Below the pieces are notes generated by a model. That model saw only the letters and a program-made list of their open reading frames with translations. It was not told the origin of the DNA and did not search any database. Position numbers and translations under genes: made by a program. From Sphingosinicella sp. YJ22 (lineage in GTDB: Bacteria; Pseudomonadota; Alphaproteobacteria; Sphingomonadales; Sphingomonadaceae): 64,000 nucleotides of DNA. The stretch is taken from contig NZ_JAANPA010000007.1 in NCBI RefSeq assembly GCF_011320075.1, positions 1 through 64,000 of the forward strand, in the 5' to 3' direction. Positions 1 to 64,000 of the stretch are shown here, piece after piece; within the stretch, counting starts at the first letter, position 1, and the number at the start of each line of letters is the position of its first letter.

Positions 1-39
1 GTCGAAGAAGGGCCATTCGAGGAACGAGCGCTCGCTCAT
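1..39 (-). CDS. Acyl-CoA dehydrogenase family protein, N-terminal fragment
   Basis: Only the first 13 codons lie in the window. They read MSERSFLEWPFFD from an ATG at 39 and run off the left edge. A start of this kind (RSFL-WPFF) is familiar from acyl-CoA dehydrogenases of CoA-dependent aromatic degradation clusters. The operon upstream (salicylyl/aminobenzoyl-CoA oxygenase fusion, SDR, enoyl-CoA hydratase) makes that assignment likely. It is the fourth gene on this strand, separated from the hydratase by a palindromic repeat. The identification rests on 13 residues plus context, so it is tentative. Confidence 0.5.
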   Translation of the reverse strand, partial: MSERSFLEWPFFD

Positions 40-46
40 TTCTTAG

Positions 47-149
47 CCCCTCCTCTTCAGAGGAGGGGTTGGGGTGGTGGCGGCGCTCCGCGCCGCGCGA
101 GCCTTCGGCTCGCCCCCACCCCTTGATCCCCTCCCCTGAAGGGGAGGGG
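47..149. repeat. Composite palindromic intergenic element (copy 1)
   Basis: The element is bounded by two hairpins: arms CCCCTCCTCT/AGAGGAGGGG at 47-68 (2-nt loop) and CCCCTCCCC/GGGGAGGGG at 128-149 (loop TGAA). Two shorter hairpins lie between them, around 81-95 and 97-113. The same bounding hairpins, in the same order, enclose the element at 43397-43538, so this is a repeat family. It sits between two genes read in the same direction. There is no U-tract, so it is not a classical intrinsic terminator. Confidence 0.8.
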
Positions 150-163
150 TGGCGCGGCGCCCG

Positions 164-973
164 TTAGTCACCTTTGAACTCGGGCTTCTGCTTGGCCGCG
201 AAGGCCTCGAAGGCACGTCGAAAATCGTTGGTGGCCATGCAGATCGCCTGGGCTTGGGCTTCCATCTCGATCGCGGTCTCCAGGCTCACGTTCCATTCGG
301 TGTTGAGCTGGGTCTTGGTGATCCCGTGGGCGAAGGTCGGGCCGTTCGCCAGCGACCGCGCGAGCGCCTGCGCTTCGGCCAGAACCTCGTTCGCCGGCAC
401 GAGGCGGTTGTGGAAGCCCCAGGCGAGGCCCTCCTCGGCGCTCATGCTCCGGCCGGTGAAAAGGAGCTCGCTGGCGCGGCCCTGGCCGATGATGCGCGGC
501 AGGATGGCGCAGGCGCCCATGTCGCAGCCGGCGAGGCCGACTCGGGTGAACAGGAAGGCGGTCTTGGCCTCCGGCGTCGCGAGGCGCAGGTCCGACGCCA
601 TCGCGACGATCGCCCCGGCGCCGACGCAGACGCCGTCGACCGCCGCGACGATCGGCTGCGGGCAGCCGCGCATCGCCTTGACGAGGTCGCCGGTCATCCG
701 GGTGAAGGCGAGCAGGCCCGGCATGTCCATCTCGGTCAGCGGGCCGATGATCTCGTGGACGTCGCCGCCCGAGCTGAAATTGCCACCGGCGCCCGTCACC
801 ACCACCGCCTTCACCGCGGGCGTGTAGACGAGCGCCCGAAACGTATCGCGTAGCTCGGCATAGCTCTCGAAGGTGAGGGGATTCTTCCGCTCCGGCCGGT
901 TCAGGGTGACGGTCGCGACTCCCTCGTCGAACGACCAGCCGAAATGCTCGGGCGAAAAGGTTTCGGGGTTCAT
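164..973 (-). CDS. Enoyl-CoA hydratase/isomerase family protein (crotonase fold)
   Basis: This 269-residue protein has the normal length of a crotonase. The N-terminal strand ends in [10 protein letters not shown]. The oxyanion-hole motif [13 protein letters not shown] lies near residues 63-75, and [21 protein letters not shown] near 115-135 forms the second part of the active site. It probably hydrates or opens a CoA-activated ring intermediate in the aromatic pathway set by its upstream neighbours. Its ATG overlaps the stop of the SDR gene (ATGA at 970-973), so the two are translationally coupled. The exact substrate cannot be read from the sequence. Confidence 0.9.
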
Positions 974-1703
974 GCGATCTCCACCGCCTCGCCGTTGCGT
1001 TGCGAGAGAATGAGGTCAAGCACGGCCGCCGCGACTTCCTCCGGCGCGATCAGGCGGCCCGACGGATTGAGCGCGGCAAGCTCGGCGCGCGCTTCCGCTT
1101 CGCTCCGCCCGGTTTTCTCCTGGATGTTGGCGACGGACTCGACGGTCATGTCGGTGTCGACGAAGCCCGGGCAGACGGCGTTCGCGGTGAGGTTGGTCCT
1201 GGCATATTCCGCGGCGAGCGCGCGGGTGAGGCCAACCGCGCCATGCTTGGCGGCGATATAGGGCGCGGCATAGGCGAAGCCGTGAAGCCCGGCCATCGAG
1301 GCGATCGTGACGATCCGCCCGGCGTCGGCGGCGAGCAGATCGGGGAGCGCCGCCTGACAGCAATGGAACATGCCGTCGAGGTTGACCGCAAGCATGTCGC
1401 GCCACAGCGTTTCGGTGACCTTGGCGAAGGGCGCGCCCTGCACCGCGCCGGCATTGTTGACCAGGATCGTGATCGGACCCTGAGTCGCCCGGGCGATGGC
1501 GAAGGCGCCCTCGACCTGCTCGCGGTTGGTGACGTCGGCCGGAGCGACCAGCGCGTCGAAACCGCCGCCGCCGACCTGCTCTAGAGGCTCGCGCCGTCTC
1601 CCGACCAGGGTCAGCCGGGCGCCTTCCGCGGCCAGCGCGCGCGCGATCGCCGCGCCGATCCCGGTGCCGCCGCCGGTCACCAATGCATGCTGCCCCAGAA
1701 GCT

Positions 1704-1707
<4 letters not shown>
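970..1707 (-). CDS. SDR family NAD(P)-dependent oxidoreductase
   Basis: This 245-residue classical short-chain dehydrogenase has the cofactor motif TGGGTGIG near residues 10-17, NNAG near 87-90, and the catalytic Tyr-x-x-x-Lys in YIAAKHG near 148-154. A GTG start at 1707 is chosen because it overlaps the TGA of the upstream gene (GTGA). The longer reading frame would run deep into that gene. It probably oxidises a 3-hydroxyacyl-CoA intermediate. This fits the beta-oxidation-like set of monooxygenase/reductase, SDR, hydratase and acyl-CoA dehydrogenase. Substrate and cofactor preference are inferred. Confidence 0.88.
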
Positions 1708-3998
<2,291 letters not shown>

Positions 3999-4087
3999 CA
4001 CTGGGTTCTCTCGGTCGGAATGATGGTCAGTCGAAGAACGGCGGAAATCCTCCCGCCCCGAGCCTTAATCAAGCAATCGGCGGGCGA

Positions 4088-4690
4088 CTAGCCTCCGCTG
4101 CGGAAGCCCGTTCTCCCTGCGAAGGTGACCGTGACGGGGAGGCGCCGGGTCAGCACGCCGGCGCTGATCATCTCGTCGACGCCGGGATACCAGACACTCT
4201 CAAACGGAGTCGCGTAGATGCGGGCGGTGAAGGCGGGCGCCAGGCCAGCGCGCTCGTAGAGCCGGCGGGTGAGCCGCATCGTCCTGTCCGGGGTGCGCGA
4301 CAGCGAGACGTTCGGGCGGTGAAAGCCGACGCGCGTGCCGGGCGCCGCGGTGCGGTCGCGCCCGGCGATCAGGATCACGGTGCAGGCCGACGCGCACAAG
4401 GTTCGCGCAGAGGTGGCCATCCGCCGCTCGCGCACCGCGTGCGCGATGCGGTCCGCCTCGAACATCAGGCCGCCGGGGGACTGGAGGATTACTTGCCGGG
4501 CGATCGGATAGGCCCGTAGCGCGCGCTGGAAATTGGCATAGGCACCGTCGGTGATCGGCCCCTCGACGATCAGCGCGGAGCCGTCCTCGCTCGCGCGGAT
4601 CCGAGTCGGCTCGGAAAGATCGATCGGCAGCGGCGCGGGCGCAGTCCCGCCCAGCGTCGCGGCCGCAACAGCCGCAACCAGCAAGTGCAT
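4088..4690 (-). CDS. Secreted ClpP-like (COG3904-type) protein
   Basis: This 200-residue protein begins with a short hydrophobic stretch that looks like a signal peptide (residues 1-19). The body resembles the ClpP/crotonase fold. QSPGG (70-74) matches the ClpP oxyanion region, Ser101 in CASACT sits where the ClpP nucleophile lies, and His124 in GFHRP matches the catalytic His region. Two cysteines flank the serine and could form a disulfide in the periplasm. A strong GGGGAGGGG ribosome binding site precedes the ATG. Proteolytic activity is inferred from these motifs; the substrate is unknown. It stands alone between the aromatic operon and the PilZ gene. Confidence 0.65.
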   Translation of the reverse strand: MHLLVAAVAAATLGGTAPAPLPIDLSEPTRIRASEDGSALIVEGPITDGAYANFQRALRAYPIARQVILQSPGGLMFEADRIAHAVRERRMATSARTLCASACTVILIAGRDRTAAPGTRVGFHRPNVSLSRTPDRTMRLTRRLYERAGLAPAFTARIYATPFESVWYPGVDEMISAGVLTRRLPVTVTFAGRTGFRSGG

Positions 4691-4772
4691 GAAAACCCCT
4701 CCCCATGCCCAAGGGGGAAAGGTATCGCCTATTTTCGGTTAAGCAACGCCTTACGGCAGCGGTTCGTCGCAC

Positions 4773-5402
4773 TCATTCGCCGTCTCGCAGCCAGTCGCAC
4801 AGCTCCTGGATCGGCAGCACCTGGATGAAGCTGATCCCGTACCATTCGTCGCGGCGCCAGCGGATCACTCCGGGGAGCGGGCGGAAGCCCTGCATGGTGA
4901 CGATTACGTCGCCGTCGAGCGGCAGGTCCTCGTCGCAGTCGAAGCGGATGCCGCCCTGACTGATGTTGCGGATTCGGCCCCACACGACCTGCTCGGCGCA
5001 GCGCAGCTTCGCCGGCCGGTCGATCTCGACGCGCGGGCGCCGAGCGCGGCGGCCATCGCCGAGGATCTTCGAGGTGGCGAGGAATGCAGGGACGTCGATC
5101 GGCTCGTCGAAGGTGATGCCGATGTTCGAGTCGCTCTCCCACACGACGGTGCCGGCAAGCGGTTCGTCATTCCTGATCTCGATCTCGACTCGGGTGCCGA
5201 GCGGGATCTCGCGATAGACATGCGCCATCACGCCGCCGGCCGAGATGTTGCGCACCAGGCAGAGCTCGCGCTCGCCGTCGATGATCAGCGCGCCGACGCG
5301 CAGGATGGTGAGGTGCCGCTGCTCCCGGCGCCGCTCCGGCGGCGACGGCGTCCGCGAGGACAGTGAGATGCTCGTCTCTTCGACGCAGTCTTGCGGCAAC
5401 AT
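4773..5402 (-). CDS. Tandem PilZ domain protein
   Basis: This 209-residue soluble protein carries two PilZ-like domains. The first has RRREQRH followed by NISAGG. The second has RRARRPR followed by NISQGG, so both keep the Arg-rich loop and the (D/N)xSxxG motif that bind cyclic di-GMP in PilZ proteins. No membrane segment or enzymatic domain is visible. It probably acts as a c-di-GMP effector, and a GGDEF-EAL protein lies 5 kb away. An ATG at 5402, preceded by AAGTGGA, is chosen; a GTG at 5411 would add three residues. Confidence 0.85.
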   Translation of the reverse strand: MLPQDCVEETSISLSSRTPSPPERRREQRHLTILRVGALIIDGERELCLVRNISAGGVMAHVYREIPLGTRVEIEIRNDEPLAGTVVWESDSNIGITFDEPIDVPAFLATSKILGDGRRARRPRVEIDRPAKLRCAEQVVWGRIRNISQGGIRFDCDEDLPLDGDVIVTMQGFRPLPGVIRWRRDEWYGISFIQVLPIQELCDWLRDGE

Positions 5403-5554
5403 ACGGTCCACTTGGCGCTGGGCAGGCTGTTTCCGCCCGCTCTGATCCTTATCTGGCCTTAAACTCGTTTAAGAAGGCGTTACTTCCTGCCCCGTTTTGT
5501 ACCGGTATTCGCGCGCTTCACCCTCTGCTTACCAAATCGCGATAAGCGGTCGTC

Positions 5555-6859
5555 ATGCAGGACGTTTCCGCCGCTTCGGACCCCCGCCCGCGCTCGGCGG
5601 TGAGCCATGGCGTTGGCCTCGCCGGACTCGCCGGCCTGCTGCTGTGGACCGCGGCCGCGCGCGCCTTCGGCATGGTCGGCCCCGCCGCCGCGGCATTGGC
5701 GATCGTCGCCTGCGCGCTTCCGATGGTCGCCTGGTCGCTGATCGTCGACAAGGTCCACCGCAATCCCTCGACCGGCATCGACTGGGACAGCCCGCCGCGG
5801 CCGCGCGCCGAGTCCCTCGATATCTCGATCGCCAAGATCGTCGGCCTGTGGGCGATCTGGGGCGTGATCGGTTGCCTCTACTGCATCGGCCGCTGGTACT
5901 GGCGCGATCCCTATCTCTTCTCGATGACGCTGTTCGGCTATGCGGTCGTGCCGATGGTGGTGCTGTCGGTGCCCTACGTCCTGTGGCTCGATCGGCGCCT
6001 CAAGGAGCCCCGCGACGGCGCCTGGCATTTCGGCCAGCTCCTGATCGGCCGAGTCGAGGCGGTCGACCGCGACATCCTCTACGACTTCCTCCGGAGCTGG
6101 GCGGTGAAGGGCTTCTTCCTCGCCTTCATGCTGGCGATCGTGCCGGCCGGCTGGGCGTCGACGGTGGGGGAGGGGAGCGGCTGGATCCTAGACAATCCGG
6201 TCAACCTCGCGCGCTGGCTGATCACCGCGATGTTCATGATCGACGTCACCATGGCCAGCGTCGGCTACATCTTCACCTTCAAGCTGCTTGACGCCCATAT
6301 CCGCTCGGCGAACCCCTACGCCTCGGGCTGGGCCGCGGCGCTGGTCTGCTATCCGCCTTTCATCATGATGGCGCCGGGCGGGCCGCTCGATTACCACCAG
6401 AACACCGCCGAATGGCTCTATTGGCTGGATGGCCAGCCGGTCCTGCTGATGCTGAACGGGGCGATCCTCGTCCTCCTCACCGGCATCTATGCCTGGGCGA
6501 CTGTGGCGTTCGGGCTGCGCTTCTCCAACCTCACGCACCGCGGGATCCTCACCCACGGCCCTTATGCGTGGAGCAAGCATCCGGCCTATCTGTCGAAGAA
6601 CCTGTTCTGGTGGTTCGCGACCCTGCCGTTCCTCGCCACGTCGGGCAGCTTCGTCGACATGGTCCGCAACACCGCTTTGCTGGCGGCGGTCAGCGGCGTT
6701 TATTATTGGCGCGCCGTCACCGAGGAGAAGCATCTCTCGACCGACCCCGCCTATCGCGACTATGCGGGCTGGATGGAGCGCAACGGACCCGTGCCGCGCT
6801 TCGTGCGGGGCCTTATCGGCCTTCGTCCTCCGCCCCCGGCGACCGCCCCCGCGGAGTAG
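5555..6859 (+). CDS. Membrane protein with ICMT/PEMT-type methyltransferase domain
   Basis: This 434-residue polytopic membrane protein has about eight hydrophobic segments. Its C-terminal third (from about residue 325) has the hallmarks of isoprenylcysteine carboxyl methyltransferase-like enzymes: GPYAWSKHPAYLSKNLFW, then a later EEKHLSTDPAYRDYAGW, which in this family bind S-adenosylmethionine. The N-terminal two thirds, with more membrane segments, is unassigned. It probably methylates a lipid or an isoprenoid-linked substrate in the membrane. Its last 47 bases overlap the 3' end of the convergent DUF1622 gene. Confidence 0.75.
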   Translation: MQDVSAASDPRPRSAVSHGVGLAGLAGLLLWTAAARAFGMVGPAAAALAIVACALPMVAWSLIVDKVHRNPSTGIDWDSPPRPRAESLDISIAKIVGLWAIWGVIGCLYCIGRWYWRDPYLFSMTLFGYAVVPMVVLSVPYVLWLDRRLKEPRDGAWHFGQLLIGRVEAVDRDILYDFLRSWAVKGFFLAFMLAIVPAGWASTVGEGSGWILDNPVNLARWLITAMFMIDVTMASVGYIFTFKLLDAHIRSANPYASGWAAALVCYPPFIMMAPGGPLDYHQNTAEWLYWLDGQPVLLMLNGAILVLLTGIYAWATVAFGLRFSNLTHRGILTHGPYAWSKHPAYLSKNLFWWFATLPFLATSGSFVDMVRNTALLAAVSGVYYWRAVTEEKHLSTDPAYRDYAGWMERNGPVPRFVRGLIGLRPPPPATAPAE

Positions 6860-7205
6860 CTGCCGCGGCGCGCTGCCACGGCCAGCGCCCCTCGATCTCG
6901 GCCTCCAGGCTGAAGCTCAGGAAGGTGCGGATCAGCACGATGATCCCGAGCACGATGACGCTGTCCAGCGTCGGCTCGATCGCGACCGTGCCGATGATGT
7001 CCGCGGCCACGAGGAATTCCAGCCCGAGCAGGACGGATCGGCCGAGGTCGGAGCGGAGGCACGCATAACGATCCTCCGCTCCGCTTCGTCCGCTTGCGAA
7101 CCGAACCATCGCCAACAGGGCGCCGATCACGATGATCGCGACTCCGATCACCTCGAAACCGCGGGTGATCCAGTGGGTCGCCTCGCTCAGCAGCGTTTCG
7201 ATCAT
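6813..7205 (-). CDS. DUF1622 family membrane protein
   Basis: This 130-residue protein has three hydrophobic helices (about residues 17-36, 57-75 and 80-98) and a charged C-terminal tail. The pattern LRSDLGRSVLLGLEFLVAAD-II is characteristic of the DUF1622 family, whose function is unknown. It converges on and overlaps the methyltransferase gene. The PPC-domain gene follows a few bases away on the same strand, so the two may be co-transcribed. Confidence 0.75.
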   Translation of the reverse strand: MIETLLSEATHWITRGFEVIGVAIIVIGALLAMVRFASGRSGAEDRYACLRSDLGRSVLLGLEFLVAADIIGTVAIEPTLDSVIVLGIIVLIRTFLSFSLEAEIEGRWPWQRAAAATPRGRSPGAEDEGR

Positions 7206-7209
7206 CCCC

Positions 7210-7953
7210 TTACTGGCTGATGCGCAGGCGGTAGTTGCCGGTCTCGTTGGCGCCGAAGCTGGTCACGCGCACCACATAGGTGCCGGCTTCCTCGGGCGCG
7301 AAGAAGACGAAGGGATTAACCCCGCCGCCGCCGTCGTCGTCCGCGGTGATCGGATCGCCGCCGCGGCCATCGGCCGAATAGACCATGATCTGGCTGTCGA
7401 GGTCGCCCTCGCCGGTGACATGGATCATCGCGGTCTCGCCGGCGCCGAGGCGAAGCTCGTAATCGTCATAGTGACGATCATTGTCGGCCGGATCGGTGGC
7501 GGACAGCGAACCCTGATAGACCCGCCACTGGCCGCGCTCGGTGCGCGTCGGGCGGGTGACCAAAGCCGGCAGCGGCGCGGCGGGCTCGACGCGCAGATCG
7601 TAGGCGCCGGTGCCTCCGGGCGAGAAGCTCGACACGCGCACGACATATTCGCCGCTCGTCTGCGGCGTGAAGTTGATTCGCGAGTTGAGACTGTCGCCGG
7701 AATCGTCATTCTCCGCGACCGGCTCCTCGCTGCCCGGCGGCAGCAGGCGCAGATAGGTGTCGAACGCGTCGGAGCTGGCGCTGATCGTATAGCGCCGGCC
7801 GGCCTGAAGGGTGACTCGGTGCTCGCCGCGGGCAGCCTCGCACACCTGGATGTTGCCCTGGATGGTGGTCGGCTCCTGCCCGGCGGCGGGCGTCGCCGCG
7901 AGCAGAGCGGGCGCAATGAGGCACGAACTCACGAACAAGGATTTGAAGCGCAT
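7210..7953 (-). CDS. Secreted protein with two PPC-like domains
   Basis: This 247-residue protein starts with a signal peptide (cleavage after AAG, near residue 25). Two copies of a bacterial pre-peptidase C-terminal-type beta-sandwich follow. Each shows an Asp-rich calcium-type segment (AENDDSGDSLNS near residue 90; TADDDGGGGVNP near 210) and a closing strand of the form GxYVVRVxSFxxxxTGxY. The ATG at 7953 has a clear GGGGAGGACC ribosome site, which rules out the longer upstream frame. No protease domain is attached, so it is probably a small calcium-stabilised exported protein of unknown role. Confidence 0.78.
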   Translation of the reverse strand: MRFKSLFVSSCLIAPALLAATPAAGQEPTTIQGNIQVCEAARGEHRVTLQAGRRYTISASSDAFDTYLRLLPPGSEEPVAENDDSGDSLNSRINFTPQTSGEYVVRVSSFSPGGTGAYDLRVEPAAPLPALVTRPTRTERGQWRVYQGSLSATDPADNDRHYDDYELRLGAGETAMIHVTGEGDLDSQIMVYSADGRGGDPITADDDGGGGVNPFVFFAPEEAGTYVVRVTSFGANETGNYRLRISQ

Positions 7954-8107
7954 CTGGTCCTCCCCTGGTGCATCGGCGGCAGCGTCCGCATGATGCGCGA
8001 CGGAACCGATGCAACGACCTTGCAAAATGCACGGCTGCGATGAACCGTGTATGAGCGACGATGAGCCGTTTTCAGCTGCGCGTCCAGCGCGATCTTGAAG
8101 CCCGCGC

Positions 8108-9481
8108 CTAGAAGCTTTCCTCGTCGTAGATGTGGCGGATGTCGCCGCCCCATTCCCCCTGGTAGCGGCGCAGGAGGCGATCGGCGGGCGTCTCGCCGCT
8201 GGCGAGGGTTTCGCGCAGCGGATCGAGGAAGCCGGTCTCGCTGTCGCCCGCGCCGTTGAGCCGGGCGCGGGCGGCGAGACCCGCCTCGGCAATGGCGAGG
8301 ATCCGGCGGCCGAAGTCGCGCAGGCTCTCGCCGGCGGGGGTCATCGCGGTCAGGCCCTCGCGCGGCACCGCGTCGCGCAGACGCTGGCGCTCGTCCAGCG
8401 ACCAATGCTTGACCTCGTCCCACGCCGCGTCGCGCGCCGAGGCGTCGTAGAGCAGGCCGACCCAGAGCGCCGGCAGCGCGCAGATGCGGCCCCACTTGCC
8501 GCCGTCGGCGCCGCGCATCTCGAGATAATTTTTGAGCCGGACCTCGGGGAAGATGGTCGAGAGGTGGTCGGTGAAGTCCGACTTCACCGGCTTCTCGCCG
8601 GGAAGCTCGGGGAGGCGGCCGTCGAGGAAATCGCGGAACGAGCGGCCGGCGACGTCGATATACTTCCCGTCGCGGTAGACGAAGTACATCGGCACATCGA
8701 GCGCATAGTCGAGATAGCGCTCGTAGCCGAAGCCGTCCTCGAACACGAAGGGCAGCATGCCGGTGCGGTCGGGGTCGGTGTCCGACCAGATATGGCTTCG
8801 GAACGAACGGAAGCCGTTGGGCTTGCCTTCGGTGAACGGCGAGTTGGCGAACAAAGCGGTGGCGAGCGGCTGGAGCGCGAGGCCGACGCGGAACTTCTGC
8901 GCCATGTCGGCTTCGGATTCGTAGTCGAGATTGACCTGGATGGTGCAGGTCCGAAGCATCATGTCGAGGCCCAGGCTGCCGACCTTGGGCATGTAGTTGA
9001 GCATGATCTTGTAGCGGCCCTTGGGCATCACCGGCAGGTCGGCGCGCGCCTTGTCGGGCCACATGCCGAGGCCGAGGAAGCCGAGGCCGAGCCGCTCGCC
9101 CAACTGCTTGGCCTGCTTGAGGTGGCGGCCCGCCTCGATGCAGGTCTGGTGCAGATTCTCGCGAGGAGCTCCGGACAGCTCGAGCTGGCCCGCGGGCTCG
9201 AGGCTGATCGCGCCGTCGGGCCCTGTGAGGGCGATGACGTTGCCGTTCTCCTCGACCGGCTGCCAGCCATATTCGGTCATCGCATTGAGAAGGTCGCGGA
9301 TCCCGCCCGGCTCGTCGTAGGACGGCGCGTGATGGTCGGCGGTGCGATAGACGAACTTCTCGTGCTCGGTGCCGATCCGCCAGGCGTCCACCGGCTTCTC
9401 GCCGCTGGCGAAGATGGCGATCAGGTCGTCACGGCTCTCGATCGGCGGATCGACCCGGGCGGTCTCGGTACGCGTGGTCAT
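8108..9481 (-). CDS. gshA: Glutamate-cysteine ligase
   Basis: This 457-residue enzyme catalyses the first step of glutathione synthesis, ATP-dependent joining of glutamate and cysteine in the cytosol. Length and sequence match the plant/alphaproteobacterial class of the GCS2 superfamily. Visible motifs include WRIGTEHEKF near the start, ALTGPDGAISLEPAGQLELSG split across residues 90-115, and GRYKIMLNYMPKVG in the ATP/Mg region. The ATG at 9481 is chosen; the frame stays open upstream but there encodes a low-complexity tandem repeat. The gene is monocistronic here. Confidence 0.92.
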   Translation of the reverse strand: MTTRTETARVDPPIESRDDLIAIFASGEKPVDAWRIGTEHEKFVYRTADHHAPSYDEPGGIRDLLNAMTEYGWQPVEENGNVIALTGPDGAISLEPAGQLELSGAPRENLHQTCIEAGRHLKQAKQLGERLGLGFLGLGMWPDKARADLPVMPKGRYKIMLNYMPKVGSLGLDMMLRTCTIQVNLDYESEADMAQKFRVGLALQPLATALFANSPFTEGKPNGFRSFRSHIWSDTDPDRTGMLPFVFEDGFGYERYLDYALDVPMYFVYRDGKYIDVAGRSFRDFLDGRLPELPGEKPVKSDFTDHLSTIFPEVRLKNYLEMRGADGGKWGRICALPALWVGLLYDASARDAAWDEVKHWSLDERQRLRDAVPREGLTAMTPAGESLRDFGRRILAIAEAGLAARARLNGAGDSETGFLDPLRETLASGETPADRLLRRYQGEWGGDIRHIYDEESF

Positions 9482-9850
9482 GGCCGCGCGTCTAGCGACG
9501 GGCCGCACCAGCCGCCAGCCGGTTTCGTCGAGCAACCTTCCGCGGGCGGCCGCCGGCAGGCACGCCCGCCGCCGCGGAGAGTCACGAATGTCACGAATGT
9601 CACGAATGGCACATGGAATCGCGGGGTCTTCTCCCCCAAAAAGGCAGCGGTCACCCCACGCCTTCCGTGAAAGGCGTTCCTCACGGTCGAAAGAGCCAGC
9701 CGGCACGAACCGAATCGCGCCAGTTTCGGAACATTAGCAGAACAAAGGATTGTAGGAAAGTGGTCGAGGCGGTACCCGCCTGACAGAAGGGCCGCGGCCC
9801 TGGCGCCGATCACGGATTATCCTCGAGGCGCCTGCCCAAGGGGAACGTAC
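9482..9850. other. Intergenic region with a 9-bp tandem repeat
   Basis: This 369-base stretch between divergent genes holds no convincing gene. It contains three head-to-tail copies of TCACGAATG at 9582-9608. The frames that stay open across it are repetitive (VTN or IRD units) and have no ribosome site. Promoters for gshA and for the DUF72 gene must lie here, but no clear -35/-10 pair was recognised. Confidence 0.6.
9582..9608. repeat. Three tandem copies of a 9-mer
   Basis: TCACGAATG occurs at 9582-9590, 9591-9599 and 9600-9608 without interruption, about 100 bases upstream of the gshA start. It could be a repeated protein-binding site or a slippage-prone minisatellite. The sequence gives no further clue. 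Confidence 0.85.
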
Positions 9851-10594
9851 ATGGCCATCCACATCGGCATCGGCGGCTGGGACTATGATCCGTGGCGGGG
9901 GACCTTCTATCCGCAGGGGCTCGCCAGGACGAAGCAGCTTCACTTTGCGTCGCGGCAGCTCAGTGCGATCGAGATCAACGCGACCTTCTACAAGCTTCAG
10001 CGGCCCGAGCTGTTCGCCGGCTGGCGCGACACGGTGCCGGACGGGTTCAAGTTCGCGATCAAGGGCTCGCGCTTCTGCACCAACCGCAAGGTGCTGGCCG
10101 AGGCCGGGGAGTCGGTCGAGCGCTTCTGCGCGCAGGGCCTCACCGAACTCGGCGACAAATTGGGGCCGATCCTGTGGCAGCTCGCCGCCACCAAGCCGTT
10201 CGATGCCGACGACATTGCCGGCTTCCTCAAGCTGCTGCCGCGCGAGCAGGACGGCGTCAGGCTTCGCCACGTCATCGAGGCGCGGCACGAGAGTTTCGGC
10301 GATCCGCGCTTCGCAGCGCTGGCGCGGGAGGCGGGGGTGGCGATCTGCTACGCCGAAGGCGAGGGCAAGCCGACCTTCCCCGAGCAGACCGCCGACTTCA
10401 CCTATGCGCGGCTGATGAGCGCGACGGAGGAGGAGCCGCTCGGCTATCCCGCGGCCGAGCTCGACCGCATCGCGGACCTTGCCCGGACCTGGAGCGACGG
10501 CGGCAAGCGCGACGTGTTCGTGTTCTTCATCGCCGCCGCGAAGGTGCGCAATCCGGCCGCCGCCCAGGCGCTGATCGAGCGGCTCGGGCGCTAG
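9851..10594 (+). CDS. DUF72 domain-containing protein
   Basis: This 247-residue protein is a DUF72/YecE-type TIM barrel. Typical features are the start IGIGGWDYDPWRGTFYP, the segment EINATFYKLQ, FKFAIKGSRF, and the late conserved VFVFFIAAAKVRNPAAAQ (the FNN motif region, varied here). The family's biochemical role is not established. The gene is divergent from gshA and ends 73 bases before the GGDEF-EAL gene. Confidence 0.88.
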   Translation: MAIHIGIGGWDYDPWRGTFYPQGLARTKQLHFASRQLSAIEINATFYKLQRPELFAGWRDTVPDGFKFAIKGSRFCTNRKVLAEAGESVERFCAQGLTELGDKLGPILWQLAATKPFDADDIAGFLKLLPREQDGVRLRHVIEARHESFGDPRFAALAREAGVAICYAEGEGKPTFPEQTADFTYARLMSATEEEPLGYPAAELDRIADLARTWSDGGKRDVFVFFIAAAKVRNPAAAQALIERLGR

Positions 10595-10667
10595 AGAACG
10601 GCGGCGCGAGCACTTTCTTAACGCTCGCCGCCGTAATGACCGGCGGATTCTATAGCTGGAGACCGGG

Positions 10668-12203
10668 GTGGGCTTTTCTCGCCGGGTCGGGCCGCCGATC
10701 GTCTCGGCGGCGGTCGCGACCCTCGTGCTCACGAACTTCGCGATGGTGCTGCTCGCCGAGCGCGCCAGCCATGACGGTCACCTGTTCGGCGCGATCTGGC
10801 CGATCGCGCTGACCTCCACCGTCGCGGTGGTTATGGTCATGTCCTTCCTGTTCAAGTCGATCGTCGAGATGGGCGCGGAGCTGGAGCGGCGCGAGGCCGA
10901 GGCGCAGCACCAGGCGCTCCACGACCAGCTCACCGGGCTCGCCAACCGCGCCCTGCTGGAGGACCGGCTCGGCCAGGCGCTGTGCCGCTACCGCCGAAGC
11001 GGCGAGTCGGTCGCCCTGCTGATGCTCGATCTCGACCGCTTCAAGCAGGTCAACGACACGCTCGGCCACAATGCCGGCGACGACATGGTCCGCCAGGTCG
11101 CCGAGCGCCTGCGCGGCCTGCTGCGCGACAGCGACACGGTCGCCCGCATCGGCGGCGACGAGTTCGCGATCATCCAGGCGCGGCCGCGCGGCGAGGTGGA
11201 CGTGCGGCGCCTGTGCGAACGGATCATAGAGACGGTCGGCGAGCCCTATCGGCTGGGCGAGCGCGAGGCGCGGGTCGGAGTCAGCATCGGCGCGGTGTTC
11301 GCGGGGCCGGACATGGTCACCGCGACGGACCTGCTGCGCAAGGCCGACATCACCATGTATCGGGCCAAAGCCGCGGGCCGCCACTGCTTCCGAATCTTCA
11401 CCGATGCGATGGACGCGGACGTCCAGCGCCGCGACAGGATCGAGACCATCCTGCGCGCCGAGCTTGCCGCGGGCGGCGGGCCGGAGCTTCACTTCCAGCC
11501 GGTGATCGGCGGCGACGGCAAGGTCGCCAGCGTCGAGGGGCTGATGCGCTGGGACCAGGCGGTGCTCGGCCCGATCGCCCCGGCGGAAATCGTGCCGGTC
11601 GCCGAGGAATGCGGCCTGATCGAGCAGCTCGGGTTCAACATGGTCCGCCGGGCCTGCGCGCTGGCGCGCCGATTCCCCGAGCTGTCGGTGTCGATCAACC
11701 TGTCACCGGCGCAGTTCCGCTCGGGCGATTTTCCGGAGGCGCTGCGCCGGCTGGTCGCGGGCGAGGGCGTGCCGTGCAATCAGCTCGAGCTCGAAGTCAC
11801 CGAGCAGCTGTTCATCGATCATGGCGGCCTGTGCGAGCCCGCGCTCCACGCCTTGCGCGAGGCCGGCTTCCGCATCTGCCTCGACGATTTCGGCACGGGC
11901 TATTCGTCGCTGTCGTGCCTGCGCCGATTCCCGGTCGACACGGTCAAGCTCGACCACAGCTTCGTCGACATCGCCGCCCGCGACCAGAGCGTGGCGCTGA
12001 TCCGAGCGGCGGTGACGCTCGGCCATGCCATGAACATGGAAGTGATTGCGGAAGGCGTGTCGTGCGAGGCCGAGGAGCAGATCGCGCTCGAGGCCGGCTG
12101 CGACGGGCTCCAGGGTCATCTCTATGCCCGCGCGATGCCCACCGACCAGCTCGAATCATGGCTCGCCGACATGCGCAAGGCGCGGATCAGCGACGCCGCC
12201 TGA
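10668..12203 (+). CDS. Membrane-anchored GGDEF-EAL protein (diguanylate cyclase/phosphodiesterase)
   Basis: This 511-residue protein has two N-terminal membrane helices (about 10-29 and 42-61) enclosing a short loop, so there is little periplasmic sensor. A GGDEF domain follows, with intact RIGGDEF at 160-166. The EAL domain has EGL in place of EAL at 290-292. It keeps INLSP, EVTE, DDFGTGYSS, VKLD, AEGV and LQGH, which carry the metal ligands and general base. Both c-di-GMP synthesis and breakdown therefore look possible. The GTG start at 10668 allows the full first helix. It may supply the signal read by the tandem PilZ protein, which is an inference from proximity only. Confidence 0.9.
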   Translation: MGFSRRVGPPIVSAAVATLVLTNFAMVLLAERASHDGHLFGAIWPIALTSTVAVVMVMSFLFKSIVEMGAELERREAEAQHQALHDQLTGLANRALLEDRLGQALCRYRRSGESVALLMLDLDRFKQVNDTLGHNAGDDMVRQVAERLRGLLRDSDTVARIGGDEFAIIQARPRGEVDVRRLCERIIETVGEPYRLGEREARVGVSIGAVFAGPDMVTATDLLRKADITMYRAKAAGRHCFRIFTDAMDADVQRRDRIETILRAELAAGGGPELHFQPVIGGDGKVASVEGLMRWDQAVLGPIAPAEIVPVAEECGLIEQLGFNMVRRACALARRFPELSVSINLSPAQFRSGDFPEALRRLVAGEGVPCNQLELEVTEQLFIDHGGLCEPALHALREAGFRICLDDFGTGYSSLSCLRRFPVDTVKLDHSFVDIAARDQSVALIRAAVTLGHAMNMEVIAEGVSCEAEEQIALEAGCDGLQGHLYARAMPTDQLESWLADMRKARISDAA

Positions 12204-12250
12204 CCCGAGACGCTTGGCACCGGTGCCAGCGGCGGGCATGAAGGCCGACG

Positions 12251-12703
12251 ATGCAACCACGCCCGTTCGCCTGGACCGCAGGCGCCATCCTCGTCACGAT
12301 CGGCCTTGCCGGCTTCGCCCCGGAACCGATCGTTGCGATCGAAACCGATCCGCTGCGCCAGGCCGCGGGGGTCGACCACCCGCAGCTGTTCGGCCTGCTT
12401 GGCGTCAGCCCGGTGCTCAACATCCTCCATCTCGCACTGGGTGTTTGGGGCCTGATCTCGGGCCGGAGCCTCAACGGGGCGCTCACTTATGCCCGCCAGG
12501 TGACCTTCGCCGGGGCGCTGCTGACGATCTTCGGGGTGATCCCGGGGCTGGATACTTTGTTCGGCCTCGCGCCGCTCTACGGCAACAATCTGCTTCTGCA
12601 CGGCCTGCTGGCCATCACCGGCTTCCTGTTCGGCTGGCTCTACCGCCGCCCGCCCGCGATTCCAGACCGGGTCGAGGACGACGACGAAGCCTATGAGGGC
12701 TAG
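12251..12703 (+). CDS. DUF4383 family membrane protein
   Basis: This 150-residue protein has four predicted membrane helices. The segment NILHLALGVWGL and the later NNLLLHGLLAITGFLFGW are typical of DUF4383 proteins, which are of unknown function. The acidic C-terminus (EDDDEAYEG) is probably cytosolic. It overlaps the convergent acyl-CoA dehydrogenase by four bases at the 3' end. Confidence 0.75.
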   Translation: MQPRPFAWTAGAILVTIGLAGFAPEPIVAIETDPLRQAAGVDHPQLFGLLGVSPVLNILHLALGVWGLISGRSLNGALTYARQVTFAGALLTIFGVIPGLDTLFGLAPLYGNNLLLHGLLAITGFLFGWLYRRPPAIPDRVEDDDEAYEG

Positions 12704-14424
12704 GCGGCGGCGAACGCCTCGTCCGGATTGGCGTAGAGCAAGGTCGATCCCGCCAGCGCCGACGCCTTGAGTCCCATCGCTTCCGGCACGATCGTCGCCA
12801 TGAAGAACTGGGCGACGGTGCTTTTCATCGCGAGGAAGCCGGGATCGCCTTCGCCGGCCGCGCCGAGCCGGTCGGCGGCCTTCATCTGCCGCTCCATCAG
12901 CCAGCCGGCGACCGCGACCGCCATCATGGTGAGCAGCGGATAGGAGCCGGCCAGCCTGGAATCGACCGGCGTCTGCGGGTTCGTCATCACCTTCGTGACG
13001 CCGTCGAGCGTCTCGATCAGCTGCAGGAGATGGTCGCTCTCCGCCTCCGCACGCATGTCCGCGATGAGCCGCGCCAGGGTCTCGCCGCCTTCCAGCCCGA
13101 GCTTGCGCCCGACCAGATCGGCGGCCTGGATGCCGTTGGTGCCCTCGTAGATCGGCGCGATGCGGATGTCGCGGAAATGCTGGGCGGCGCCGGTCTCCTC
13201 AATGAAGCCCATGCCGCCATGGACCTGGACGCCGAGGCTCGCGACCTCGCAGCCGACGTCGGTCCCCCATGCCTTGACCAAAGGCGTCAGCAGGTCGGCG
13301 CGGGCCTTGGCGGCCGCATCGCCGCGGCTGGCGAGATCGGCCTGGGCGTTGGCGTAATAAGCCAGCGCCCGCGCGCCTTGGGTCAGCGCCTTCATGCGCA
13401 GCAGCATGCGGCGCACGTCGGGGTGCTGGATGATCGCCACGGCCTCGCGGCCGGGCGCCCCGGCGCGGGCCGACTGGACGCGCTCCATCGCATAGGCGAC
13501 AGCCGCCTGGGTCGCGCGCTCGGCGATCGACACGCCCTGAAGGCCGACGTTGAGGCGCGCATTGTTCATCATCGTGAACATGGCGCGCATGCCGCCATTC
13601 TCGCCGCCGATCAGCTCGCCGATGCAGTCGTCATTGTCGCCGAACGCCATCACGCAGGTCGGCGAGGCGTGGATTCCGAGCTTGTGCTCGATCGACACGC
13701 AGCGGACGTCGTTGGCGGTGCCCTCGGCCCGGACCTTAGGCACGATGAACAGGGAGATGCCGCGGGTGCCGGCGGGCGCGTCCGGAAGCCGCGCGAGGAC
13801 CAGGTGGACGATGTTGTCGGCGAGGTCGTGGTCGCCGAAGGTGATGAAGATCTTCTGGCCCTTGATGCGGTAGGTGCCGTCGCCGACGGGATCGGCGCGG
13901 GTCTTGAGAGCGCCGACGTCGGACCCCGCTTGCGGCTCGGTGAGGTTCATCGTGCCGGTCCATTCGCCGGTGACCAGTCTGGGCAGCCAGGTTTCCTGCT
14001 GCTCGGGCGTGCCGTGATGCTTCAGCGCCTCGATCGCTCCGGCGCTCAGCATCGGGCACAGCGAGAAGGCCATGTTGGCGGCGCCGAGATTTTCCAGCAC
14101 CACCGCAGCCATCACCTGCGGCTGGTCCTGCCCGCCGAAATCGCCCGGCGCCGAGATCGTCCCCCAGCCGCCCTCGACATAGGCCCGGTAGGCGTCGCGG
14201 AAGCCGTCGGGCATTGAGACGCCGTCGGGCGACCAGCGCGCGCCGACGGTGTCGCCGACCCGGTTCAGCGGCGCGAATTCGCCCGCCGCGAACGCGCCGA
14301 CGCCCTCGACGATCGCGTCGGCCATGTCGGCGGACACGTCGAACCCCGCTTCGGCGAGCCGGTCGATGCCCGCGACATGGCGAAGCACGAACTTCTGTTC
14401 CTCGATCGGGGCGGTGTAGGTCAT
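12700..14424 (-). CDS. Acyl-CoA dehydrogenase (DmdC-like, long form)
   Basis: This 574-residue flavoprotein is longer than classical acyl-CoA dehydrogenases. It belongs to the group with an extra C-terminal helical domain, which includes 3-methylmercaptopropionyl-CoA dehydrogenase DmdC. Visible features are MNLTEPQAGSDVG, KIFITFGDHDL, and IYEGTNGIQAADL, where the Glu is the expected catalytic base. It oxidises an acyl-CoA to the enoyl-CoA using FAD and passes electrons to ETF. The chain-length or substrate class cannot be told from sequence alone. The gene stands alone on this strand. Confidence 0.88.
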   Translation of the reverse strand: MTYTAPIEEQKFVLRHVAGIDRLAEAGFDVSADMADAIVEGVGAFAAGEFAPLNRVGDTVGARWSPDGVSMPDGFRDAYRAYVEGGWGTISAPGDFGGQDQPQVMAAVVLENLGAANMAFSLCPMLSAGAIEALKHHGTPEQQETWLPRLVTGEWTGTMNLTEPQAGSDVGALKTRADPVGDGTYRIKGQKIFITFGDHDLADNIVHLVLARLPDAPAGTRGISLFIVPKVRAEGTANDVRCVSIEHKLGIHASPTCVMAFGDNDDCIGELIGGENGGMRAMFTMMNNARLNVGLQGVSIAERATQAAVAYAMERVQSARAGAPGREAVAIIQHPDVRRMLLRMKALTQGARALAYYANAQADLASRGDAAAKARADLLTPLVKAWGTDVGCEVASLGVQVHGGMGFIEETGAAQHFRDIRIAPIYEGTNGIQAADLVGRKLGLEGGETLARLIADMRAEAESDHLLQLIETLDGVTKVMTNPQTPVDSRLAGSYPLLTMMAVAVAGWLMERQMKAADRLGAAGEGDPGFLAMKSTVAQFFMATIVPEAMGLKASALAGSTLLYANPDEAFAAA

Positions 14425-14483
14425 CGGCGCGAGCGTCTCCGGCTGTGGTTGCGCTGGTACGACGGCAGCTATAGCGCGGCGGG

Positions 14484-15434
14484 GTGCCCGCGCCAGACCT
14501 GCCCACTCAAGTCCGCCCTGCCGACGACGCCGGCATTGCCGAAGCTGCCCGCCTGATCCGCGCGGGGCAGCCGGTCGCGGTGCCGACCGAGACGGTCTAC
14601 GGCCTCGCCGCCGACGCGACCTCGGGCGAGGCGGTGGCGCGGATCTACGAGGCGAAGGGACGACCCAGCTTCAATCCGCTGATCGTCCACGTGACGGGGA
14701 TCGATCAGGCCGAGCGCATCGCCCGCTTCGATCCCGCCGCACGGGCGCTCGCGCAAAGATATTGGCCAGGGCCGCTGACGCTGGTGCTGCCGCTGCGCGA
14801 GGAGGCTGGGATCGCGTCCATCGTCACCGCCGGCCTGACGACCGTCGCGCTGCGCGCCTCCGCCCATCCGGCGATGCAGGCGCTGATCGCGGCCGCCGGG
14901 CGCCCGCTCGCGGCGCCCTCGGCCAATGCCAGCGGCCGGATCAGCCCGACGCGCGCCGCGCATGTGCTGGACAGCCTCAAAGGTCGCGTTCCGCTCATTC
15001 TCGACGGCGGCCAGACCGCGCATGGCCTCGAATCGACCATCGTTGCGGTCGCGGACGGCGAGGTCCGCCTGCTCCGTCCCGGCCCGATTTCGGCGGAGGA
15101 GCTTGGTGCGGTCGCGGCCCCGACTCCGGAGCGCATCGTCGCCCCCGGACAGCTCGCCAGCCACTATGCCCCGGCCAAGCCGCTCCGCCTCAACGTCACC
15201 GAGGCGGCGCCCGACGAATGGCTGATCGGCTTCGGCGACATTGCCGGCGACGTGTCGCTGAGCCGGAGCGCGGACCTGGTCGAGGCCGCGGCCGCCTTGT
15301 TCGACCTGCTCCACGACGCCGACCGCCAGCCCGCAGCGCGCATCGCCGTCGCGCCGATCCCGGAGGACGGTCTCGGCGCCGCCATCAACGACCGCCTGCG
15401 CCGCGCCGCCGCGCCGCGACCGGAGAAATCATGA
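14484..15434 (+). CDS. L-threonylcarbamoyladenylate synthase (Sua5 type)
   Basis: This 316-residue protein makes threonylcarbamoyl-AMP from threonine, bicarbonate and ATP for the t6A37 modification of ANN-reading tRNAs. The YrdC-like domain (residues 1-200) shows VPTETVYGLAAD, KGRPSFNPLIVH, and SANASGRISPT. The extra C-terminal Sua5 domain follows APGQLASHYAP. A GTG start at 14484 gives the usual family length. Its stop overlaps the start of the threonine synthase gene (ATGA at 15431-15434), which links the modification enzyme to supply of its substrate. Confidence 0.92.
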   Translation: MPAPDLPTQVRPADDAGIAEAARLIRAGQPVAVPTETVYGLAADATSGEAVARIYEAKGRPSFNPLIVHVTGIDQAERIARFDPAARALAQRYWPGPLTLVLPLREEAGIASIVTAGLTTVALRASAHPAMQALIAAAGRPLAAPSANASGRISPTRAAHVLDSLKGRVPLILDGGQTAHGLESTIVAVADGEVRLLRPGPISAEELGAVAAPTPERIVAPGQLASHYAPAKPLRLNVTEAAPDEWLIGFGDIAGDVSLSRSADLVEAAAALFDLLHDADRQPAARIAVAPIPEDGLGAAINDRLRRAAAPRPEKS

Positions 15435-16672
15435 ACTGGAACGACAATCTCACCGCCGAGCGGGTGACCTTCGTCACCCATCTCGAATGCTCGATGACCG
15501 GCGAGCGCTACGCGGCGGACCGCCTGCACGGGCTTTCGAGCGCCGGGCGCCCCTTGCTCGTGCGCTACGATCTCGACGGCGTGCGTGGGGCGCTGACGCG
15601 CGAGGCGCTCGCGAACCGCCCGAACGACATGTGGCGGTGGCGCGAGCTGCTGCCGGTGCGGCGGGCGGCGGACGTGGTCAGCCTCGGCGAGGCTGCGACT
15701 CCGATCGTCAGCTTGGCGAAGGTCGGCGCGCGGCTCGGCCTCAAGGAGCTTCTGGTCAAGGACGAGGGACGGTTGCCGACCGGCTCGTTCAAGGCGCGCG
15801 GCCTCGCCATGGCGGTGTCGATGGCCAAGGAGCTGGGCGTCGCGAAGATCGCCATGCCGACCAACGGCAACGCCGGCGCCGCGCTCGCCGCCTATGGCAG
15901 CCGCGCCGGCATCGAGACGATCGTGCTGTGTCCCGACGACACGCCCGAGATCAACGTGCGCGAGATCGCCGCGCAGGGCGCCCGGGTCTATCGTGTCGAT
16001 GGGCTGATCGACGAATGCGGCGCGATCGTCGGGGAGGGCGCCAAGGCGGGCCACTGGTTCGACCTGTCGACGCTGAAGGAGCCCTATCGGATCGAGGGCA
16101 AGAAGACGATGGGCCTGGAGCTGGCCGAGCAGCTCGGCTGGCGGGTGCCCGACGTGATCTTCTACCCGACCGGCGGCGGCACCGGCCTGATCGGCATGTG
16201 GAAGGGGTTCGCCGAGCTGGAGGCGCTGGGGCTGATCGGGCCGGAGCGGCCGCGCATGGTCGCCGTTCAGGCTGAGGGCTGCGCACCGATGGTGAAGGCG
16301 TGGCAGGAGGGTGAGGAGCATGCCGGGCGCTGGCAGGACGCCCACACCGTCGCCGCCGGGATCCGCGTGCCCAAGGCGGTCGGCGACTTCCTCATCCTGC
16401 GCGCCGTGCGCGAGAGCGGCGGCTTCGCCATCGCGGTGCCGGACGAGGCGATCCTCGCTGCCATCGACGAGGCGGCGCGTCAGGACGGCCTGCTGCTGTG
16501 CCCCGAAGGCGGCGCCACGCTGGCGGCCGCGGCGCAGGCCTTGGAGCGGGGCCTGATCTCGCGCGACGACCACGTCGTCCTGTTCAATTGCGCCACCGGC
16601 CTCAAATATCCGATGCCCGACCGTTCCCGGCGGCTCGCCAAAGCGGGGCCGATCGACCATGCGGCGCTGTAA
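15431..16672 (+). CDS. Threonine synthase
   Basis: This 413-residue PLP enzyme of fold type II converts O-phosphohomoserine to threonine. PTGSFKARGL (around 116-125) carries the PLP lysine. MPTNGNAGAALAAYG and YPTGGGTGLIGMWKG form the phosphate-binding loops. The N-terminal THLECSMTGERY is typical of threonine synthases of this group. The ATG overlaps the Sua5 stop by four bases, so the two genes are coupled. Another PLP-dependent lyase of the same fold cannot be fully excluded, but length and motifs favour threonine synthase. Confidence 0.85.
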   Translation: MNWNDNLTAERVTFVTHLECSMTGERYAADRLHGLSSAGRPLLVRYDLDGVRGALTREALANRPNDMWRWRELLPVRRAADVVSLGEAATPIVSLAKVGARLGLKELLVKDEGRLPTGSFKARGLAMAVSMAKELGVAKIAMPTNGNAGAALAAYGSRAGIETIVLCPDDTPEINVREIAAQGARVYRVDGLIDECGAIVGEGAKAGHWFDLSTLKEPYRIEGKKTMGLELAEQLGWRVPDVIFYPTGGGTGLIGMWKGFAELEALGLIGPERPRMVAVQAEGCAPMVKAWQEGEEHAGRWQDAHTVAAGIRVPKAVGDFLILRAVRESGGFAIAVPDEAILAAIDEAARQDGLLLCPEGGATLAAAAQALERGLISRDDHVVLFNCATGLKYPMPDRSRRLAKAGPIDHAAL

Positions 16673-16676
16673 CGCT

Positions 16677-16699
16677 CCCTCTCCCCGCCGGGGAGAGGG
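16677..16699. repeat. GC-rich hairpin of the palindromic repeat family
   Basis: A perfect 10-bp stem (arms CCCTCTCCCC and GGGGAGAGGG, loop GCC) lies between the threonine synthase and phosphodiesterase genes. The same arms recur in the element at 32687-32825. There is no U-tract, but it could still protect the 3' end of the upstream message. Confidence 0.8.
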
Positions 16700-16710
16700 C
16701 TTAGGGCGGC

Positions 16711-17685
16711 ATGACCCGCCGGCCCGCCGTCATCGCCCATCGCGGCGCCAGCGGTTTGCGGCCGGAGCATACGCTGGAAGCCTATCGTCTCGGCATCGAG
16801 CAGGGCGCCGATTATATCGAACCCGACCTGATCATGACACGCGACGGAATCCTCGTCGCCCGCCACGAGAATGAGATTTCCGGCACCACCGACGTCGCCG
16901 ATCACCCTGAATTCGCCGACCGCCGCGCCACGAAGATGGTCGACGGCCGCCAGCTCACCGGCTGGTTCACCGAGGACTTCACGCTCGCCCAGTTGCGCAG
17001 TCTGCGGGCCCGCGAACGCCTTCCCGAGCTTCGCCCTGCCAGCGCCGCCTATGGCGGCCGCTTCGGCTTGGTTACGCTCGAGGAGATCATCGCCCTCGTT
17101 CGCGAGGAAAGCAGGGTGCGCGGTCGCCCGATCGGCATCGTCGCGGAGCTCAAGCACGCCGCTTATTTCGACGGCATCGGATTGCCGATCGACCGGGCGC
17201 TGCTGCCGCTGATCGCCGGGCTCGGCCGCGACGATCCCTTCTTCATCGAATGTTTCGAGCCGGGCATCCTTCGCCGGCTGCGCGGCCAGACCGACGTGCG
17301 CCTCGTCCAGCTCCTCGCCGAGACCGGCGGCCCGCCCGACTGCGCTCCGATCGGCTATGCCGAGATGGTCACGCCGTCAGGCCTGGCCGACATCGCGCTT
17401 TATGCCGACGCGGTCGGCCCGGCCAAGGCGCTGATCGTTCCGCGCGGGGCCGACGGCGCCAGCCTACCGCCGACGAGCCTTGTCGCCGATGCCCACGCCG
17501 CCGGCCTGCTCGTCTTTCCCTGGACCTTCCGAAGCGAGAATTTCTTCCTGCCCGCAGATCTGCGCCGGGGCGAGGACCTCCGCGCCCACGGCGATTCTGG
17601 CGCGGAGTATCGTCAATTCTACGATCTCGGCGTCGACGCGGTGTTCAGTGACTTTCCCGAACAGGCGGTCGCCGCACGCGACTAA
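16711..17685 (+). CDS. Glycerophosphodiester phosphodiesterase
   Basis: This 324-residue protein has the GDPD fold. AHRGASGLRPEHT at the start gives the first catalytic His. YIEPDLIMTRDG gives the acidic metal ligands, and ARHENE the second His. Later EDFTLAQLRSLRARE and VVAELK-type strands (IVAELKHAAYF) fit the TIM barrel. It would hydrolyse glycerophosphodiesters to glycerol-3-phosphate and an alcohol. No signal peptide is visible, which points to a cytosolic enzyme rather than the periplasmic GlpQ type. Its 3' end runs into a palindromic element shared with the convergent msrA. Confidence 0.88.
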   Translation: MTRRPAVIAHRGASGLRPEHTLEAYRLGIEQGADYIEPDLIMTRDGILVARHENEISGTTDVADHPEFADRRATKMVDGRQLTGWFTEDFTLAQLRSLRARERLPELRPASAAYGGRFGLVTLEEIIALVREESRVRGRPIGIVAELKHAAYFDGIGLPIDRALLPLIAGLGRDDPFFIECFEPGILRRLRGQTDVRLVQLLAETGGPPDCAPIGYAEMVTPSGLADIALYADAVGPAKALIVPRGADGASLPPTSLVADAHAAGLLVFPWTFRSENFFLPADLRRGEDLRAHGDSGAEYRQFYDLGVDAVFSDFPEQAVAARD

Positions 17686-17687
17686 AC

Positions 17688-17824
17688 CCTCCCTGTGGAG
17701 CGAAGCTTCATGGGGCGGGGGACCGCTCGCGAAGCGAGTGGTGGAGGGGCTGTTCGCGCCCGGCGCCTCGCCCCTCCACCGCCTTCGGCGGTCCCCCTCC
17801 CCATCGCCTTCGGCGACAGGGAGG
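17688..17824. repeat. Composite palindromic element between convergent genes
   Basis: The outer arms CCTCCCTGT (17688-17696) and ACAGGGAGG (17816-17824) enclose further GC-rich inverted repeats, such as GGTGGAGGGG against CCCCTCCACC and small stems with TTCG loops. It fills the whole gap between the phosphodiesterase and msrA and probably works as a two-way transcript end. Confidence 0.78.
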
Positions 17825-17833
17825 AACTGAGGC

Positions 17834-18376
17834 CTAAGCTTCGGCCTTCTTCACCCGGTTCTGGAAGCTCTTCCTGAGCTTCTGGATCTTCGGCGGGATC
17901 ACCGCCAGGCAATAGGGGTTCCGCTGGCCTTCGCCCGACCAATAATCCTGGTGATAATCCTCGGCCGGATACCATTCGCCCTGTGGCTCGATGGTGGTGA
18001 CGATCGGTTCGGCGCGGTCCGCCTGTGCCCGCTCGATGCCGCGCCGCGCCGCTACTTCCTGCCCGGCGTCGTTGGGGAAGAGGGCCGAGCGGTACTGCGT
18101 GCCGATGTCGTTGCCCTGGCCGTTGAGCTGGGTCGGGTCGTGGGTCGCGAAGAAGATGTCGAGAATGTCGTCGTAGCTGATCTGGTCGGTGTCGAAGGTG
18201 ACCCGGATCGCCTCGGCATGGCCGGTGTCGCCCTCGCACACCTGCTTGTAGGTCGGGCTGGCGATATGGCCGCCGGTATAGCCGCTCTCGACCTTGGTGA
18301 CTCCGATCACGTCGTTGAACACGGCCTCGGTGCACCAGAAGCAGCCGCCCGCCAGTGTCGCCTGTTCCTGTGCCAT
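17834..18376 (-). CDS. msrA: Peptide-methionine (S)-S-oxide reductase
   Basis: This 180-residue enzyme reduces methionine-S-sulfoxide in proteins. The catalytic motif GGCFWC lies at 10-15 with Cys12 as nucleophile. [21 protein letters not shown] is split across residues 32-52 and is diagnostic of MsrA, as is EDYHQDYW near 140. The cytosolic form is expected since no signal peptide is present. It is divergent from exonuclease III, which also fits an oxidative-damage theme, though joint control is not shown. Confidence 0.95.
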
Positions 18377-18450
18377 GCCGTCTCCTTCGCTGCTGTGAGA
18401 CAGCGAAATAGGGCGTGAAGCCGCGAATGGAAGCCGCTAGTCGGGTCCCC

Positions 18451-19239
18451 ATGCGGATCGTCAGCTACAACCTCAACGGCATCCGGGCGCGCATGGAGCG
18501 ACTGCTCGAATATCTCTCCGAGCAGAAGCCAGACGTGGTCTGCCTGCAGGAACTGAAGTGCGCTCAGGAGACCCTGCCCGACGCGGAGATCCAGGCGGCC
18601 GGCTACAAGGCGGTGTGGCACGGCCAGAAGGGGTTCAACGGAGTCGCCGTGCTCACCCGCCGCGACAATATCGTCGAGCGCCGCATCGGCCTCCCCGGCG
18701 ACCCGGAGGACGTGCAGAGCCGCTATGCCGAGGCCGAAGTCGACGGAGTCATCGTCGCGTCCATCTACCTGCCCAACGGCAATCCGATCGGCACCGAGAA
18801 GTTCGACTACAAGTTGCGCTGGCTCGAGCGGCTGCGCGCCCATGCCGCCGAATTGCTCGCCGAGGAGAAGCCGGTCGTCCTCGCCGGCGACTATAACGTC
18901 ATCCCCACCAGCACCCATGACGACGTCTTCTCGCGCCGCGCCATGGCCAATGACGCCCTGATGCAGCCGGAGAGCCAGGCCGCGTTCCGGACGATCCTCA
19001 ACCAGGGCTGGACCGACGCGATCCGCACCCGCTTTCCGGAGGGGCCGGTCTACACCTTCTGGGACTATCAGGCCGGTGCCTGGCGCCGCGACGCGGGCTT
19101 CCGCATCGACCATCTGCTGCTGTCGCCGACCGCCGCCGACCGCTTCCTCGATGCCGGCGTCGACAAGGATTATCGCGGCCGCGAGAAGGCCAGCGACCAC
19201 GCGCCGACCTGGGTCGAGCTGGACGAGCCCGAGGCCTAG
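18451..19239 (+). CDS. xth: Exodeoxyribonuclease III
   Basis: This 262-residue AP endonuclease/3'-5' exonuclease belongs to the EEP superfamily. It has YNLNGIRAR at the start, CLQELK with the metal-binding Glu, GDYNVIPTSTHDD with the Asp-Asn pair, and DHLLLS then ASDHAPTWVEL with the catalytic Asp-His. It acts in base excision repair. The ATG at 18451 matches the usual N-terminus; a longer frame upstream would overlap the divergent promoter region. Confidence 0.92.
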   Translation: MRIVSYNLNGIRARMERLLEYLSEQKPDVVCLQELKCAQETLPDAEIQAAGYKAVWHGQKGFNGVAVLTRRDNIVERRIGLPGDPEDVQSRYAEAEVDGVIVASIYLPNGNPIGTEKFDYKLRWLERLRAHAAELLAEEKPVVLAGDYNVIPTSTHDDVFSRRAMANDALMQPESQAAFRTILNQGWTDAIRTRFPEGPVYTFWDYQAGAWRRDAGFRIDHLLLSPTAADRFLDAGVDKDYRGREKASDHAPTWVELDEPEA

Positions 19240-20366
19240 AGCGCCTTTTCGTAAACCCGATAGACGCGGTTGATCTTTGCCTCGATCGCATCGGCGATCG
19301 CGACCATTCCCTGATTGTCGTCGAGGATCCAGCCGACCTCGCCGCGGCTGATGGCGTATTTGGGCCCAGCCTCCGCCCGGATCGTGCCGATCAGCATGAA
19401 GGCGAGCTGCGAGGCGATTCGGCTCGCCTGAAGCCTCTTCACCACGCCCATCAGCGGCACCCGCGCCTCGCCGAACTTGCCGCGTTTCAGCCACCACAGG
19501 ATCTTCGCCCAGCCGAACGGGAACAGCTTGCCGTCCAGCCCCTTCAGGACGCGGTTGATGTTGGGCAGCGACATCATGAACGCGACCGGCTCGCCGTCAT
19601 ATTCGGCGATCCGGATCATGTCCTCGAACACCAATGGCTTCAGCTTCTCGCCGGCGAAGGCGATCTCGCTGTCGGTCAGCGGGATGAAGCCCCAATTGTC
19701 GCCCCACGCGTCGTTGAGGATCGACAGGATCAGGGCCGCTTCCTCGTCGAACCGGCTCTTGTCGACGTTGCGCACGCGGATGCGCGGGTTCTTCTGGCCG
19801 CTCGCGACGATGCGCTGGATGAGCGGCGGGAAGTCATTCGTGACGTCGAGGTCGTAGGTGTAGAGGTCCTTGACCCCCTTATAGCCGGCGGCCTCGACCC
19901 AGTCCTCATAGGCGGCGAGATTATGGCCCATCATCACCATCGGCGGGTGGTCCTGGCCCTTCACGAGAAGCCCGGGCTCGTCCCAGATGCCGAGCGAGAA
20001 GGGGCCGAGCGAGCGGGTCATGCCCTTGGCCTTGAGCCAGCCCTCGGCGGCGGCGATCAGCGCCTGCGCGGTCTCCGCATCCTCGGCCTCGAACATGCCC
20101 CACTGGCCGGTGCCGGCGCCCATATGCTCGAGCACCAGTGCGTCGACCTGCGCCGAGATCCGCCCGACCACGCGGCCGTCGCGGCGGGCCAGGAACAGCT
20201 CGGCCTCGGCATGCTCGAACCAAGGATTCTTGCCCGGAGTGATCAGCCCGTTCACCTCGTCGCGGAGCGGCGGCACCCAGTTCGGGTCGTCGCGGTTCAG
20301 CCGATACTGAAGTTCGACGAAGGCGTTCTTCTCCGCCTTGGTGCGCACGGGGGTGACGGTGACCAT
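19236..20366 (-). CDS. GNAT-superfamily-like protein
   Basis: This 376-residue cytosolic protein belongs to a conserved alphaproteobacterial family, sometimes labelled dATP pyrophosphohydrolase or N-acetyltransferase. The start LQYRLNRDDPNWVPPLRDEV and the block FFLARRDG-VGRISAQVD near 57-75 resemble a GNAT fold. A second similar half may follow (EYDGEPVAFMMSLPNIN near 255). No substrate can be deduced. It converges on exonuclease III with a four-base overlap. Confidence 0.6.
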   Translation of the reverse strand: MVTVTPVRTKAEKNAFVELQYRLNRDDPNWVPPLRDEVNGLITPGKNPWFEHAEAELFLARRDGRVVGRISAQVDALVLEHMGAGTGQWGMFEAEDAETAQALIAAAEGWLKAKGMTRSLGPFSLGIWDEPGLLVKGQDHPPMVMMGHNLAAYEDWVEAAGYKGVKDLYTYDLDVTNDFPPLIQRIVASGQKNPRIRVRNVDKSRFDEEAALILSILNDAWGDNWGFIPLTDSEIAFAGEKLKPLVFEDMIRIAEYDGEPVAFMMSLPNINRVLKGLDGKLFPFGWAKILWWLKRGKFGEARVPLMGVVKRLQASRIASQLAFMLIGTIRAEAGPKYAISRGEVGWILDDNQGMVAIADAIEAKINRVYRVYEKAL

Positions 20367-20395
20367 TAAGCTCCAATCCTCCCGCTCAAGGGCTC

Positions 20396-20446
20396 AAAAA
20401 GAAGGCCCCGCCTTCCCTGGCGCTCGGCTAGGGGAAGGGCGGGGCC
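20396..20446 (-). terminator. Intrinsic terminator of the fatty acid hydroxylase gene
   Basis: Read on the minus strand, a GC-rich hairpin (arms GGCCCCGCCCTTCCC and GGGAAGGCGGGGCC with one bulge) is followed directly by a run TTCTTTTT. It lies 30 bases after the hydroxylase stop codon. Confidence 0.8.
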
Positions 20447-20476
20447 TCGACAAGTTCAGGCTGGTGCGTCGGGAGC

Positions 20477-21271
20477 TCAGTCGCGCCCGCGCTGCCGCGG
20501 GTGCCCCGTGGCGACGCCGCCGGAGAGCTGCGCCACATAGGGATATTGCTTCGCGACCTCGTCGGTGTAGCCGAGGTTGAACACGGTCGGGCTCTTGTTC
20601 GGCCGGTCGCCGCGGGCGCGGTCGTAGAAGGTGCCGAACAGCTTGTCCCAGAAGAAGCTGGTGATCCCGAAATTGCCGTCCTCGTCGTGGAAATGGTGCG
20701 CCATGTGCCGCTTCTTCATTTCCGCCAGCAGCTTGTTGCGCGGCTTGTAGGCGAGGTGCTGGATGCAGTGGACGAACTCGTAGAAGGCGGTTGTGAGCAG
20801 GCCGGTCGCGAAAGCGGCGGCGGCGGCGCCGATCGCCGCTTCCTGGCCCCACGGCAGGCCGATCGCATAGCCGATCGGGATCACGAACAGGGCGATGGTC
20901 GGCAGAGTCGTGTAGAGCGCTCCGAACAGCACCTCGAGATGGTTCGGGTCCTGGTGGTGATCGTAATGGATGCGCTTCCAGGTCGGCGCGAGCAGCTTGT
21001 GCTTCCACATCCAGCGGCTGTGCAACACCCAGCGGTGAAGCACGTACCAGGCGAGCGGGTAAATGAGGCTGGCGACCGCGACGGCGACCACGGTCGGCGC
21101 GACCGGCGCCGGATAGGCCGCGAACACGCCGATCGAGACCGCGGCGAGCAGAAGATAGGCGATGATCGCCGGATACTGGAAATAGGCGACGACCAGCTCG
21201 CGGAACGTCATCTTGTCGAGATGATGCTCACGCCTCCAGAAGGACGGGCGAAGGGTCTGTGCGGTTTTCAC
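20477..21271 (-). CDS. Fatty acid hydroxylase / sterol desaturase superfamily protein
   Basis: This 264-residue integral membrane di-iron enzyme has four hydrophobic segments and the histidine boxes of the superfamily: HRWVLHS, HYDHH, then HCIQHLAYK and HMAHHFHDEDG. It presumably inserts a hydroxyl into a lipid acyl chain or sphingoid base. The nearby sphingolipid genes make a sphingolipid substrate possible, but the distance (6 kb) and separate transcription leave this open. The GTG start at 21271 is favoured by AAGAGGAT upstream; later in-frame ATG codons would cut the N-terminus. Confidence 0.82.
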   Translation of the reverse strand: MKTAQTLRPSFWRREHHLDKMTFRELVVAYFQYPAIIAYLLLAAVSIGVFAAYPAPVAPTVVAVAVASLIYPLAWYVLHRWVLHSRWMWKHKLLAPTWKRIHYDHHQDPNHLEVLFGALYTTLPTIALFVIPIGYAIGLPWGQEAAIGAAAAAFATGLLTTAFYEFVHCIQHLAYKPRNKLLAEMKKRHMAHHFHDEDGNFGITSFFWDKLFGTFYDRARGDRPNKSPTVFNLGYTDEVAKQYPYVAQLSGGVATGHPRQRGRD

Positions 21272-21398
21272 GTCTTTAGATCCTCTTGGGTCCTCGAGCG
21301 CCGGGGACGAGCCCCGTGGCGCGCGGACCTCGGAATATGAGGCGGGCAGATAGATTTGCAATAAGGCGGTTTTCGGGCGGCTGAACGGCCGCGCGCCG

Positions 21399-22496
21399 CT
21401 ATTCCTCGGTGCGGACCAGAACCGTCTCGCCGATCAGCAGGAACAGGAAGAACGGCCCCCAGGCGGCGAGGAACGGCGGATAGGCGCCGAAATTGCCGAG
21501 CGCGAGCGCGAAATTATCGGCGACGAAATAGGAGAAGCCGAGCCCCATCCCGACCACCGCGCGCATGAACAGCTGGCCCGAGCGGGCGAGGCCGAACGCG
21601 GCGATGGCGGCGAGGAGCGGCATCAGCACGCCCGACAGCGGGCCGGAGATCTTGTGCCACCAATTGGCCTCGGCGGAGCGGATCGAGCGGCCGGCGCGCT
21701 CCAGTTCGTCGATCGAGCGCCTGAGCATCCAGAAATCCTGCTCGTCGGGGTCGACCGAGGCGAGGGTGAACTGGATGGGCAGGATGTCGTCGCCGATCTT
21801 CAGGCTCGGCACGCGGCTGACGACGCCGCTGTTGACGTCGAAGCGGCGGACATTGCTGAGTTCCCAGCCGGGACGGGCGTAGCGGCCGCTCTCGGCCTCG
21901 GTGGTGGCGACCAGGGTGGTGCCCTCGCGATCGTAGATGCGCACGCCCGACAAGCGCGTGTCGCGGCCGCCGCCCATCACCTGGCGGGCGAAGATGAGAT
22001 CGTCGCCGGCGCGAATCCACACATTGGTCTTGGTGCCGCTCTCGGGCGGCACGGCGCCGTAGCCGACATCCTCCCAGGCGTTGAGTGCGGCGGTGGCGCG
22101 GGTCGCGAAGCGCTCGTTGAACACGAACAGGAAGCCGGCAAAGACCAGGCTGGTCAACATCAGCGGCGCGATGATCTGGTGCGCCGATATCCCCGCCGCC
22201 TTCATCGCGATGATCTCGCTATGCTGGTTCATCGACGCGAAGGTGATGAGCGTTCCGAGCAGGATCGCGAACGGCGCGAATTGCTGGATCAGCTGCGGGA
22301 TGCGCAGCGACACGTAGCGCCACAATTGCTCCTCGCCATTGCCCGGCTGGGCGAGGATCCGGCCGGATTCGCCGAGCAGGTCGAGGATCATCAGCAGGAA
22401 GACCAGCGATGCCAGCACCGCGATGGCGCGCACCAGGAAGGTCTTCGCGAGGTACCAGGCGATCGGCCGGGACGGGAAGAAGTGAATGTTGATCAT
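21399..22496 (-). CDS. lptG: LPS export ABC transporter permease LptG
   Basis: This 365-residue protein of the LptF/LptG family has membrane helices at both ends and a central periplasmic beta-jellyroll (about 100-265). With LptF, LptB and LptC it extracts lipopolysaccharide, or its functional equivalent, from the inner membrane. In sphingomonads glycosphingolipids replace LPS, so the natural cargo here is uncertain. The ATG at 22496 overlaps the stop of lptF (ATGA), as expected for a stoichiometric pair. The upstream frame reads into lptF and is excluded. Confidence 0.9.
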   Translation of the reverse strand: MINIHFFPSRPIAWYLAKTFLVRAIAVLASLVFLLMILDLLGESGRILAQPGNGEEQLWRYVSLRIPQLIQQFAPFAILLGTLITFASMNQHSEIIAMKAAGISAHQIIAPLMLTSLVFAGFLFVFNERFATRATAALNAWEDVGYGAVPPESGTKTNVWIRAGDDLIFARQVMGGGRDTRLSGVRIYDREGTTLVATTEAESGRYARPGWELSNVRRFDVNSGVVSRVPSLKIGDDILPIQFTLASVDPDEQDFWMLRRSIDELERAGRSIRSAEANWWHKISGPLSGVLMPLLAAIAAFGLARSGQLFMRAVVGMGLGFSYFVADNFALALGNFGAYPPFLAAWGPFFLFLLIGETVLVRTEE

Positions 22497-23713
22497 GCGG
22501 CCGGGATCGCCTGCAGCCGCTTGCGCTTGCGGCGCTCGTGGCCGAGCATCCGCGCGATGAGCTTGCCGAGCCTGGAGAAGGCGCGCTCGAGCGCGCCGAT
22601 CGGCTGGCCGCCCGGCTTGTGGGCCAGAGTCCAGTACATCCACAGGATCAGCGCGGCGACCAGGGTAAAGGGCAGCCAGATCGAGATCCACGGGCTGACC
22701 AGGCCGATCGCGCTTGTGCGCTCGCCATATTGGAACAGCTTGTGGACCGCGACGACGAACACGATCGCCACGAAAATGCCGAGGCCGGAGGTGCTGCGCT
22801 TGGGCGGCACCGCCAGCGCCACCGCCATCAGCGGCAGAAGTACCATGATCAGCACCTCGGCCAGCCGGAAATGGAAGTTGGCGGACACGCGGTCGCGGTA
22901 GACCTCGCTCGTCCGGTCATTGTCGATGACCTTGAGAAGCTCGCCCAGATTGAGCTCCTCCTCGCCGATGCCGCGCTGACGGAAGGCCTCGATCGCCGGC
23001 AGGTTCACCGGGAAGTCGTAGCTGGCGAAGCTCAGCACGCGCGGCACCTGGAAGCCGGGCTCGTCCTGGACGAGCCGGCCGTTGCTGACGCGCAGCAGGA
23101 TCGTGTTCTCCTCGTCGCTCTTGAGGAAGGTGCCGCGGTCGGCGGTGACGGCGATGCGCCGCCCCTCGCTGTCGTCGACCCGGACGAACACGCCGTGCAG
23201 GACCCGGCCATTGTCCTCGCTGTCCTCGACTCGAAGGGTCATGTTGTCGCCGAGCGGGGTGAACTCGCCGACCCGGATCGAGGCGCCGAGAGCACCGGAG
23301 CGAAGATCGAACTCGAGCCTCTGATAGGCGAATTCGGACAAAGGCTGGACGTAGCCGACGATGGCGAAGTTGGTCGCCATCAAGGCGGCGCAGAACAGGT
23401 AGGGCACGCGCAGAAGGCGGCCGTAGCCGAGGCCGACCGAGCGAAGCGCGTCGAGCTCCGACGACAGCGCCATGTTCCGGAAGGCGAGCAATATGCCCAT
23501 CATCAGCCCGAGCGGGATGCCGAGGCCCATATATTCGGGGATGAGGTTGGCGAGCATCTGCCACACGATGCTGACCGGGCCGCCCTCGCTGACCACGAAG
23601 TCGAACAGGCGCAGCATCTTTTCGAGCAGCAGAAGCATCGCCGCCAGCACCAAAGTGGCGACGAGCGGCACGAACACCTTGCGGGCGATGTAGAAGTCGA
23701 TCTTCTTCAGCAC
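22493..23713 (-). CDS. lptF: LPS export ABC transporter permease LptF
   Basis: This 406-residue protein has the LptF/LptG (YjgP/YjgQ) layout. Three N-terminal helices include the conserved LPEYMGLGIPLGLMMG-type turn near 55-70 and SSELDALRSVGLGYGRLL near 85-102. A periplasmic domain and three C-terminal helices follow, and the tail is basic. It is the first gene of the lptF-lptG pair and is coupled to lptG by ATGA. A divergent lipid-kinase-like gene starts 161 bases away. Confidence 0.9.
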   Translation of the reverse strand: MLKKIDFYIARKVFVPLVATLVLAAMLLLLEKMLRLFDFVVSEGGPVSIVWQMLANLIPEYMGLGIPLGLMMGILLAFRNMALSSELDALRSVGLGYGRLLRVPYLFCAALMATNFAIVGYVQPLSEFAYQRLEFDLRSGALGASIRVGEFTPLGDNMTLRVEDSEDNGRVLHGVFVRVDDSEGRRIAVTADRGTFLKSDEENTILLRVSNGRLVQDEPGFQVPRVLSFASYDFPVNLPAIEAFRQRGIGEEELNLGELLKVIDNDRTSEVYRDRVSANFHFRLAEVLIMVLLPLMAVALAVPPKRSTSGLGIFVAIVFVVAVHKLFQYGERTSAIGLVSPWISIWLPFTLVAALILWMYWTLAHKPGGQPIGALERAFSRLGKLIARMLGHERRKRKRLQAIPAA

Positions 23714-23874
23714 ACCCTAAATCCGTCGCTCCTCGGCCCCATTTCGGCCCCAAGCCGCCCGCATGAGCCGGAAGTGAGATGGCGCACTATGCGCGCCCCG
23801 CCGGCAATTCCGCCCGGCTATAACTGCCTGGAGTCATGTGGTCATGTCGAAATCGTCGCGATCGGAGGCCGGGA

Positions 23875-24831
23875 ATGGCTGACGTCGCGCTGCTCTCGAA
23901 TGGCCGGTCGGCCGGAAGCCAGGCGCTGCTCGCCGGAGTGCGCGCTTATTGCGCAGCGAGCGGCGGGATCTTCCATTATGAGGTCGACGATCTCGGCCAG
24001 ATCGAGGCCGCGCTTCGCGTGATCGCGCGGGTTCGGCCCAAGGTGCTGGTGGTCAATGGCGGCGAGCGGGCGGTCCAGGCGGTGCTCGCCGGCCTGGTCA
24101 GCGGCGAGGCCTTCGAGGGCGGGATGCCGCCGATCGCGGTGCTGCCGATCGGGCGCACCAACCTCATCGCCCGCGACCTCGGCGCCGAGGGCGACCCGAT
24201 CGCGGTTCTGACGCGCATCGTCGAGATTGCGAGCGGAGACCTTGCGCCCCATGTCGTCCGCCGCGAGCTGATCGCTTTGAGCGCCGGCCGCTCGAACCAG
24301 CCGGTGTTCGGCATGTTCGCCGGCGCAGGCGGGCTCGCCGAGGCGATGCTCTACTGCCGCGAGCGGCTCTATCCGCTGGGCCTGCCGAGCCGCCTTTGCC
24401 ATTTCCTGACCGGCTGCGCGGCCCTGCTGTCGCTGGTGCCGCTGCCCGGCCGGCTGCAGCCGGTGCGGCCGGCGCCGGTGCGCCTCACCATGCAGAACGA
24501 CCGGCGCCTGGAGGGCAGCTTCCAGCTGCTGATGGTGACCACGCTGGAGCGCATGCTCGCCTCGCGCAATCCAGCGGACGGCGCGCTCAAGGTGATGGCG
24601 GTCGAGCGGCGGTGGCGGCCGATGCTTCGCACCGCCGTCGACGCGATGCGCGGCCGGCTCGGCGCGCGCGGCGGCGGCGGCGTCCATCTCGGCCGCGGCG
24701 CCGAGCTCAGCATCGAGGGCGAGGGCTCGGGCGTGATCCTGGACGGAGCGCTGTTCCGCGCCCGCGCCGGCGAGCCGATCGTGCTTCGCACCACCCCGGC
24801 GCTCCCCTTCCTCAGCCTCGCGGCGGCTTGA
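23875..24831 (+). CDS. Diacylglycerol kinase family protein
   Basis: This 318-residue protein has a DAGK/sphingosine-kinase-type catalytic domain. VVNGGERAVQAVLAGL near 58-75 matches the ATP-binding GGDGT loop region, though GERA replaces GDGT. IAVLPIGRTNLIARDLG near 93-110 matches the GTxNDxAR motif, with RTN in place of GTN. These changes in the nucleotide loop question whether it is an active kinase. The ATG at 23875 has GGAGG eight bases upstream. Its position beside lptFG and near the sphingolipid genes suggests lipid metabolism. Confidence 0.75.
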   Translation: MADVALLSNGRSAGSQALLAGVRAYCAASGGIFHYEVDDLGQIEAALRVIARVRPKVLVVNGGERAVQAVLAGLVSGEAFEGGMPPIAVLPIGRTNLIARDLGAEGDPIAVLTRIVEIASGDLAPHVVRRELIALSAGRSNQPVFGMFAGAGGLAEAMLYCRERLYPLGLPSRLCHFLTGCAALLSLVPLPGRLQPVRPAPVRLTMQNDRRLEGSFQLLMVTTLERMLASRNPADGALKVMAVERRWRPMLRTAVDAMRGRLGARGGGGVHLGRGAELSIEGEGSGVILDGALFRARAGEPIVLRTTPALPFLSLAAA

Positions 24832-24835
24832 CCCC

Positions 24836-26833
24836 CTATTCCGCGGCGGCGTCGTAGCCTTCGCGGCGGGTCATCGCGGATTCGACTGCGGCGGCGAGCT
24901 GGGCGACGGTGAAGGGCTTGCGCAGCACCGGCCGCCCGCCGAGCTCGTCCAGGGTTCCCGCTTCGCCGACATAGCCGGTGACGAACAGGATGCCGAGGCC
25001 GGGATAGGTCCGGCCGACCTCGCGGGCGAGCTCGACGCCGGTCATGTTGGGCATAACGACGTCGGTGATGACGAGATCGAAGCCGCCTTCCTCCTCGAGG
25101 ATACGGAGCGCTTCGGCGCCGCCCGGCACGGCATGGGGGCGATGGCCCAGCTCCTGAAGCGCGCTCACCGTCGAACGGCTCACCCGCGGGTCGTCCTCGA
25201 CGACGAGGATTCGGCCGCTGTGCAGCGCCGGCCGGATCTCCTCGGCCTGGCCGAACCCGTGGCGCGGGGTCTCGGCGGCCGCCGTGACGCCCACCGCGTG
25301 GGGCAGGTAGATCGACACGCTGGTGCCGCGGCCGACCTCGGACTCAAGGACGATGTCGCCGCCGGACTGGCGGGCGAAGCCAAAGATCTGGCTGAGGCCG
25401 AGGCCGGTGCCCTTGCCGACCGGCTTGGTGGTGAAGAACGGCTCGAACACGCGCTCCATATGCTCGGGCGCGATGCCTCGACCGGTGTCGGCGACCGTCA
25501 CCCGGACATATTCGCCGGCGTCGAGCGCGCCGACCTCGCCGTCGCCCAGAGTCGCGTTGGCGACGGCGATGGTGAGGTCGCCGGTCTCCGCCATCGCGTC
25601 GCGCGCGTTGACGCACAGGTTGAGGATGGCGTTCTCGAGCCCGTTCTGGTCGGCCCAGACGTGCCAGGGCTCGTCGGGGAAGCTGGTGTGGACCCGGATT
25701 CGCTCGCCGATCGTGCGGTCGATCAGCTCGAGCATGTTCTGGACCAGGGTGGACGGCGCGATCGCCTCGGGCAGCAGCGGCTCGGCGCGGGCGAAGGTGA
25801 GCAGGCGGCGGGTCAGCGCGGAGGCGCGGGTCGCGCCTTCCAGGGCGCTGTCGATATGGTCCTCGGCCTCGCGCGGCGAGGTCCTCATCCGGCGCTTGGC
25901 GAGGTCGAGGCCGCCGACGACCACCGCGAGCATGTTGTTGAAGTCATGAGCGATGCCGCCGGTGAGCTGGCCGACCGCCTCCATCTTCTGGACCTGGCGC
26001 AATTTCTCCTCGGCGGCGGCGCGCTCGCTCATCTCGTCCTGGAGCCGCTCGTTGGCCGTGCTCAGCTCGCGGGTCCGGGCCTGGACGGCGCGTTCGAGCT
26101 CCGCCGAGCGCTCCGCCTCCAGGTCCGCCTGGGACCGCGCGATGCGCCCCTCGGCGAAGGCCTTGTAGGCCCAATAGGACAGGGCGATGGCGAGCAGGCT
26201 GATCGCGACCGCGACCCAGCCCAGCCACATCATGAAGCGGTCGGCGCTGTCCGAGGCCGCCTGGCTCGCACGCACCCGCTCGTTCAGGGTCTGGCGCGCC
26301 GCATCCTCGATCGCGTCCAGTTGGGCCTGGAGCTGGGTGAGCGTGTCGGAGCCCGCCGCGGAATAGAACAGGCCGAGCGCCGCGGTGCCTTGCTGGCGGC
26401 TTGCGGCGGTGGCGGCCCTGCCGAGCTCCTCGCCGCGGCGGTTGAACAGCTGGCGGAGCAGGGTCACCCGTTCGAGCTGTTCTTCATCGTTGCGGACGAG
26501 ACTGCGCAAACGGCCGATGTGGAAGGCGGCGCGGCGCCATTCCTGGTAATAAGAGGTGCCGGAGGTCTCCAAATCCTCGTCGAGCGCGAAGCGGCCGAGC
26601 GCCGCCTCGGCGCGCGCGATCGAGCCGTCGACCGCACGGACGAGATGCATCGTCTCATAGACGTTGCGCTCGAGCTCGAGCGCCGCCTCGCGGTTGCGGT
26701 TGGTGAGGGTGACGAGGCCGAGCAGGCCGATGAGGATGATCGCGCCGACCAGCGCAACGGCGCTGGCCCACCGGCCCTGCCACGCGGCCGGCTCCGAGAC
26801 GTCCAACGCGCCGGTGCTGGTCTCCTCCGCCAT
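24836..26833 (-). CDS. Hybrid sensor histidine kinase/response regulator with CHASE3-like sensor
   Basis: This 665-residue protein has a membrane helix (about 25-45), a periplasmic helical domain resembling CHASE3 (about 55-205), a second helix (about 208-228) and a coiled coil. The histidine kinase core follows: [15 protein letters not shown] with the phospho-accepting His, N box [15 protein letters not shown], and DTGRGI then [14 protein letters not shown] in the ATP lid. A C-terminal receiver ([13 protein letters not shown] to [11 protein letters not shown]) carries the phospho-Asp. ATG 26833 is favoured over GTG 26842 by an AGGTGGG ribosome site. No partner regulator is adjacent. Confidence 0.9.
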
Positions 26834-26977
26834 CCGGCCCACCTATTAGAGGAAGGTTGCCGGCATTTAAAGCATATCGGCGGTTGCTACGGTGTCGTTA
26901 CGTCCCATTGGCGGAGCTTGTGGCCGCGGTTGCCGGGCCGCCAGGTGATGTCACCGGCCTCGCGACCGCTATCGGCC

Positions 26978-28240
26978 TCAGCCGATCACGCCGGTGGCTT
27001 TGCCCGCGCGCTCGAACATCGCCAGGATCTCGCCGACTTCCGCCGCGCTATGCTCGGCGCAGAGCGAGCAGCGCAGAAGGGTCATGTTGGCGGGAGTCGC
27101 CGGCGGGCGGGCGAGATTGACGTAGAGACCCTCGGTCAGCAGCGCCTCCCACATCGCGGCGCCCTTCTCGAGATCGGGCATGATCACCGCGATGATCGCC
27201 GATTGCGGCTCGTCGGTGCCGAGCTGGAAGCCGAGCGCCTTGAGGCCGCCGTGGAGGCGCTTGGAATTCTCCCACAGATGGGCGCGCTTGTCCGAGCCGT
27301 GCATGAGCTTGCGGATCGACGTCGCGGCGGTGGCCACGACGCTCGGCGGAAGCGAGGCGGTGAAGACATAGGGGCGGCAGACGAGCCGAAGGATCTCGAA
27401 TTTGGGATGGTTGGAGACGCAGAAGCCGCCTACCGTTCCGACGCTCTTGGAGAAGGTGCCGATGACGAAGTCGACATCGTCGAGCACGCCCTGCGCCTCG
27501 ACGACTCCGCGGCCATTCTCGCCGATGAAGCCCATCGAATGGGCCTCGTCGACCAGCACCATGGCGCCGGCGGCCTTGGAGACGGCGACCATTTCCTTCA
27601 GCGGCGCGACGTCGCCGAGCATCGAATAGACGCCTTCGAGCACGACCAGCTTGCCGGCGTCGGCGGGAATTCGGGCGAGGCGCTTCTCGAGCGCGGACAC
27701 GTCATTGTGGCGGAAGGCGACGATCTCCGCATCGCCCATCTTGCAGCCGTCATAGATCGACGCGTGGCTGTCGATGTCGAGGACGACATAGTCGCCCTTG
27801 CCGGCAATGGTGGAGATGATTCCGAGATTGGCCTGGTAGCCGGTCGAGAACACCATGGCATGGTCCATGCCATAGAAGTCCTTGAGCGCGTCCTCGCACT
27901 CCTTGTGGCCCTGATAGGTGCCGTTGAGTACCCGGCTTCCAGTGGTGCCCGAGCCGAACTCGTCGAGCGCCTTCTTGCCGGCGGCGATGACGTCCGCGTC
28001 GAACGTCATGCCCATGTAATTGTAGGTGCCGAGGAGAATCGTCTCCTTGCCGTTGCAGATCGCCCGGGTCGGCGACAGCACCTTTTCCATGACCAGCCCG
28101 AACGGGTCCTTGAGCCCGGTCGCGAGCAGTCCCTCGCGCTGGGCGATCAGCGGGTCGAACTTAGAGAAGAGGTCGCGGCCATGGCCTTCGGGCGCGGGCG
28201 CCGCGGCGGGGTCCAGGCTGTCGATGCCCGCTTCGGTCAT
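26978..28240 (-). CDS. spt: Serine palmitoyltransferase
   Basis: This 420-residue PLP enzyme of the alpha-oxoamine synthase family condenses serine with an acyl thioester to give 3-ketosphinganine, the first step of sphingolipid synthesis. The Schiff-base lysine in GTFSKSVGTVGG falls at residue 265. Length and lysine position equal those known for the soluble Sphingomonas enzyme. The cofactor region VDEAHSMGFIGENGRG and the His in DSHASIYDG are also present. The ATG overlaps the stop of the ACP gene (ATGA at 28237-28240), which implies that the ACP delivers the acyl chain. Confidence 0.95.
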   Translation of the reverse strand: MTEAGIDSLDPAAAPAPEGHGRDLFSKFDPLIAQREGLLATGLKDPFGLVMEKVLSPTRAICNGKETILLGTYNYMGMTFDADVIAAGKKALDEFGSGTTGSRVLNGTYQGHKECEDALKDFYGMDHAMVFSTGYQANLGIISTIAGKGDYVVLDIDSHASIYDGCKMGDAEIVAFRHNDVSALEKRLARIPADAGKLVVLEGVYSMLGDVAPLKEMVAVSKAAGAMVLVDEAHSMGFIGENGRGVVEAQGVLDDVDFVIGTFSKSVGTVGGFCVSNHPKFEILRLVCRPYVFTASLPPSVVATAATSIRKLMHGSDKRAHLWENSKRLHGGLKALGFQLGTDEPQSAIIAVIMPDLEKGAAMWEALLTEGLYVNLARPPATPANMTLLRCSLCAEHSAAEVGEILAMFERAGKATGVIG

Positions 28241-28488
28241 TGCTCGGAGTTCCGCAGCGCCTCGATCGCGTCGACCAGCTGGCCGACCGTCTCGATCTCC
28301 GCCTGCATGTTCATGGTGATGAGGATGTCGAACTCGTCCTCGACCGAGGCGACGAAATCCATCACGACGAGGCTGTCCCACTCGAGATCGCCCGCGAAGG
28401 TGGTGGTGTCGGTGAGCGCGGCATTCTTCTTGTTGAACGGCGCAATCAGCTCTGCGACCTTGTCGAAGGTCTGGTCCCGGTCTGTCAT
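28237..28488 (-). CDS. Acyl carrier protein of the sphingolipid pathway
   Basis: This 83-residue acidic protein has the ACP fold. Ser39 in WDSLVVMDF is the phosphopantetheine attachment site. It precedes and overlaps the serine palmitoyltransferase gene, the same arrangement as the dedicated ACP in Caulobacter-type sphingolipid loci. It is therefore expected to present acyl chains to SPT rather than serve bulk fatty acid synthesis. Confidence 0.92.
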   Translation of the reverse strand: MTDRDQTFDKVAELIAPFNKKNAALTDTTTFAGDLEWDSLVVMDFVASVEDEFDILITMNMQAEIETVGQLVDAIEALRNSEQ

Positions 28489-28592
28489 GGCTGCCCTTTA
28501 GGTGCGTTGGGGGCGCCCTGCCAAGCGATTAGGGCTGAAGCGCGGCAGTGCGGCGGCGAAGCCGGGGGCCGCGAACGGAGGGGGAGAGCGAT

Positions 28593-29132
28593 ATGGCCGA
28601 CGATGCTGGAGCGGCGGAGCCCAAGGTGTTTCCGCCCAATTCCGTGCATGCGGTTCGCACCGCGCAGCAGATCCACGTCACCCTGTCGCAGATGGCCGAC
28701 CAGAAGGCCAACATGCTGCTCGCCGCGACCTTCCTGGTGTTCACCATCGCGCTGGGCCAGGCGAGCGACTCGGCCGAGCCGCTGCCGCTGCTGATCCTCG
28801 GGGTCGGCGCCTTCTTCTCGGCGGTGCTGTCGATCCTGGCGGTGATGCCGGCGACCCGGTTCAGGACCGGCGGCCGGCTCAACGTCCTGTTCTTCGGCTC
28901 GTTCGAGCAGTTGAGCGAGGAAGAGTTCCTCGAGCGGGTGATGACGGAACTGAGGTCGGAGGAGGGCTTCCTCACGATCATGCTTCGCGATCTCTACCAG
29001 AACGGGGTCGTGCTTGCGCGCAAGAAGTACCGGCTGCTGGGACATGCCTATCGCACCTTCCTGGTCGGGCTGTGCCTCAGCTTCCTCGCCTTCATCGTCG
29101 GTTTCTTCGTCGAGCTGCCGACGCTTATTTGA
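28593..29132 (+). CDS. Pycsar-effector-like membrane protein (DUF5706)
   Basis: This 179-residue protein has hydrophobic helices at about 40-57, 62-84 and 151-172. It has the ADQKANMLLAATFLVFTIA block typical of the DUF5706 family. This family supplies the transmembrane effectors (PycTM) of Pycsar anti-phage systems. Here no pyrimidine cyclase is next to it; it lies instead between the SPT-ACP pair and the CerR-like SDR. The start ATG at 28593 follows GGAGGGGGAGAG. It may be a co-opted envelope protein. Its 3' end overlaps the convergent SDR gene by eight bases. Confidence 0.72.
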   Translation: MADDAGAAEPKVFPPNSVHAVRTAQQIHVTLSQMADQKANMLLAATFLVFTIALGQASDSAEPLPLLILGVGAFFSAVLSILAVMPATRFRTGGRLNVLFFGSFEQLSEEEFLERVMTELRSEEGFLTIMLRDLYQNGVVLARKKYRLLGHAYRTFLVGLCLSFLAFIVGFFVELPTLI

Positions 29133-30051
29133 GCCAGCCCTCGGCGCGGTACCAGTCGGCGGTCTCGCGCAGGCCGGTGGGCGTGCGCACTTGCGGGGCC
29201 CATAAAGACGCGGGCGGACGGCGCTCGGCGGCGGCGACCCAGTCGGGATGGCAGAAATAGCGCACCCGGTCGCGAGTCAGCTTGGCCCGCGAGCGGCGGA
29301 CGAGCCGGTCGATGCCGGCGGCGCCGTGGAGCAGGGCGCGCGGCATCGACAGGGTTGCGGCGCGCCTGCCGAACACCCGCCCCAGGGTGCGGGCGAAATG
29401 GCGGTGGGCCCAGCCCTCGGCGGTGCCGTCGTCGGGCTCGTAGGTCTCGGACCAGCTGTCCTCGGCGGGGATGACGTCGAGGATCAGCCGGCACAGGTCC
29501 TCGACATGGATGACCGAGAAGCGCCCGCGCGGCGGCAGCGCGACGATTCCGCGGCGCGCCATCTTGAACAGCTCGAACGTCTCGCGGTCGCCCGGGCCAT
29601 AGACGGCGGGCGGGCGGATCACGGTCCAGTCGAGGCCGGAGGCGGCGACGATCCGCTCCGACTTGGCCTTGGACCAGCCATAATCGGACAGCGCCGGCTC
29701 GCGCGCCGACAGCGACGAGACGTGGATGAAGCGGCGCACGCCGGCGGCCCGCGCCGCATCGACCATCGCCGCGGTGCCGCCGGCATTGACCTGCTCGAAC
29801 GCGTCGCGGCTCGGGCCGTTGATCATCCCGGCGATGTGGACGACGGCGTCGGCCTCTTCGCACAGGCGGTGGAGCGTGTCGGGGCGGTCGAGCGTGCCCT
29901 CGACCCATTCGACGCCATCCTCGGGCGGCCGCCAGGCTCGGGTCAGCGCGCGCACCGGATGGCCGCGCTCGCGGGCGAGGCGGATCAGGTGGCCGCCGAC
30001 GAAGCCGGTGCCGCCGGTGACCGCGAGGGTCGGAAGGGAACGCCGTTTCAC
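29125..30051 (-). CDS. NAD-dependent epimerase/dehydratase family protein, CerR-like
   Basis: This 308-residue extended SDR has TGGTGFVGGHL at the N-terminus and a catalytic YGWSKAKSE near 145-153. Together with SPT and its ACP it matches the genes of bacterial ceramide synthesis, in which an SDR of this type (CerR in Caulobacter) reduces the 3-keto group of oxidised ceramide. That function is inferred from family resemblance and locus. The GTG start lies one base after the obgE stop, so it is the second gene of an obgE operon. A sugar-nucleotide epimerase role is the alternative. Confidence 0.75.
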   Translation of the reverse strand: MKRRSLPTLAVTGGTGFVGGHLIRLARERGHPVRALTRAWRPPEDGVEWVEGTLDRPDTLHRLCEEADAVVHIAGMINGPSRDAFEQVNAGGTAAMVDAARAAGVRRFIHVSSLSAREPALSDYGWSKAKSERIVAASGLDWTVIRPPAVYGPGDRETFELFKMARRGIVALPPRGRFSVIHVEDLCRLILDVIPAEDSWSETYEPDDGTAEGWAHRHFARTLGRVFGRRAATLSMPRALLHGAAGIDRLVRRSRAKLTRDRVRYFCHPDWVAAAERRPPASLWAPQVRTPTGLRETADWYRAEGWLK

Positions 30052-30052
30052 G

Positions 30053-31108
<1,056 letters not shown>

Positions 31109-31157
31109 TTAGGGAGTCGCGACCGGAGAGGGAAGGGCGGTCAGACCCGCGCCCGGC

Positions 31158-31769
31158 TCATGGCCTGGCTCCCTTGCCGCGCTGCGCTTCGGGATGGTGG
31201 GCGGCGATCTGCGCTCTGAGAGTCCTGGAGGCAAGGTCGCGGGCGGCGTCGCGCGGCAGGCCGAGGGCCTCCGCGATCGAGCCGCCGAGCAGCGAATCGC
31301 CGAGCGCTGCGAGGACGAGCCACAAGGTGCTCTCGGGAACGTGATGCTCCTCGTGGGAGACGGTGAGCTGGTTCACGAGCGCGCGGATCGATTCGAGGAT
31401 CGGGTTCAGCGCGTCGCGGTTGCCGGACAGGATCATCCAGGCGGCCAGCGCCCCGGCGCCCTGCTTGCCGAAGGCGTCGAAGGTGCGGTCGACGATCTCG
31501 CGGGGGTCGGCCTCGCCGTGGCGGGCGCGCTCGACCGTGTCGGCGATGGCGCGGGTGACCTGCTCGGCCATGGTTCGGACGAGCTCGGCCTGAAGGCCCG
31601 CGGCCGAGCCGAAATGATGGAGGAGATTGGCGTGGGTCTTGCCGATCTCGGCCGCGACCGCCTTCAGGGTCACCGCTTGCGGGCCCTGCTCGATGAGCAG
31701 GCGCCGCGCCGCCTCCAGCGCGGCAGCCCGGCTCTCGGCGGGCGACAGTCTCTCACGCGCTATTGACAT
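31158..31769 (-). CDS. TetR/AcrR family transcriptional regulator
   Basis: This 203-residue repressor-type regulator has an N-terminal helix-turn-helix (VTLKAVAAEIGKTHANLLHHFG split over residues 33-54) and an all-helical C-terminal ligand domain. It is divergent from a ferritin-like hydrolase gene 44 bases away. A palindrome overlaps its own start codon, so it probably represses itself and the hydrolase. The ligand is unknown. Confidence 0.88.
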   Translation of the reverse strand: MSIARERLSPAESRAAALEAARRLLIEQGPQAVTLKAVAAEIGKTHANLLHHFGSAAGLQAELVRTMAEQVTRAIADTVERARHGEADPREIVDRTFDAFGKQGAGALAAWMILSGNRDALNPILESIRALVNQLTVSHEEHHVPESTLWLVLAALGDSLLGGSIAEALGLPRDAARDLASRTLRAQIAAHHPEAQRGKGARP

Positions 31770-31788
31770 GAATGTAAGTATCTTTCAT
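31763..31788. promoter_or_regulatory. TTGACA element and candidate TetR operator
   Basis: TTGACA at 31763-31768 is a perfect -35 hexamer for the plus-strand hydrolase gene, though no good -10 was found at 16-18 bases. It abuts an imperfect inverted repeat with outer arms ATGAA and TTCAT at 31768-31788. This overlaps the tetR start codon and is a plausible operator. Confidence 0.4.
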
Positions 31789-31813
31789 TGCCTATCGTCA
31801 CGGAGATAGCCTG

Positions 31814-32659
31814 ATGAATCGCTTCGCGACACCCGCCGACCTCACCATCACCCCGCGCGACCGCCGCTTCGGCCGCGGGCTTGCCGCCAATCGCTGGTGG
31901 GTGGCGAACGATCCCGTCGCCACCGCCTTCTACAACGCGCTGTCGGCGACCTTCCCCAAGGGCGAGGCCTTCTTCGTCGAGAGCGTTCGCGCGTTCCGCG
32001 ACGGCGCCCCCGACAAGCTCGCCCAGGAGATCCGCGCCTTCACCACCCAGGAGGTGATGCACAGCCGCGAGCATGTCGCCTTCAACAAGAAGGCGGTCGA
32101 CGCGGGCTACGACCTTACGAGGCTCGAGCAGCGGGTGATCTGGCGCCTCGACATCGTGAAGTCGAAGCACCCGATCGTCAGCCTCGCTGCGACCATGTGC
32201 CTCGAGCATTTCACCGCGATCCTCGCCCATGAGCTGCTTCGCGATCCGCGCCACCTCAAGGACGCCGATCCCGAAGCGGCGGCCCTGTGGCGCTGGCACG
32301 CGATCGAGGAGATCGAGCATAAGGGCGTCGCCTACGACACCTGGCGTCACGCGACCAAGGACTGGCCGCGCTTCAAGCGCTGGAAGGTCAAGGCCAAGGT
32401 GATGCTTCTCGTGACCCGCAACTTCCTCGTCGACCGTTCGATGGGCGTTCGCGAACTGCTTCGCCAGGACGGCATCACCGGCTTCCAGGCATGGCGGCGC
32501 ATGCTGTGGTTCGCCTTCGTTCGGCCCGGCATGATGCGCAAGATACTCGGTGCGTGGGCTGGCTTCTTCAGGCCCGGCTTCCACCCGTGGAATCACGACG
32601 ACCGCACGCTGATCGCGCGCGCCGAGCAGCAGCTTTCCGCCCAGCCGGCGCTGGCCTGA
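31814..32659 (+). CDS. Predicted metal-dependent hydrolase (ferritin-like, PF10118 type)
   Basis: This 281-residue all-helical protein has the motif set EVMHSREH, MCLEHFTA and WHAIEEIEHK. These supply the Glu and His ligands expected of a ferritin-like metal site. The family is annotated as metal-dependent hydrolase, but its chemistry is not established. It is divergent from, and probably regulated by, the TetR gene. A palindromic element closes its 3' end. Confidence 0.82.
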   Translation: MNRFATPADLTITPRDRRFGRGLAANRWWVANDPVATAFYNALSATFPKGEAFFVESVRAFRDGAPDKLAQEIRAFTTQEVMHSREHVAFNKKAVDAGYDLTRLEQRVIWRLDIVKSKHPIVSLAATMCLEHFTAILAHELLRDPRHLKDADPEAAALWRWHAIEEIEHKGVAYDTWRHATKDWPRFKRWKVKAKVMLLVTRNFLVDRSMGVRELLRQDGITGFQAWRRMLWFAFVRPGMMRKILGAWAGFFRPGFHPWNHDDRTLIARAEQQLSAQPALA

Positions 32660-32686
32660 GTTTCGCGCATTCGGTGGGCTCTCAAG

Positions 32687-32825
32687 CCCTCTCCCCTGTG
32701 GGGAGAGGGTTGGGTGAGGGGGCTCAGATTCCGCGACTATCCTCGAACCCCGAACCCCCTCACCAACTCCGTCTAGGCTCGCTTCGCTCGCCAAGGCTTC
32801 GTATCCTCTCCCCGCCGGGGAGAGG
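32687..32825. repeat. Palindromic element bounded by two hairpins, between convergent genes
   Basis: Arms CCCTCTCCCC/GGGGAGAGGG (32687-32709, loop TGT) and CCTCTCCCC/GGGGAGAGG (32805-32825, loop GCC) bound 139 bases between the hydrolase and the convergent acetyltransferase. The hairpin arms equal those at 16677-16699. Confidence 0.8.
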
Positions 32826-32830
32826 GGGAA

Positions 32831-33391
32831 TCAGGCCGCCATCATGCAGGCCGGGAGCGGCATGTCGGGTACCTTGGCCGCAAGTTCCAGCTCAAGCTGG
32901 GCGCATTCGGCCTCGGCGCCGCGGCCGGCGCTGAAGCGGGAGCGGACCGCGCCCGCCGGCCTGAAGCCGAGCTTGCGAAGCACCCGGCGCGACGCCGGGT
33001 TGTCGATGAAATGGCCGGCGACCAGCCGCCGCAGCCGCAGGCTGTTGCAGGCGAAGCCGATCACCGCGCGGCCGGCCTCGGTCGCGAAGCCCCGGTTCCA
33101 ATAAGGGCGGGCGATCCAGTAGCCGAGCTCGACCTCGCCCTCCGGCGTGTCGTGGATTCCGATCGCTCCGGCCAGAAGCGGGGCGCCTTCGGTGCGCAGG
33201 AAGATGAGCGAGGCCGGCCGCGTCGGATCGCGGTCGCGCATGACGAACGCCTCGGCATGCTCGGGAAGGTAGGGCCACGGGGCGCTTGCGAGGTTGCGGA
33301 CGATCCCTTCGTCGGCGATCGCGCCGAACAAAGCGGGGGCGTCCTCGGCCCAGGCGGGCCGGAGCAACAGTCTTTCGGTCCTGGCGAACAT
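32831..33391 (-). CDS. GNAT family N-acetyltransferase (RimJ/RimL-like)
   Basis: This 186-residue GNAT protein starts with TERLLLRPAWAED, the beta-1 strand typical of RimJ/RimL-type enzymes. The block IARPYWNRGFATEAGRAVIGFA near 90-112 is the acetyl-CoA-binding motif A, and LRRLVAGHFIDNPASRRVLRKLGF follows near 118-141. It acetylates an unknown amine, possibly a protein N-terminus. It lies after the terminator of the ribosomal operon and so has its own promoter. Confidence 0.88.
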   Translation of the reverse strand: MFARTERLLLRPAWAEDAPALFGAIADEGIVRNLASAPWPYLPEHAEAFVMRDRDPTRPASLIFLRTEGAPLLAGAIGIHDTPEGEVELGYWIARPYWNRGFATEAGRAVIGFACNSLRLRRLVAGHFIDNPASRRVLRKLGFRPAGAVRSRFSAGRGAEAECAQLELELAAKVPDMPLPACMMAA

Positions 33392-33460
33392 GGTTCTTCC
33401 TCCCTTCCGCCGCCGCCCGTGCCCGAACTGGGTGACGGTCCGGCGACATTTCGATGAGGG

Positions 33461-33496
33461 AGAAAAAAGAAAGGGAGAGGGGGCTGCCCCTCTCCC
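33461..33496 (-). terminator. Intrinsic terminator of the rplU-rpmA operon
   Basis: On the minus strand a perfect 10-bp stem (arms GGGAGAGGGG and CCCCTCTCCC, 4-nt loop) is followed by TTTCTTTTTTC. Two further hairpins stand between it and the rpmA stop (33541-33565 and 33503-33520). Confidence 0.9.
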
Positions 33497-33564
33497 TCAT
33501 CTGGTCCGGTTTTCCGGACCCTTCGGGGCTGCCCCTTCCGGGAACAGCCCTTTCTCGACTGTTC

Positions 33565-33834
33565 CTATTCTGCGGCCACGGCCATCGACTGCACGCAGAT
33601 AAACTTGCGCCCAAGACGGCCCGCGCGGAACGCAACGGTGCCGTCGGTAAGCGCGAACAGGGTATGGTCCTTGCCCATGCCGACATTCTCACCAGCATAG
33701 AATTTGGTCCCGCGCTGGCGCACGAGGATGTTGCCGGCGATGACGTTCTCGCCGCCGAACTTCTTCACGCCGAGACGGCGGCCGGCGCTGTCGCGACCGT
33801 TGCGTGAGGAACCGCCTGCTTTCTTATGTGCCAT
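33565..33834 (-). CDS. rpmA: 50S ribosomal protein L27
   Basis: This 89-residue protein starts with [15 protein letters not shown] and contains [16 protein letters not shown], both diagnostic of L27. L27 reaches into the peptidyl transferase centre with its N-terminal tail. The tail begins directly with Ala after Met, so no cleaved extension is present. It is the second gene of the rplU-rpmA operon, 36 bases after rplU. Confidence 0.97.
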
Positions 33835-33870
33835 GACTCTGAGCTCTACTCGTTAGATCTTGAGGCTTGG

Positions 33871-34428
33871 TTATTCGCCTTTGGCGGCGCCCTTAGCAGG
33901 CGCGGCCTTCTTCGTCGATGCCTTCTTCGGCGCATCCGCCTTGGCGGCGGTCGCGGCCTTCTTCGCGGGCTCGGCCGGCTTGGCCTCCGTCTTGGCGGTT
34001 TCCTTCTTCGCCTTGGCCTTGGCCGGCGTGTCGATCTGACCCTCGGCGCCCTCGACCTTCAGCGGCGCGTCCTGAGCGACCGGAGCGTCGGCCTTGGCGG
34101 CCTTCTTCGGAGCGGCCTTCTTCTCGGCCTTCTGGTCGCCGATCGCAGTGATGCGAAGGATCGTGTACTGCTGGCGGTGGCCCTTCTTGCGCCGGTAGTT
34201 GTGGCGGCGGCGCTTCTTGAAGACGATGACCTTCTCGCCCTTGGCCTGGGCGATGATCTCGGCCGACACGGTGACGTTGCCGGCCTTCACGTCGGCGCCT
34301 TCGCCGGCGAGCAGCACGTCGTCCAGCGTCACGGTGTCGCCAGCTTCGCCGGCGATTTTCTCAACGGCGATCTTGTCTCCGGCGGCGACGCGATATTGCT
34401 TGCCGCCCGTGCGCACGACTGCGAACAT
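33871..34428 (-). CDS. rplU: 50S ribosomal protein L21 with long Lys/Ala-rich tail
   Basis: Residues 1 to about 103 form a normal L21 ([37 protein letters not shown]). A further 82 residues follow, made mostly of Lys, Ala and Pro ([14 protein letters not shown]-type units), like the tail of histone H1. L21 binds 23S rRNA early in 50S assembly. The tail would be exposed and highly basic. The ATG at 34428 is preceded by GGAAAG. The upstream frame that stays open is rejected because the L21 start is unmistakable. Confidence 0.95.
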
Positions 34429-34495
34429 GGGCTCTTTCCACTTGAGGTCAAAATAGCTTGCCCGCGCAGGACGGGCCCAGCGCGGGAAAGCAGCG

Positions 34496-34524
34496 CAGGT
34501 AGATGGGGGACCCTTTTGTGTCAA
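34496..34524 (-). promoter_or_regulatory. Candidate rplU promoter
   Basis: On the minus strand TTGACA (34524-34519) is followed after 17 bases by TACCTG (34501-34496), about 68 bases before the rplU start. The leader between contains an inverted repeat (CCCGCGC with GCGCGGG, about 34461-34486). A palindrome (ACCGGC/GCCGGT, 34524-34540), possibly the hspQ transcript end, abuts the -35. Confidence 0.5.
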
Positions 34525-34550
34525 CCGGCTAGTGGCCGGTTTCGGGGCCC

Positions 34551-34913
34551 TTAGTGGCGCAATTGCCGCTTGAGGCGGTAGCGGGCGCCGTCGCGGCCGT
34601 CGAACATGCCCGCGATCGCCGGATGCTCGACCGGCGCCGAGTCGCCGTCGGCCTCCAGATTCTGCTGGCTGACATAAGCGATGTAGCTGGAATCGGCATT
34701 CTCGGCGAGGAGGTGGTAGTAAGGCTGGTCCTTGGGCGGACGCGCGTCCTCCGGGATCGACTGATACCATTCCTCGCTGTTGGCGAAGACCGGGTCGACG
34801 TCGAACACGACGCCGCGGAAGTCGAACAGGCGATGCTTCACCACGTCGCCGATCGCGAAGCGCGCATGGGCGACGCTCGGCGGCTTGGGGTTGGTGTCGT
34901 CATGTTCGGTCAT
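34551..34913 (-). CDS. hspQ: Heat shock protein HspQ
   Basis: This 120-residue protein matches HspQ/Ycc[26 protein letters not shown], split over residues 17-41, and [24 protein letters not shown] in the middle are diagnostic of the hemimethylated-DNA-binding-like fold. HspQ promotes degradation of unstable proteins and serves as a specificity factor of the Lon protease in enterobacteria. No heat-shock promoter was recognised in the 172 bases upstream. Confidence 0.9.
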
Positions 34914-35002
34914 GCGCTTAATCTAGGCCCGTGCGGCGGCGCGAACAAGGAAGCTGCGCCCAAGCGATCGAGAGATGCCCTTCGACTTCGTTTAGGACAG
35001 GC

Positions 35003-35031
35003 TTGGCAAGCCGATTTCCTTGCTTTAGAGC
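35003..35031 (+). promoter_or_regulatory. Candidate tRNA-Ser promoter
   Basis: TTGGCA (35003-35008) and TAGAGC (35026-35031) are spaced by 17 bases and lie 55 bases upstream of the mature tRNA. The -10 is weak, so this is tentative. Confidence 0.35.
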
Positions 35032-35085
35032 GCGCCGCTCATTCGGCCCGGCTTCCACCTCAAGGGAGCCGCAATGAGCCCTCGC

Positions 35086-35177
<92 letters not shown>

Positions 35178-35270
35178 TTCCAATATTTCTGCAGTTCTTG
35201 CTGAGCCCAATTGTGACTAATGTCGCAGTTGGCATAATTTCGACGACACAGGCATTTAAGGAGCACGGGC

Positions 35271-36026
35271 GTGTCCTTCGGTGACGTTCGGCGGAATTTC
35301 GATCCGTTGTTCCCTCCACGGGTCATCCATCTCGTTCTCGAAGAGCCAGAGAGGTCCCACGCGGCGCTGCTCGGTCACAACCTGTTTACGCTGGGAACGC
35401 TGGTGGGGCATTTCGAGCAGGCAGTGTCGCTGATAACCTACCTCGATGAGCAGCGGGCGCCGCACCGCGCCGCTATGGCTTCCGATTCGCTAGAATGGGT
35501 TAGCTCCGCGGAACAGAACCGAAAGTTCGTCGAGTGGAAGATGCTTACCGCTCGCGTCGCCGCACTCACAATCGGCAACTACGCCGAAACCTGGCAGGTA
35601 ATCTGCGCGCAACTCAGTAAGTGCCCAACACTGGCGCCTTTGCAGGATCGCACGCCTTTGAAGGAGGCGACGAGGCTTTTCCGCACCGCGTTCCCAGGGC
35701 ATGATGCTGCGCGCCATGCCGTTGCTCACGCCGGCAAGCTTTTCGATCATCCAGATAAGTGGGCGCGGCACCGGTGGCCCGGTACGAACATCTACATCAA
35801 TCAAATGATGGCGGATCGCTCGGTGTCCTCGACGGTAAATGGTGAAACGGCGTCATTCGACGTGACCCCGCACAGTTTGGAGGCGCTGCGCCAAGCGACT
35901 GCGTTGAGGTTCCGCAGCTATCAACCCATCGAAGACCATACGATGACTCTCTCAAGGTACATCTCCAACGGCGTCTTTAAGCCGCCCCCAACCGTCGACG
36001 ACAAAGGGTCTGGAGTGGCCGGTTAG
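35271..36026 (+). CDS. Hypothetical protein next to tRNA-Ser, possible HEPN-like
   Basis: This 251-residue protein was not recognised. A very good ribosome site (TAAGGAG, 7 bases before the GTG at 35271) supports it as a real gene. Base composition is visibly lower in GC than its neighbours, and codon choice is mixed, which suggests acquisition. It looks soluble and mostly helical. The segment ARHAVAHAGKL near residue 141 contains Arg-x4-His, the motif of HEPN-type RNases, but such short matches occur by chance. It lies alone between the tRNA and a palindromic element. Confidence 0.7.
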   Translation: MSFGDVRRNFDPLFPPRVIHLVLEEPERSHAALLGHNLFTLGTLVGHFEQAVSLITYLDEQRAPHRAAMASDSLEWVSSAEQNRKFVEWKMLTARVAALTIGNYAETWQVICAQLSKCPTLAPLQDRTPLKEATRLFRTAFPGHDAARHAVAHAGKLFDHPDKWARHRWPGTNIYINQMMADRSVSSTVNGETASFDVTPHSLEALRQATALRFRSYQPIEDHTMTLSRYISNGVFKPPPTVDDKGSGVAG

Positions 36027-36035
36027 ATTGGTGGA

Positions 36036-36109
36036 TCCCAGTCTCCCCGCCCCTCTGAAGGAGGGGTGGGCCCTTGCTGATCGGGGGGTGCAAGGGCCCG
36101 ATGCTGGGA
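36036..36109. repeat. Nested inverted repeat upstream of the ECF sigma gene
   Basis: Outer arms TCCCAG (36036-36041) and CTGGGA (36104-36109) enclose a small stem CCCCTC/GAGGGG (36050-36066) and a perfect 10-bp stem GGGCCCTTGC/GCAAGGGCCC (36068-36099). It resembles the other palindromic elements in the window and marks the right border of the tRNA-linked islet. Nothing else is evident between 36027 and 36245. Confidence 0.7.
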
Positions 36110-36245
36110 CGCCGCCGGCTGCGCCGATCCGCATTTGGCCGGAGCGGATGGACAAAGGCAGGCGCCATTGCCTAGTGAACGGCCTTCCGAGTGGCCGGCC
36201 TTGCGGGGGCAGGCGGGCGCTCCTCGCAGGACACAAGAGGCGCAG

Positions 36246-36761
36246 ATGGCGGGCGGCGGCCTTGAGGCCGTTTTCATGCAGAATCGGGCGACGCTGCTGC
36301 GCTTCCTGCGGGCGCGCGGCGCCGGCGATGCTGCCGAGGACGTGCTTCAGGAATTGTGGCTGAAGGCGTCGGTCGGCGCGGCGGGCCCGATCGCCGATCC
36401 GCTCGCCTATCTCTACCGGGTCGCCAACAATCTGATGCTCGACCGCCGCCGCGGCGCGCTTCGCCGCGAGCGCCGCGACCAGGACTGGACCGAGGCGACC
36501 GGCGGGCCCGAGATCGGCGTGTCGGACTCGCCGTCGGGCGAGCGGGTGCTGATCGCGCGCGAGCAGCTCATGGCGGTCGAAGCGGCGCTCAAGGCGCTCG
36601 GCGAGCGCACCGATCATGTCTTCCGCCGCTACCGGGTCGAGGGCGCGAGCCAGCGCGAGATCGCCGACGAGCTCGGGATCAGCCTGAGCGCCGTCCAGAA
36701 GCATCTCCAGAAGGCCTATCGCGCCCTCGTCAAATTGAGGAGGCGGTTCGATGCGGATTGA
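36246..36761 (+). CDS. ECF-type RNA polymerase sigma factor (FecI-like)
   Basis: This 171-residue sigma-70 family protein has only regions 2 and 4. Region 2 is AAEDVLQELWLKA to DPLAYLYRVANNLMLDRRR. Region 4 is VFRRYRVEGASQREIADELGISLSAVQKHLQKAYRALVKL, split across residues 118-160, with a clear helix-turn-helix. It precedes a FecR protein and a TonB receptor with STN domain, so it is a cell-surface-signalling sigma factor. The ATG at 36246 follows AGAGGCGC and starts the conserved part; an upstream ATG at 36135 would add an unlikely Arg/Pro-rich extension. Confidence 0.92.
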   Translation: MAGGGLEAVFMQNRATLLRFLRARGAGDAAEDVLQELWLKASVGAAGPIADPLAYLYRVANNLMLDRRRGALRRERRDQDWTEATGGPEIGVSDSPSGERVLIAREQLMAVEAALKALGERTDHVFRRYRVEGASQREIADELGISLSAVQKHLQKAYRALVKLRRRFDAD

Positions 36762-36797
36762 TCGCGGCGGCGGCGTCTTGTCCTTGAGGTGGCGCGT

Positions 36798-37733
36798 ATG
36801 ACGGACAGGCGGGACGATATCGAAGCGGAAGCGATCGGCTGGGTGATCCGCCTGCGCGACGCCGGCGCCGACGACTGGGCAGCCTTCACGGACTGGCTCG
36901 AGGCGGACCCCGCCCATGCCGCCGCCTATGACGAAGCGGCGCTCGCGGAGCTGGAATGGGGGGGGCTGGCGCGTCCCGAACGCGCCGTGCCGAAGCCGCG
37001 GCCGGGCGCTCGCCCGTTCAACCGCCGCTTCTTCCTCGGCACCGGGATCGCCGCCGCGCTGGCGGGGATCATCGCTCTGGGCACTCTGCAGACCCAGGGC
37101 ACCTATGCCGTCGAGACCGCGGCGGGCGAGCGGCGGAGCGTCGAGCTCGCCGACGGCAGCCGGGTCGATCTCAACGGCAACAGCCGGATCCTGCTCGACC
37201 GCGGCGACCCGCGGGTCGCGACGCTCGAGCGCGGCGAGGCTTTGTTCACCGTCGTCCACAATGACGCCGACCCGTTCGAGGTGCGCACCGGCGACGTTCT
37301 GCTGCGCGACATGGGCACCGTGTTCAACGTGCTTCGCGACGGCGAGATGCTCGACGTGGCGGTCGCCGAAGGGGTGGTCGAATACAATCCGGGCCGAGCC
37401 GCGGTGACGCTCCGCGCGGGCATGGCGCTGAGCCGCCATTCCGACGCGGCGCCCGAGGTCGCGCAGCGTTCACCCGAGGCGATCACCGGCTGGCGTGACG
37501 GCCGACTGATCTACGCGGCGACCACGATCGGCACCGTCGCGGGCGACCTCGCGCGCAATCTCGGAGTGCCGGTCCGCGCCGAGCCGGACGTCGCTCAGCG
37601 GCCCTTTACCGGCGTGATCAGGGTTGACGATGGCCCCGAAACGATCCAACGGGCCGCGCAGTTGATGGGGGTCAACGCCCGTCCGTCCAACGGGGGGTGG
37701 ACATTGATGGCGGGAGCCAGTGAGACGCCTTAG
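36798..37733 (+). CDS. FecR family anti-sigma regulator
   Basis: This 311-residue membrane protein has the FecR layout. A cytosolic DUF4880-type N-terminus (ADDWAAFTDWLEADPAHAAAYDE) binds the sigma factor. One membrane helix lies near 75-95, then the periplasmic FecR domain (ERRSVELADGSRVDLNGNSR) and a C-terminal STN-like region. It relays receptor occupancy to the sigma factor upstream. ATG 36798 with GAGGTGG upstream is preferred over GTG 36789. It overlaps the receptor gene by 14 bases. Confidence 0.92.
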   Translation: MTDRRDDIEAEAIGWVIRLRDAGADDWAAFTDWLEADPAHAAAYDEAALAELEWGGLARPERAVPKPRPGARPFNRRFFLGTGIAAALAGIIALGTLQTQGTYAVETAAGERRSVELADGSRVDLNGNSRILLDRGDPRVATLERGEALFTVVHNDADPFEVRTGDVLLRDMGTVFNVLRDGEMLDVAVAEGVVEYNPGRAAVTLRAGMALSRHSDAAPEVAQRSPEAITGWRDGRLIYAATTIGTVAGDLARNLGVPVRAEPDVAQRPFTGVIRVDDGPETIQRAAQLMGVNARPSNGGWTLMAGASETP

Positions 37734-40104
37734 ACCCCTGCTTTTCTTCGCCTGCTTGTTGTTCGCCGCCCCCGCCGCCATGGCGCAGGGGCCGCAGCAG
37801 CTCGATCTGCCGGGCGGCCGCCTCGGCGATGCCGTGGTCGCGCTCGGCCGCCAGGCGGGAGTCAGCATCGGAATCACCGATCCCGCGCTTGCGGCGCGGC
37901 GGGTCGCGCCGGTGCGCGGCCGCTACTCGGTCGGCCAGGCGCTCGCCTTGCTGCTCCGGGACAGCGACGGCCGCTATCTCCAATATGACCGGACGACGTT
38001 CCGGATCGTGCGCCGGCCCATGCCGCAGCCGCGCTGGGCGCAGCGGGCGCCGATGCCGGCCGTTGGCAGCCACCCGGTTCAGCAGGACTTCGCCGAGCCG
38101 CTGGTCGGGGAAGGGGAGGACCTCATCGTCACCGGCGCGCGCCTGCCGGTTCGGCTCGCTTCCTATCCGGGCTCGGCCGAGATCGTCCGAGGCGACGACC
38201 TGGCGCTGCAGTCGGGGCTTCACGGCAGTGACGCCCTCGTTGCGCGCCTGCCTGAGGTCGGCTCGACCCATCTCGGCCCGGGCCGCAACAAGCTGTTCAT
38301 CCGCGGCCTCGCCGATTCCAGCTTCAATGGCCCGACCCAGGCGACGGTCGGCCAGTATCTCGGCGAGACTCGGGTCAATTACAACGCGCCCGACCCCGAC
38401 CTCAGGCTCTACGACATCGACCGGATCGAGGTGCTTCAGGGCCCGCAGGGCACGCTCTACGGCGCCGGCTCGCTCGGCGGCATCATCCGCGTGTTGCCCA
38501 ACAGCCCGCGAGTCGAAGGGTTCGAGGGCTCGGCCTCGGTCGGCGCGTCGGCGACCCTCCGCGGCGAGCCTGGCGCCGACGCGGCGGGGACTCTCAACCT
38601 GCCGATCGCCGCCGACCGGCTGGCGCTTCGGGTCACCGGCTACGCGGTCACCGAAGGCGGCTATATCGACGACACGCTGCGCCTCCGCGACGACGTCAAC
38701 CGGGTCACCGCGGTGGGCGGCCGGCTCGGCCTCCGCCTCGTCAGCCCCGACGCCTGGACGGTCGACGTCAGCGCGACCGGCCAGCAGATCAGCGGCGACG
38801 ACGGCCAGTTCGCCGATCGCGACGCGCCGCCGCTCACCCGCCGAAGCGCGATCGAGCAGCCGTTCCGGAGCGACTATCTCCTCGCCGACCTGGTCGTCGC
38901 GAAGGACTGGGGCGACACCCGCTTCGTCACCGCGCTCGGCTATGTGAACCAGCGCCTGTTCGAACGCTACGACGCGACCCGCCTCGGCATGGACCCGCAA
39001 CTGTTCGAGCAGGACACGCGGGTCACCCTGCTCAGCGCCGAGAGCCGCCTGTCGGGCGGCGCGGCGCCGGGCCTCGCCTGGCTGGTCGGCGCCAGCCTGA
39101 TCAGCAACGACGCCGAGCAGCACCGCTTCGCCGGCCCGGTCGACGCGCCGGAGGCGATGCCCGGGGTCGCCAACCGGATCCTCGAGGCAGCGGGCTTCGG
39201 CCAGGTCAGCGTCACGCCGCTGTCCGATGTCACCCTGACCGCCGGCGGACGCCTCACCCATTCCAGTTTGTCGGGGGAATCGCTCGGCCTCGCCTTGAGC
39301 GTGCTGCAGCCCCTGTTCGGGCCGCAGGCGAGCCGCAACGAGACCGCCTTCCTGCCGTCGCTGTCGGTTGCCTGGACGCCGCGGCGCGATCTCCTCCTGT
39401 TCGCGCGCTATGAGGAAAGCTTCCGGCCGGGCGGCCTTTCGGTCGCCGGCGACTTCATCCGTCGCTTCCGCAACGACACGGTGTCCGCCTTCGAAGGCGG
39501 CCTCCGCTACGGCGCGCGCAGCGCTCCGGTGAGCGCGGCGCTGTCGCTCGCCTACACCAATTGGAACGACATCCAGGCCGACACGATCGGCCTAGACGGC
39601 TTCCCGACCACGGCCAATATCGGCAACGGCCACATCGTCACGCTCGACTTCCGCGTCGGCTGGCGGCCGCTGCCCGGTCTCAACCTGGAGGTCGCCGCGG
39701 TCGCCAACGACAGCGAGGTGACCAACCCCAACCCCAACATCGACATCACCGCCGACGCGGCGCTGCCCAACGTCGCCGACCTGAGCGCGCGCATTGCCGC
39801 CGACTACCGCACCGCAATCGGCGTGGGCACCGAGCTCGTGCTGACCTCCCACGCCCGCTATGTCGGTCATTCGCGCCTCGGCATCGGCCCGATCCTCGGA
39901 GTCGAGCAGGGCGGCTGGCTCGACATCGGCCTCGGCGCCCGCGTCGAGCGCGGCGACCAGGCGTTCACGCTCACCGTCACCAACCTGCTCGACCAGGCCG
40001 GCAACCGCTTCGCCTTCGGGTCGCCCTTCACCCTGGTCGACAATCCCCAGGTGACGCCGATGCGCCCGCTCACCGTCCGCCTCGGCTGGCAGACCGCTTT
40101 CTAG
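37720..40104 (+). CDS. TonB-dependent receptor with N-terminal STN signalling domain
   Basis: This 794-residue outer-membrane receptor has a signal peptide (cleavage after AMA, residue 21) and an STN domain (about 25-100) for contact with FecR. A TonB-box-like EDLIVTGAR follows near 128-136, then a plug (VEVLQGPQGTLYGAGSLGGIIRV-type block near 235-257) and a 22-strand barrel ending in Phe. It imports a TonB-dependent substrate and signals its presence through FecR to the ECF sigma. The substrate, iron chelate or other, cannot be told. GTG start at 37720. Confidence 0.92.
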   Translation: MRRLRPLLFFACLLFAAPAAMAQGPQQLDLPGGRLGDAVVALGRQAGVSIGITDPALAARRVAPVRGRYSVGQALALLLRDSDGRYLQYDRTTFRIVRRPMPQPRWAQRAPMPAVGSHPVQQDFAEPLVGEGEDLIVTGARLPVRLASYPGSAEIVRGDDLALQSGLHGSDALVARLPEVGSTHLGPGRNKLFIRGLADSSFNGPTQATVGQYLGETRVNYNAPDPDLRLYDIDRIEVLQGPQGTLYGAGSLGGIIRVLPNSPRVEGFEGSASVGASATLRGEPGADAAGTLNLPIAADRLALRVTGYAVTEGGYIDDTLRLRDDVNRVTAVGGRLGLRLVSPDAWTVDVSATGQQISGDDGQFADRDAPPLTRRSAIEQPFRSDYLLADLVVAKDWGDTRFVTALGYVNQRLFERYDATRLGMDPQLFEQDTRVTLLSAESRLSGGAAPGLAWLVGASLISNDAEQHRFAGPVDAPEAMPGVANRILEAAGFGQVSVTPLSDVTLTAGGRLTHSSLSGESLGLALSVLQPLFGPQASRNETAFLPSLSVAWTPRRDLLLFARYEESFRPGGLSVAGDFIRRFRNDTVSAFEGGLRYGARSAPVSAALSLAYTNWNDIQADTIGLDGFPTTANIGNGHIVTLDFRVGWRPLPGLNLEVAAVANDSEVTNPNPNIDITADAALPNVADLSARIAADYRTAIGVGTELVLTSHARYVGHSRLGIGPILGVEQGGWLDIGLGARVERGDQAFTLTVTNLLDQAGNRFAFGSPFTLVDNPQVTPMRPLTVRLGWQTAF

Positions 40105-40213
40105 CTTTTTCGTTTCGGCCGGTGCGGGTCGGTGCGGCCCGCGGCGTCATCCCGTGCAGAAGGCCCGCGCCACCCCCGGCGCAGCGGCAATCTCACAAGG
40201 GAAGACATCGAGA

Positions 40214-43200
40214 ATGCGTCACCTGCTGGCCTGCACCTGCCTGACCCCGGTCCTCCTCGCCGCGACCGGCACCCACGCCCTCGCCGAGCGCAGCGTGGCC
40301 ACCGCGGTCACCGCGCCGATCCAGACCTCCACCGCGACCTCGGGCGCGCCGGACAATGTCGTCGTGACCAGCGCCGGCTCGATCAAGCTGGGCGGCGGTA
40401 CCGGGGTCAACATCGACAGCAACAACAGTGTCAGCAACGCCGGTACGATCGAGATCCTCAACGGCAACGACTCGACCGGGATTCTCGCGCAGCCGGGACG
40501 CAGCGGCACCATCACCAACAGCGGCATCATCCGCCTCGCCGAGGATTACACGCCGGCCGACGCCGACAAGGACGGCGACACCGACGGCCCGTTCGCTCAG
40601 GGCCTGCGCCGCTACGGCATCCGAATCGCGCCGGGCGGCACCTTCACCGGCTCAATCGTCAATTCCGGGCGAATCGAGATCGAGGGCAACCAGTCCGCCG
40701 GAATCGCGCTCGACAGCCGTCTCGCCGGCGCGCTGACCAGTGGCGGCACGATCGACGTGCTCGGCGACAACAGCTTCGGAATCCGCGCCGGCGAGGTCAC
40801 CGGCAACGTCACGGTGAACGGCGCGGTCGGCGTGCGCGGGCACAACAGCGTCGGGGTGGCGCTGGACGGCGACATCGGCGGCGCGCTGGTCTTCCAGGGC
40901 AGCGTGTCGGCGACCGGCTACCGCTCGACGACGCCGCCGGCCGACGTGACCAAGCTCGACTCCGACGACCTCCTCCAGGGCGGCCCGGCGGTGCGCATCG
41001 GCGGCGACGTCGCCGGCGGCATCGTCTTCGCGGCGCCGCCGCCCAACAACAGCACCACCGACGACGACGAGGACGACGACGGCGTCAAGGACGCCCAGGA
41101 AGGCACCGCCAACATCACCTCGGCCGGCGCCGCTCCGGCGGTTCTGATCGGCTCGCCGACCGACACCATCGCCATCGGCGCGGTGACCGGCAACGCCAAC
41201 GGCCACGGCCTCGTCATCGAGGGCGGAATCACCGGAGTCGGAGTCTATGCCGGAGTCAACGGCACCGGCCTCCAGATCGGCGGGCTCGGCGGCAACGTCG
41301 CCATCGCCGGCGGAATGACGGTGAGCGGCACAGTCACGGCCACCTCCAACGGCGCCAACGCGACCGCCATCCGCATCGGCAGCGGCGCCAGCGTCCCGGC
41401 GGTCCGGGTCACCGGCGCGGTGCGCGCTCAGGGCGGCGGCGATTCCGGCGACCTCAGCCGCGCGGTCCAGATCGACTCCGGCGCGGCCGTCGCGACGATC
41501 CGCAACACCGGCCGCATCGAGGCGACCGCCGGCACCAACGGCGCGGCGGTCGCGATCGCCGACCTCAGCGGCGGAGTCACCCTCATCGAGAACAGCAACC
41601 TCATCGCCGCGGCGGGCGGCGCGGCCGCGACCCCGGCGATCGCCATCGACCTCAGCGCCAACACGTCCGGAGCGACGGTGCGCCAGGCCCGCCTCGCCGG
41701 CACCGGCACGCCGGTCCCCGCGATCATCGGCGAGATCCGCTTCGGCAGCGGCAACGACCTCCTCGAGGTCACCGACGGCACGATCTCCGGCCGGGCCGCG
41801 TTCGGCGCCGGCGCCGACCGCCTCGCGCTGTCCGGAGCCGCTCTGTTCAGCGGGGTCGCCGACTTCGGCGGCGGCGCCGACCGGCTCGACATCGGCGGCA
41901 CCGCGCGCTTCGTCGGCAGCCTCGCCAATTCCGGCGGCCTCGACGTCGCGCTGGCCGGCGGCACGCTCCAGCTCACCAATGCCGGCGCGGTCGCGATCAA
42001 CTCGCTGGCGGTCGGCAACGGCTCCACCCTCGGGGTCGACATCGACGGCGCGGCGGGGACCAACACCCGCTACGACGTCGCCGGCGCGGCGAGCTTCGGC
42101 ACCGGCACGGAGATCCGCGTCCGCCTTCGCAACGTCAGCGAGGCGGCGGGCCGCTACGTCGTCGTCGACGCCGGCTCGCTGACCGCCGCCGGGGCGATCG
42201 GCTTCGACAGCGACACCTTGCCCTTCCTGTTCCGCGGCACGGTCGAGACCAACGCCGCGGCGGGCGAGGTCGCGGTCAACATCGCCCGCAAGACCGCAAG
42301 CGAGCTCGGCCTCAACGGTTCGGCGACTCGCGCCTATGACGCGGTGTTCGCCGCGCTCGATTCGGATGTCGACGTCGCCGGCGTGTTCCTCGGCCTCGCC
42401 AGCGGCGACGCGCTTCGCGCGCAGCTCACCCAGCTTCTTCCCGACCATGCCGGCGGCACCTTCGAGACCGTGACGCTGGGCTCGCGCACCACCGCTCGCT
42501 TCCTCAACGACCCGCGCCCGGCGGGCACCGAGATGGGCGGCGGCTGGCGCTTGTGGATCCAGCAGGCGGGCTTCGGCACGTCCAAGGACCTCGGCGACAC
42601 CGCGTCCTACGACGTCAGCGGCTGGGCCGCCTCGGGCGGGCTCGAGCGCGCGCTCGGCGCCGGCAGCCTCGGCGCCAGCCTCGCCTACGTCACCGGCTCC
42701 GATTCCGACGGCGAGAACGACAATTCGGTGCGCTCGGAGCAGTTCGAGCTCGCCGCCTACTGGCGCGGCACCTTCGGCCCGTTCCACGGCTTCGTCCGCG
42801 GCTCGGCGGCGCGCGTGTCGTTCGACTCGGCGCGGATCTTCACCGGCACCACCCAGGACGGCGAGGACGTCACCCGCACCACCAATGGCGAGTGGAACGG
42901 CACCCTGCTCTCGGCCGGCGCCGGCCTGTCCTACGACATCGCGCTGGGCGGGCTTCGTCTGCGCCCGTCGCTGGGCCTGGACTATTACCGCCTCAGCGAG
43001 GACGGCTATGCCGAGACCGGCGGCGGCGACGCCATCGACCTCATCGTCGACGGCCGCGACAGCGACGAGCTCGCCGGCACCGCGGCGCTCGCGCTCGGCA
43101 TGGAATGGGGCAGCCGCGAGGCCGACCAGTTCTGGCTCCGCGCCGAGGCGGAGGGCGGCCGCCGCCAGATTCTCGCCGGGGCGCTCGGCGAGACGGTGGC

Positions 43201-43381
43201 GCGGTTCGGCGACGGCGACGACTTCACCCTTCAGCCGGAGGAGCGCAGTTCGGGCTGGACCGGCGCCCTGCGCCTCGTCGGCGGCCAGGGCGGCACGGTG
43301 ATCGGCGCCGAGCTGCTCGCCGAGGAGCAGGACGGCCACGCCGCGGTCGGCGGCCGGATCTCGCTGGGCATCGGCTTCTAG
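40214..43381 (+). CDS. Autotransporter (type V secretion), Gly/Asn-rich passenger
   Basis: This 1055-residue protein has a signal peptide (cleavage after ALA, about residue 25) and a long passenger (about 26-770) rich in Gly, Asn, Thr and Val with the periodicity of a parallel beta-helix. The C-terminal autotransporter beta-barrel (about 775-1055) ends in IGF. Two Asp-rich inserts, DADKDGDTDG near 116 and DDDEDDDGVKD near 283, look like calcium-binding loops. It follows the receptor gene by 110 bases on the same strand and may belong to the same regulon. No protease triad was seen, so it is probably an adhesin. Confidence 0.88.
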   Translation: MRHLLACTCLTPVLLAATGTHALAERSVATAVTAPIQTSTATSGAPDNVVVTSAGSIKLGGGTGVNIDSNNSVSNAGTIEILNGNDSTGILAQPGRSGTITNSGIIRLAEDYTPADADKDGDTDGPFAQGLRRYGIRIAPGGTFTGSIVNSGRIEIEGNQSAGIALDSRLAGALTSGGTIDVLGDNSFGIRAGEVTGNVTVNGAVGVRGHNSVGVALDGDIGGALVFQGSVSATGYRSTTPPADVTKLDSDDLLQGGPAVRIGGDVAGGIVFAAPPPNNSTTDDDEDDDGVKDAQEGTANITSAGAAPAVLIGSPTDTIAIGAVTGNANGHGLVIEGGITGVGVYAGVNGTGLQIGGLGGNVAIAGGMTVSGTVTATSNGANATAIRIGSGASVPAVRVTGAVRAQGGGDSGDLSRAVQIDSGAAVATIRNTGRIEATAGTNGAAVAIADLSGGVTLIENSNLIAAAGGAAATPAIAIDLSANTSGATVRQARLAGTGTPVPAIIGEIRFGSGNDLLEVTDGTISGRAAFGAGADRLALSGAALFSGVADFGGGADRLDIGGTARFVGSLANSGGLDVALAGGTLQLTNAGAVAINSLAVGNGSTLGVDIDGAAGTNTRYDVAGAASFGTGTEIRVRLRNVSEAAGRYVVVDAGSLTAAGAIGFDSDTLPFLFRGTVETNAAAGEVAVNIARKTASELGLNGSATRAYDAVFAALDSDVDVAGVFLGLASGDALRAQLTQLLPDHAGGTFETVTLGSRTTARFLNDPRPAGTEMGGGWRLWIQQAGFGTSKDLGDTASYDVSGWAASGGLERALGAGSLGASLAYVTGSDSDGENDNSVRSEQFELAAYWRGTFGPFHGFVRGSAARVSFDSARIFTGTTQDGEDVTRTTNGEWNGTLLSAGAGLSYDIALGGLRLRPSLGLDYYRLSEDGYAETGGGDAIDLIVDGRDSDELAGTAALALGMEWGSREADQFWLRAEAEGGRRQILAGALGETVARFGDGDDFTLQPEERSSGWTGALRLVGGQGGTVIGAELLAEEQDGHAAVGGRISLGIGF

Positions 43382-43396
43382 GGAGGAATGGATCGG

Positions 43397-43575
43397 CCCC
43401 TCCTCTTCAGAGGAGGGGTTGGGGGTGGAGGCGAGCGAGGGGGCTCGATGCCCCCGAGCGAGGTCCTGCAGCGGCTCAGGCCCATCGAGGGCCTTCGCCG
43501 CTCCCCACCCCTCGGTCCCCTCCCCTGAAGGGGAGGGGCTGAAAAAGGCCAACCCCTCCCCACCAGGGGGAGGGG
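43397..43575. repeat. Composite palindromic intergenic element (copy 2, extended)
   Basis: It starts with the hairpin CCCCTCCTCT/AGAGGAGGGG (43397-43418) and continues to CCCCTCCCC/GGGGAGGGG with loop TGAA (43517-43538), the same two hairpins in the same order as at 47-149. The intervening sequence is longer and different. A third hairpin with the same CCCCTCCCC/GGGGAGGGG arms follows at 43553-43575. It lies downstream of the autotransporter. Confidence 0.85.
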
Positions 43576-43743
43576 CCTAGGGCGCCGGCGTGGCAGCCGT
43601 CGGCGCCCATCTTTTTGGCCAAGTCGAGCCAAGCTTAACTTAGCGCCGCGACTCGCGCCGATCTTGGACGGTTCGGCGGGGCGAGGAGGAATAACCTAAT
43701 AAATAGTGAATCATCCTAGCCGCTTGCCCTGAATCATGCATAA

Positions 43744-43766
43744 CTCTCCCGCTGCGGCAGGGAGAG
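43744..43766. other. Hairpin in the leader of the giant RTX gene
   Basis: CTCTCCC (43744-43750) pairs with GGGAGAG (43760-43766) 51 bases before the RTX start codon. The 170 bases from 43576 are relatively AT-rich around 43690-43745 and probably hold the promoter, but no clear hexamer pair was found. The rest of the 435-base gap is the palindromic element. Confidence 0.45.
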
Positions 43767-43816
43767 CCGCTTGAGTCGCGCGCTCTGGGCGTGAGCGCCT
43801 CGGTGGGGGATTTCAG

Positions 43817-46800
43817 ATGCCGGCCAATTTCAGCGTTCGTACGCGTTTCCAGCAATTCTTCGACGACCAGGACGGCGACAATTTCGGCGATGCCGGCGAC
43901 GTCATCCGCACCACGCTGACATTCGAGAATACCGGCGACGAGGCGCTCGACGTCTCCATCGAGGACCTGCTGAACGGCCTCACGCTGGTCCCCGGATCGG
44001 TCAAGATCGGCCCGATGGCGGTCGACGACGCCGCGACGATCAGCGGCAACACGCCGCAGACCTTCACCTTCGCCGAACTGCTCGGCAACGACATCGATCC
44101 CGACGGCAGCAACGCGACGATGACGATCACCGGCGTGTCCGGCGCGGTCAACGGCACCGTCACCATCGACACGATCAACGAGACCGTCACCTTCACGCCG
44201 AACACCGGCTTCACCGGCGCGGCGAGCTTCCAATATTCGGTCGCCGACGCCCAGGGCCTGACCAACGTCGCCGGCTACGAGGGCACGGTGAGCATCGATG
44301 TCGACGGCCTCGTCTGGTATGTCGACGCCAATTATGCCGGCGCCAACGGCGCTCCGGACGGCTCCTATCTCAAGCCGTTCACCAGCCTCGCCCCGCTGAA
44401 CGGGGCCGGCGGCGCCGGCGACGTCGACGGCGCGAGCGACACCATCTTCGTCTACGCGCGCGGCGCCAACGCCTATAACAGCGGCATCGAGCTCGAGACC
44501 GGCCAGATCCTGCGCGGCGAGGGCGTGGCGGCCGACTTCATCGTCAACGGAATCAACGTCAGCTCGGTCCAGACCGACACCCAGATCGAATATTCGACCT
44601 TCGGCGTCCAGCTCGCCCAGAACAACACGATCATGGGCATCGACCTAGTCGGCGAGGCGGCGGTCGCGGTCGGCATCCGCGACAATGGCGGAAGCGTCGG
44701 CAACCTCGTCATCTCCGACGTCGAGATCGACGGCCTCGGCCAGATGGTCGACATCGACAATGGCGGCGACCTCGACGTCACCTTCCAGTCGCTGACCTCG
44801 CACGCCTCGAGCGGCGCCGGCGGAGTCATCGATCTCGACGGCGTCACCGCCGGCACCGCGCTGACCGGCACCTTCACCGTCACCGGCTTCACGACGATGG
44901 ACAATGCGTCGGGCACCCACAACCAGGTCGGCATCTCGATCGGCGGCAACAACACCAACCTCACCGCCAGCTTCGCCGGCGGCACCTCGCTCAACATGGG
45001 CCCCAACGCGCTCGCGGCGGGCGTCGACCTCGGCAGCAACAGCGGCAGCACCAATTTCGCCGGCCTCGCCATCGCGACCCAGACCGCCAACGGCTTCGTC
45101 GCCAACAATGCCGGCACGCTCACCGTCACCGGAGCGGGCAACTCGATCACCACCACGACCGGCCAGATTCTGAGCCTCAGCGGGACGGCGCTGGGCGGGT
45201 CTGGTGCGACCTTCACGGCGCTCGGGTCGAGTGGCGTGGTCACGACCAACGCCATTGGCCTGGTTAACCTCACCGGCGGCACCTTCAACGGCGGCAACGT
45301 CACGATCGCCGGCACCTCACTCAATCAGGGCATTTTCATCTCCGGCGGCTCGTCGAATATGCAGTTCGGCACCGTCACCATCGACAACACCCAGGCCGGC
45401 GGCATCGACATTTCGAGCACCAGCGGCACGCTGACCTTCACGTCGGTGGACATCGACGGCACCGGCGGCCACGGTATCGTCATCGGCAGCGCCACCGGCG
45501 CAGTGACCGTGAGCGGCGGCTCGATCGGCAGCGCCAACGATCCGAACCTCGACGCCGTCAGGATCAACGGCGGCAGCGCCAACGTCACGATCAACGCCAA
45601 CCTCACCAACAGCACCGCCAACGTCGACATCGTCGACGTCAGCAACCGCACCGGCGGCACGGTCGCGTTCGGCGGCACGATCTCGAGCACCGGCGGCGCG
45701 GGCGGCATCGATCTCGCCAGCAACGCCGGCACGATCAACTTCACCGGATCGCAGATCACCCTGACCACCGGCGGCAACACCGCGGTCAACATCACCAACA
45801 ACAGTGCCGCGATCAATTTCACCGGCGGAAGCCTCGACATCACCACCACGAACGCGGCGGGCTTCTCGGCCAACGCGACCGGCGGCTCGGTCACCGTCAC
45901 CGGCAGCAGCAACACGGTCAGCACCGGCGCCGGGATCGCGGTCAACATCCAGGGCACCGACATCGGCGCGGGCGGAGTGACGTTCAACACCGTCAACACC
46001 AGCGGCGCGTCCAGCGGCATCATCCTCGCCAACACCGGCGCCGGCGGCTTCACCGTGGTCGGAACGGCGGGCGTCAACGGCTCGGGCGGTTCGATCCTCA
46101 ACTCGACCGGGCACGGCATCGACCTCACGGGCACCACCAATGTCAGCCTCACCGGCGTGACCGTCACCGGCTCGGGCGGCAGCGGCATCAACGGCAGCAA
46201 CGTCAACGGCCTGTCGCTGACCAACGTGACGTCCAGCACCAACGGCAACGCGGTCGACGAGGGCGGCGTCTTCATCCTCAACGCCAGCGGCAATGTCTTC
46301 GTCACCAACTCGACGTTCAACGCCAATGCCGACGACAATTTCGCGATCCGCAACGACACCGGCTCGCTCAACTTCACCGCGACCGGATCGACGTTCAGCA
46401 ACAGCTACCAGGGCGCGTTCGGCGACGACAATCTGATCCTCCAGGCGAACAACACCGCCAACATCACCGCCTTGATCAGCGGAAACACCTTCCAGAACGC
46501 CGAGGGCGACCATTTCCAGTTCGCCACCAATCTCGGCGCGAGCGGCTCAAGCCACGTCACCTTCACCAACAACACGCTGACCAACAACCAGAGCTCGGCG
46601 GTGGTGCTGGGCAGCGGCGTGACGATCAGCCCGTCGGGCGGCGCCGACCTGCGCTTCCTCGCCTCCGGCAACACCATCAACGACACGATCTCCGGCTATT
46701 CGTTCAACGTCAACGCGATCGACACGAGCGGGTCGGCGCAGCTCGACATTACCATCCAGAACAACACGATCGGCACCAGCGGGGTCGTCGGGTCCGGTCC

Positions 46801-49800
46801 GGAGCAGTCGGGCGCGATCCAGGGCCGCATGACCGGCTCTGGCACGATGAACCTGCTGATCGACAACAACGACATTTTCGACTGGGGCAACGGCAGCGCG
46901 ATCGACATCTCGTCGGCCGCCGGCGCGACCAACGGCAGCGCCAGCATCATGAATGCGACGATCACCAACAATCTGGTGACCGGGCCGACCAGCAATGCGC
47001 TCCGCGCTCTTTTGGTCGGGGCGGGCGCGTCGGCGGGCACCCACAACAACATCATCCGGGTCACACTCGACAACAACGCCTTCGACAACACTTATCCGGG
47101 CGCTCTGACCAACGACATGCGCTTCACGGTCTTCTCGAACGCGCAGATCCAGGCTCCGGGCTATGTCGGTGGAGGAGCCGACATAGCCGCTTTCCCGGCT
47201 CACATGGTGTCTCTCAACAGCCCGGGCACGGGCACCGCCAATGCCGCGGTCGGAGCGGGTGTCACCAACGGCTTCGCAAACACGCCGGGCGGCGCCAATC
47301 CGACGCTACCCAGCACGCCCAATCTGCCGCCGCCGCCGATGATGCTGGCGCCCGAGCCGCCGGCGCCGCCGATCCCCGACGCGGGCGACGGCAAGGACGA
47401 GCATACCGGCGACATCCCGCCGCCCGTCGACGACGGCGACACCGGCGGCACCGGCGACGGCGGCAAGGACGACCATGCCGGCGAGCTGCCGGACGACAAT
47501 GCCCACCCGGTCATCGTCGACGACGGCGTGCTCAGCCAGGCCGAGCTCGACTATCTCGTCGACGCGGCGATCCAGCGCTGGATCGATGCGGGCGCCAGCG
47601 CCGAGCAGGTCGCGGCGATGCGCGCGGCGACCTTCGCGGTCGCCGACATGACCGGGGTCCAGCTCGGCATGAGCGACGGCTCGATCATCCATATCGACAA
47701 TGACGGCGGCCGCGCCGGCTGGTTCCTCGACACGACGCCGGGCGCCGACGAGGAATATGGCGGCACCGGCACCCGTCTCGTCGCCACCGTCGGGGCGGCG
47801 TCGCAGGGCGTCGACCTGTTGACCGTGCTGATGCACGAGCTCGGCCACCAGGCCGGCCTCGCCGACCATTACGACATCGCCGCGCGCGACGACATCATGT
47901 ACGGCTATGCCTATGAGGGCGAGCGGCGGCTGCCGGCCGACGGCCAGGCGGCGGGCGCGGTGCCGGGATCGATCCCGCACCCGGTGTTCCAATTGGGGCC
48001 GATCGTGGTCGGCACGGTGCCGGGCGACAACGCCTTCACCGTCCAATATGATGCGACGGTCAACGCGCCGACCGAGGACCGGCTCGTCACCTATCACAGC
48101 AACGACGCCGACATCAGCTGGCGCGACGTGCCGGCCGGGGCGATCACCACGCAGAGCACCAATGCCAACTTGCTGGCGGTGGATTCGCTGAGCCTCGGCG
48201 ACCAGATCTTCCTCGACGACAACGGCAACGGCATCTTCGACGCGGGCGACACCGGCATCGCCAATGTCAGCCTGACCCTGTTCGCCGACACCAACAACAA
48301 CGGCGTCTATGACGACGGCGTCGACGAGGCGATCAGCTTCCTCGACGACGGCGACGGAGTCTACGAGCCGGGCATCGACACCCCGGCCGCGGCGGGGACT
48401 CCGGGCGCGATCACGCTCACCGTCACCACCGACGCGAGCGGCCTCTACGCGTTCGATTATCTCGCGCCGGGCGACTATATCGTGCGGGTCGACGCGTCGA
48501 ACTTCCTCTCGGGCGGAGCGCTCGAGGGCCTCACCGTCGTCGCCGCAGCGACCGATCCCGACGACAATGTCGACAACGACAATAATGGCCAGGCGTTCGC
48601 CGGCTATGCCGCGAGCCGCGCCATCCGCCTCGACCTCGACAGCGAGCCGACGGCGGGCCCGGGCAACGACACCAACAACACGCTCGACATCGGCTTCGTG
48701 GACCCGAACTTCGCTCCGGAGATCACACTCGCCGACAGCACGGTGAGCGGCACCGAGGACACCGACCTCGTCTTCAACACCGCCAACGGCAATTTGATCA
48801 GCGTCGCCGACGCCGACGGCGACACGCTGACGGTCGACCTGACGGTGACGAACGGCCGGCTGACCCTGGCCGACACCAGCGGCCTGAGCGGCTTCACCGG
48901 CAACGGCACCGCGACCGTGCAACTGATCGGAACGGCCGCGGCGATCAACGCCGCGCTCGACGGCCTCGTCTATCGTGGCGGCCTCAACTACCAGGGCGCC
49001 GACACGCTCAGCATCGAGGCGGACGACGGGGTCCTGAACGACACCGACAGCGTCGCCATTACACTGGCCGACGACGGCAGGATCAACGGCGACAGCGGCG
49101 ACAACGTTCTCACCGGCACTCCTCAGGCCGACACGTTCGTGGTCGGTCAGGGCGGCAACGACACGATCAGCGCGCTGGCCGGCAACGACATCCTCTATTT
49201 CGGCGGCGCCCTCACCGCCGACGACAACGTCACCGGCGGCCCGGATGTCGATACGATCGTCCTCCAGGGCGACTATAGCGGCGGCCTGGTCCTCGACGGC
49301 TCGATCACGGGCATCGAGCGGATCTCGATGCTCGCCGGCTCCAACACCGCGTTCGGCGATCCGGGGACCAACCTCTACGATTACGACCTCACCATCGACG
49401 ACGCCAATTTCGCCGCGGGCCTTCAGGTCCGGATCAACGCCGCGGCCTTGCTCGCCGGCGAGGATTTCACGTTCGACGGCTCCGCCGAAACCGACGCGAA
49501 GTTCGTCGTCTACGGGGGCAGGGGGTTGGACGACCTCACCGGCGGCGACGGCAACGACATCTTCTTCTTCGCCGAGGGCGGCCGCTTCGCCGCGGGCGAC
49601 GTGGTGAACGGCGGCGACGGCTATGACGGCATGTTCCTGCGCGGCAATTACACGATCGACTTCACCCAGGCCGGCTTTGCCGGGGCTCTTGCCAACCTCG
49701 AGAATCTGACTGTCTCCGGGGCGGCCGACGAGCGCTACGCCCGCGGCGGCGGCACCGAGTTCGATTACTCGATCACCTGGGACGGCGACCTGCTCGCCGC

Positions 49801-50311
49801 CGGAGCGACGATGACGATCAACGGCGCCACGCTGGGGTCCGAGGAAAGCCTGGCGTTCAACGGGTCGGACGAGACGAATGGACATTTCCGGCTGTTCGGC
49901 GGCGCGGGCAACGACGTGCTGACCGGCGGCGCCGGCAACGACCTCATCCTGGGCGGGCTCAGGGGCGACACCCTGACCGGCGGGGCCGGCAACGACATCT
50001 TCCGCTACGATTCGGTGGCCGACTCGAACTCGACGGAACGCGACGGCATTCAGGACTTCAACAGCGGCGACCTGATCGACCTGTCGAGGATCGACGCCAA
50101 CGCTCTGGTCGGAGGCAATCAGGCCTTCAATTTCGTCGGCAACGCCGCCTTCAGCAACACCGCGGGAGAGCTTCGCTTCGAGAATATCTCGCTGGGCGGA
50201 CCGATCTGGCTGATCCAGGGCGATACCAACGGCGACGGGGTCTCCGACTTCGAGGTGGTGCTGGTGATCAGCCCGCCCGATCCGATCACGGCCGGCGACT
50301 TCATCCTGTAA
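43817..50311 (+). CDS. Giant secreted RTX protein with beta-helix and metzincin-like domain
   Basis: This 2164-residue protein has no signal peptide. Residues 1-165 are Ig/cadherin-like (LLGNDIDPDGSNATM). About 170-1110 form a Gly/Asn/Thr-rich parallel beta-helix. A Pro-rich linker (about 1163-1190) and a Gly/Asp stretch follow. About 1235-1420 holds a zinc-protease motif HELGHQAGLAD at 1340-1350 with a possible Met-turn DDIMYGY at Met1361. An SdrD-like calcium domain (about 1458-1590), a cadherin-like domain (about 1630-1750), RTX nonapeptides (about 1758 on; GGAGNDVLTGG near 2026) and a serralysin-type C-terminus complete it. Type I secretion is expected, but no HlyB/HlyD genes are adjacent. 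It is probably an adhesin with a proteolytic or self-processing activity. Confidence 0.88.
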   Translation: MPANFSVRTRFQQFFDDQDGDNFGDAGDVIRTTLTFENTGDEALDVSIEDLLNGLTLVPGSVKIGPMAVDDAATISGNTPQTFTFAELLGNDIDPDGSNATMTITGVSGAVNGTVTIDTINETVTFTPNTGFTGAASFQYSVADAQGLTNVAGYEGTVSIDVDGLVWYVDANYAGANGAPDGSYLKPFTSLAPLNGAGGAGDVDGASDTIFVYARGANAYNSGIELETGQILRGEGVAADFIVNGINVSSVQTDTQIEYSTFGVQLAQNNTIMGIDLVGEAAVAVGIRDNGGSVGNLVISDVEIDGLGQMVDIDNGGDLDVTFQSLTSHASSGAGGVIDLDGVTAGTALTGTFTVTGFTTMDNASGTHNQVGISIGGNNTNLTASFAGGTSLNMGPNALAAGVDLGSNSGSTNFAGLAIATQTANGFVANNAGTLTVTGAGNSITTTTGQILSLSGTALGGSGATFTALGSSGVVTTNAIGLVNLTGGTFNGGNVTIAGTSLNQGIFISGGSSNMQFGTVTIDNTQAGGIDISSTSGTLTFTSVDIDGTGGHGIVIGSATGAVTVSGGSIGSANDPNLDAVRINGGSANVTINANLTNSTANVDIVDVSNRTGGTVAFGGTISSTGGAGGIDLASNAGTINFTGSQITLTTGGNTAVNITNNSAAINFTGGSLDITTTNAAGFSANATGGSVTVTGSSNTVSTGAGIAVNIQGTDIGAGGVTFNTVNTSGASSGIILANTGAGGFTVVGTAGVNGSGGSILNSTGHGIDLTGTTNVSLTGVTVTGSGGSGINGSNVNGLSLTNVTSSTNGNAVDEGGVFILNASGNVFVTNSTFNANADDNFAIRNDTGSLNFTATGSTFSNSYQGAFGDDNLILQANNTANITALISGNTFQNAEGDHFQFATNLGASGSSHVTFTNNTLTNNQSSAVVLGSGVTISPSGGADLRFLASGNTINDTISGYSFNVNAIDTSGSAQLDITIQNNTIGTSGVVGSGPEQSGAIQGRMTGSGTMNLLIDNNDIFDWGNGSAIDISSAAGATNGSASIMNATITNNLVTGPTSNALRALLVGAGASAGTHNNIIRVTLDNNAFDNTYPGALTNDMRFTVFSNAQIQAPGYVGGGADIAAFPAHMVSLNSPGTGTANAAVGAGVTNGFANTPGGANPTLPSTPNLPPPPMMLAPEPPAPPIPDAGDGKDEHTGDIPPPVDDGDTGGTGDGGKDDHAGELPDDNAHPVIVDDGVLSQAELDYLVDAAIQRWIDAGASAEQVAAMRAATFAVADMTGVQLGMSDGSIIHIDNDGGRAGWFLDTTPGADEEYGGTGTRLVATVGAASQGVDLLTVLMHELGHQAGLADHYDIAARDDIMYGYAYEGERRLPADGQAAGAVPGSIPHPVFQLGPIVVGTVPGDNAFTVQYDATVNAPTEDRLVTYHSNDADISWRDVPAGAITTQSTNANLLAVDSLSLGDQIFLDDNGNGIFDAGDTGIANVSLTLFADTNNNGVYDDGVDEAISFLDDGDGVYEPGIDTPAAAGTPGAITLTVTTDASGLYAFDYLAPGDYIVRVDASNFLSGGALEGLTVVAAATDPDDNVDNDNNGQAFAGYAASRAIRLDLDSEPTAGPGNDTNNTLDIGFVDPNFAPEITLADSTVSGTEDTDLVFNTANGNLISVADADGDTLTVDLTVTNGRLTLADTSGLSGFTGNGTATVQLIGTAAAINAALDGLVYRGGLNYQGADTLSIEADDGVLNDTDSVAITLADDGRINGDSGDNVLTGTPQADTFVVGQGGNDTISALAGNDILYFGGALTADDNVTGGPDVDTIVLQGDYSGGLVLDGSITGIERISMLAGSNTAFGDPGTNLYDYDLTIDDANFAAGLQVRINAAALLAGEDFTFDGSAETDAKFVVYGGRGLDDLTGGDGNDIFFFAEGGRFAAGDVVNGGDGYDGMFLRGNYTIDFTQAGFAGALANLENLTVSGAADERYARGGGTEFDYSITWDGDLLAAGATMTINGATLGSEESLAFNGSDETNGHFRLFGGAGNDVLTGGAGNDLILGGLRGDTLTGGAGNDIFRYDSVADSNSTERDGIQDFNSGDLIDLSRIDANALVGGNQAFNFVGNAAFSNTAGELRFENISLGGPIWLIQGDTNGDGVSDFEVVLVISPPDPITAGDFIL

Positions 50312-50324
50312 CGACCCGCAGACA

Positions 50325-50353
50325 GGGGGGGGCTGCCATAGGCAGCCTCCCTG
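50325..50353. terminator. GC-rich hairpin between the RTX gene and the lasso precursor
   Basis: GGCTGCC (50331-50337) pairs with GGCAGCC (50341-50347) and the stem can extend through flanking G/C runs. No U-tract follows on either strand. It is placed where two convergent transcripts end. Two copies of AAATCAGCCGGA lie just beyond, near 50361 and 50380. Confidence 0.5.
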
Positions 50354-50428
50354 AAGCCGGAAATCAGCCGGAAGTGGGAAAATCAGCCGGAGCGGGAATC
50401 GGGGCGGCGCCTGCCGCCTCCCGAGACG

Positions 50429-50590
50429 TCAGGACGGGTTGGTGATCGCGTCCACGTTGGGGCCCGACGCGTCTTCGGCGCTGCCGGCGACCATGCGCCG
50501 CACTTCGGGGCGCACCCAGGTCAGGCGCTCGGCGCTGTCCAAGGTTTCGGATTCAATCGCGGGAAGTTCATTCTCGTTGCGCGCGCCCAT
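50429..50590 (-). CDS. Candidate lasso peptide precursor (LasA)
   Basis: This 53-residue peptide is expressed from an ATG at 50590 with an excellent GGAGGAA ribosome site. Trp25-x-x-Pro28-x-Val30 resembles the YxxPxL leader motif bound by the B1 (RRE) protein. The C-terminal part reads AGSAEDASGPNVDAITNPS (35-53) and ends in Ser53, the residue expected to be phosphorylated by lasso kinases. No Thr stands at a clear penultimate leader position, so the cleavage site is unsure. Asp47 as ring acceptor would need a core starting at 39-41. It is the last gene of the minus-strand cluster, 60 bases after the nucleotidyltransferase. Confidence 0.72.
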   Translation of the reverse strand: MGARNENELPAIESETLDSAERLTWVRPEVRRMVAGSAEDASGPNVDAITNPS

Positions 50591-50641
50591 GACTTCCTCC
50601 GAACGGTACAGTGCCGGCACCTTGGCGACTCGTTAACCGAC

Positions 50642-50647
50642 TGTCAA
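50642..50647 (-). promoter_or_regulatory. Candidate -35 element for the precursor gene
   Basis: A perfect TTGACA on the minus strand lies 52 bases before the precursor start, in the 60-base gap after the nucleotidyltransferase gene. The best -10 at 17 bases (CAAGGT) is poor. A separate promoter would explain how a precursor at the end of an operon is made in excess. Confidence 0.3.
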
Positions 50648-50650
50648 ACG

Positions 50651-51736
50651 TCAGTTGCGGACCAGAAACGACCGGACTTGCCGGCGCAGCTCGCTGAGCT
50701 TGTAGCGCGGGCCGGGAAGCAGGCCGAACTGGGTGAGGTGGATCCAGGCCGTGCCGAGCCACAGCCGGTCGAGCTCGGTCGCGGCGGCGCGGCCGGACAT
50801 GCTGCGCATGGCGGCGGCGACGAGCCGGCGATTGGCGCGCTCCCCGCGCAGCTCCGCGACCAAGGCCGGCGGCAGCGGCGTCGCGAACAGGGTGTCGAGC
50901 AGCAACACGGCCAACGCCGCCGCACGGCCCCCGCCGAGCTCCTGCGAGCGGCGATAGAGCGCCGCGATCTCCTCCGGCGTGCAGCCCTCGAGCAAGGCGG
51001 CGAGATCGGCGATCCACTTGAGCCTGAACCAGGCGCTCGAGGCGCCGTGGACGGCGAGATAGGCGAACAATTCTTCCAGCCGCAGGGTGGGCAGGACGAT
51101 TCCCTCGGCGACCCGTACTTTCTGGCGCGGCGAGCCGATGCCGACTCCGGCGAGCAGCATCGGATGGTCGGCGAGGGCGGTGTGGAGCTCGACATGAATG
51201 CCGCGTCCCGGGTGGCGCCACACCGATTCCTTGGCGTGCTGGTGCCATGCCGCGATCCGTTCCGGCGTCGCGGGCCCTAGCGGAACGACCATCTCGTAGC
51301 CGTCCGCCTGGAGCAGCGACGCGGCGCCGGCGAGGTCGTCCGCGCCGACGAGGATGTCGATGTCCCAGCCCGCCTTGGGCACGATGCTGCCATAAGCGAG
51401 CGCGCTCAGGGTCAGTCCCTTGACGAACAGCAGGGGGATCGCCGCGGCGTCGAAGCGGGCGGCGAGGCGCGCGCATTCGGCGGCGGCGGCGAGATTGTCG
51501 CGGCCGATGCGGTCGGCCGCGGCCTGAAGCGCGCCCGCGACGTCCGCCGGGACCGTCACCCCGGCCTGGCGAAGCGCGCGCCACGCCAGGCCCTCGATGC
51601 GGTGGCGGCGGGCGATGCGCAGGAACAGCGGCCAGTCGATCGCCTGCTCGCGCAGCCAGCGATCCTGCTCCGGCGTGCGGCTCCAGCGGCAGCAGGCGAT
51701 TGCATAACGGAATTCCGGCAGCAGCGGCTCAGGCAT
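50651..51736 (-). CDS. Lasso-cluster nucleotidyltransferase family protein
   Basis: This 361-residue protein belongs to the uncharacterised nucleotidyltransferase family (NTP_transf_5 type). LLFVKGLTLSALAYG, then GWDIDILV with the two catalytic Asp residues (near 130-137), and HVELHTALADHP are visible. In kinase-containing lasso clusters such as those of paeninodin and pseudomycoidin, a gene of this family accompanies the kinase. The pseudomycoidin homologue is reported to modify the phosphorylated C-terminus with hexose. It overlaps the cyclase gene by eight bases. Confidence 0.85.
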   Translation of the reverse strand: MPEPLLPEFRYAIACCRWSRTPEQDRWLREQAIDWPLFLRIARRHRIEGLAWRALRQAGVTVPADVAGALQAAADRIGRDNLAAAAECARLAARFDAAAIPLLFVKGLTLSALAYGSIVPKAGWDIDILVGADDLAGAASLLQADGYEMVVPLGPATPERIAAWHQHAKESVWRHPGRGIHVELHTALADHPMLLAGVGIGSPRQKVRVAEGIVLPTLRLEELFAYLAVHGASSAWFRLKWIADLAALLEGCTPEEIAALYRRSQELGGGRAAALAVLLLDTLFATPLPPALVAELRGERANRRLVAAAMRSMSGRAAATELDRLWLGTAWIHLTQFGLLPGPRYKLSELRRQVRSFLVRN

Positions 51737-53654
51737 TCGAGCCGGCGGCCTTGCGGAGGAAATGGCCGCCGGACAGGCCGCGCAGCAAGGCGAGGCGGTA
51801 GCGGCTGGTGACCTTGTTGCTGTTCCAGCCGCCCTCAGGCCAGTCGTCGAGCAGCGCGCCGAGCTTGCCGGTCTCGAGGATCTCGGCCGCGCCGTCGACC
51901 GCGGCGATGCGCTCCGCCTCCAGCCGCGCCTCGTCGCGGGCGGCGGCGACGCCCTCGTGCCAGTCGACCGCCTGCAGGCCCTTGCGCCGTTCCTGAACCA
52001 CCGCGGCCGGCAGCCGGTCGGCGAGCACGCGCCGGGCGAGCGAGCGGGGCAGGCCGTCCTTGAGAAACTGCTCGGCCGGGATCGAAAGGCAGAGTTCGAG
52101 GAGGCGCCGATCGGCGCTCGGATCGCGAACATCGATGCCCCAGCCGCCGAGATAGCCCTTGTTGTAATTGCCCATGTCGACTCGGCCGATCACCCAGCGG
52201 CGGGTTCCGACGGGATCGCGGCGGGGGCGGTAGCTGAAGTCGAGCCCGGCCGCCGCAGCGTCGGCCTGAAGCGCCTGGGCGGTGGCGAGATTGACCGCGC
52301 TATAGTCGCCGAGGCGGAAATGTTTGCCCATCCGCCGGTTGATCGACTGCCACAGCCAGCCCGGCATGAACGGGCCGATCGTGTGGGCGAGGGCGCTGCG
52401 CCGGCGGATGCCGTTGCCGGGCAGGCGGGCGATCTCGCGCGCGAGGCGCAGCCAGCGGCCGCCGGCGAGCAGCTCCGGCAGCAGCTCGAGCCCGGCATAG
52501 CTGAAGCTCATATTGCCCATCTGGCCGGTCAGCATGACCGGGAGCCGGCGCGCCTTGGCGGCGTCCATGATGCCGTCCATCCACACGCCGTTGCACAGGT
52601 TGAGCACCGGCCGCTCGAACAGGAAGAAATTGCGGTCGAGCGTGGCCAAGGGCGAACGGCCGTTGGTCCGGACGAGGACGTGCTCGATATTCGGGTAGCG
52701 GGCGGCGACCGCTGCCGCGAGCGGCCCCTCGTCGCCGAAGCGGCCGTGTGGGATCGCCCCGTCATAGCCTTCGCGCGGCACCGCAGTGAAACCGGCGACT
52801 TTGCCCGACGGCCCGAGCAGGCGTGCCGCCGTGGCTGCAACCGCACTGCTGTCGAGCCCGCCGCTGAGAGTCGCGCCGACACCCTGTTCGGCGCCGCGCA
52901 GCCGGACCGCGACGGCGCGGTCGAGAGCCGCGCGGACGGCCTCCTCATACTCCTCGTCGCGGCCGAGGCGGAGCGTGGTGGTGCCCGGCTGCCAGTAATG
53001 GCGGGTCGAGAGGCCGTCGCGGGTGACGATGCAGATCGCCCCGGCCGGCACGCGCTCGACGCCGGCGAAGAAGGTGCGGGTGCCGCCTTCGGGCATCAGC
53101 GCGAGGAAGCGGGCGAGCATGTCGCGGTCCGGCGCGGGCGGCACCTCGGGGAGCGCGTGGAGGCCCTTGGGCATCGAGGCGAAGGCGACGAAGTCCGAGC
53201 CGCGGTGAAAATGGAGCGGCCGCTGGCCCATGAAGTCGCGGGCCAGCACCAGCCGTTGCCGCCCCGAATCCCACAGGGCGAAGGCGAAGTCGCCATCGAG
53301 CCGGTCCACCGCCTCCTCGTCCCAGCGGTCGAGCGCTGCCATCAGGATCGCGGAGTCGGCCAGCCCGCTCGGCTCGGCGATGCCGAGCGCGTCGGCGAGC
53401 TCGTCGCGATTGTCGAGACGGACGTCGGCGACAAGGACTCGGCGTCCCTCCGCGCTGACCATCGGCGCGCGGTCGAAGCGCTCCTCGGGAAGCTGGCGGA
53501 ACAGCCGACGGCCGAGCGCGATCTCGCGGTCGCCCCATGTCGCGGCGGACTTGGGGTCGGGCGCATAGACCTGCTGCGCCTGGAGCATTCGCTCGCAGGT
53601 GCGGCCGGCGTCAGGCCGGCCGGACAAGCTCCAATAGCCGGCGAGCGCGGTCAC
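51729..53654 (-). CDS. Lasso peptide cyclase, asparagine synthase-like (LasC)
   Basis: This 641-residue protein has an N-terminal glutamine-amidotransferase-like domain without the usual Cys2 nucleophile (it begins VTALAGYW) and a C-terminal ATP-pyrophosphatase domain with LSGGLDSSAVAA near residue 260. In lasso synthesis this enzyme adenylates the Asp/Glu side chain and joins it to the core N-terminus. The GTG start overlaps the B1 stop (GTGA at 53651-53654). Context of B1, B2, kinase and exporter separates it from a true asparagine synthetase. Confidence 0.9.
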   Translation of the reverse strand: MTALAGYWSLSGRPDAGRTCERMLQAQQVYAPDPKSAATWGDREIALGRRLFRQLPEERFDRAPMVSAEGRRVLVADVRLDNRDELADALGIAEPSGLADSAILMAALDRWDEEAVDRLDGDFAFALWDSGRQRLVLARDFMGQRPLHFHRGSDFVAFASMPKGLHALPEVPPAPDRDMLARFLALMPEGGTRTFFAGVERVPAGAICIVTRDGLSTRHYWQPGTTTLRLGRDEEYEEAVRAALDRAVAVRLRGAEQGVGATLSGGLDSSAVAATAARLLGPSGKVAGFTAVPREGYDGAIPHGRFGDEGPLAAAVAARYPNIEHVLVRTNGRSPLATLDRNFFLFERPVLNLCNGVWMDGIMDAAKARRLPVMLTGQMGNMSFSYAGLELLPELLAGGRWLRLAREIARLPGNGIRRRSALAHTIGPFMPGWLWQSINRRMGKHFRLGDYSAVNLATAQALQADAAAAGLDFSYRPRRDPVGTRRWVIGRVDMGNYNKGYLGGWGIDVRDPSADRRLLELCLSIPAEQFLKDGLPRSLARRVLADRLPAAVVQERRKGLQAVDWHEGVAAARDEARLEAERIAAVDGAAEILETGKLGALLDDWPEGGWNSNKVTSRYRLALLRGLSGGHFLRKAAGSNA

Positions 53655-53932
53655 GGGGGCGAGTCGTCGATGCTGACCAGCCCGTCCTGCTCGAGCGTGC
53701 GGAGAAGCCCGCGCAGGTCCCGCTCGCAAGTCTCGGCATCGACGTCATATTGGAGCAGGAGCGCATCGCGCAGCGCGCTGAGGCGGGTGGGCTGCGCGAT
53801 CATCTTCCACACCCGCGTGGCGGTGCCGTTGAACCCGTAGCAGGTGCCTTGCTCGACATGGAGGCCGAGCAGCTCGCCGTCGAGCTCCGCCTCGCTGAGG
53901 GCGGCACGGCGGGCCACGATCCAATCCGACAT
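53651..53932 (-). CDS. PqqD-like lasso peptide recognition protein (B1)
   Basis: This 93-residue protein has the PqqD/RRE fold. It has LDGELLGLHVEQGTCYGFNGTATRVWKMI early, split across residues 17-45, and DVDAETCERDLRGLLRTLEQDGLV late. It binds the precursor leader and presents it to the B2 protease. ATG 53932 with GGGGGAACGG upstream gives normal PqqD length; a TTG at 53995 overlapping the kinase stop would add 21 residues. Confidence 0.88.
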   Translation of the reverse strand: MSDWIVARRAALSEAELDGELLGLHVEQGTCYGFNGTATRVWKMIAQPTRLSALRDALLLQYDVDAETCERDLRGLLRTLEQDGLVSIDDSPP

Positions 53933-53991
53933 TCCGTTCCCCCACTGAACGCTCACATTCGGCGCACTGTGCACGCGCTCGGGCAGCGGTT

Positions 53992-54918
53992 TCAACCGGT
54001 TATGGCCGTCCGAGCCAAGGCGTTGGGTGACGCGCCGAGCAAGGCCTCGGCATGATCGCGAAGGCGTGCGGCGTCTTCGTCATAATGGTCGCGGCCCCAG
54101 CGGCGCACGGCGCGGAACAGCGGCACCTGGCGGGCGAGGGTGATACAGGACCGAAGGTGCTGCTCGCTGCGCCCGAGCAAGGGCACGAAGCCGCCGCGAT
54201 AGGTATTGGCGATCAGCGCCTCGGACGCGTCGATGCCGGTGAGGCGGGAGATTCCGTGCGTCTCGCCTTCGGCGGCCTCGGCGAGCAGGTAGCAGGCGCC
54301 GAGCGGCAAGGCCTGCCCTTGGGCGGCGGCGGGAACGTCGAACTTGTCCTGGCCGGCGAACGAGCGCGGATAGGCGCCGCCGTCGAGTCCGGCCGCCTCG
54401 AGCGCATCCTGCCACATGCGCAGTCGCGGTACGCCGGGGAGGGCGAGTGGCGGATCAGTCGGCGCGATCGCCGCGACGTCGTCGGCGAGGATGGCATGGC
54501 CGTGGCGCTGGAACCAATGGGCGAGCGTCGACTTGCCGGCGCCGGAGCGTCCCACGAAGGCCACGGCGCGGCCGGCGATCTCGACGCAATTGGCGTGGAG
54601 CGGCAGCAGGCCGCGCTGGTGGAGCAGCGCTCCGAAGGCCGAGCCGAGCAGATAGACGCGAAGCTCCCGCTCGCCGGCGTCGGGGGCGGGGTCGATGACG
54701 ATGCTGTCGCCGCCGCTGACCAGGAAGCGGCCGACCTTGGGAACCTGGAGCGCCAGCGCCCCTTCGTCGGTGATGCGGAGATGGCCGTCCTGCGCCGGCA
54801 CCGGGCCGTAGCGGACCTCGACTCGCGGCGCATCGTCTGCCGCGCCCGGCAGGCCGGGCAGCGGCAGCTCCGAATGGACGGCGAGCCCGAACAGGGCGCG
54901 CGGCGGCGCCCGGGTCAA
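53992..54918 (-). CDS. HPr kinase-like lasso peptide kinase
   Basis: This 308-residue protein resembles the C-terminal domain of HPr kinase. HANCVEIAGRAVAFVG leads into the P-loop GRSGAGKST and then GHAILADDVAAIAP, which carries the Walker-B-like Asp pair. Homologues in paeninodin-type clusters phosphorylate the C-terminal Ser of the precursor, and the precursor here ends in Ser. A TTG start at 54918 overlaps the B2 stop (TTGA), matching the coupling seen elsewhere in this cluster. A role in carbon regulation is unlikely given the context. Confidence 0.88.
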   Translation of the reverse strand: MTRAPPRALFGLAVHSELPLPGLPGAADDAPRVEVRYGPVPAQDGHLRITDEGALALQVPKVGRFLVSGGDSIVIDPAPDAGERELRVYLLGSAFGALLHQRGLLPLHANCVEIAGRAVAFVGRSGAGKSTLAHWFQRHGHAILADDVAAIAPTDPPLALPGVPRLRMWQDALEAAGLDGGAYPRSFAGQDKFDVPAAAQGQALPLGACYLLAEAAEGETHGISRLTGIDASEALIANTYRGGFVPLLGRSEQHLRSCITLARQVPLFRAVRRWGRDHYDEDAARLRDHAEALLGASPNALARTAITG

Positions 54919-55355
54919 TCCGCGGCCTCGTTCGAGAAGGTGGCGACGCAGGCGAATTGCGCGGCATTCTCGCCGCCGATCAGCACCTCGCCGCCAACGC
55001 TGAGCCAGACATGGGCGTTGAGCGCGCCATCGTTCGCCGCACCGATGCCGTAGTGAAGCGTCGACGGGATGCCGCGCCGGCGCAGCATCGCGCGCAGGCA
55101 CAGAGCGGATTCGAAGCATTTGGCGCGCCATGGCACCTTGGCGCGGGCGATCTCGACCATCCGTGCGAGGCGGCGGGGCTCGGCGCCGCCGCGCCGCCGG
55201 CGCACCCTGCGGCGCCCTTCGACGACACGCGCGAAGGACAGGAAGCGTACGGCGAGCGCGGCCGGAAGGAGATTGACGATCGCCTCGAGCACCAGCAGCC
55301 GGTTGGCGATGCCGCGGGCCCGGGAAGAGCGCAGGGGCGGTGCCGACGACGTCAT
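54915..55355 (-). CDS. Lasso peptide leader peptidase (B2, transglutaminase-like)
   Basis: This 146-residue protein is of the lasso B2 family. Cys80 in WRAKCFESALCLRAML and His115 in LNAHVWLSVGG are the expected catalytic pair of the cysteine protease that removes the leader. The N-terminal 45 residues form the usual helical extension. It is the first gene of the minus-strand lasso operon and is divergent from the exporter gene across 84 bases. Confidence 0.9.
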   Translation of the reverse strand: MTSSAPPLRSSRARGIANRLLVLEAIVNLLPAALAVRFLSFARVVEGRRRVRRRRGGAEPRRLARMVEIARAKVPWRAKCFESALCLRAMLRRRGIPSTLHYGIGAANDGALNAHVWLSVGGEVLIGGENAAQFACVATFSNEAAD

Positions 55356-55439
55356 GGCCGGAGCTTAGCCCTTCTGCGCCTGCGCGCAACGTGCGCGGCG
55401 GCTTGGCGGCGACGCAGCGCGTCCCTAGGGTTTGCCGCA

Positions 55440-57161
55440 ATGACCCGGCGGGCCCTTTTTGCGAGACTCTATGCGGCAATGAGCCCGGCGCGGCGGCGGC
55501 AGTTCATCCTGCTGCTCGTCGCCACGACAGTGTGCGCGGCGGCGGAGGCGTTCGCGATCGGCGCCGCCTTGCCTTTTCTCGCCCTCCTCGCCGATCCCGC
55601 CGGGGCGGCGCTGCCGGTGGAGGTGCGCGAGCGGCTGGCGTCCGTGGGGCCTCCGATCGCCAGCGCCGCATTGCTGCTCGCGGGGGCGACGCTGCTGCTT
55701 GTGGTGCTCCGCCTGACCCTGTTGTGGCGGCAGCAGAAGTTCGCCATGGGTTATGGTCGGGAGCTCGCCGGGCTGGTCTTCGGCCGGATGCTGCGCCAGC
55801 CCTATCTCGCTTATTTGAGCCGCAACAGCAGCGAGATGCTCGCCGGCATGGAGAAGGTCGAGCGGCTGGTCGGGACGCTCATCTACCCAGCGATCCAGGG
55901 CTTCGTCGCCGCGGTGCTCGCGCTGTTCGTGATGACCGCTCTGCTGCTCGTCGATGCGGTCGCGGCGAGCATCGCTGCGGTCGCCACCGCCGCGGCCTAT
56001 GCGGCGGTCAGCCTGCTCGTGCGCCGCCGGCTCGAAGCGAACAGCCGCGTAGTCTCGGCGTCGATCACCGCGCGCGCGCGCACCGTCCGGGAGGCGCTCG
56101 GAGGAATCCGCGACATCCTGCTCGACGGCTCGCAGGCGCTGCACCAGGCCAAATATGACGCGTTCGAAGTCCGCAACCGCCGCGCCCAGGCGGAGAATGT
56201 GTTCCTGGGGCAAGCGCCGCGCTACGCGGTCGAAGCCGTCGCCGTCATCGTCATGGCCGGCGTGGCGCTGCTGGTGAGCCGCGGCGCGGGCGGCATCGCC
56301 GAGGCGATTCCGGTGCTCGGCGCGCTTGCGCTCGGCGCCCAGCGGCTGCTTCCTCTGCTCCAGCAGGTGTGGGCCGGCTACAGCCAGGTCTCCGCCCAGC
56401 ACCAGTCGCTGCACGATGTCGCCATGCTGATGGAATTGCCGATCGAGCGGGAGGACGGGCCGCGGCCGGCGCCGCTGCCGCTCCGCCAGGAGATCCGCTT
56501 CGACCGCCTCAGCTTCGCCTATCGGCCGGACCGGCCGGTCGTCCGCGATCTCGACTGCACCATCGAAGCGGGCGAGTGGGTCGGCCTTGCCGGGCCGACC
56601 GGCAGCGGCAAGAGCACGTTCGTCGACCTGCTGATGGGCCTGATCGAGCCCGACGGCGGCCGAATCCTGATCGACGGCCAGCCGTTGACGCGCGAGCTAC
56701 GGCGGGCGTGGCAGGCGAATATCGCCCACGTCCCGCAATTCATCTATCTCGCCGACGACAGCATCGCCGCTAACGTGACGCTCGGCCAGGATGCGGACGC
56801 GGTCGACCGGGCGCGGCTCGACCAGGCGGTGCGCGCCGCCCAGCTCGACAGCTTCGTCGAGTCGCTTCCGGACGGGCTCGACAGCCGGGTCGGCGAGCGC
56901 GGGGTCCAGCTCTCGGGCGGCCAGCGCCAGCGCATCGGCCTCGCTCGCGCGCTCTACAAGCAGGCGGGCGTGCTGGTGCTCGACGAGGCGACCAATGCTC
57001 TCGACGAGGCCACCGAGACGGCCGTGCTGGCGGCGATCCGCGCGCTCTACGGCCAGGTCACCGTGATCATGGTCGCTCACCGGCCGTCCGTGCTGGCGCG
57101 GTGCGACCGGGTGATCAGTCTCGAGCCCGTCCAGGAACCGGCGGCGGCCCTGCGCGCCTAG
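55440..57161 (+). CDS. ABC transporter, lasso peptide exporter (LasD)
   Basis: This 573-residue half-transporter has a six-helix membrane domain (about 20-310) and an ABC domain with GPTGSGKST (Walker A), LSGGQRQRIGLARAL (signature) and VLVLDEATNALD (Walker B). It lacks a peptidase domain, as expected for lasso exporters, since B2 removes the leader. It faces away from the synthesis genes, and both transcripts start from the 84-base gap at 55356-55439. Export and self-immunity are the likely roles. Confidence 0.9.
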   Translation: MTRRALFARLYAAMSPARRRQFILLLVATTVCAAAEAFAIGAALPFLALLADPAGAALPVEVRERLASVGPPIASAALLLAGATLLLVVLRLTLLWRQQKFAMGYGRELAGLVFGRMLRQPYLAYLSRNSSEMLAGMEKVERLVGTLIYPAIQGFVAAVLALFVMTALLLVDAVAASIAAVATAAAYAAVSLLVRRRLEANSRVVSASITARARTVREALGGIRDILLDGSQALHQAKYDAFEVRNRRAQAENVFLGQAPRYAVEAVAVIVMAGVALLVSRGAGGIAEAIPVLGALALGAQRLLPLLQQVWAGYSQVSAQHQSLHDVAMLMELPIEREDGPRPAPLPLRQEIRFDRLSFAYRPDRPVVRDLDCTIEAGEWVGLAGPTGSGKSTFVDLLMGLIEPDGGRILIDGQPLTRELRRAWQANIAHVPQFIYLADDSIAANVTLGQDADAVDRARLDQAVRAAQLDSFVESLPDGLDSRVGERGVQLSGGQRQRIGLARALYKQAGVLVLDEATNALDEATETAVLAAIRALYGQVTVIMVAHRPSVLARCDRVISLEPVQEPAAALRA

Positions 57162-57277
57162 GCCCAGCATCCGCGAGTGGCAGTTCGATCCGCGCCCTGC
57201 TAGGGCAGCGGCGTGGTGCTGAGGTTTTGCGTTATCGTGAATTCGAATGGCTTGCGGAGTGCCGCGGGGGTGCCGCG

Positions 57278-58048
57278 GTGACGGTCGAATGTGCGTCCTT
57301 GTGGATCGGCGCGTCGCTCGGCCCGATCGAGCGCGCCTGCCTGCGCTCGGTGCTTCGCCAGGGGCACCGTCTCAGCCTCTATTGCTATGAGAAGCCGGCA
57401 GGAGTGCCGGCGGGCGTCACCCTGCGCGACGCGGGGCAGATCCTGCCGCGCAGCAGCATCATTCGCCATCACAGCGGCAGCGTCTCGCTATTCTCCAACC
57501 GCTTCCGCTACGAGCTGCAGCGCCGCGGCCTCGGCACCTGGCTCGATTGCGACGCCTATCTCGTCCGGCCGCTCGACGGCGCCAGCGACTATCTGATCGG
57601 CGAATATGAGCCGGGCCGAGTCTCGACGGGCGTGCTGCGCCTGCCGCAGGAATCGCCGCTCATCCAGCCCCTGCTGGAGATTTTCGAGGAAAAGAAGGTC
57701 ATGCCGTGGCTGCCGCGGCGCTCGCGCCTGGCAGCGCGATGGCGCCTGATGACCACCGGCCGAGTCGACCTGGCCAAGCTGCCCTGGGGGAGCGCCGGCC
57801 CGGTGGCGTTGACCTACCTGGCCCATTCCCACGGGCTGGCGAACGTCGCGGTGCCGCAGGACGTCCTCTACCCGGTGCCCTGGCAGCAAGCGGACTGGAT
57901 CCTTCAACCGGGCCGTGGGATCGAGGACGTCATCACCCCGCGGACGGTCTCGGTCCATTTCTGGAACGAGCGGATCAAGAGTTTCAAGCACCGGCCCGCG
58001 CCTCCGGGCAGCGTCCTCGCGCGCCTACACCAGGAGGGCCGCGCGTGA
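57278..58048 (+). CDS. Glycosyltransferase with DXD motif
   Basis: This 256-residue soluble protein has SLWIGASLGPIERACLRSVLRQGH at the start, split across residues 7-30, and a nucleotide-sugar-type DXD in WLDCDAYLVRPL near 88-99. This fits the sugar-binding-region glycosyltransferases (OCH1/capsular type). A GTG start at 57278 is used; no other start fits. It begins 116 bases after the exporter and overlaps the next gene by GTGA, so the three glycosyltransferases form one unit. Lasso peptide or surface glycan could be the acceptor. Confidence 0.75.
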   Translation: MTVECASLWIGASLGPIERACLRSVLRQGHRLSLYCYEKPAGVPAGVTLRDAGQILPRSSIIRHHSGSVSLFSNRFRYELQRRGLGTWLDCDAYLVRPLDGASDYLIGEYEPGRVSTGVLRLPQESPLIQPLLEIFEEKKVMPWLPRRSRLAARWRLMTTGRVDLAKLPWGSAGPVALTYLAHSHGLANVAVPQDVLYPVPWQQADWILQPGRGIEDVITPRTVSVHFWNERIKSFKHRPAPPGSVLARLHQEGRA

Positions 58049-59097
58049 CTCGGGCTCCGGCGGTCAGCGTGGTGCTGCCGGTCCATAACGGCCGCGCCTT
58101 CGTCGAGAGCAGCATCCGCTCCATCCTTGCCCAGGATTTCGCCGATTTCGAGCTGGTCGTCGGTGACGACGGCTCGGATGACGGCACGAGCGAGGTGCTG
58201 GCGAGGCTGGCCGCCGAGGACGACCGCATCCGCGTTCTGCGCCGGCCGACCAAGTCCGGGCTCGCGGGCAGCGCCAATTGGGTCGTTTCCGAGGCGCGCG
58301 CGCCGCTGGTCGCGATCGCCCATGCCGACGATATTTGCGACCCGTCGCGCCTGCGCCGCCAGGTCGCGCTGCTCGCCCGGCGGCCGGACGCGGTCCTGGT
58401 CGGCGCGCTCGCCGACGGCATCGACCCGCGCGGGCGATGCGTGCAGCCGGCCAATCTGTCGCGTCTGCTCAAGCCCTCGTCCTTCGCTCCGTTCGCCCAT
58501 TCCACCGTCATGTTCCGGGCCGAGGCCTTTTCGCGCGCCGGCGGCTACCGCTCCCAGGCCGATGCGTGGGAGGATCTCGACCTCTATTGGCGCATGGCGG
58601 AGGAGGGACGGATCCTGGTCATTCCCGAGGTGCTGGCGCGTTATCGCCACTCGGCGTCGAGCATTCGCGAGCGTCATGGCGACCGGATCGAGCAGGCGCT
58701 CGACGTGATGTACCGGTCGGCGGCGCTTCACGGCCAAGGGCGCGACTGGTCGCCGCTGCTCGGCAGGCCAAGTGCCGGGCGGATCCACCCGCGCATCTTC
58801 GTCGCCCGTTCCTGGGTGCGGCTGTGGAGCGGGCGGCGCAGTCATGTCTTCGGACGGATGCTGCGGCGCGCGGCGCTCCGGCCGAACCTCGTGTCGGCTC
58901 AGGCGCTCGCGTTCGTGACTTGGGCTACCGTGAGCCCGCGCTCACTGCGCCTGCTCCTCCAGCTGATCGGCAAGGCGCGCAATGCGCGGGTGCGCCACAG
59001 GCTGACCGGACTTGAGTTCGTCGAGTGGGAGATGGCGCCGCGCGATCCCGATGCCGTGACCGCATCCGCGCAATACCCCGCCGCGGCCGCGCGCTAG
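58045..59097 (+). CDS. Family 2 glycosyltransferase (1)
   Basis: This 350-residue protein has a GT-A fold: SVVLPVHNGRAFVESSIRSIL, split over residues 8-28, then VVGDDGSDDGT, AHADDICDP (metal-binding DXD-like) and AWEDLDLYWRM. The C-terminal third (RIHPRIF, LWSGRR, PRSLRLLL) is shared with the next gene and is not part of the usual catalytic domain. The GTG start overlaps the previous stop (GTGA). Acceptor unknown. Confidence 0.88.
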   Translation: MTRAPAVSVVLPVHNGRAFVESSIRSILAQDFADFELVVGDDGSDDGTSEVLARLAAEDDRIRVLRRPTKSGLAGSANWVVSEARAPLVAIAHADDICDPSRLRRQVALLARRPDAVLVGALADGIDPRGRCVQPANLSRLLKPSSFAPFAHSTVMFRAEAFSRAGGYRSQADAWEDLDLYWRMAEEGRILVIPEVLARYRHSASSIRERHGDRIEQALDVMYRSAALHGQGRDWSPLLGRPSAGRIHPRIFVARSWVRLWSGRRSHVFGRMLRRAALRPNLVSAQALAFVTWATVSPRSLRLLLQLIGKARNARVRHRLTGLEFVEWEMAPRDPDAVTASAQYPAAAAR

Positions 59098-59099
59098 CC

Positions 59100-60143
59100 T
59101 TGGCCGGCCCGCCGCCGCTCAGCGTCGTCATGCCCGCGCGCAATGTCGAGCAATGGGCGCAGCAGGCGGTGCGCAGCATCCTTCGCCAGACCTTCTCCGA
59201 TTTCGAGCTGATCATCCTCGACGACGCGTCCGAAGACGGGACACGCGCGCTGCTGCGGCGCCTGGCGGCTGAAGATGCGCGGATTCGGCTGTTCGAGAAG
59301 GACGCGCGGCTCGGGCCGGTCGGCAGCTCCAATTTCGTCGTCGAGCAGGCGCGGGCGCCGATCGTCGCCCGCATGGACGCCGACGACGTCGCCGCGCCCG
59401 AACGCCTCGCCAGGCAAATGGCCGCGCTTGCCGAACGCCCCGATGCGGTGTTGGTCGGGGTGCTGGCCGAGACGATCGACGATAGCGGGCGGCGCGTGCG
59501 GCCAGCCAGCTATGCGCCGCTGCTGCACCCCACCGAGATGGCGCCCTTCCCGCACACTTCGATCATGTTTGGCAAGGCTGCGTTCGAACGGATCGGCGGC
59601 TACCGCGCCGGCGCGGCGAAATGGGAGGATGTCGACCTGTTCCTGCGCATGGCGGAGGCGGGCGCGGTGCTGGTCGTGCCGGAGCCGCTCATGGCGGTCC
59701 GGCAGACCGGCAAGAGCACGCGCTTCGCGGACGGGCAGCGCGATCTCCACGAGGCGATCGGCAAGATGTACGACTGCCTCGCCGCCTACCGGCGCGGTGA
59801 GGATTATGCGCCGCTGCTCACGCGGGACAGGCGGGGCGGCAGGCTGGATCCGCGCGTCTTCCTGTCGGGCGGATCGTCCTCACTGTGGGCCGGGCGACGC
59901 CCCGGCGTGCTTGGGCCGATGCTGAGGACCGGCCGTCTGCGCGTCCGCCCGCGCGACGCCGCCTTGCTCGCCTGGGCCACGGCCGCCGAGATCAGCCCGC
60001 GCGCCCTGCGCTTAGCGATGCGCAACCTGCTCGCGCTGCGCAATCGCCGCGCGCGACGCCGGCTTGGCGCCGCCGCGATCATCGAGTGGCGGCCCCAGCC
60101 GGCCGCTCGGCGAACAGCCAGTCATAAGGAAGTGGCGGACTGA
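59100..60143 (+). CDS. Family 2 glycosyltransferase (2), paralogue of the preceding
   Basis: This 347-residue GT-A enzyme has LSVVMPARNVEQWAQQAVRSIL (residues 6-27, given here in two parts: LSVVMPARN and VRSIL), ILDDASEDGT, ARMDADDVAAPERL and KWEDVDLFLRM. The tail (RLDPRVF, LWAGRR, PRALRLAM) repeats that of its neighbour, so the pair arose by duplication. The start is uncertain: TTG at 59100, three bases after the previous stop, keeps the first strand, while the next ATG (59130) would destroy it. Its last 65 bases overlap the convergent methyltransferase gene. Confidence 0.85.
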   Translation: MAGPPPLSVVMPARNVEQWAQQAVRSILRQTFSDFELIILDDASEDGTRALLRRLAAEDARIRLFEKDARLGPVGSSNFVVEQARAPIVARMDADDVAAPERLARQMAALAERPDAVLVGVLAETIDDSGRRVRPASYAPLLHPTEMAPFPHTSIMFGKAAFERIGGYRAGAAKWEDVDLFLRMAEAGAVLVVPEPLMAVRQTGKSTRFADGQRDLHEAIGKMYDCLAAYRRGEDYAPLLTRDRRGGRLDPRVFLSGGSSSLWAGRRPGVLGPMLRTGRLRVRPRDAALLAWATAAEISPRALRLAMRNLLALRNRRARRRLGAAAIIEWRPQPAARRTASHKEVAD

Positions 60144-60735
60144 TCGCGAAACCGGCGCTTTCGAGGATCGCCGTCACCTTGGCGCGGGTCCTGAACTGCT
60201 CGCCGTCGCCGCGATCGGCCCGGAAGTCATGGACTGCGACCGCGACCCGCGCGACGTCCGCCAGGTCGATATGGTCGAGCAGGGCGACTTCGGCGCCCTC
60301 GGCGTTGATCTTGAGCAGGTCGACCCGCTCGATCGCGAAGCGCCGCTTGAAGTCCGGCCATTGCACATTGGCGACATGCACCGGGCCGCTGTCGCTGATC
60401 GCGGCGTCCAGCCCCTCGCGGGTCGGGGTGATCCGCACCGGAGCGTCGCCGATGGCGAGACCGAAGGCTTGATAGCCTTCGGGAAGGCCGGCGAAGGTCA
60501 GCGACAGGCATTCATAGACCCAGGGCTGGATGTCGTTGGCGACGTAGCGGACGCCCGGCGAGCGCGCCGCCAGCATCGCCGCCTCGATGCCGAGGCCAGC
60601 CCCGATATCGACCACGCAGTCGCTTCCGGTCGGCAAATAGCGGTTGAAATAGACCGTCTCGAACCAGAGCCGGCGGTCGGCCGCGCGCGGCGCCTCGCCG
60701 ACGAAGCGAAGGAAGACTAGCCAGCCGTCGACCAT
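60079..60735 (-). CDS. FkbM family methyltransferase
   Basis: This class I SAM-dependent methyltransferase of 218 residues (from ATG 60735) has VVDIGAGLGIEAAML as the SAM-binding motif and DLLKINAEGAEVALLDHI, the FkbM hallmark. The frame stays open upstream and reads ALKRVVRRALLGIRR and TGHLYY, which look like genuine protein. A CTG at 60828 would overlap the stop of the upstream gene (CTGA) and add 31 residues. FkbM proteins O-methylate sugars or small molecules. Its place opposite the glycosyltransferases suggests a shared product. Confidence 0.82.
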   Translation of the reverse strand: MVDGWLVFLRFVGEAPRAADRRLWFETVYFNRYLPTGSDCVVDIGAGLGIEAAMLAARSPGVRYVANDIQPWVYECLSLTFAGLPEGYQAFGLAIGDAPVRITPTREGLDAAISDSGPVHVANVQWPDFKRRFAIERVDLLKINAEGAEVALLDHIDLADVARVAVAVHDFRADRGDGEQFRTRAKVTAILESAGFAISPPLPYDWLFAERPAGAATR

Positions 60736-60824
60736 GTAATAAAGATGGCCGGTCGCCGCATCGCGACGAATGCCGAGCAGAGCGCGGCGGACAACGCGTT
60801 TCAGCGCCCAGGGGAGCGGAATCC

Positions 60825-61001
60825 TCAGCGCCGGCCCGCCAGCCAGACGATCAGGACGAGCAGGAGGCCGACGCCAAGGCCGGCGAGTGCGCCGATCGTC
60901 GGTTCGCCCCGGGCGATTCCGATTGCGGCCCCGGCGACGATGGCGAGAGCGAGCATGGAGCCGCCGGCGGCGCTGCCCCGGCGTGGTTCGGGATCGGTCA
61001 T
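60825..61001 (-). CDS. Small two-helix membrane protein
   Basis: This 58-residue protein, starting at ATG 61001, consists of a short polar head and two hydrophobic helices (about 15-31 and 37-56) separated by a turn RGEP. Family unknown. It lies just upstream of the FkbM gene on the same strand, with overlapping ends if the longer FkbM form is real. Confidence 0.5.
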   Translation of the reverse strand: MTDPEPRRGSAAGGSMLALAIVAGAAIGIARGEPTIGALAGLGVGLLLVLIVWLAGRR

Positions 61002-61141
61002 GACCAAGCTATGGCAGCCGCTGGGCCCGCGTTCCAGCGCCGGAATATGCTCAACAACTTGTTGAACATGGCTGTGCGGCACTTCGTAAGCCCGCGCCGC
61101 CTAAAGGTCGGTCCATCCCATCGTTCACAGGTAGTTGCGTC

Positions 61142-61354
61142 TTGCACCTTCACGTCCACCTGCCCGACGCCGCCGCCGCCGCCGAGGCGGCCGAGCTCAT
61201 CGATCAGTTCGGCGGATTCGCGGCCGACGAGGCGGCGGCGCGCGCCAGCCGCAGCCGCGATCTCGGCAACGTCATCCATTATTGCCGGTGGCGGCAGATC
61301 CAGCGGCTGATCGAGGTGCTCGGCGAAGACCCGGCGGACTCGACCCTGCACTGA
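61142..61354 (+). CDS. Small conserved-looking hypothetical protein
   Basis: This 70-residue protein starts at a TTG (61142). It is His-rich at the N-terminus (HLHVHLPD), helical in the middle, and ends with NVIHYCRWRQIQRLIEVL. The composition is that of a folded small protein rather than a random GC-rich frame. The function is unknown. No other gene competes for this stretch. Confidence 0.5.
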   Translation: MHLHVHLPDAAAAAEAAELIDQFGGFAADEAAARASRSRDLGNVIHYCRWRQIQRLIEVLGEDPADSTLH

Positions 61355-61373
61355 GGGCCGCAGGGCCGCCCCG

Positions 61374-62402
61374 TCAATCGCAGCGGAACAGGGAGCCGTC
61401 GCCGGTGCGGACCTCGTCGCGGCCGACGCGGGCGAGGGTCGAGCGGGTCACTTCCTCGTCCATCTCCGCGACCAACGTGCGGCCGTCCTCGATCGACCAG
61501 GTGCCCCGTTCGCCGGAGGCGGTGACGAGATCGCCGTTGGAGTCGAAGCGGATCGGCTCGCCGCAATCCTCATCGTAGCTCCACGCGCCCGCGAACCAGG
61601 TCTCGGTCACCGTGGCGGGCGACCGCATTGACACCGCGAAATAGATCAGCGCGATCAGCAGCACCGCGCCGACGCCGCCAAGGGCGAGGAACAGGGGCAG
61701 CTTGCTCGGCTTGCCGGGCTCGGCGGGCATTGGCTCGTGCGGCTGAGCGCCGGTGTCTGCAGCCCCACTGCCGGGCGCCTCGCTCCGGGGAGGGCGGGCG
61801 GGGACGGAGCGGTCGAGCGAGACCGGCGGCAGCGGCGGGGGTGGGGCCGGCGGCGGAGGCGTGCTCTTGGCCTTGGTGATGTCGACCGCCGGCTTGGCTT
61901 CCGGCTCGTCGATCGACACCGTGCCCGTCTTGGGCGTGCCGTTCTGCGCCTGGACCTGAAGGTCGCGCGCCTTCAATGCGATTCGGTCGATCGCCTCGTC
62001 GCGTTGCTCGAGCCAGTCGATCCATTGCGACGCGGCGAGGTGATAGCTGAGTTCGCCCGGGTCGATCCGCTCCAGCCGCAGCGGGATGATCGCCTTGCCG
62101 AGCTGGTCGGCGAGGATCAACTCGCGCTCGACGTGGCGGCTCTTGGCCGAATTGGAGCAGAACAGCAGCAGCACCGCGCTCGATTCGCCGATCGCCTGGG
62201 GAATGGCGCGGGCGAAGGACGCACCGGGCTCGACGTCGCGCGGCGCGATCCAGCAGCGCACGCCCTTGATGTTCAGCGCCCGCTCGACATGCTCGGCCAC
62301 TTCGAGCTTGGACGAGTGGTGGCTGACGAAGAGCATCGGCGACTTGTCGCGGCTCACCATCCCCTCCCCGAAGGAGCTGCTTCCACCGCCTGTCGTCGCC
62401 AT
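61374..62402 (-). CDS. Membrane-anchored TIR domain protein
   Basis: This 342-residue protein has an N-terminal TIR domain (about 20-130: LFVSHHSSKLEVAEHVERAL, split after LFVSHHSS, then CWIAPRDVEPG and SRHVERELILAD). Glu94 stands where TIR NADases have their catalytic Glu. A Pro-rich linker (about 180-230), one membrane helix (235-258) and a small extracytoplasmic domain with two Cys (C-terminal 80 residues) follow. The start codon overlaps the stop of the upstream cyclase gene by one base (TAATG), so the two are made together. TIR as nucleotide-hydrolysing effector is inferred. Confidence 0.88.
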   Translation of the reverse strand: MATTGGGSSSFGEGMVSRDKSPMLFVSHHSSKLEVAEHVERALNIKGVRCWIAPRDVEPGASFARAIPQAIGESSAVLLLFCSNSAKSRHVERELILADQLGKAIIPLRLERIDPGELSYHLAASQWIDWLEQRDEAIDRIALKARDLQVQAQNGTPKTGTVSIDEPEAKPAVDITKAKSTPPPPAPPPPLPPVSLDRSVPARPPRSEAPGSGAADTGAQPHEPMPAEPGKPSKLPLFLALGGVGAVLLIALIYFAVSMRSPATVTETWFAGAWSYDEDCGEPIRFDSNGDLVTASGERGTWSIEDGRTLVAEMDEEVTRSTLARVGRDEVRTGDGSLFRCD

Positions 62403-64000
62403 TACCGTCTCCCCTCACGCGCGGTCAGTCGGTACATTGGGAACGTCCCGCACTTTTTTGCAAGGTCGATCCGCCCGACATAGCGGCAGCGGAAGCGCTC
62501 GGGCGCGTACAGGGCGAGCATCGCGGCGAAGGATTCGGTCACGTAAACCGTGTTCGGCGGGGTCACCGGCTCGATCCGCGCCGCCCGCGACACTTCGGTG
62601 CCCTGGAAATTGGGCCGGCCGGTGACCCGGTCGGTGGTCTCGTAGACCGAGCCGAAATGGACGGCGATGCGCATGCCACCCTGGTCCGGAGGGAGGCCGA
62701 GCAGCGCCGGGTCGACCTCCATCAGCGTCCGCTGCAGCTCGAGGGCGACATCGGCGCCGGGGCCGGCGCCATCGACGACCGCATGCAGGGCGTCGCCCCA
62801 GGTGTTGGCGGCAATCACGGCGGGATCGTGGGCGGCAAGCACCTCGGAGATCCGGCCCATCACCTCGGTGTCGAAGGCGGGCAGAGCGGACTCGGTCAGC
62901 TGCGAGTAGCCCGCATAATCGGTGAACAGGATCGAGGCGAGGCGGCGCGGAAAGGGCGGGGGATCGCCCGCCGGCGGCCTCGGATAGCCGCGATCGACGC
63001 CCTCGGGCGCAATCACCACCGTCTCCCCGCCATGGTCGCGCCACAGCCGGACGTCGGCGGCGGTGCCGACCGGGCCGCCGGGGCTGCCGTCCCACAAGGC
63101 GAGCTGGAAGCAGCGGGTTGCGAGATGCTGGCCGCGCAGGCGCGCCATGCCCATGGCAACCGCCGCGCCATAGGCGAACAGGGACGGGTCGTTGACGAAC
63201 TCCATCTCGGTCGCGAAGCTGACTCGCCGCGCGCCGGCGAGGACCTTTTCGAAGCGCTCGACCCAAGCCTCGCCCGCGGGCCGCACGGACTGGGCGATGA
63301 AGTCGGCCCTGGCGCAAGGCAGGACGATGTGGAGCTCGCCGCCGCGCTCGAGGACCGTCTCGGCGACCAGGATGTCGGCGCCCGCCGCCGCCGATCCGAA
63401 GGCATGGGCGGCCTTGCGCTCGTCGAGGATGGCGGCGATCCGCTGCTTGAGCCGCCGTTCGGTCTCCGAGTCGGCCATGAAGATGTGGCCGACATAATGG
63501 AAGGCCGAGGGCGGGCGGATCGCGTCGAGCAGCGTCTCACGCTCGGCGTCCGCGACTCCGGCGGCATCGGCGACGAGCTTGAGCTGGCGCAGGGTCCCGG
63601 CCTGGTCGCCGAAATTGGCGCCCGGCAGGGCCACCGCCTCGCGCAGCGCCTCGGTCGCGGCCGGAGTGTCGCCGAGGATCAGCAGCGCCTCGCCGCGGGT
63701 AGCGCCGCAATAATAATCCTTCGGCTCAGTCACGTTGGGCAGGGTCAGGATCTTCCCGGCGAGCTGGCGCGCCTCGTCGGCCTGGCCGGTCAGCAGCGCG
63801 AGCGAGGCGGCGTTGATGCCCGGATAGGAATCGCCGGTCTCCTCGAAGATCCGGCGATAGGCATAATAGGCGCCGGCCAGCTCCTCCTGCGAACCGGCCT
63901 CGATGCCGCGGTCCTTGAGCAGCCGCGCGCCCAGCGCGCGCTTGTCGGGATCGTCGCTGCAGTCGAGGCCGTGGGCGTGATAGAGCGACAGCGCCCGCTC
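62402..64000 (-). CDS. Class III nucleotide cyclase with N-terminal repeat and Rossmann-like region, 5' end outside window
   Basis: At least 532 residues are present; the frame is open to the right edge, so the start lies beyond. The first 110 visible residues are TPR-like helices (LAGAYYAYRRIFEETGDSYP; GEALLILGD). A segment with FGSAAAGADILVAETVLERGGELHIVLP (positions about 190-217 of the visible part, in pieces GSAAAGADIL and GGELHIVLP) resembles TRAFs-binding/SLOG-type nucleotide-binding folds. The C-terminal cyclase domain has LFTDYAGYS and NTWGDALHAVV with both metal-binding Asp residues, and SRAARIEP, where the usual Asn is Ser. It is coupled to the TIR gene. Confidence 0.85.
   Translation of the reverse strand, partial: ERALSLYHAHGLDCSDDPDKRALGARLLKDRGIEAGSQEELAGAYYAYRRIFEETGDSYPGINAASLALLTGQADEARQLAGKILTLPNVTEPKDYYCGATRGEALLILGDTPAATEALREAVALPGANFGDQAGTLRQLKLVADAAGVADAERETLLDAIRPPSAFHYVGHIFMADSETERRLKQRIAAILDERKAAHAFGSAAAGADILVAETVLERGGELHIVLPCARADFIAQSVRPAGEAWVERFEKVLAGARRVSFATEMEFVNDPSLFAYGAAVAMGMARLRGQHLATRCFQLALWDGSPGGPVGTAADVRLWRDHGGETVVIAPEGVDRGYPRPPAGDPPPFPRRLASILFTDYAGYSQLTESALPAFDTEVMGRISEVLAAHDPAVIAANTWGDALHAVVDGAGPGADVALELQRTLMEVDPALLGLPPDQGGMRIAVHFGSVYETTDRVTGRPNFQGTEVSRAARIEPVTPPNTVYVTESFAAMLALYAPERFRCRYVGRIDLAKKCGTFPMYRLTAREGRR

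Follow-up and report, generated by a model that had tools for sequence, protein, structure and literature searches.

The closest described systems to the locus analysed here are lasso peptide clusters of the paeninodin and pseudomycoidin kind. According to the available text of a review on these pathways, a set of His, Lys, Asp and Asp residues is essential in lasso peptide kinases, and PsmN of the pseudomycoidin cluster modifies the phosphorylated Ser of the peptide with one or two hexoses (PMC9266682). The available sections of a second report give Sphingomonadales precursors Ile or Val at the penultimate leader position (PMC10368454), and those of a third present Asn as a novelty at residue 1, in metanodin, in addition to the Gly, Cys, Ser or Ala of other lasso peptides (PMC12670498).

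In the window, by which we mean the whole 64,000-nucleotide stretch of Sphingosinicella sp. YJ22 DNA that was analysed, rereading of the open reading frames recovered all seven genes of a kinase-type lasso peptide cluster where, and in the order in which, the original prediction had put them. The minus strand carries, from 55355 down to 50429, a B2 protease, an HPr-like kinase, a PqqD-like B1 protein, a lasso-type cyclase, a PF14907 nucleotidyltransferase and a 53-residue precursor. Overlaps of 4 to 8 bases had been described between consecutive genes; they exist at three of the five junctions (cyclase/nucleotidyltransferase 8 nt, B1/cyclase 4 nt, B2/kinase 4 nt), and gaps of 59 nt and 60 nt separate kinase from B1 and nucleotidyltransferase from precursor, respectively. 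The 59-nt gap applies to the B1 start at ATG 53932, which we adopted because of the alignment of B1 with its relatives; the alternative start at TTG 53995 would give a 4-nt overlap.

The families of the encoded proteins, the position of the cyclase, the kinase residues and the Ser and acid of the precursor all bear out the kinase-type lasso reading. The transglutaminase-like leader peptidase B2 (54915..55355, minus strand) aligns its Cys and His with those of its relatives, scores above the cut-off of the lasso-family model NF033537 (66.8 bits, cut-off 33) and is the sole PF13471 match in its genome (E<=0.001). The leader-binding protein B1 (53651..53932, minus strand) lies above the cut-off for PF05402 (PqqD; 60.8 bits, cut-off 23.4) and below that of lasso_PqqD_Bac (46.7 bits, cut-off 80). 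The kinase (53992..54918, minus strand, TTG start) falls just below the PF07475 cut-off (29.9 bits, cut-off 33.3), and its His, Lys and Asp-Asp are intact in the aligned motifs LPLH, GAGKST and ADD, as they are in 11 of 11 aligned subfamily kinases. The cyclase (51729..53654, minus strand, GTG start) has an asparagine-synthase fold and an SGGLDSS loop; its best model is the lasso lactam cyclase NF033535 (294.9 bits, below the cut-off of 525), and the AsnB model TIGR01536 scores 158.2 bits, likewise below cut-off. It stands apart from true asparagine synthetases: in a quick tree of 40 rows, which left out L063 (AsnB-like, 24%) and L041 (partial), the nine rows that we labelled AsnB-like form one clade with an SH-aLRT value of 100, and the window cyclase is placed outside it among the lasso-type cyclases. 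A Met-Cys start, found in eight of the nine AsnB-like rows, is absent from the window cyclase. The nucleotidyltransferase (50651..51736, minus strand) matches PF14907 with 146.9 bits (cut-off 31.2) and keeps the active-site motifs KG...DID...VELH in alignment. Its structure model (pLDDT 91) shows a nucleotidyltransferase fold whose nearest solved structure is MenT1 (E 2e-4), with weaker resemblance to LnuA, FKRP (which we take to be a ribitol-phosphate transferase) and ANT(2''). Family and DxD...E are as a pseudomycoidin-type enzyme would be expected to have them, and the likeness to PsmN itself is putative.

Precursor A (50429..50590, minus strand) is read from ATG 50590 behind GGAGGA, an upstream GTG at 50620 being the less likely start. 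As no curated NCBIfam or Pfam family matches it significantly (best E 0.071), position had been the sole support for the precursor call, to which 14 homologous precursors now add theirs. The 15 distinct sequences share WxxPx[VL]....AGxAE, an Asp or Glu at residue 23 or 24 (counting the Trp as 1) and a C-terminal Ser: W1, P4, A11, G12, A14, E15, the acid and the last Ser occur in 12/12 of the first set, and three precursors found later fit the same pattern. The leader motif [Y/W]xxPx[L/V] is present as W1, P4 and V/L6 in all 12, a count that is partly by construction, since the candidate scan required [YWF]xxPx[ILVM]. The final Ser (12/12 in the test set, 15/15 overall) was flagged, not demanded, in the ORF listing, from which precursors were picked by eye, and the AGxAE pattern returns the identical set. 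The penultimate leader Thr that is usual, if not absolute, is missing in 15/15 (Ala14-Glu15 in 12/12 of the first set); every leader is predicted to end in Glu, and residue 16, which opens the predicted core, varies among D, I, L, A, N, V and T. In the window precursor the leader ends ...WVRPEVRRMVAGSAE, the predicted core is DASGPNVDAITNPS, with ASGPNVDAITNPS as the alternative, residue 1 is Asp and the last residue Ser. We know of no report of Asp as residue 1 of a lasso peptide. An Asp or Glu falls at core position 7-9 in 12/12 in either register, and a ring of 7-9 residues is possible in 15/15; some subfamily cores have 13-14 residues, so that in the first register 4-6 of them follow the ring. 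A precursor of locus L068 that is annotated as 'paeninodin family', WKKPELEVLDVNKTM-LGGSGEYTD, runs in the same register, with Thr14-Met15 against Ala14-Glu15 and Asp24 against the acid of residue 23 or 24, and the L060 and L061 precursors continue from position 16 as AGGG...PD. As judged by sequence, the AGxAE precursors are thus a subfamily with an unusual predicted cutting site. The original prediction named this precursor candidate but overlooked its non-canonical leader end, its non-canonical first core residue and a neighbouring RTX gene, and the same two features, an Ala-Glu end and a variable residue 1, may cause precursor finders to miss the family, the window precursor having no significant NCBIfam or Pfam match.

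We consider it likely that the cluster is a phosphorylating lasso peptide pathway of the paeninodin/pseudomycoidin kind. The sequence shows directly which genes are present, which catalytic residues they keep and how the precursor pattern is conserved; by analogy with characterised relatives, B1 would bind the WxxPxV leader of the 53-residue precursor, the kinase would phosphorylate the C-terminal Ser of the linear precursor, and B2 would cleave at AGxAE, the bond after Glu being the likeliest. A core Asp would then be activated by the cyclase and joined to the new N-terminus with the tail threaded, which makes an 8-residue ring (Asp1-Asp8) or, with cleavage one residue later, a 7-residue ring (Ala1-Asp7). 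The corresponding monoisotopic core-minus-water masses are predicted as 1338.605 or 1223.578, to which phosphate would add +79.966. The assignment of the kinase to the C-terminal Ser agrees with the invariance of this Ser and the intact essential residues, and is tempered by Bradymonas sediminis, whose bsf kinase, according to the available text, phosphorylates core Ser3 and not a C-terminal Ser (PMC10368454). Finally, the nucleotidyltransferase-fold enzyme would add a sugar or nucleotide to the phosphate, a step predicted from pseudomycoidin, where the exact reaction of PsmN stays open in the text available (PMC9266682), and neighbouring glycosyltransferases may lengthen this decoration.

Alternatively, the product of these enzymes might be branched-cyclic and unthreaded, or a linear peptide that is only phosphorylated, the lasso fold having been lost along with the canonical leader end and the Gly, Ala, Ser or Cys at residue 1. 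The loss of Thr(-2) throughout, the variable residue 16, the short tails of some cores and locus L055, in which B2 was not seen, speak for this; nevertheless, the ring acid is kept in every precursor, and 10 of 13 subfamily loci contain B1, B2 and cyclase side by side in the set (the set is not universal: in L060 neither kinase nor B1 was seen and B2-like pieces only, in different frames, and the L061 locus is short). Moreover, Ile(-2) is accepted experimentally in Bradymonas and precursors with Ile, Val or Ala at this position are predicted, according to the accessible part of that report (PMC10368454), and we regard loss of the lasso fold as unlikely. Still more improbable, in our estimation, is that kinase, PqqD-like protein and nucleotidyltransferase form an HprK-related surface-polysaccharide or exosortase-type system that only looks lasso-like. 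The best NCBIfam models of the kinase are indeed HprK_rel_A and HprK_rel_B, both far below cut-off, relatives of the kinase turn up in 81 of the 298 family genomes (E<=1e-10), with neither B2 nor cyclase seen in 5 of 20 loci fetched around them, and glycosyltransferase and FkbM-type genes adjoin. Against this, B2 exceeds its lasso-model cut-off and the precursor travels with the cyclase: AGxAE precursors were counted in 5/298 genomes, all within the 19 that have a cyclase match at E<=1e-60. That count takes matches under 1e-7 from 14/298 genomes matched at E<=0.01, discarding nine genomes with best E 4e-4 to 0.008 and a second weak match in G205. A scan of genome contigs with the precursor alone found nothing, and a short DNA pattern search was uninformative, its 267 forward and 226 reverse matches in the window's genome being like the control.

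Convergent with precursor A, 117 nt away, lies a gene for a giant secreted-type protein of 2164 aa, predicted to bind calcium (43817..50311, plus strand). It is composed of Ig/cadherin-like, SdrD_B-like and RTX repeats (Pfam Big_9, Cadherin_5, SdrD_B and HemolysinCabind above cut-off), with Beta_helix and Peptidase_M10 (matrixin) matches below cut-off and a metzincin-like HELGHQAGLADH. Its last 410 residues (49079..50311, plus strand) form a lasso-linked RTX module, of which the first 235 are the specific part and for which a beta-roll is predicted (pLDDT 77). Relatives of this C-terminal part are encoded directly upstream of the precursor in other genomes. After merging of duplicate loci (L033 with L052, L107 with L127), nine of the 16 precursor genes have a giant RTX gene beside them, and these nine are spread over 7 of 14 genomes; seven of these nine precursors lie directly downstream on the same strand, and the cyclase is interposed in one of the nine. 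No precursor is present in L056 and L057, where the contigs stop within the giant and soon after B2. The beta-helix proteins beside the precursor in L053 and L058 were excluded from the pair count, homology of the window giant to them having been rejected (best E 0.11). Likewise set aside was a read-through fusion of giant, stop and precursor, since giant and precursor are in one reading frame in L034 (two) and L064 and in different ones in L052, L059 and L062. A tblastn search of 23 loci at 1e-5 matched neither a TonB receptor nor an autotransporter-like gene (37720-43381), and these were not counted into the cluster.

Going by gene neighbourhood only, the RTX protein is perhaps a partner of the lasso product. 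We tentatively propose, as a possibility short of a probability, that a phosphorylated and possibly glycosylated lasso peptide is dedicated to the giant through the specific beta-roll module, for which it may serve as ligand, inhibitor, cargo or surface-retention piece. A general role as inhibitor of an RTX metzincin was dropped because not every giant carries HExxH: those of the window, L056, L059, L062, L064 and L107 have it, and those linked to a precursor in L034 (two), L052 and L105 lack it. The chances are about even that the adjacency reflects shared ancestry or hitch-hiking on an island, with no functional link: the same-strand pairs of L059, L062 and L064 all come from related Sphingomonas, the three G204 pairs resemble local duplicates, half of the precursor-bearing genomes (7/14) have no RTX gene beside the precursor, G204 and G205 contain further, solitary module genes, and G470, a fifth module genome from outside the 298-genome sample, has the module without a precursor. 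Yet the pairing of module and precursor persists behind front parts of the giants that vary (cadherin/Ig, M10 serralysin, beta-helix), and the RTX-precursor gaps of -4 to 87 nt are operon-like. The long module, matched over most of its length, occurs in 4/298 family genomes, all among the five with an AGxAE precursor, so that within the 19 cyclase genomes it is found in 4/5 with and 0/14 without that precursor. In the genus of G204, one of seven genomes has module and precursor and six have neither; among 56 plasmid records retrieved with the module, none covers 80% of it.

The divergent ABC gene (55440..57161, plus strand) had been taken for a peptidase-less exporter of the cluster. No peptidase domain appears among its Pfam matches, and its role as lasso exporter is uncertain; the gene heads an operon (55440-60143) with a putative Gb3_synth-like glycosyltransferase, GTx (57278..58048; PF04572 19.9 bits, below the cut-off of 22.3), and two family 2 glycosyltransferases (58045..59097 and 59094..60143; PF00535 97.9 and 103.5 bits), all on the plus strand. 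MsbA and PglK are the best models of the ABC protein, below cut-off, and its best full-length relative in 15 loci searched belongs to a similar cassette of L053 (39% over 558 aa), in which the ABC gene beside the lasso genes is a different one; GTx is 58% identical to one L053 protein. An FkbM-type gene also adjoins the cluster.

To our knowledge, natural roles are established for only a few lasso peptides and for none of the phosphorylated ones. A recurrent partner gene would provide a handle on their purpose, and an invariant Ala-Glu leader end combined with Asp, Asn, Ala, Ile, Leu, Val or Thr at residue 1 would widen the substrate rules. If the dedicated pairing is real, giant-then-precursor pairs served by one shared maturation set would constitute a two-component extracellular system that includes a lasso subclass with a leader ending in Ala-Glu. 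We found no description of a precursor-RTX gene link.

Compared with known systems, the window shares the His-Lys-Asp-Asp HPr-like kinase and C-terminal Ser with paeninodin of Paenibacillus dendritiformis and the Syan and Thco clusters, as far as the available text describes them (PMC9266682), and its leader spacing is that of the paeninodin-family precursor in L068. It differs from these three in the leader end, Ala-Glu instead of Thr-x, in Asp as residue 1, a position that varies across the AGxAE family, and in the adjoining RTX gene. The Bacillus pseudomycoidin (psm) cluster likewise adds a nucleotidyltransferase homologue; the available text mentions neither a glycosyltransferase operon nor an RTX gene (PMC9266682), whereas the window has both. 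Bradymonas bsf also combines A, B1, B2, C, K and N genes, plus D, and lacks the penultimate Thr, but has Ile at -2 and a Gly1-Asp8 ring; the FG-GAP repeat protein at its border is presumed uninvolved by the authors, in the sections available (PMC10368454). Metanodin shares a non-canonical first ring residue but differs in having Asn1 with a Thr two residues upstream, according to the available text, and the word kinase is absent from its main text (PMC12670498). The kind of cluster is thus already known, and what appears to be new, judging from sequence comparison, is a precursor subfamily with an Ala-Glu leader end, often beside a giant RTX gene.

The lasso genes lie on the minus strand in the transcription order B2 leader peptidase (55355-54915), HPr-like kinase (54918-53992, TTG start), PqqD-like B1 (53932-53651), cyclase (53654-51729, GTG start), PF14907 nucleotidyltransferase (51736-50651) and precursor (50590-50429). 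The lasso class assigned in the original prediction is right, as B2 exceeds its lasso-specific cut-off in family model searches, which is the best evidence for the class, and the cyclase stands outside the AsnB-like clade. B2 is the sole match to PF13471 at E ≤ 0.001 in the window's genome (82 contigs, 2.97 Mb searched). The kinase scores slightly below its Pfam cut-off; for the cyclase the best-scoring model is the NCBIfam lasso cyclase model, yet the score is below that model's cut-off.

The possibility that the cyclase groups with true asparagine synthetases, raised with the original prediction, was examined in a maximum-likelihood tree (quick search, LG+G4) of 40 proteins, with two rows excluded beforehand, group labels of our own and a later-found cyclase beside the precursor of genome G205 (locus L107) absent. 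One clade (SH-aLRT 100) unites nine AsnB-like proteins, among them E. coli AsnB and three of the window genome's own paralogues, and the window cyclase is placed outside it, among lasso-type cyclases, with a top identity of 53% to the L052 cyclase. Some branches are long, and neither of the two long-branch joins flagged by the tree software touches the window clade. A Met-Cys start occurs in eight of the nine AsnB-like rows, the ninth (L071, from the window's genome) being read with upstream sequence so that its start cannot be judged, and is absent from the window cyclase and its subfamily. Nested in the window clade is a cyclase of the Tistrella plasmid pTM3 (L065, 9956-11962), for which no kinase, B1, B2 or precursor matches were found 10 kb either side.

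The kinase His, Lys and Asp-Asp residues are kept in the window and in all 11 aligned kinases from subfamily loci. In paeninodin the kinase is described as modifying the linear precursor at its C-terminal Ser (PMC9266682), and in Bradymonas as targeting Ser3 instead (PMC10368454). Because the last Ser is invariant across the precursor family described below, the comparison favours the C-terminal Ser as the predicted target in the window. The nucleotidyltransferase aligns with a DID motif and a third acid in VELH, and its model (nine sequences, pLDDT 91) has a nucleotidyltransferase fold. The nearest solved fold is MenT1 (E 2e-4, 16% identity, TM 0.66 by target length), followed by LnuA, FKRP and ANT(2'') at E 0.04-0.12. 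FKRP is a ribitol phosphate transferring enzyme, and this likeness would suit sugar-phosphate transfer by the nucleotidyltransferase, as reported for PsmN.

B1, B2 and cyclase are all present in 10 of 13 subfamily loci; no B2 was seen in L055 and neither kinase nor B1 in L060, and the L061 stretch spans only 6.9 kb. No intact nucleotidyltransferase was found within the stretches covered of L034, L055, L056, L057 and L059, and a relative in L034 (12303-12913) lies in two pieces in different frames and appears broken. Related sets of cyclase, kinase, PqqD and B2 occur on Azospirillum plasmids (L066, L067), with oxygenases, cupins and phage-tail-collar proteins nearby and, in L066, an M10-C-domain protein; a Halopiger plasmid (L086) carries a haloarchaeal PqqD, a lasso-type B2 and a cyclase annotated asnB as consecutive genes.

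As sole query against genome contigs, the 53-aa precursor gave zero matches. An alignment of three cyclases returned 13 loci, namely 12 true relatives and the AsnB-like, unrelated L063, and in 10 of the 13 a short ORF carries a leader-type motif and terminates in Ser, at 8-9 kb from the cyclase in some of these loci; the stretches of L056 and L057 end too early. The ORF scan required [YWF]xxPx[ILVM], leaving AGxAE, acid and Ser free, and the choice among ORFs was made by eye, a later AGxAE scan returning the identical set. Aligned at the leader Trp, the 12 distinct precursors (these ten, one from L034 found via its kinase, and the window's) share W1, P4, A11, G12, A14, E15 and the last Ser without exception, with an acid at position 23 in eight and at 24 in the other four. 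Three later precursors fit the pattern, making 15: those of L105 and L107, from a scan requiring a final Ser, and that of L149, from a family profile. Of 298 genomes in the window's taxonomic family, five match this profile, built on 14 precursors, at E < 1e-7, and four of the five had supplied rows to it. A precursor-like peptide in L119 (4334-4522), WIAPEVEIMEAREAKNGPDTVFDGSQYS, has A-R-x-A-K in place of A-G-x-A-E and is possibly an intermediate form. A second precursor-like ORF of G205 (L151, 7903-8109), WQTPVVRRLDANLAENGSLVGAEAVLLLS, matches the profile at E 0.001 and is located at a distance from the cluster.

In other genomes, relatives of the C-terminal part of the giant RTX gene at 43817-50311 (plus strand) terminate a short way ahead of the precursor. 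On the same strand, RTX gene and precursor are separated by 60 nt twice in L034, 87 nt in L105, 27 nt in L064, 22 nt in L059, 35 nt in L062 and 26 nt (or -4 with an earlier start) in L052. The window pair is convergent, 117 nt apart, and in G205 (L107/L127) the cyclase stands between the two. Overall, 9 of 16 precursor genes in 7 of 14 genomes are paired; no RTX ORF was found near the precursor in the stretches covered of L053, L054, L055, L058, L060, L061 (a short one) and L149, and L056 ends inside a giant with the precursor out of view. The giants have differing front parts: some carry Ig/cadherin/PPC domains, some M10 serralysin together with RTX repeats by the dozen, and others Ig/cadherin plus weak matches to beta-helix and matrixin. 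Since RTX repeats occur in seven ORFs of the window's genome, among an assumed 2,900 or so genes, chance adjacency in one genome would be about 0.5%.

When the C-terminal 410 aa of the giant (49079..50311) are searched against the 298 family genomes, 20 give a match at E ≤ 1e-20. In 16 of these the match starts at about residue 213 and covers the common RTX tail; a match along most of the query is confined to four, the window genome, G204, G205 and G268. Each of the four also belongs to the five precursor-bearing genomes (Fisher's exact p 1.6e-8; 6.9e-5 once the window genome and G205 are removed, the latter because its precursor was found through the module; both figures ignore phylogeny and overstate the case). 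The cyclase is matched at E ≤ 1e-60 in 19 genomes, with four candidates scored in each; of these, the long module occurs in four of five with a precursor and in none of 14 without. In the genus of G204, one of seven genomes has both and six have neither. Counting against a functional pairing are G238, with precursor and no module; G470, the reverse, from an order-wide sample in which the specific first 235 aa match in 3 of 326 genomes at E ≤ 1e-8; and extra module genes without an adjoining precursor in G204 and G205. The module is modelled as a beta-roll resembling RTX domains (pLDDT 77) with no PDB match under E 0.001, so the model does not point to any binding function. Among the papers listed by literature searches largely outside subscription journals, none was found to link lasso peptides to RTX proteins, those that name both being judged on titles and abstract starts. 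The literature covered also takes in lasso kinases, nucleotidyltransferases, leader ends and sphingomonads, and the 2026 review PMC13352647. A functional lasso-RTX partnership is plausible.

Divergent from the lasso genes are an ABC transporter (55440-57161) and, up to 60143, three putative glycosyltransferase genes, with an FkbM-type gene (60735-60079) on the strand opposite to the latter. L053 holds, within about 10 kb of its lasso genes, a cassette whose ABC gene matches that of the window at 39% over 558 aa, alongside a relative of GTx (58%) and a pair of family-2 glycosyltransferases; a second ABC gene in L053, adjoining the lasso set, matches the window ABC over residues 293-562 only. 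From this comparison, the window ABC may serve export of a glycan or of a glycosylated product; to name it the lasso exporter would be guesswork. A family-2 glycosyltransferase likewise lies near the lasso genes of L058. Secreted-type beta-helix proteins in L053 (12354-13433) and L058 (11361-13517), each convergent with the precursor, are related to one another (54-57% for one pair) and, on comparison, unrelated to the window giant. Close to the window's glycosyltransferase genes, a TIR-domain protein (61374-62402; PF13676, 73.8 bits) shows, by eye, a hydrophobic stretch as well as a linker rich in Pro. The region immediately before the giant (37720-43381) carries a TonB-dependent receptor gene followed by a 1075-aa gene that is autotransporter-like by eye and has no Pfam match at 1e-5; no relatives of either were found in 23 loci around other clusters.

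The annotated paeninodin-family precursor of a Priestia plasmid (L068), W-KK-P-E-L...NK-T14-M15-L16-G17-GSGEYT-D24, shares the register of the AGxAE family, with Thr14-Met15 where the family has A14-E15, Gly17 as in 8 of the 12 and its acid at 24, compared with 23 or 24. Because of this match, we conservatively predict leader cleavage after Glu15, which would give Ala(-2), Glu(-1), a variable first residue and a ring of 8 or 9, in the window Asp1-Asp8 of the core DASGPNVDAITNPS. Cleavage one residue later would give Glu(-2), mostly Gly first and a ring of 7 or 8, in the window Ala1-Asp7. A penultimate residue other than Thr has precedent in PMC10368454, which describes Ile(-2) as demonstrated in Bradymonas, predicts Ile/Val(-2) for Sphingomonadales and Ile/Val/Ala(-2) more widely, and whose Sphingomonadales set possibly overlaps the AGxAE precursors. 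Non-canonical first residues are rare; Asn1 of metanodin is presented as the first of its kind (PMC12670498). The window cluster is a further member of the known kinase/nucleotidyltransferase lasso kind, and its novelty lies in a leader that ends in AGxAE, an atypical residue 1 and, most of all, an RTX partner that recurs across genomes.
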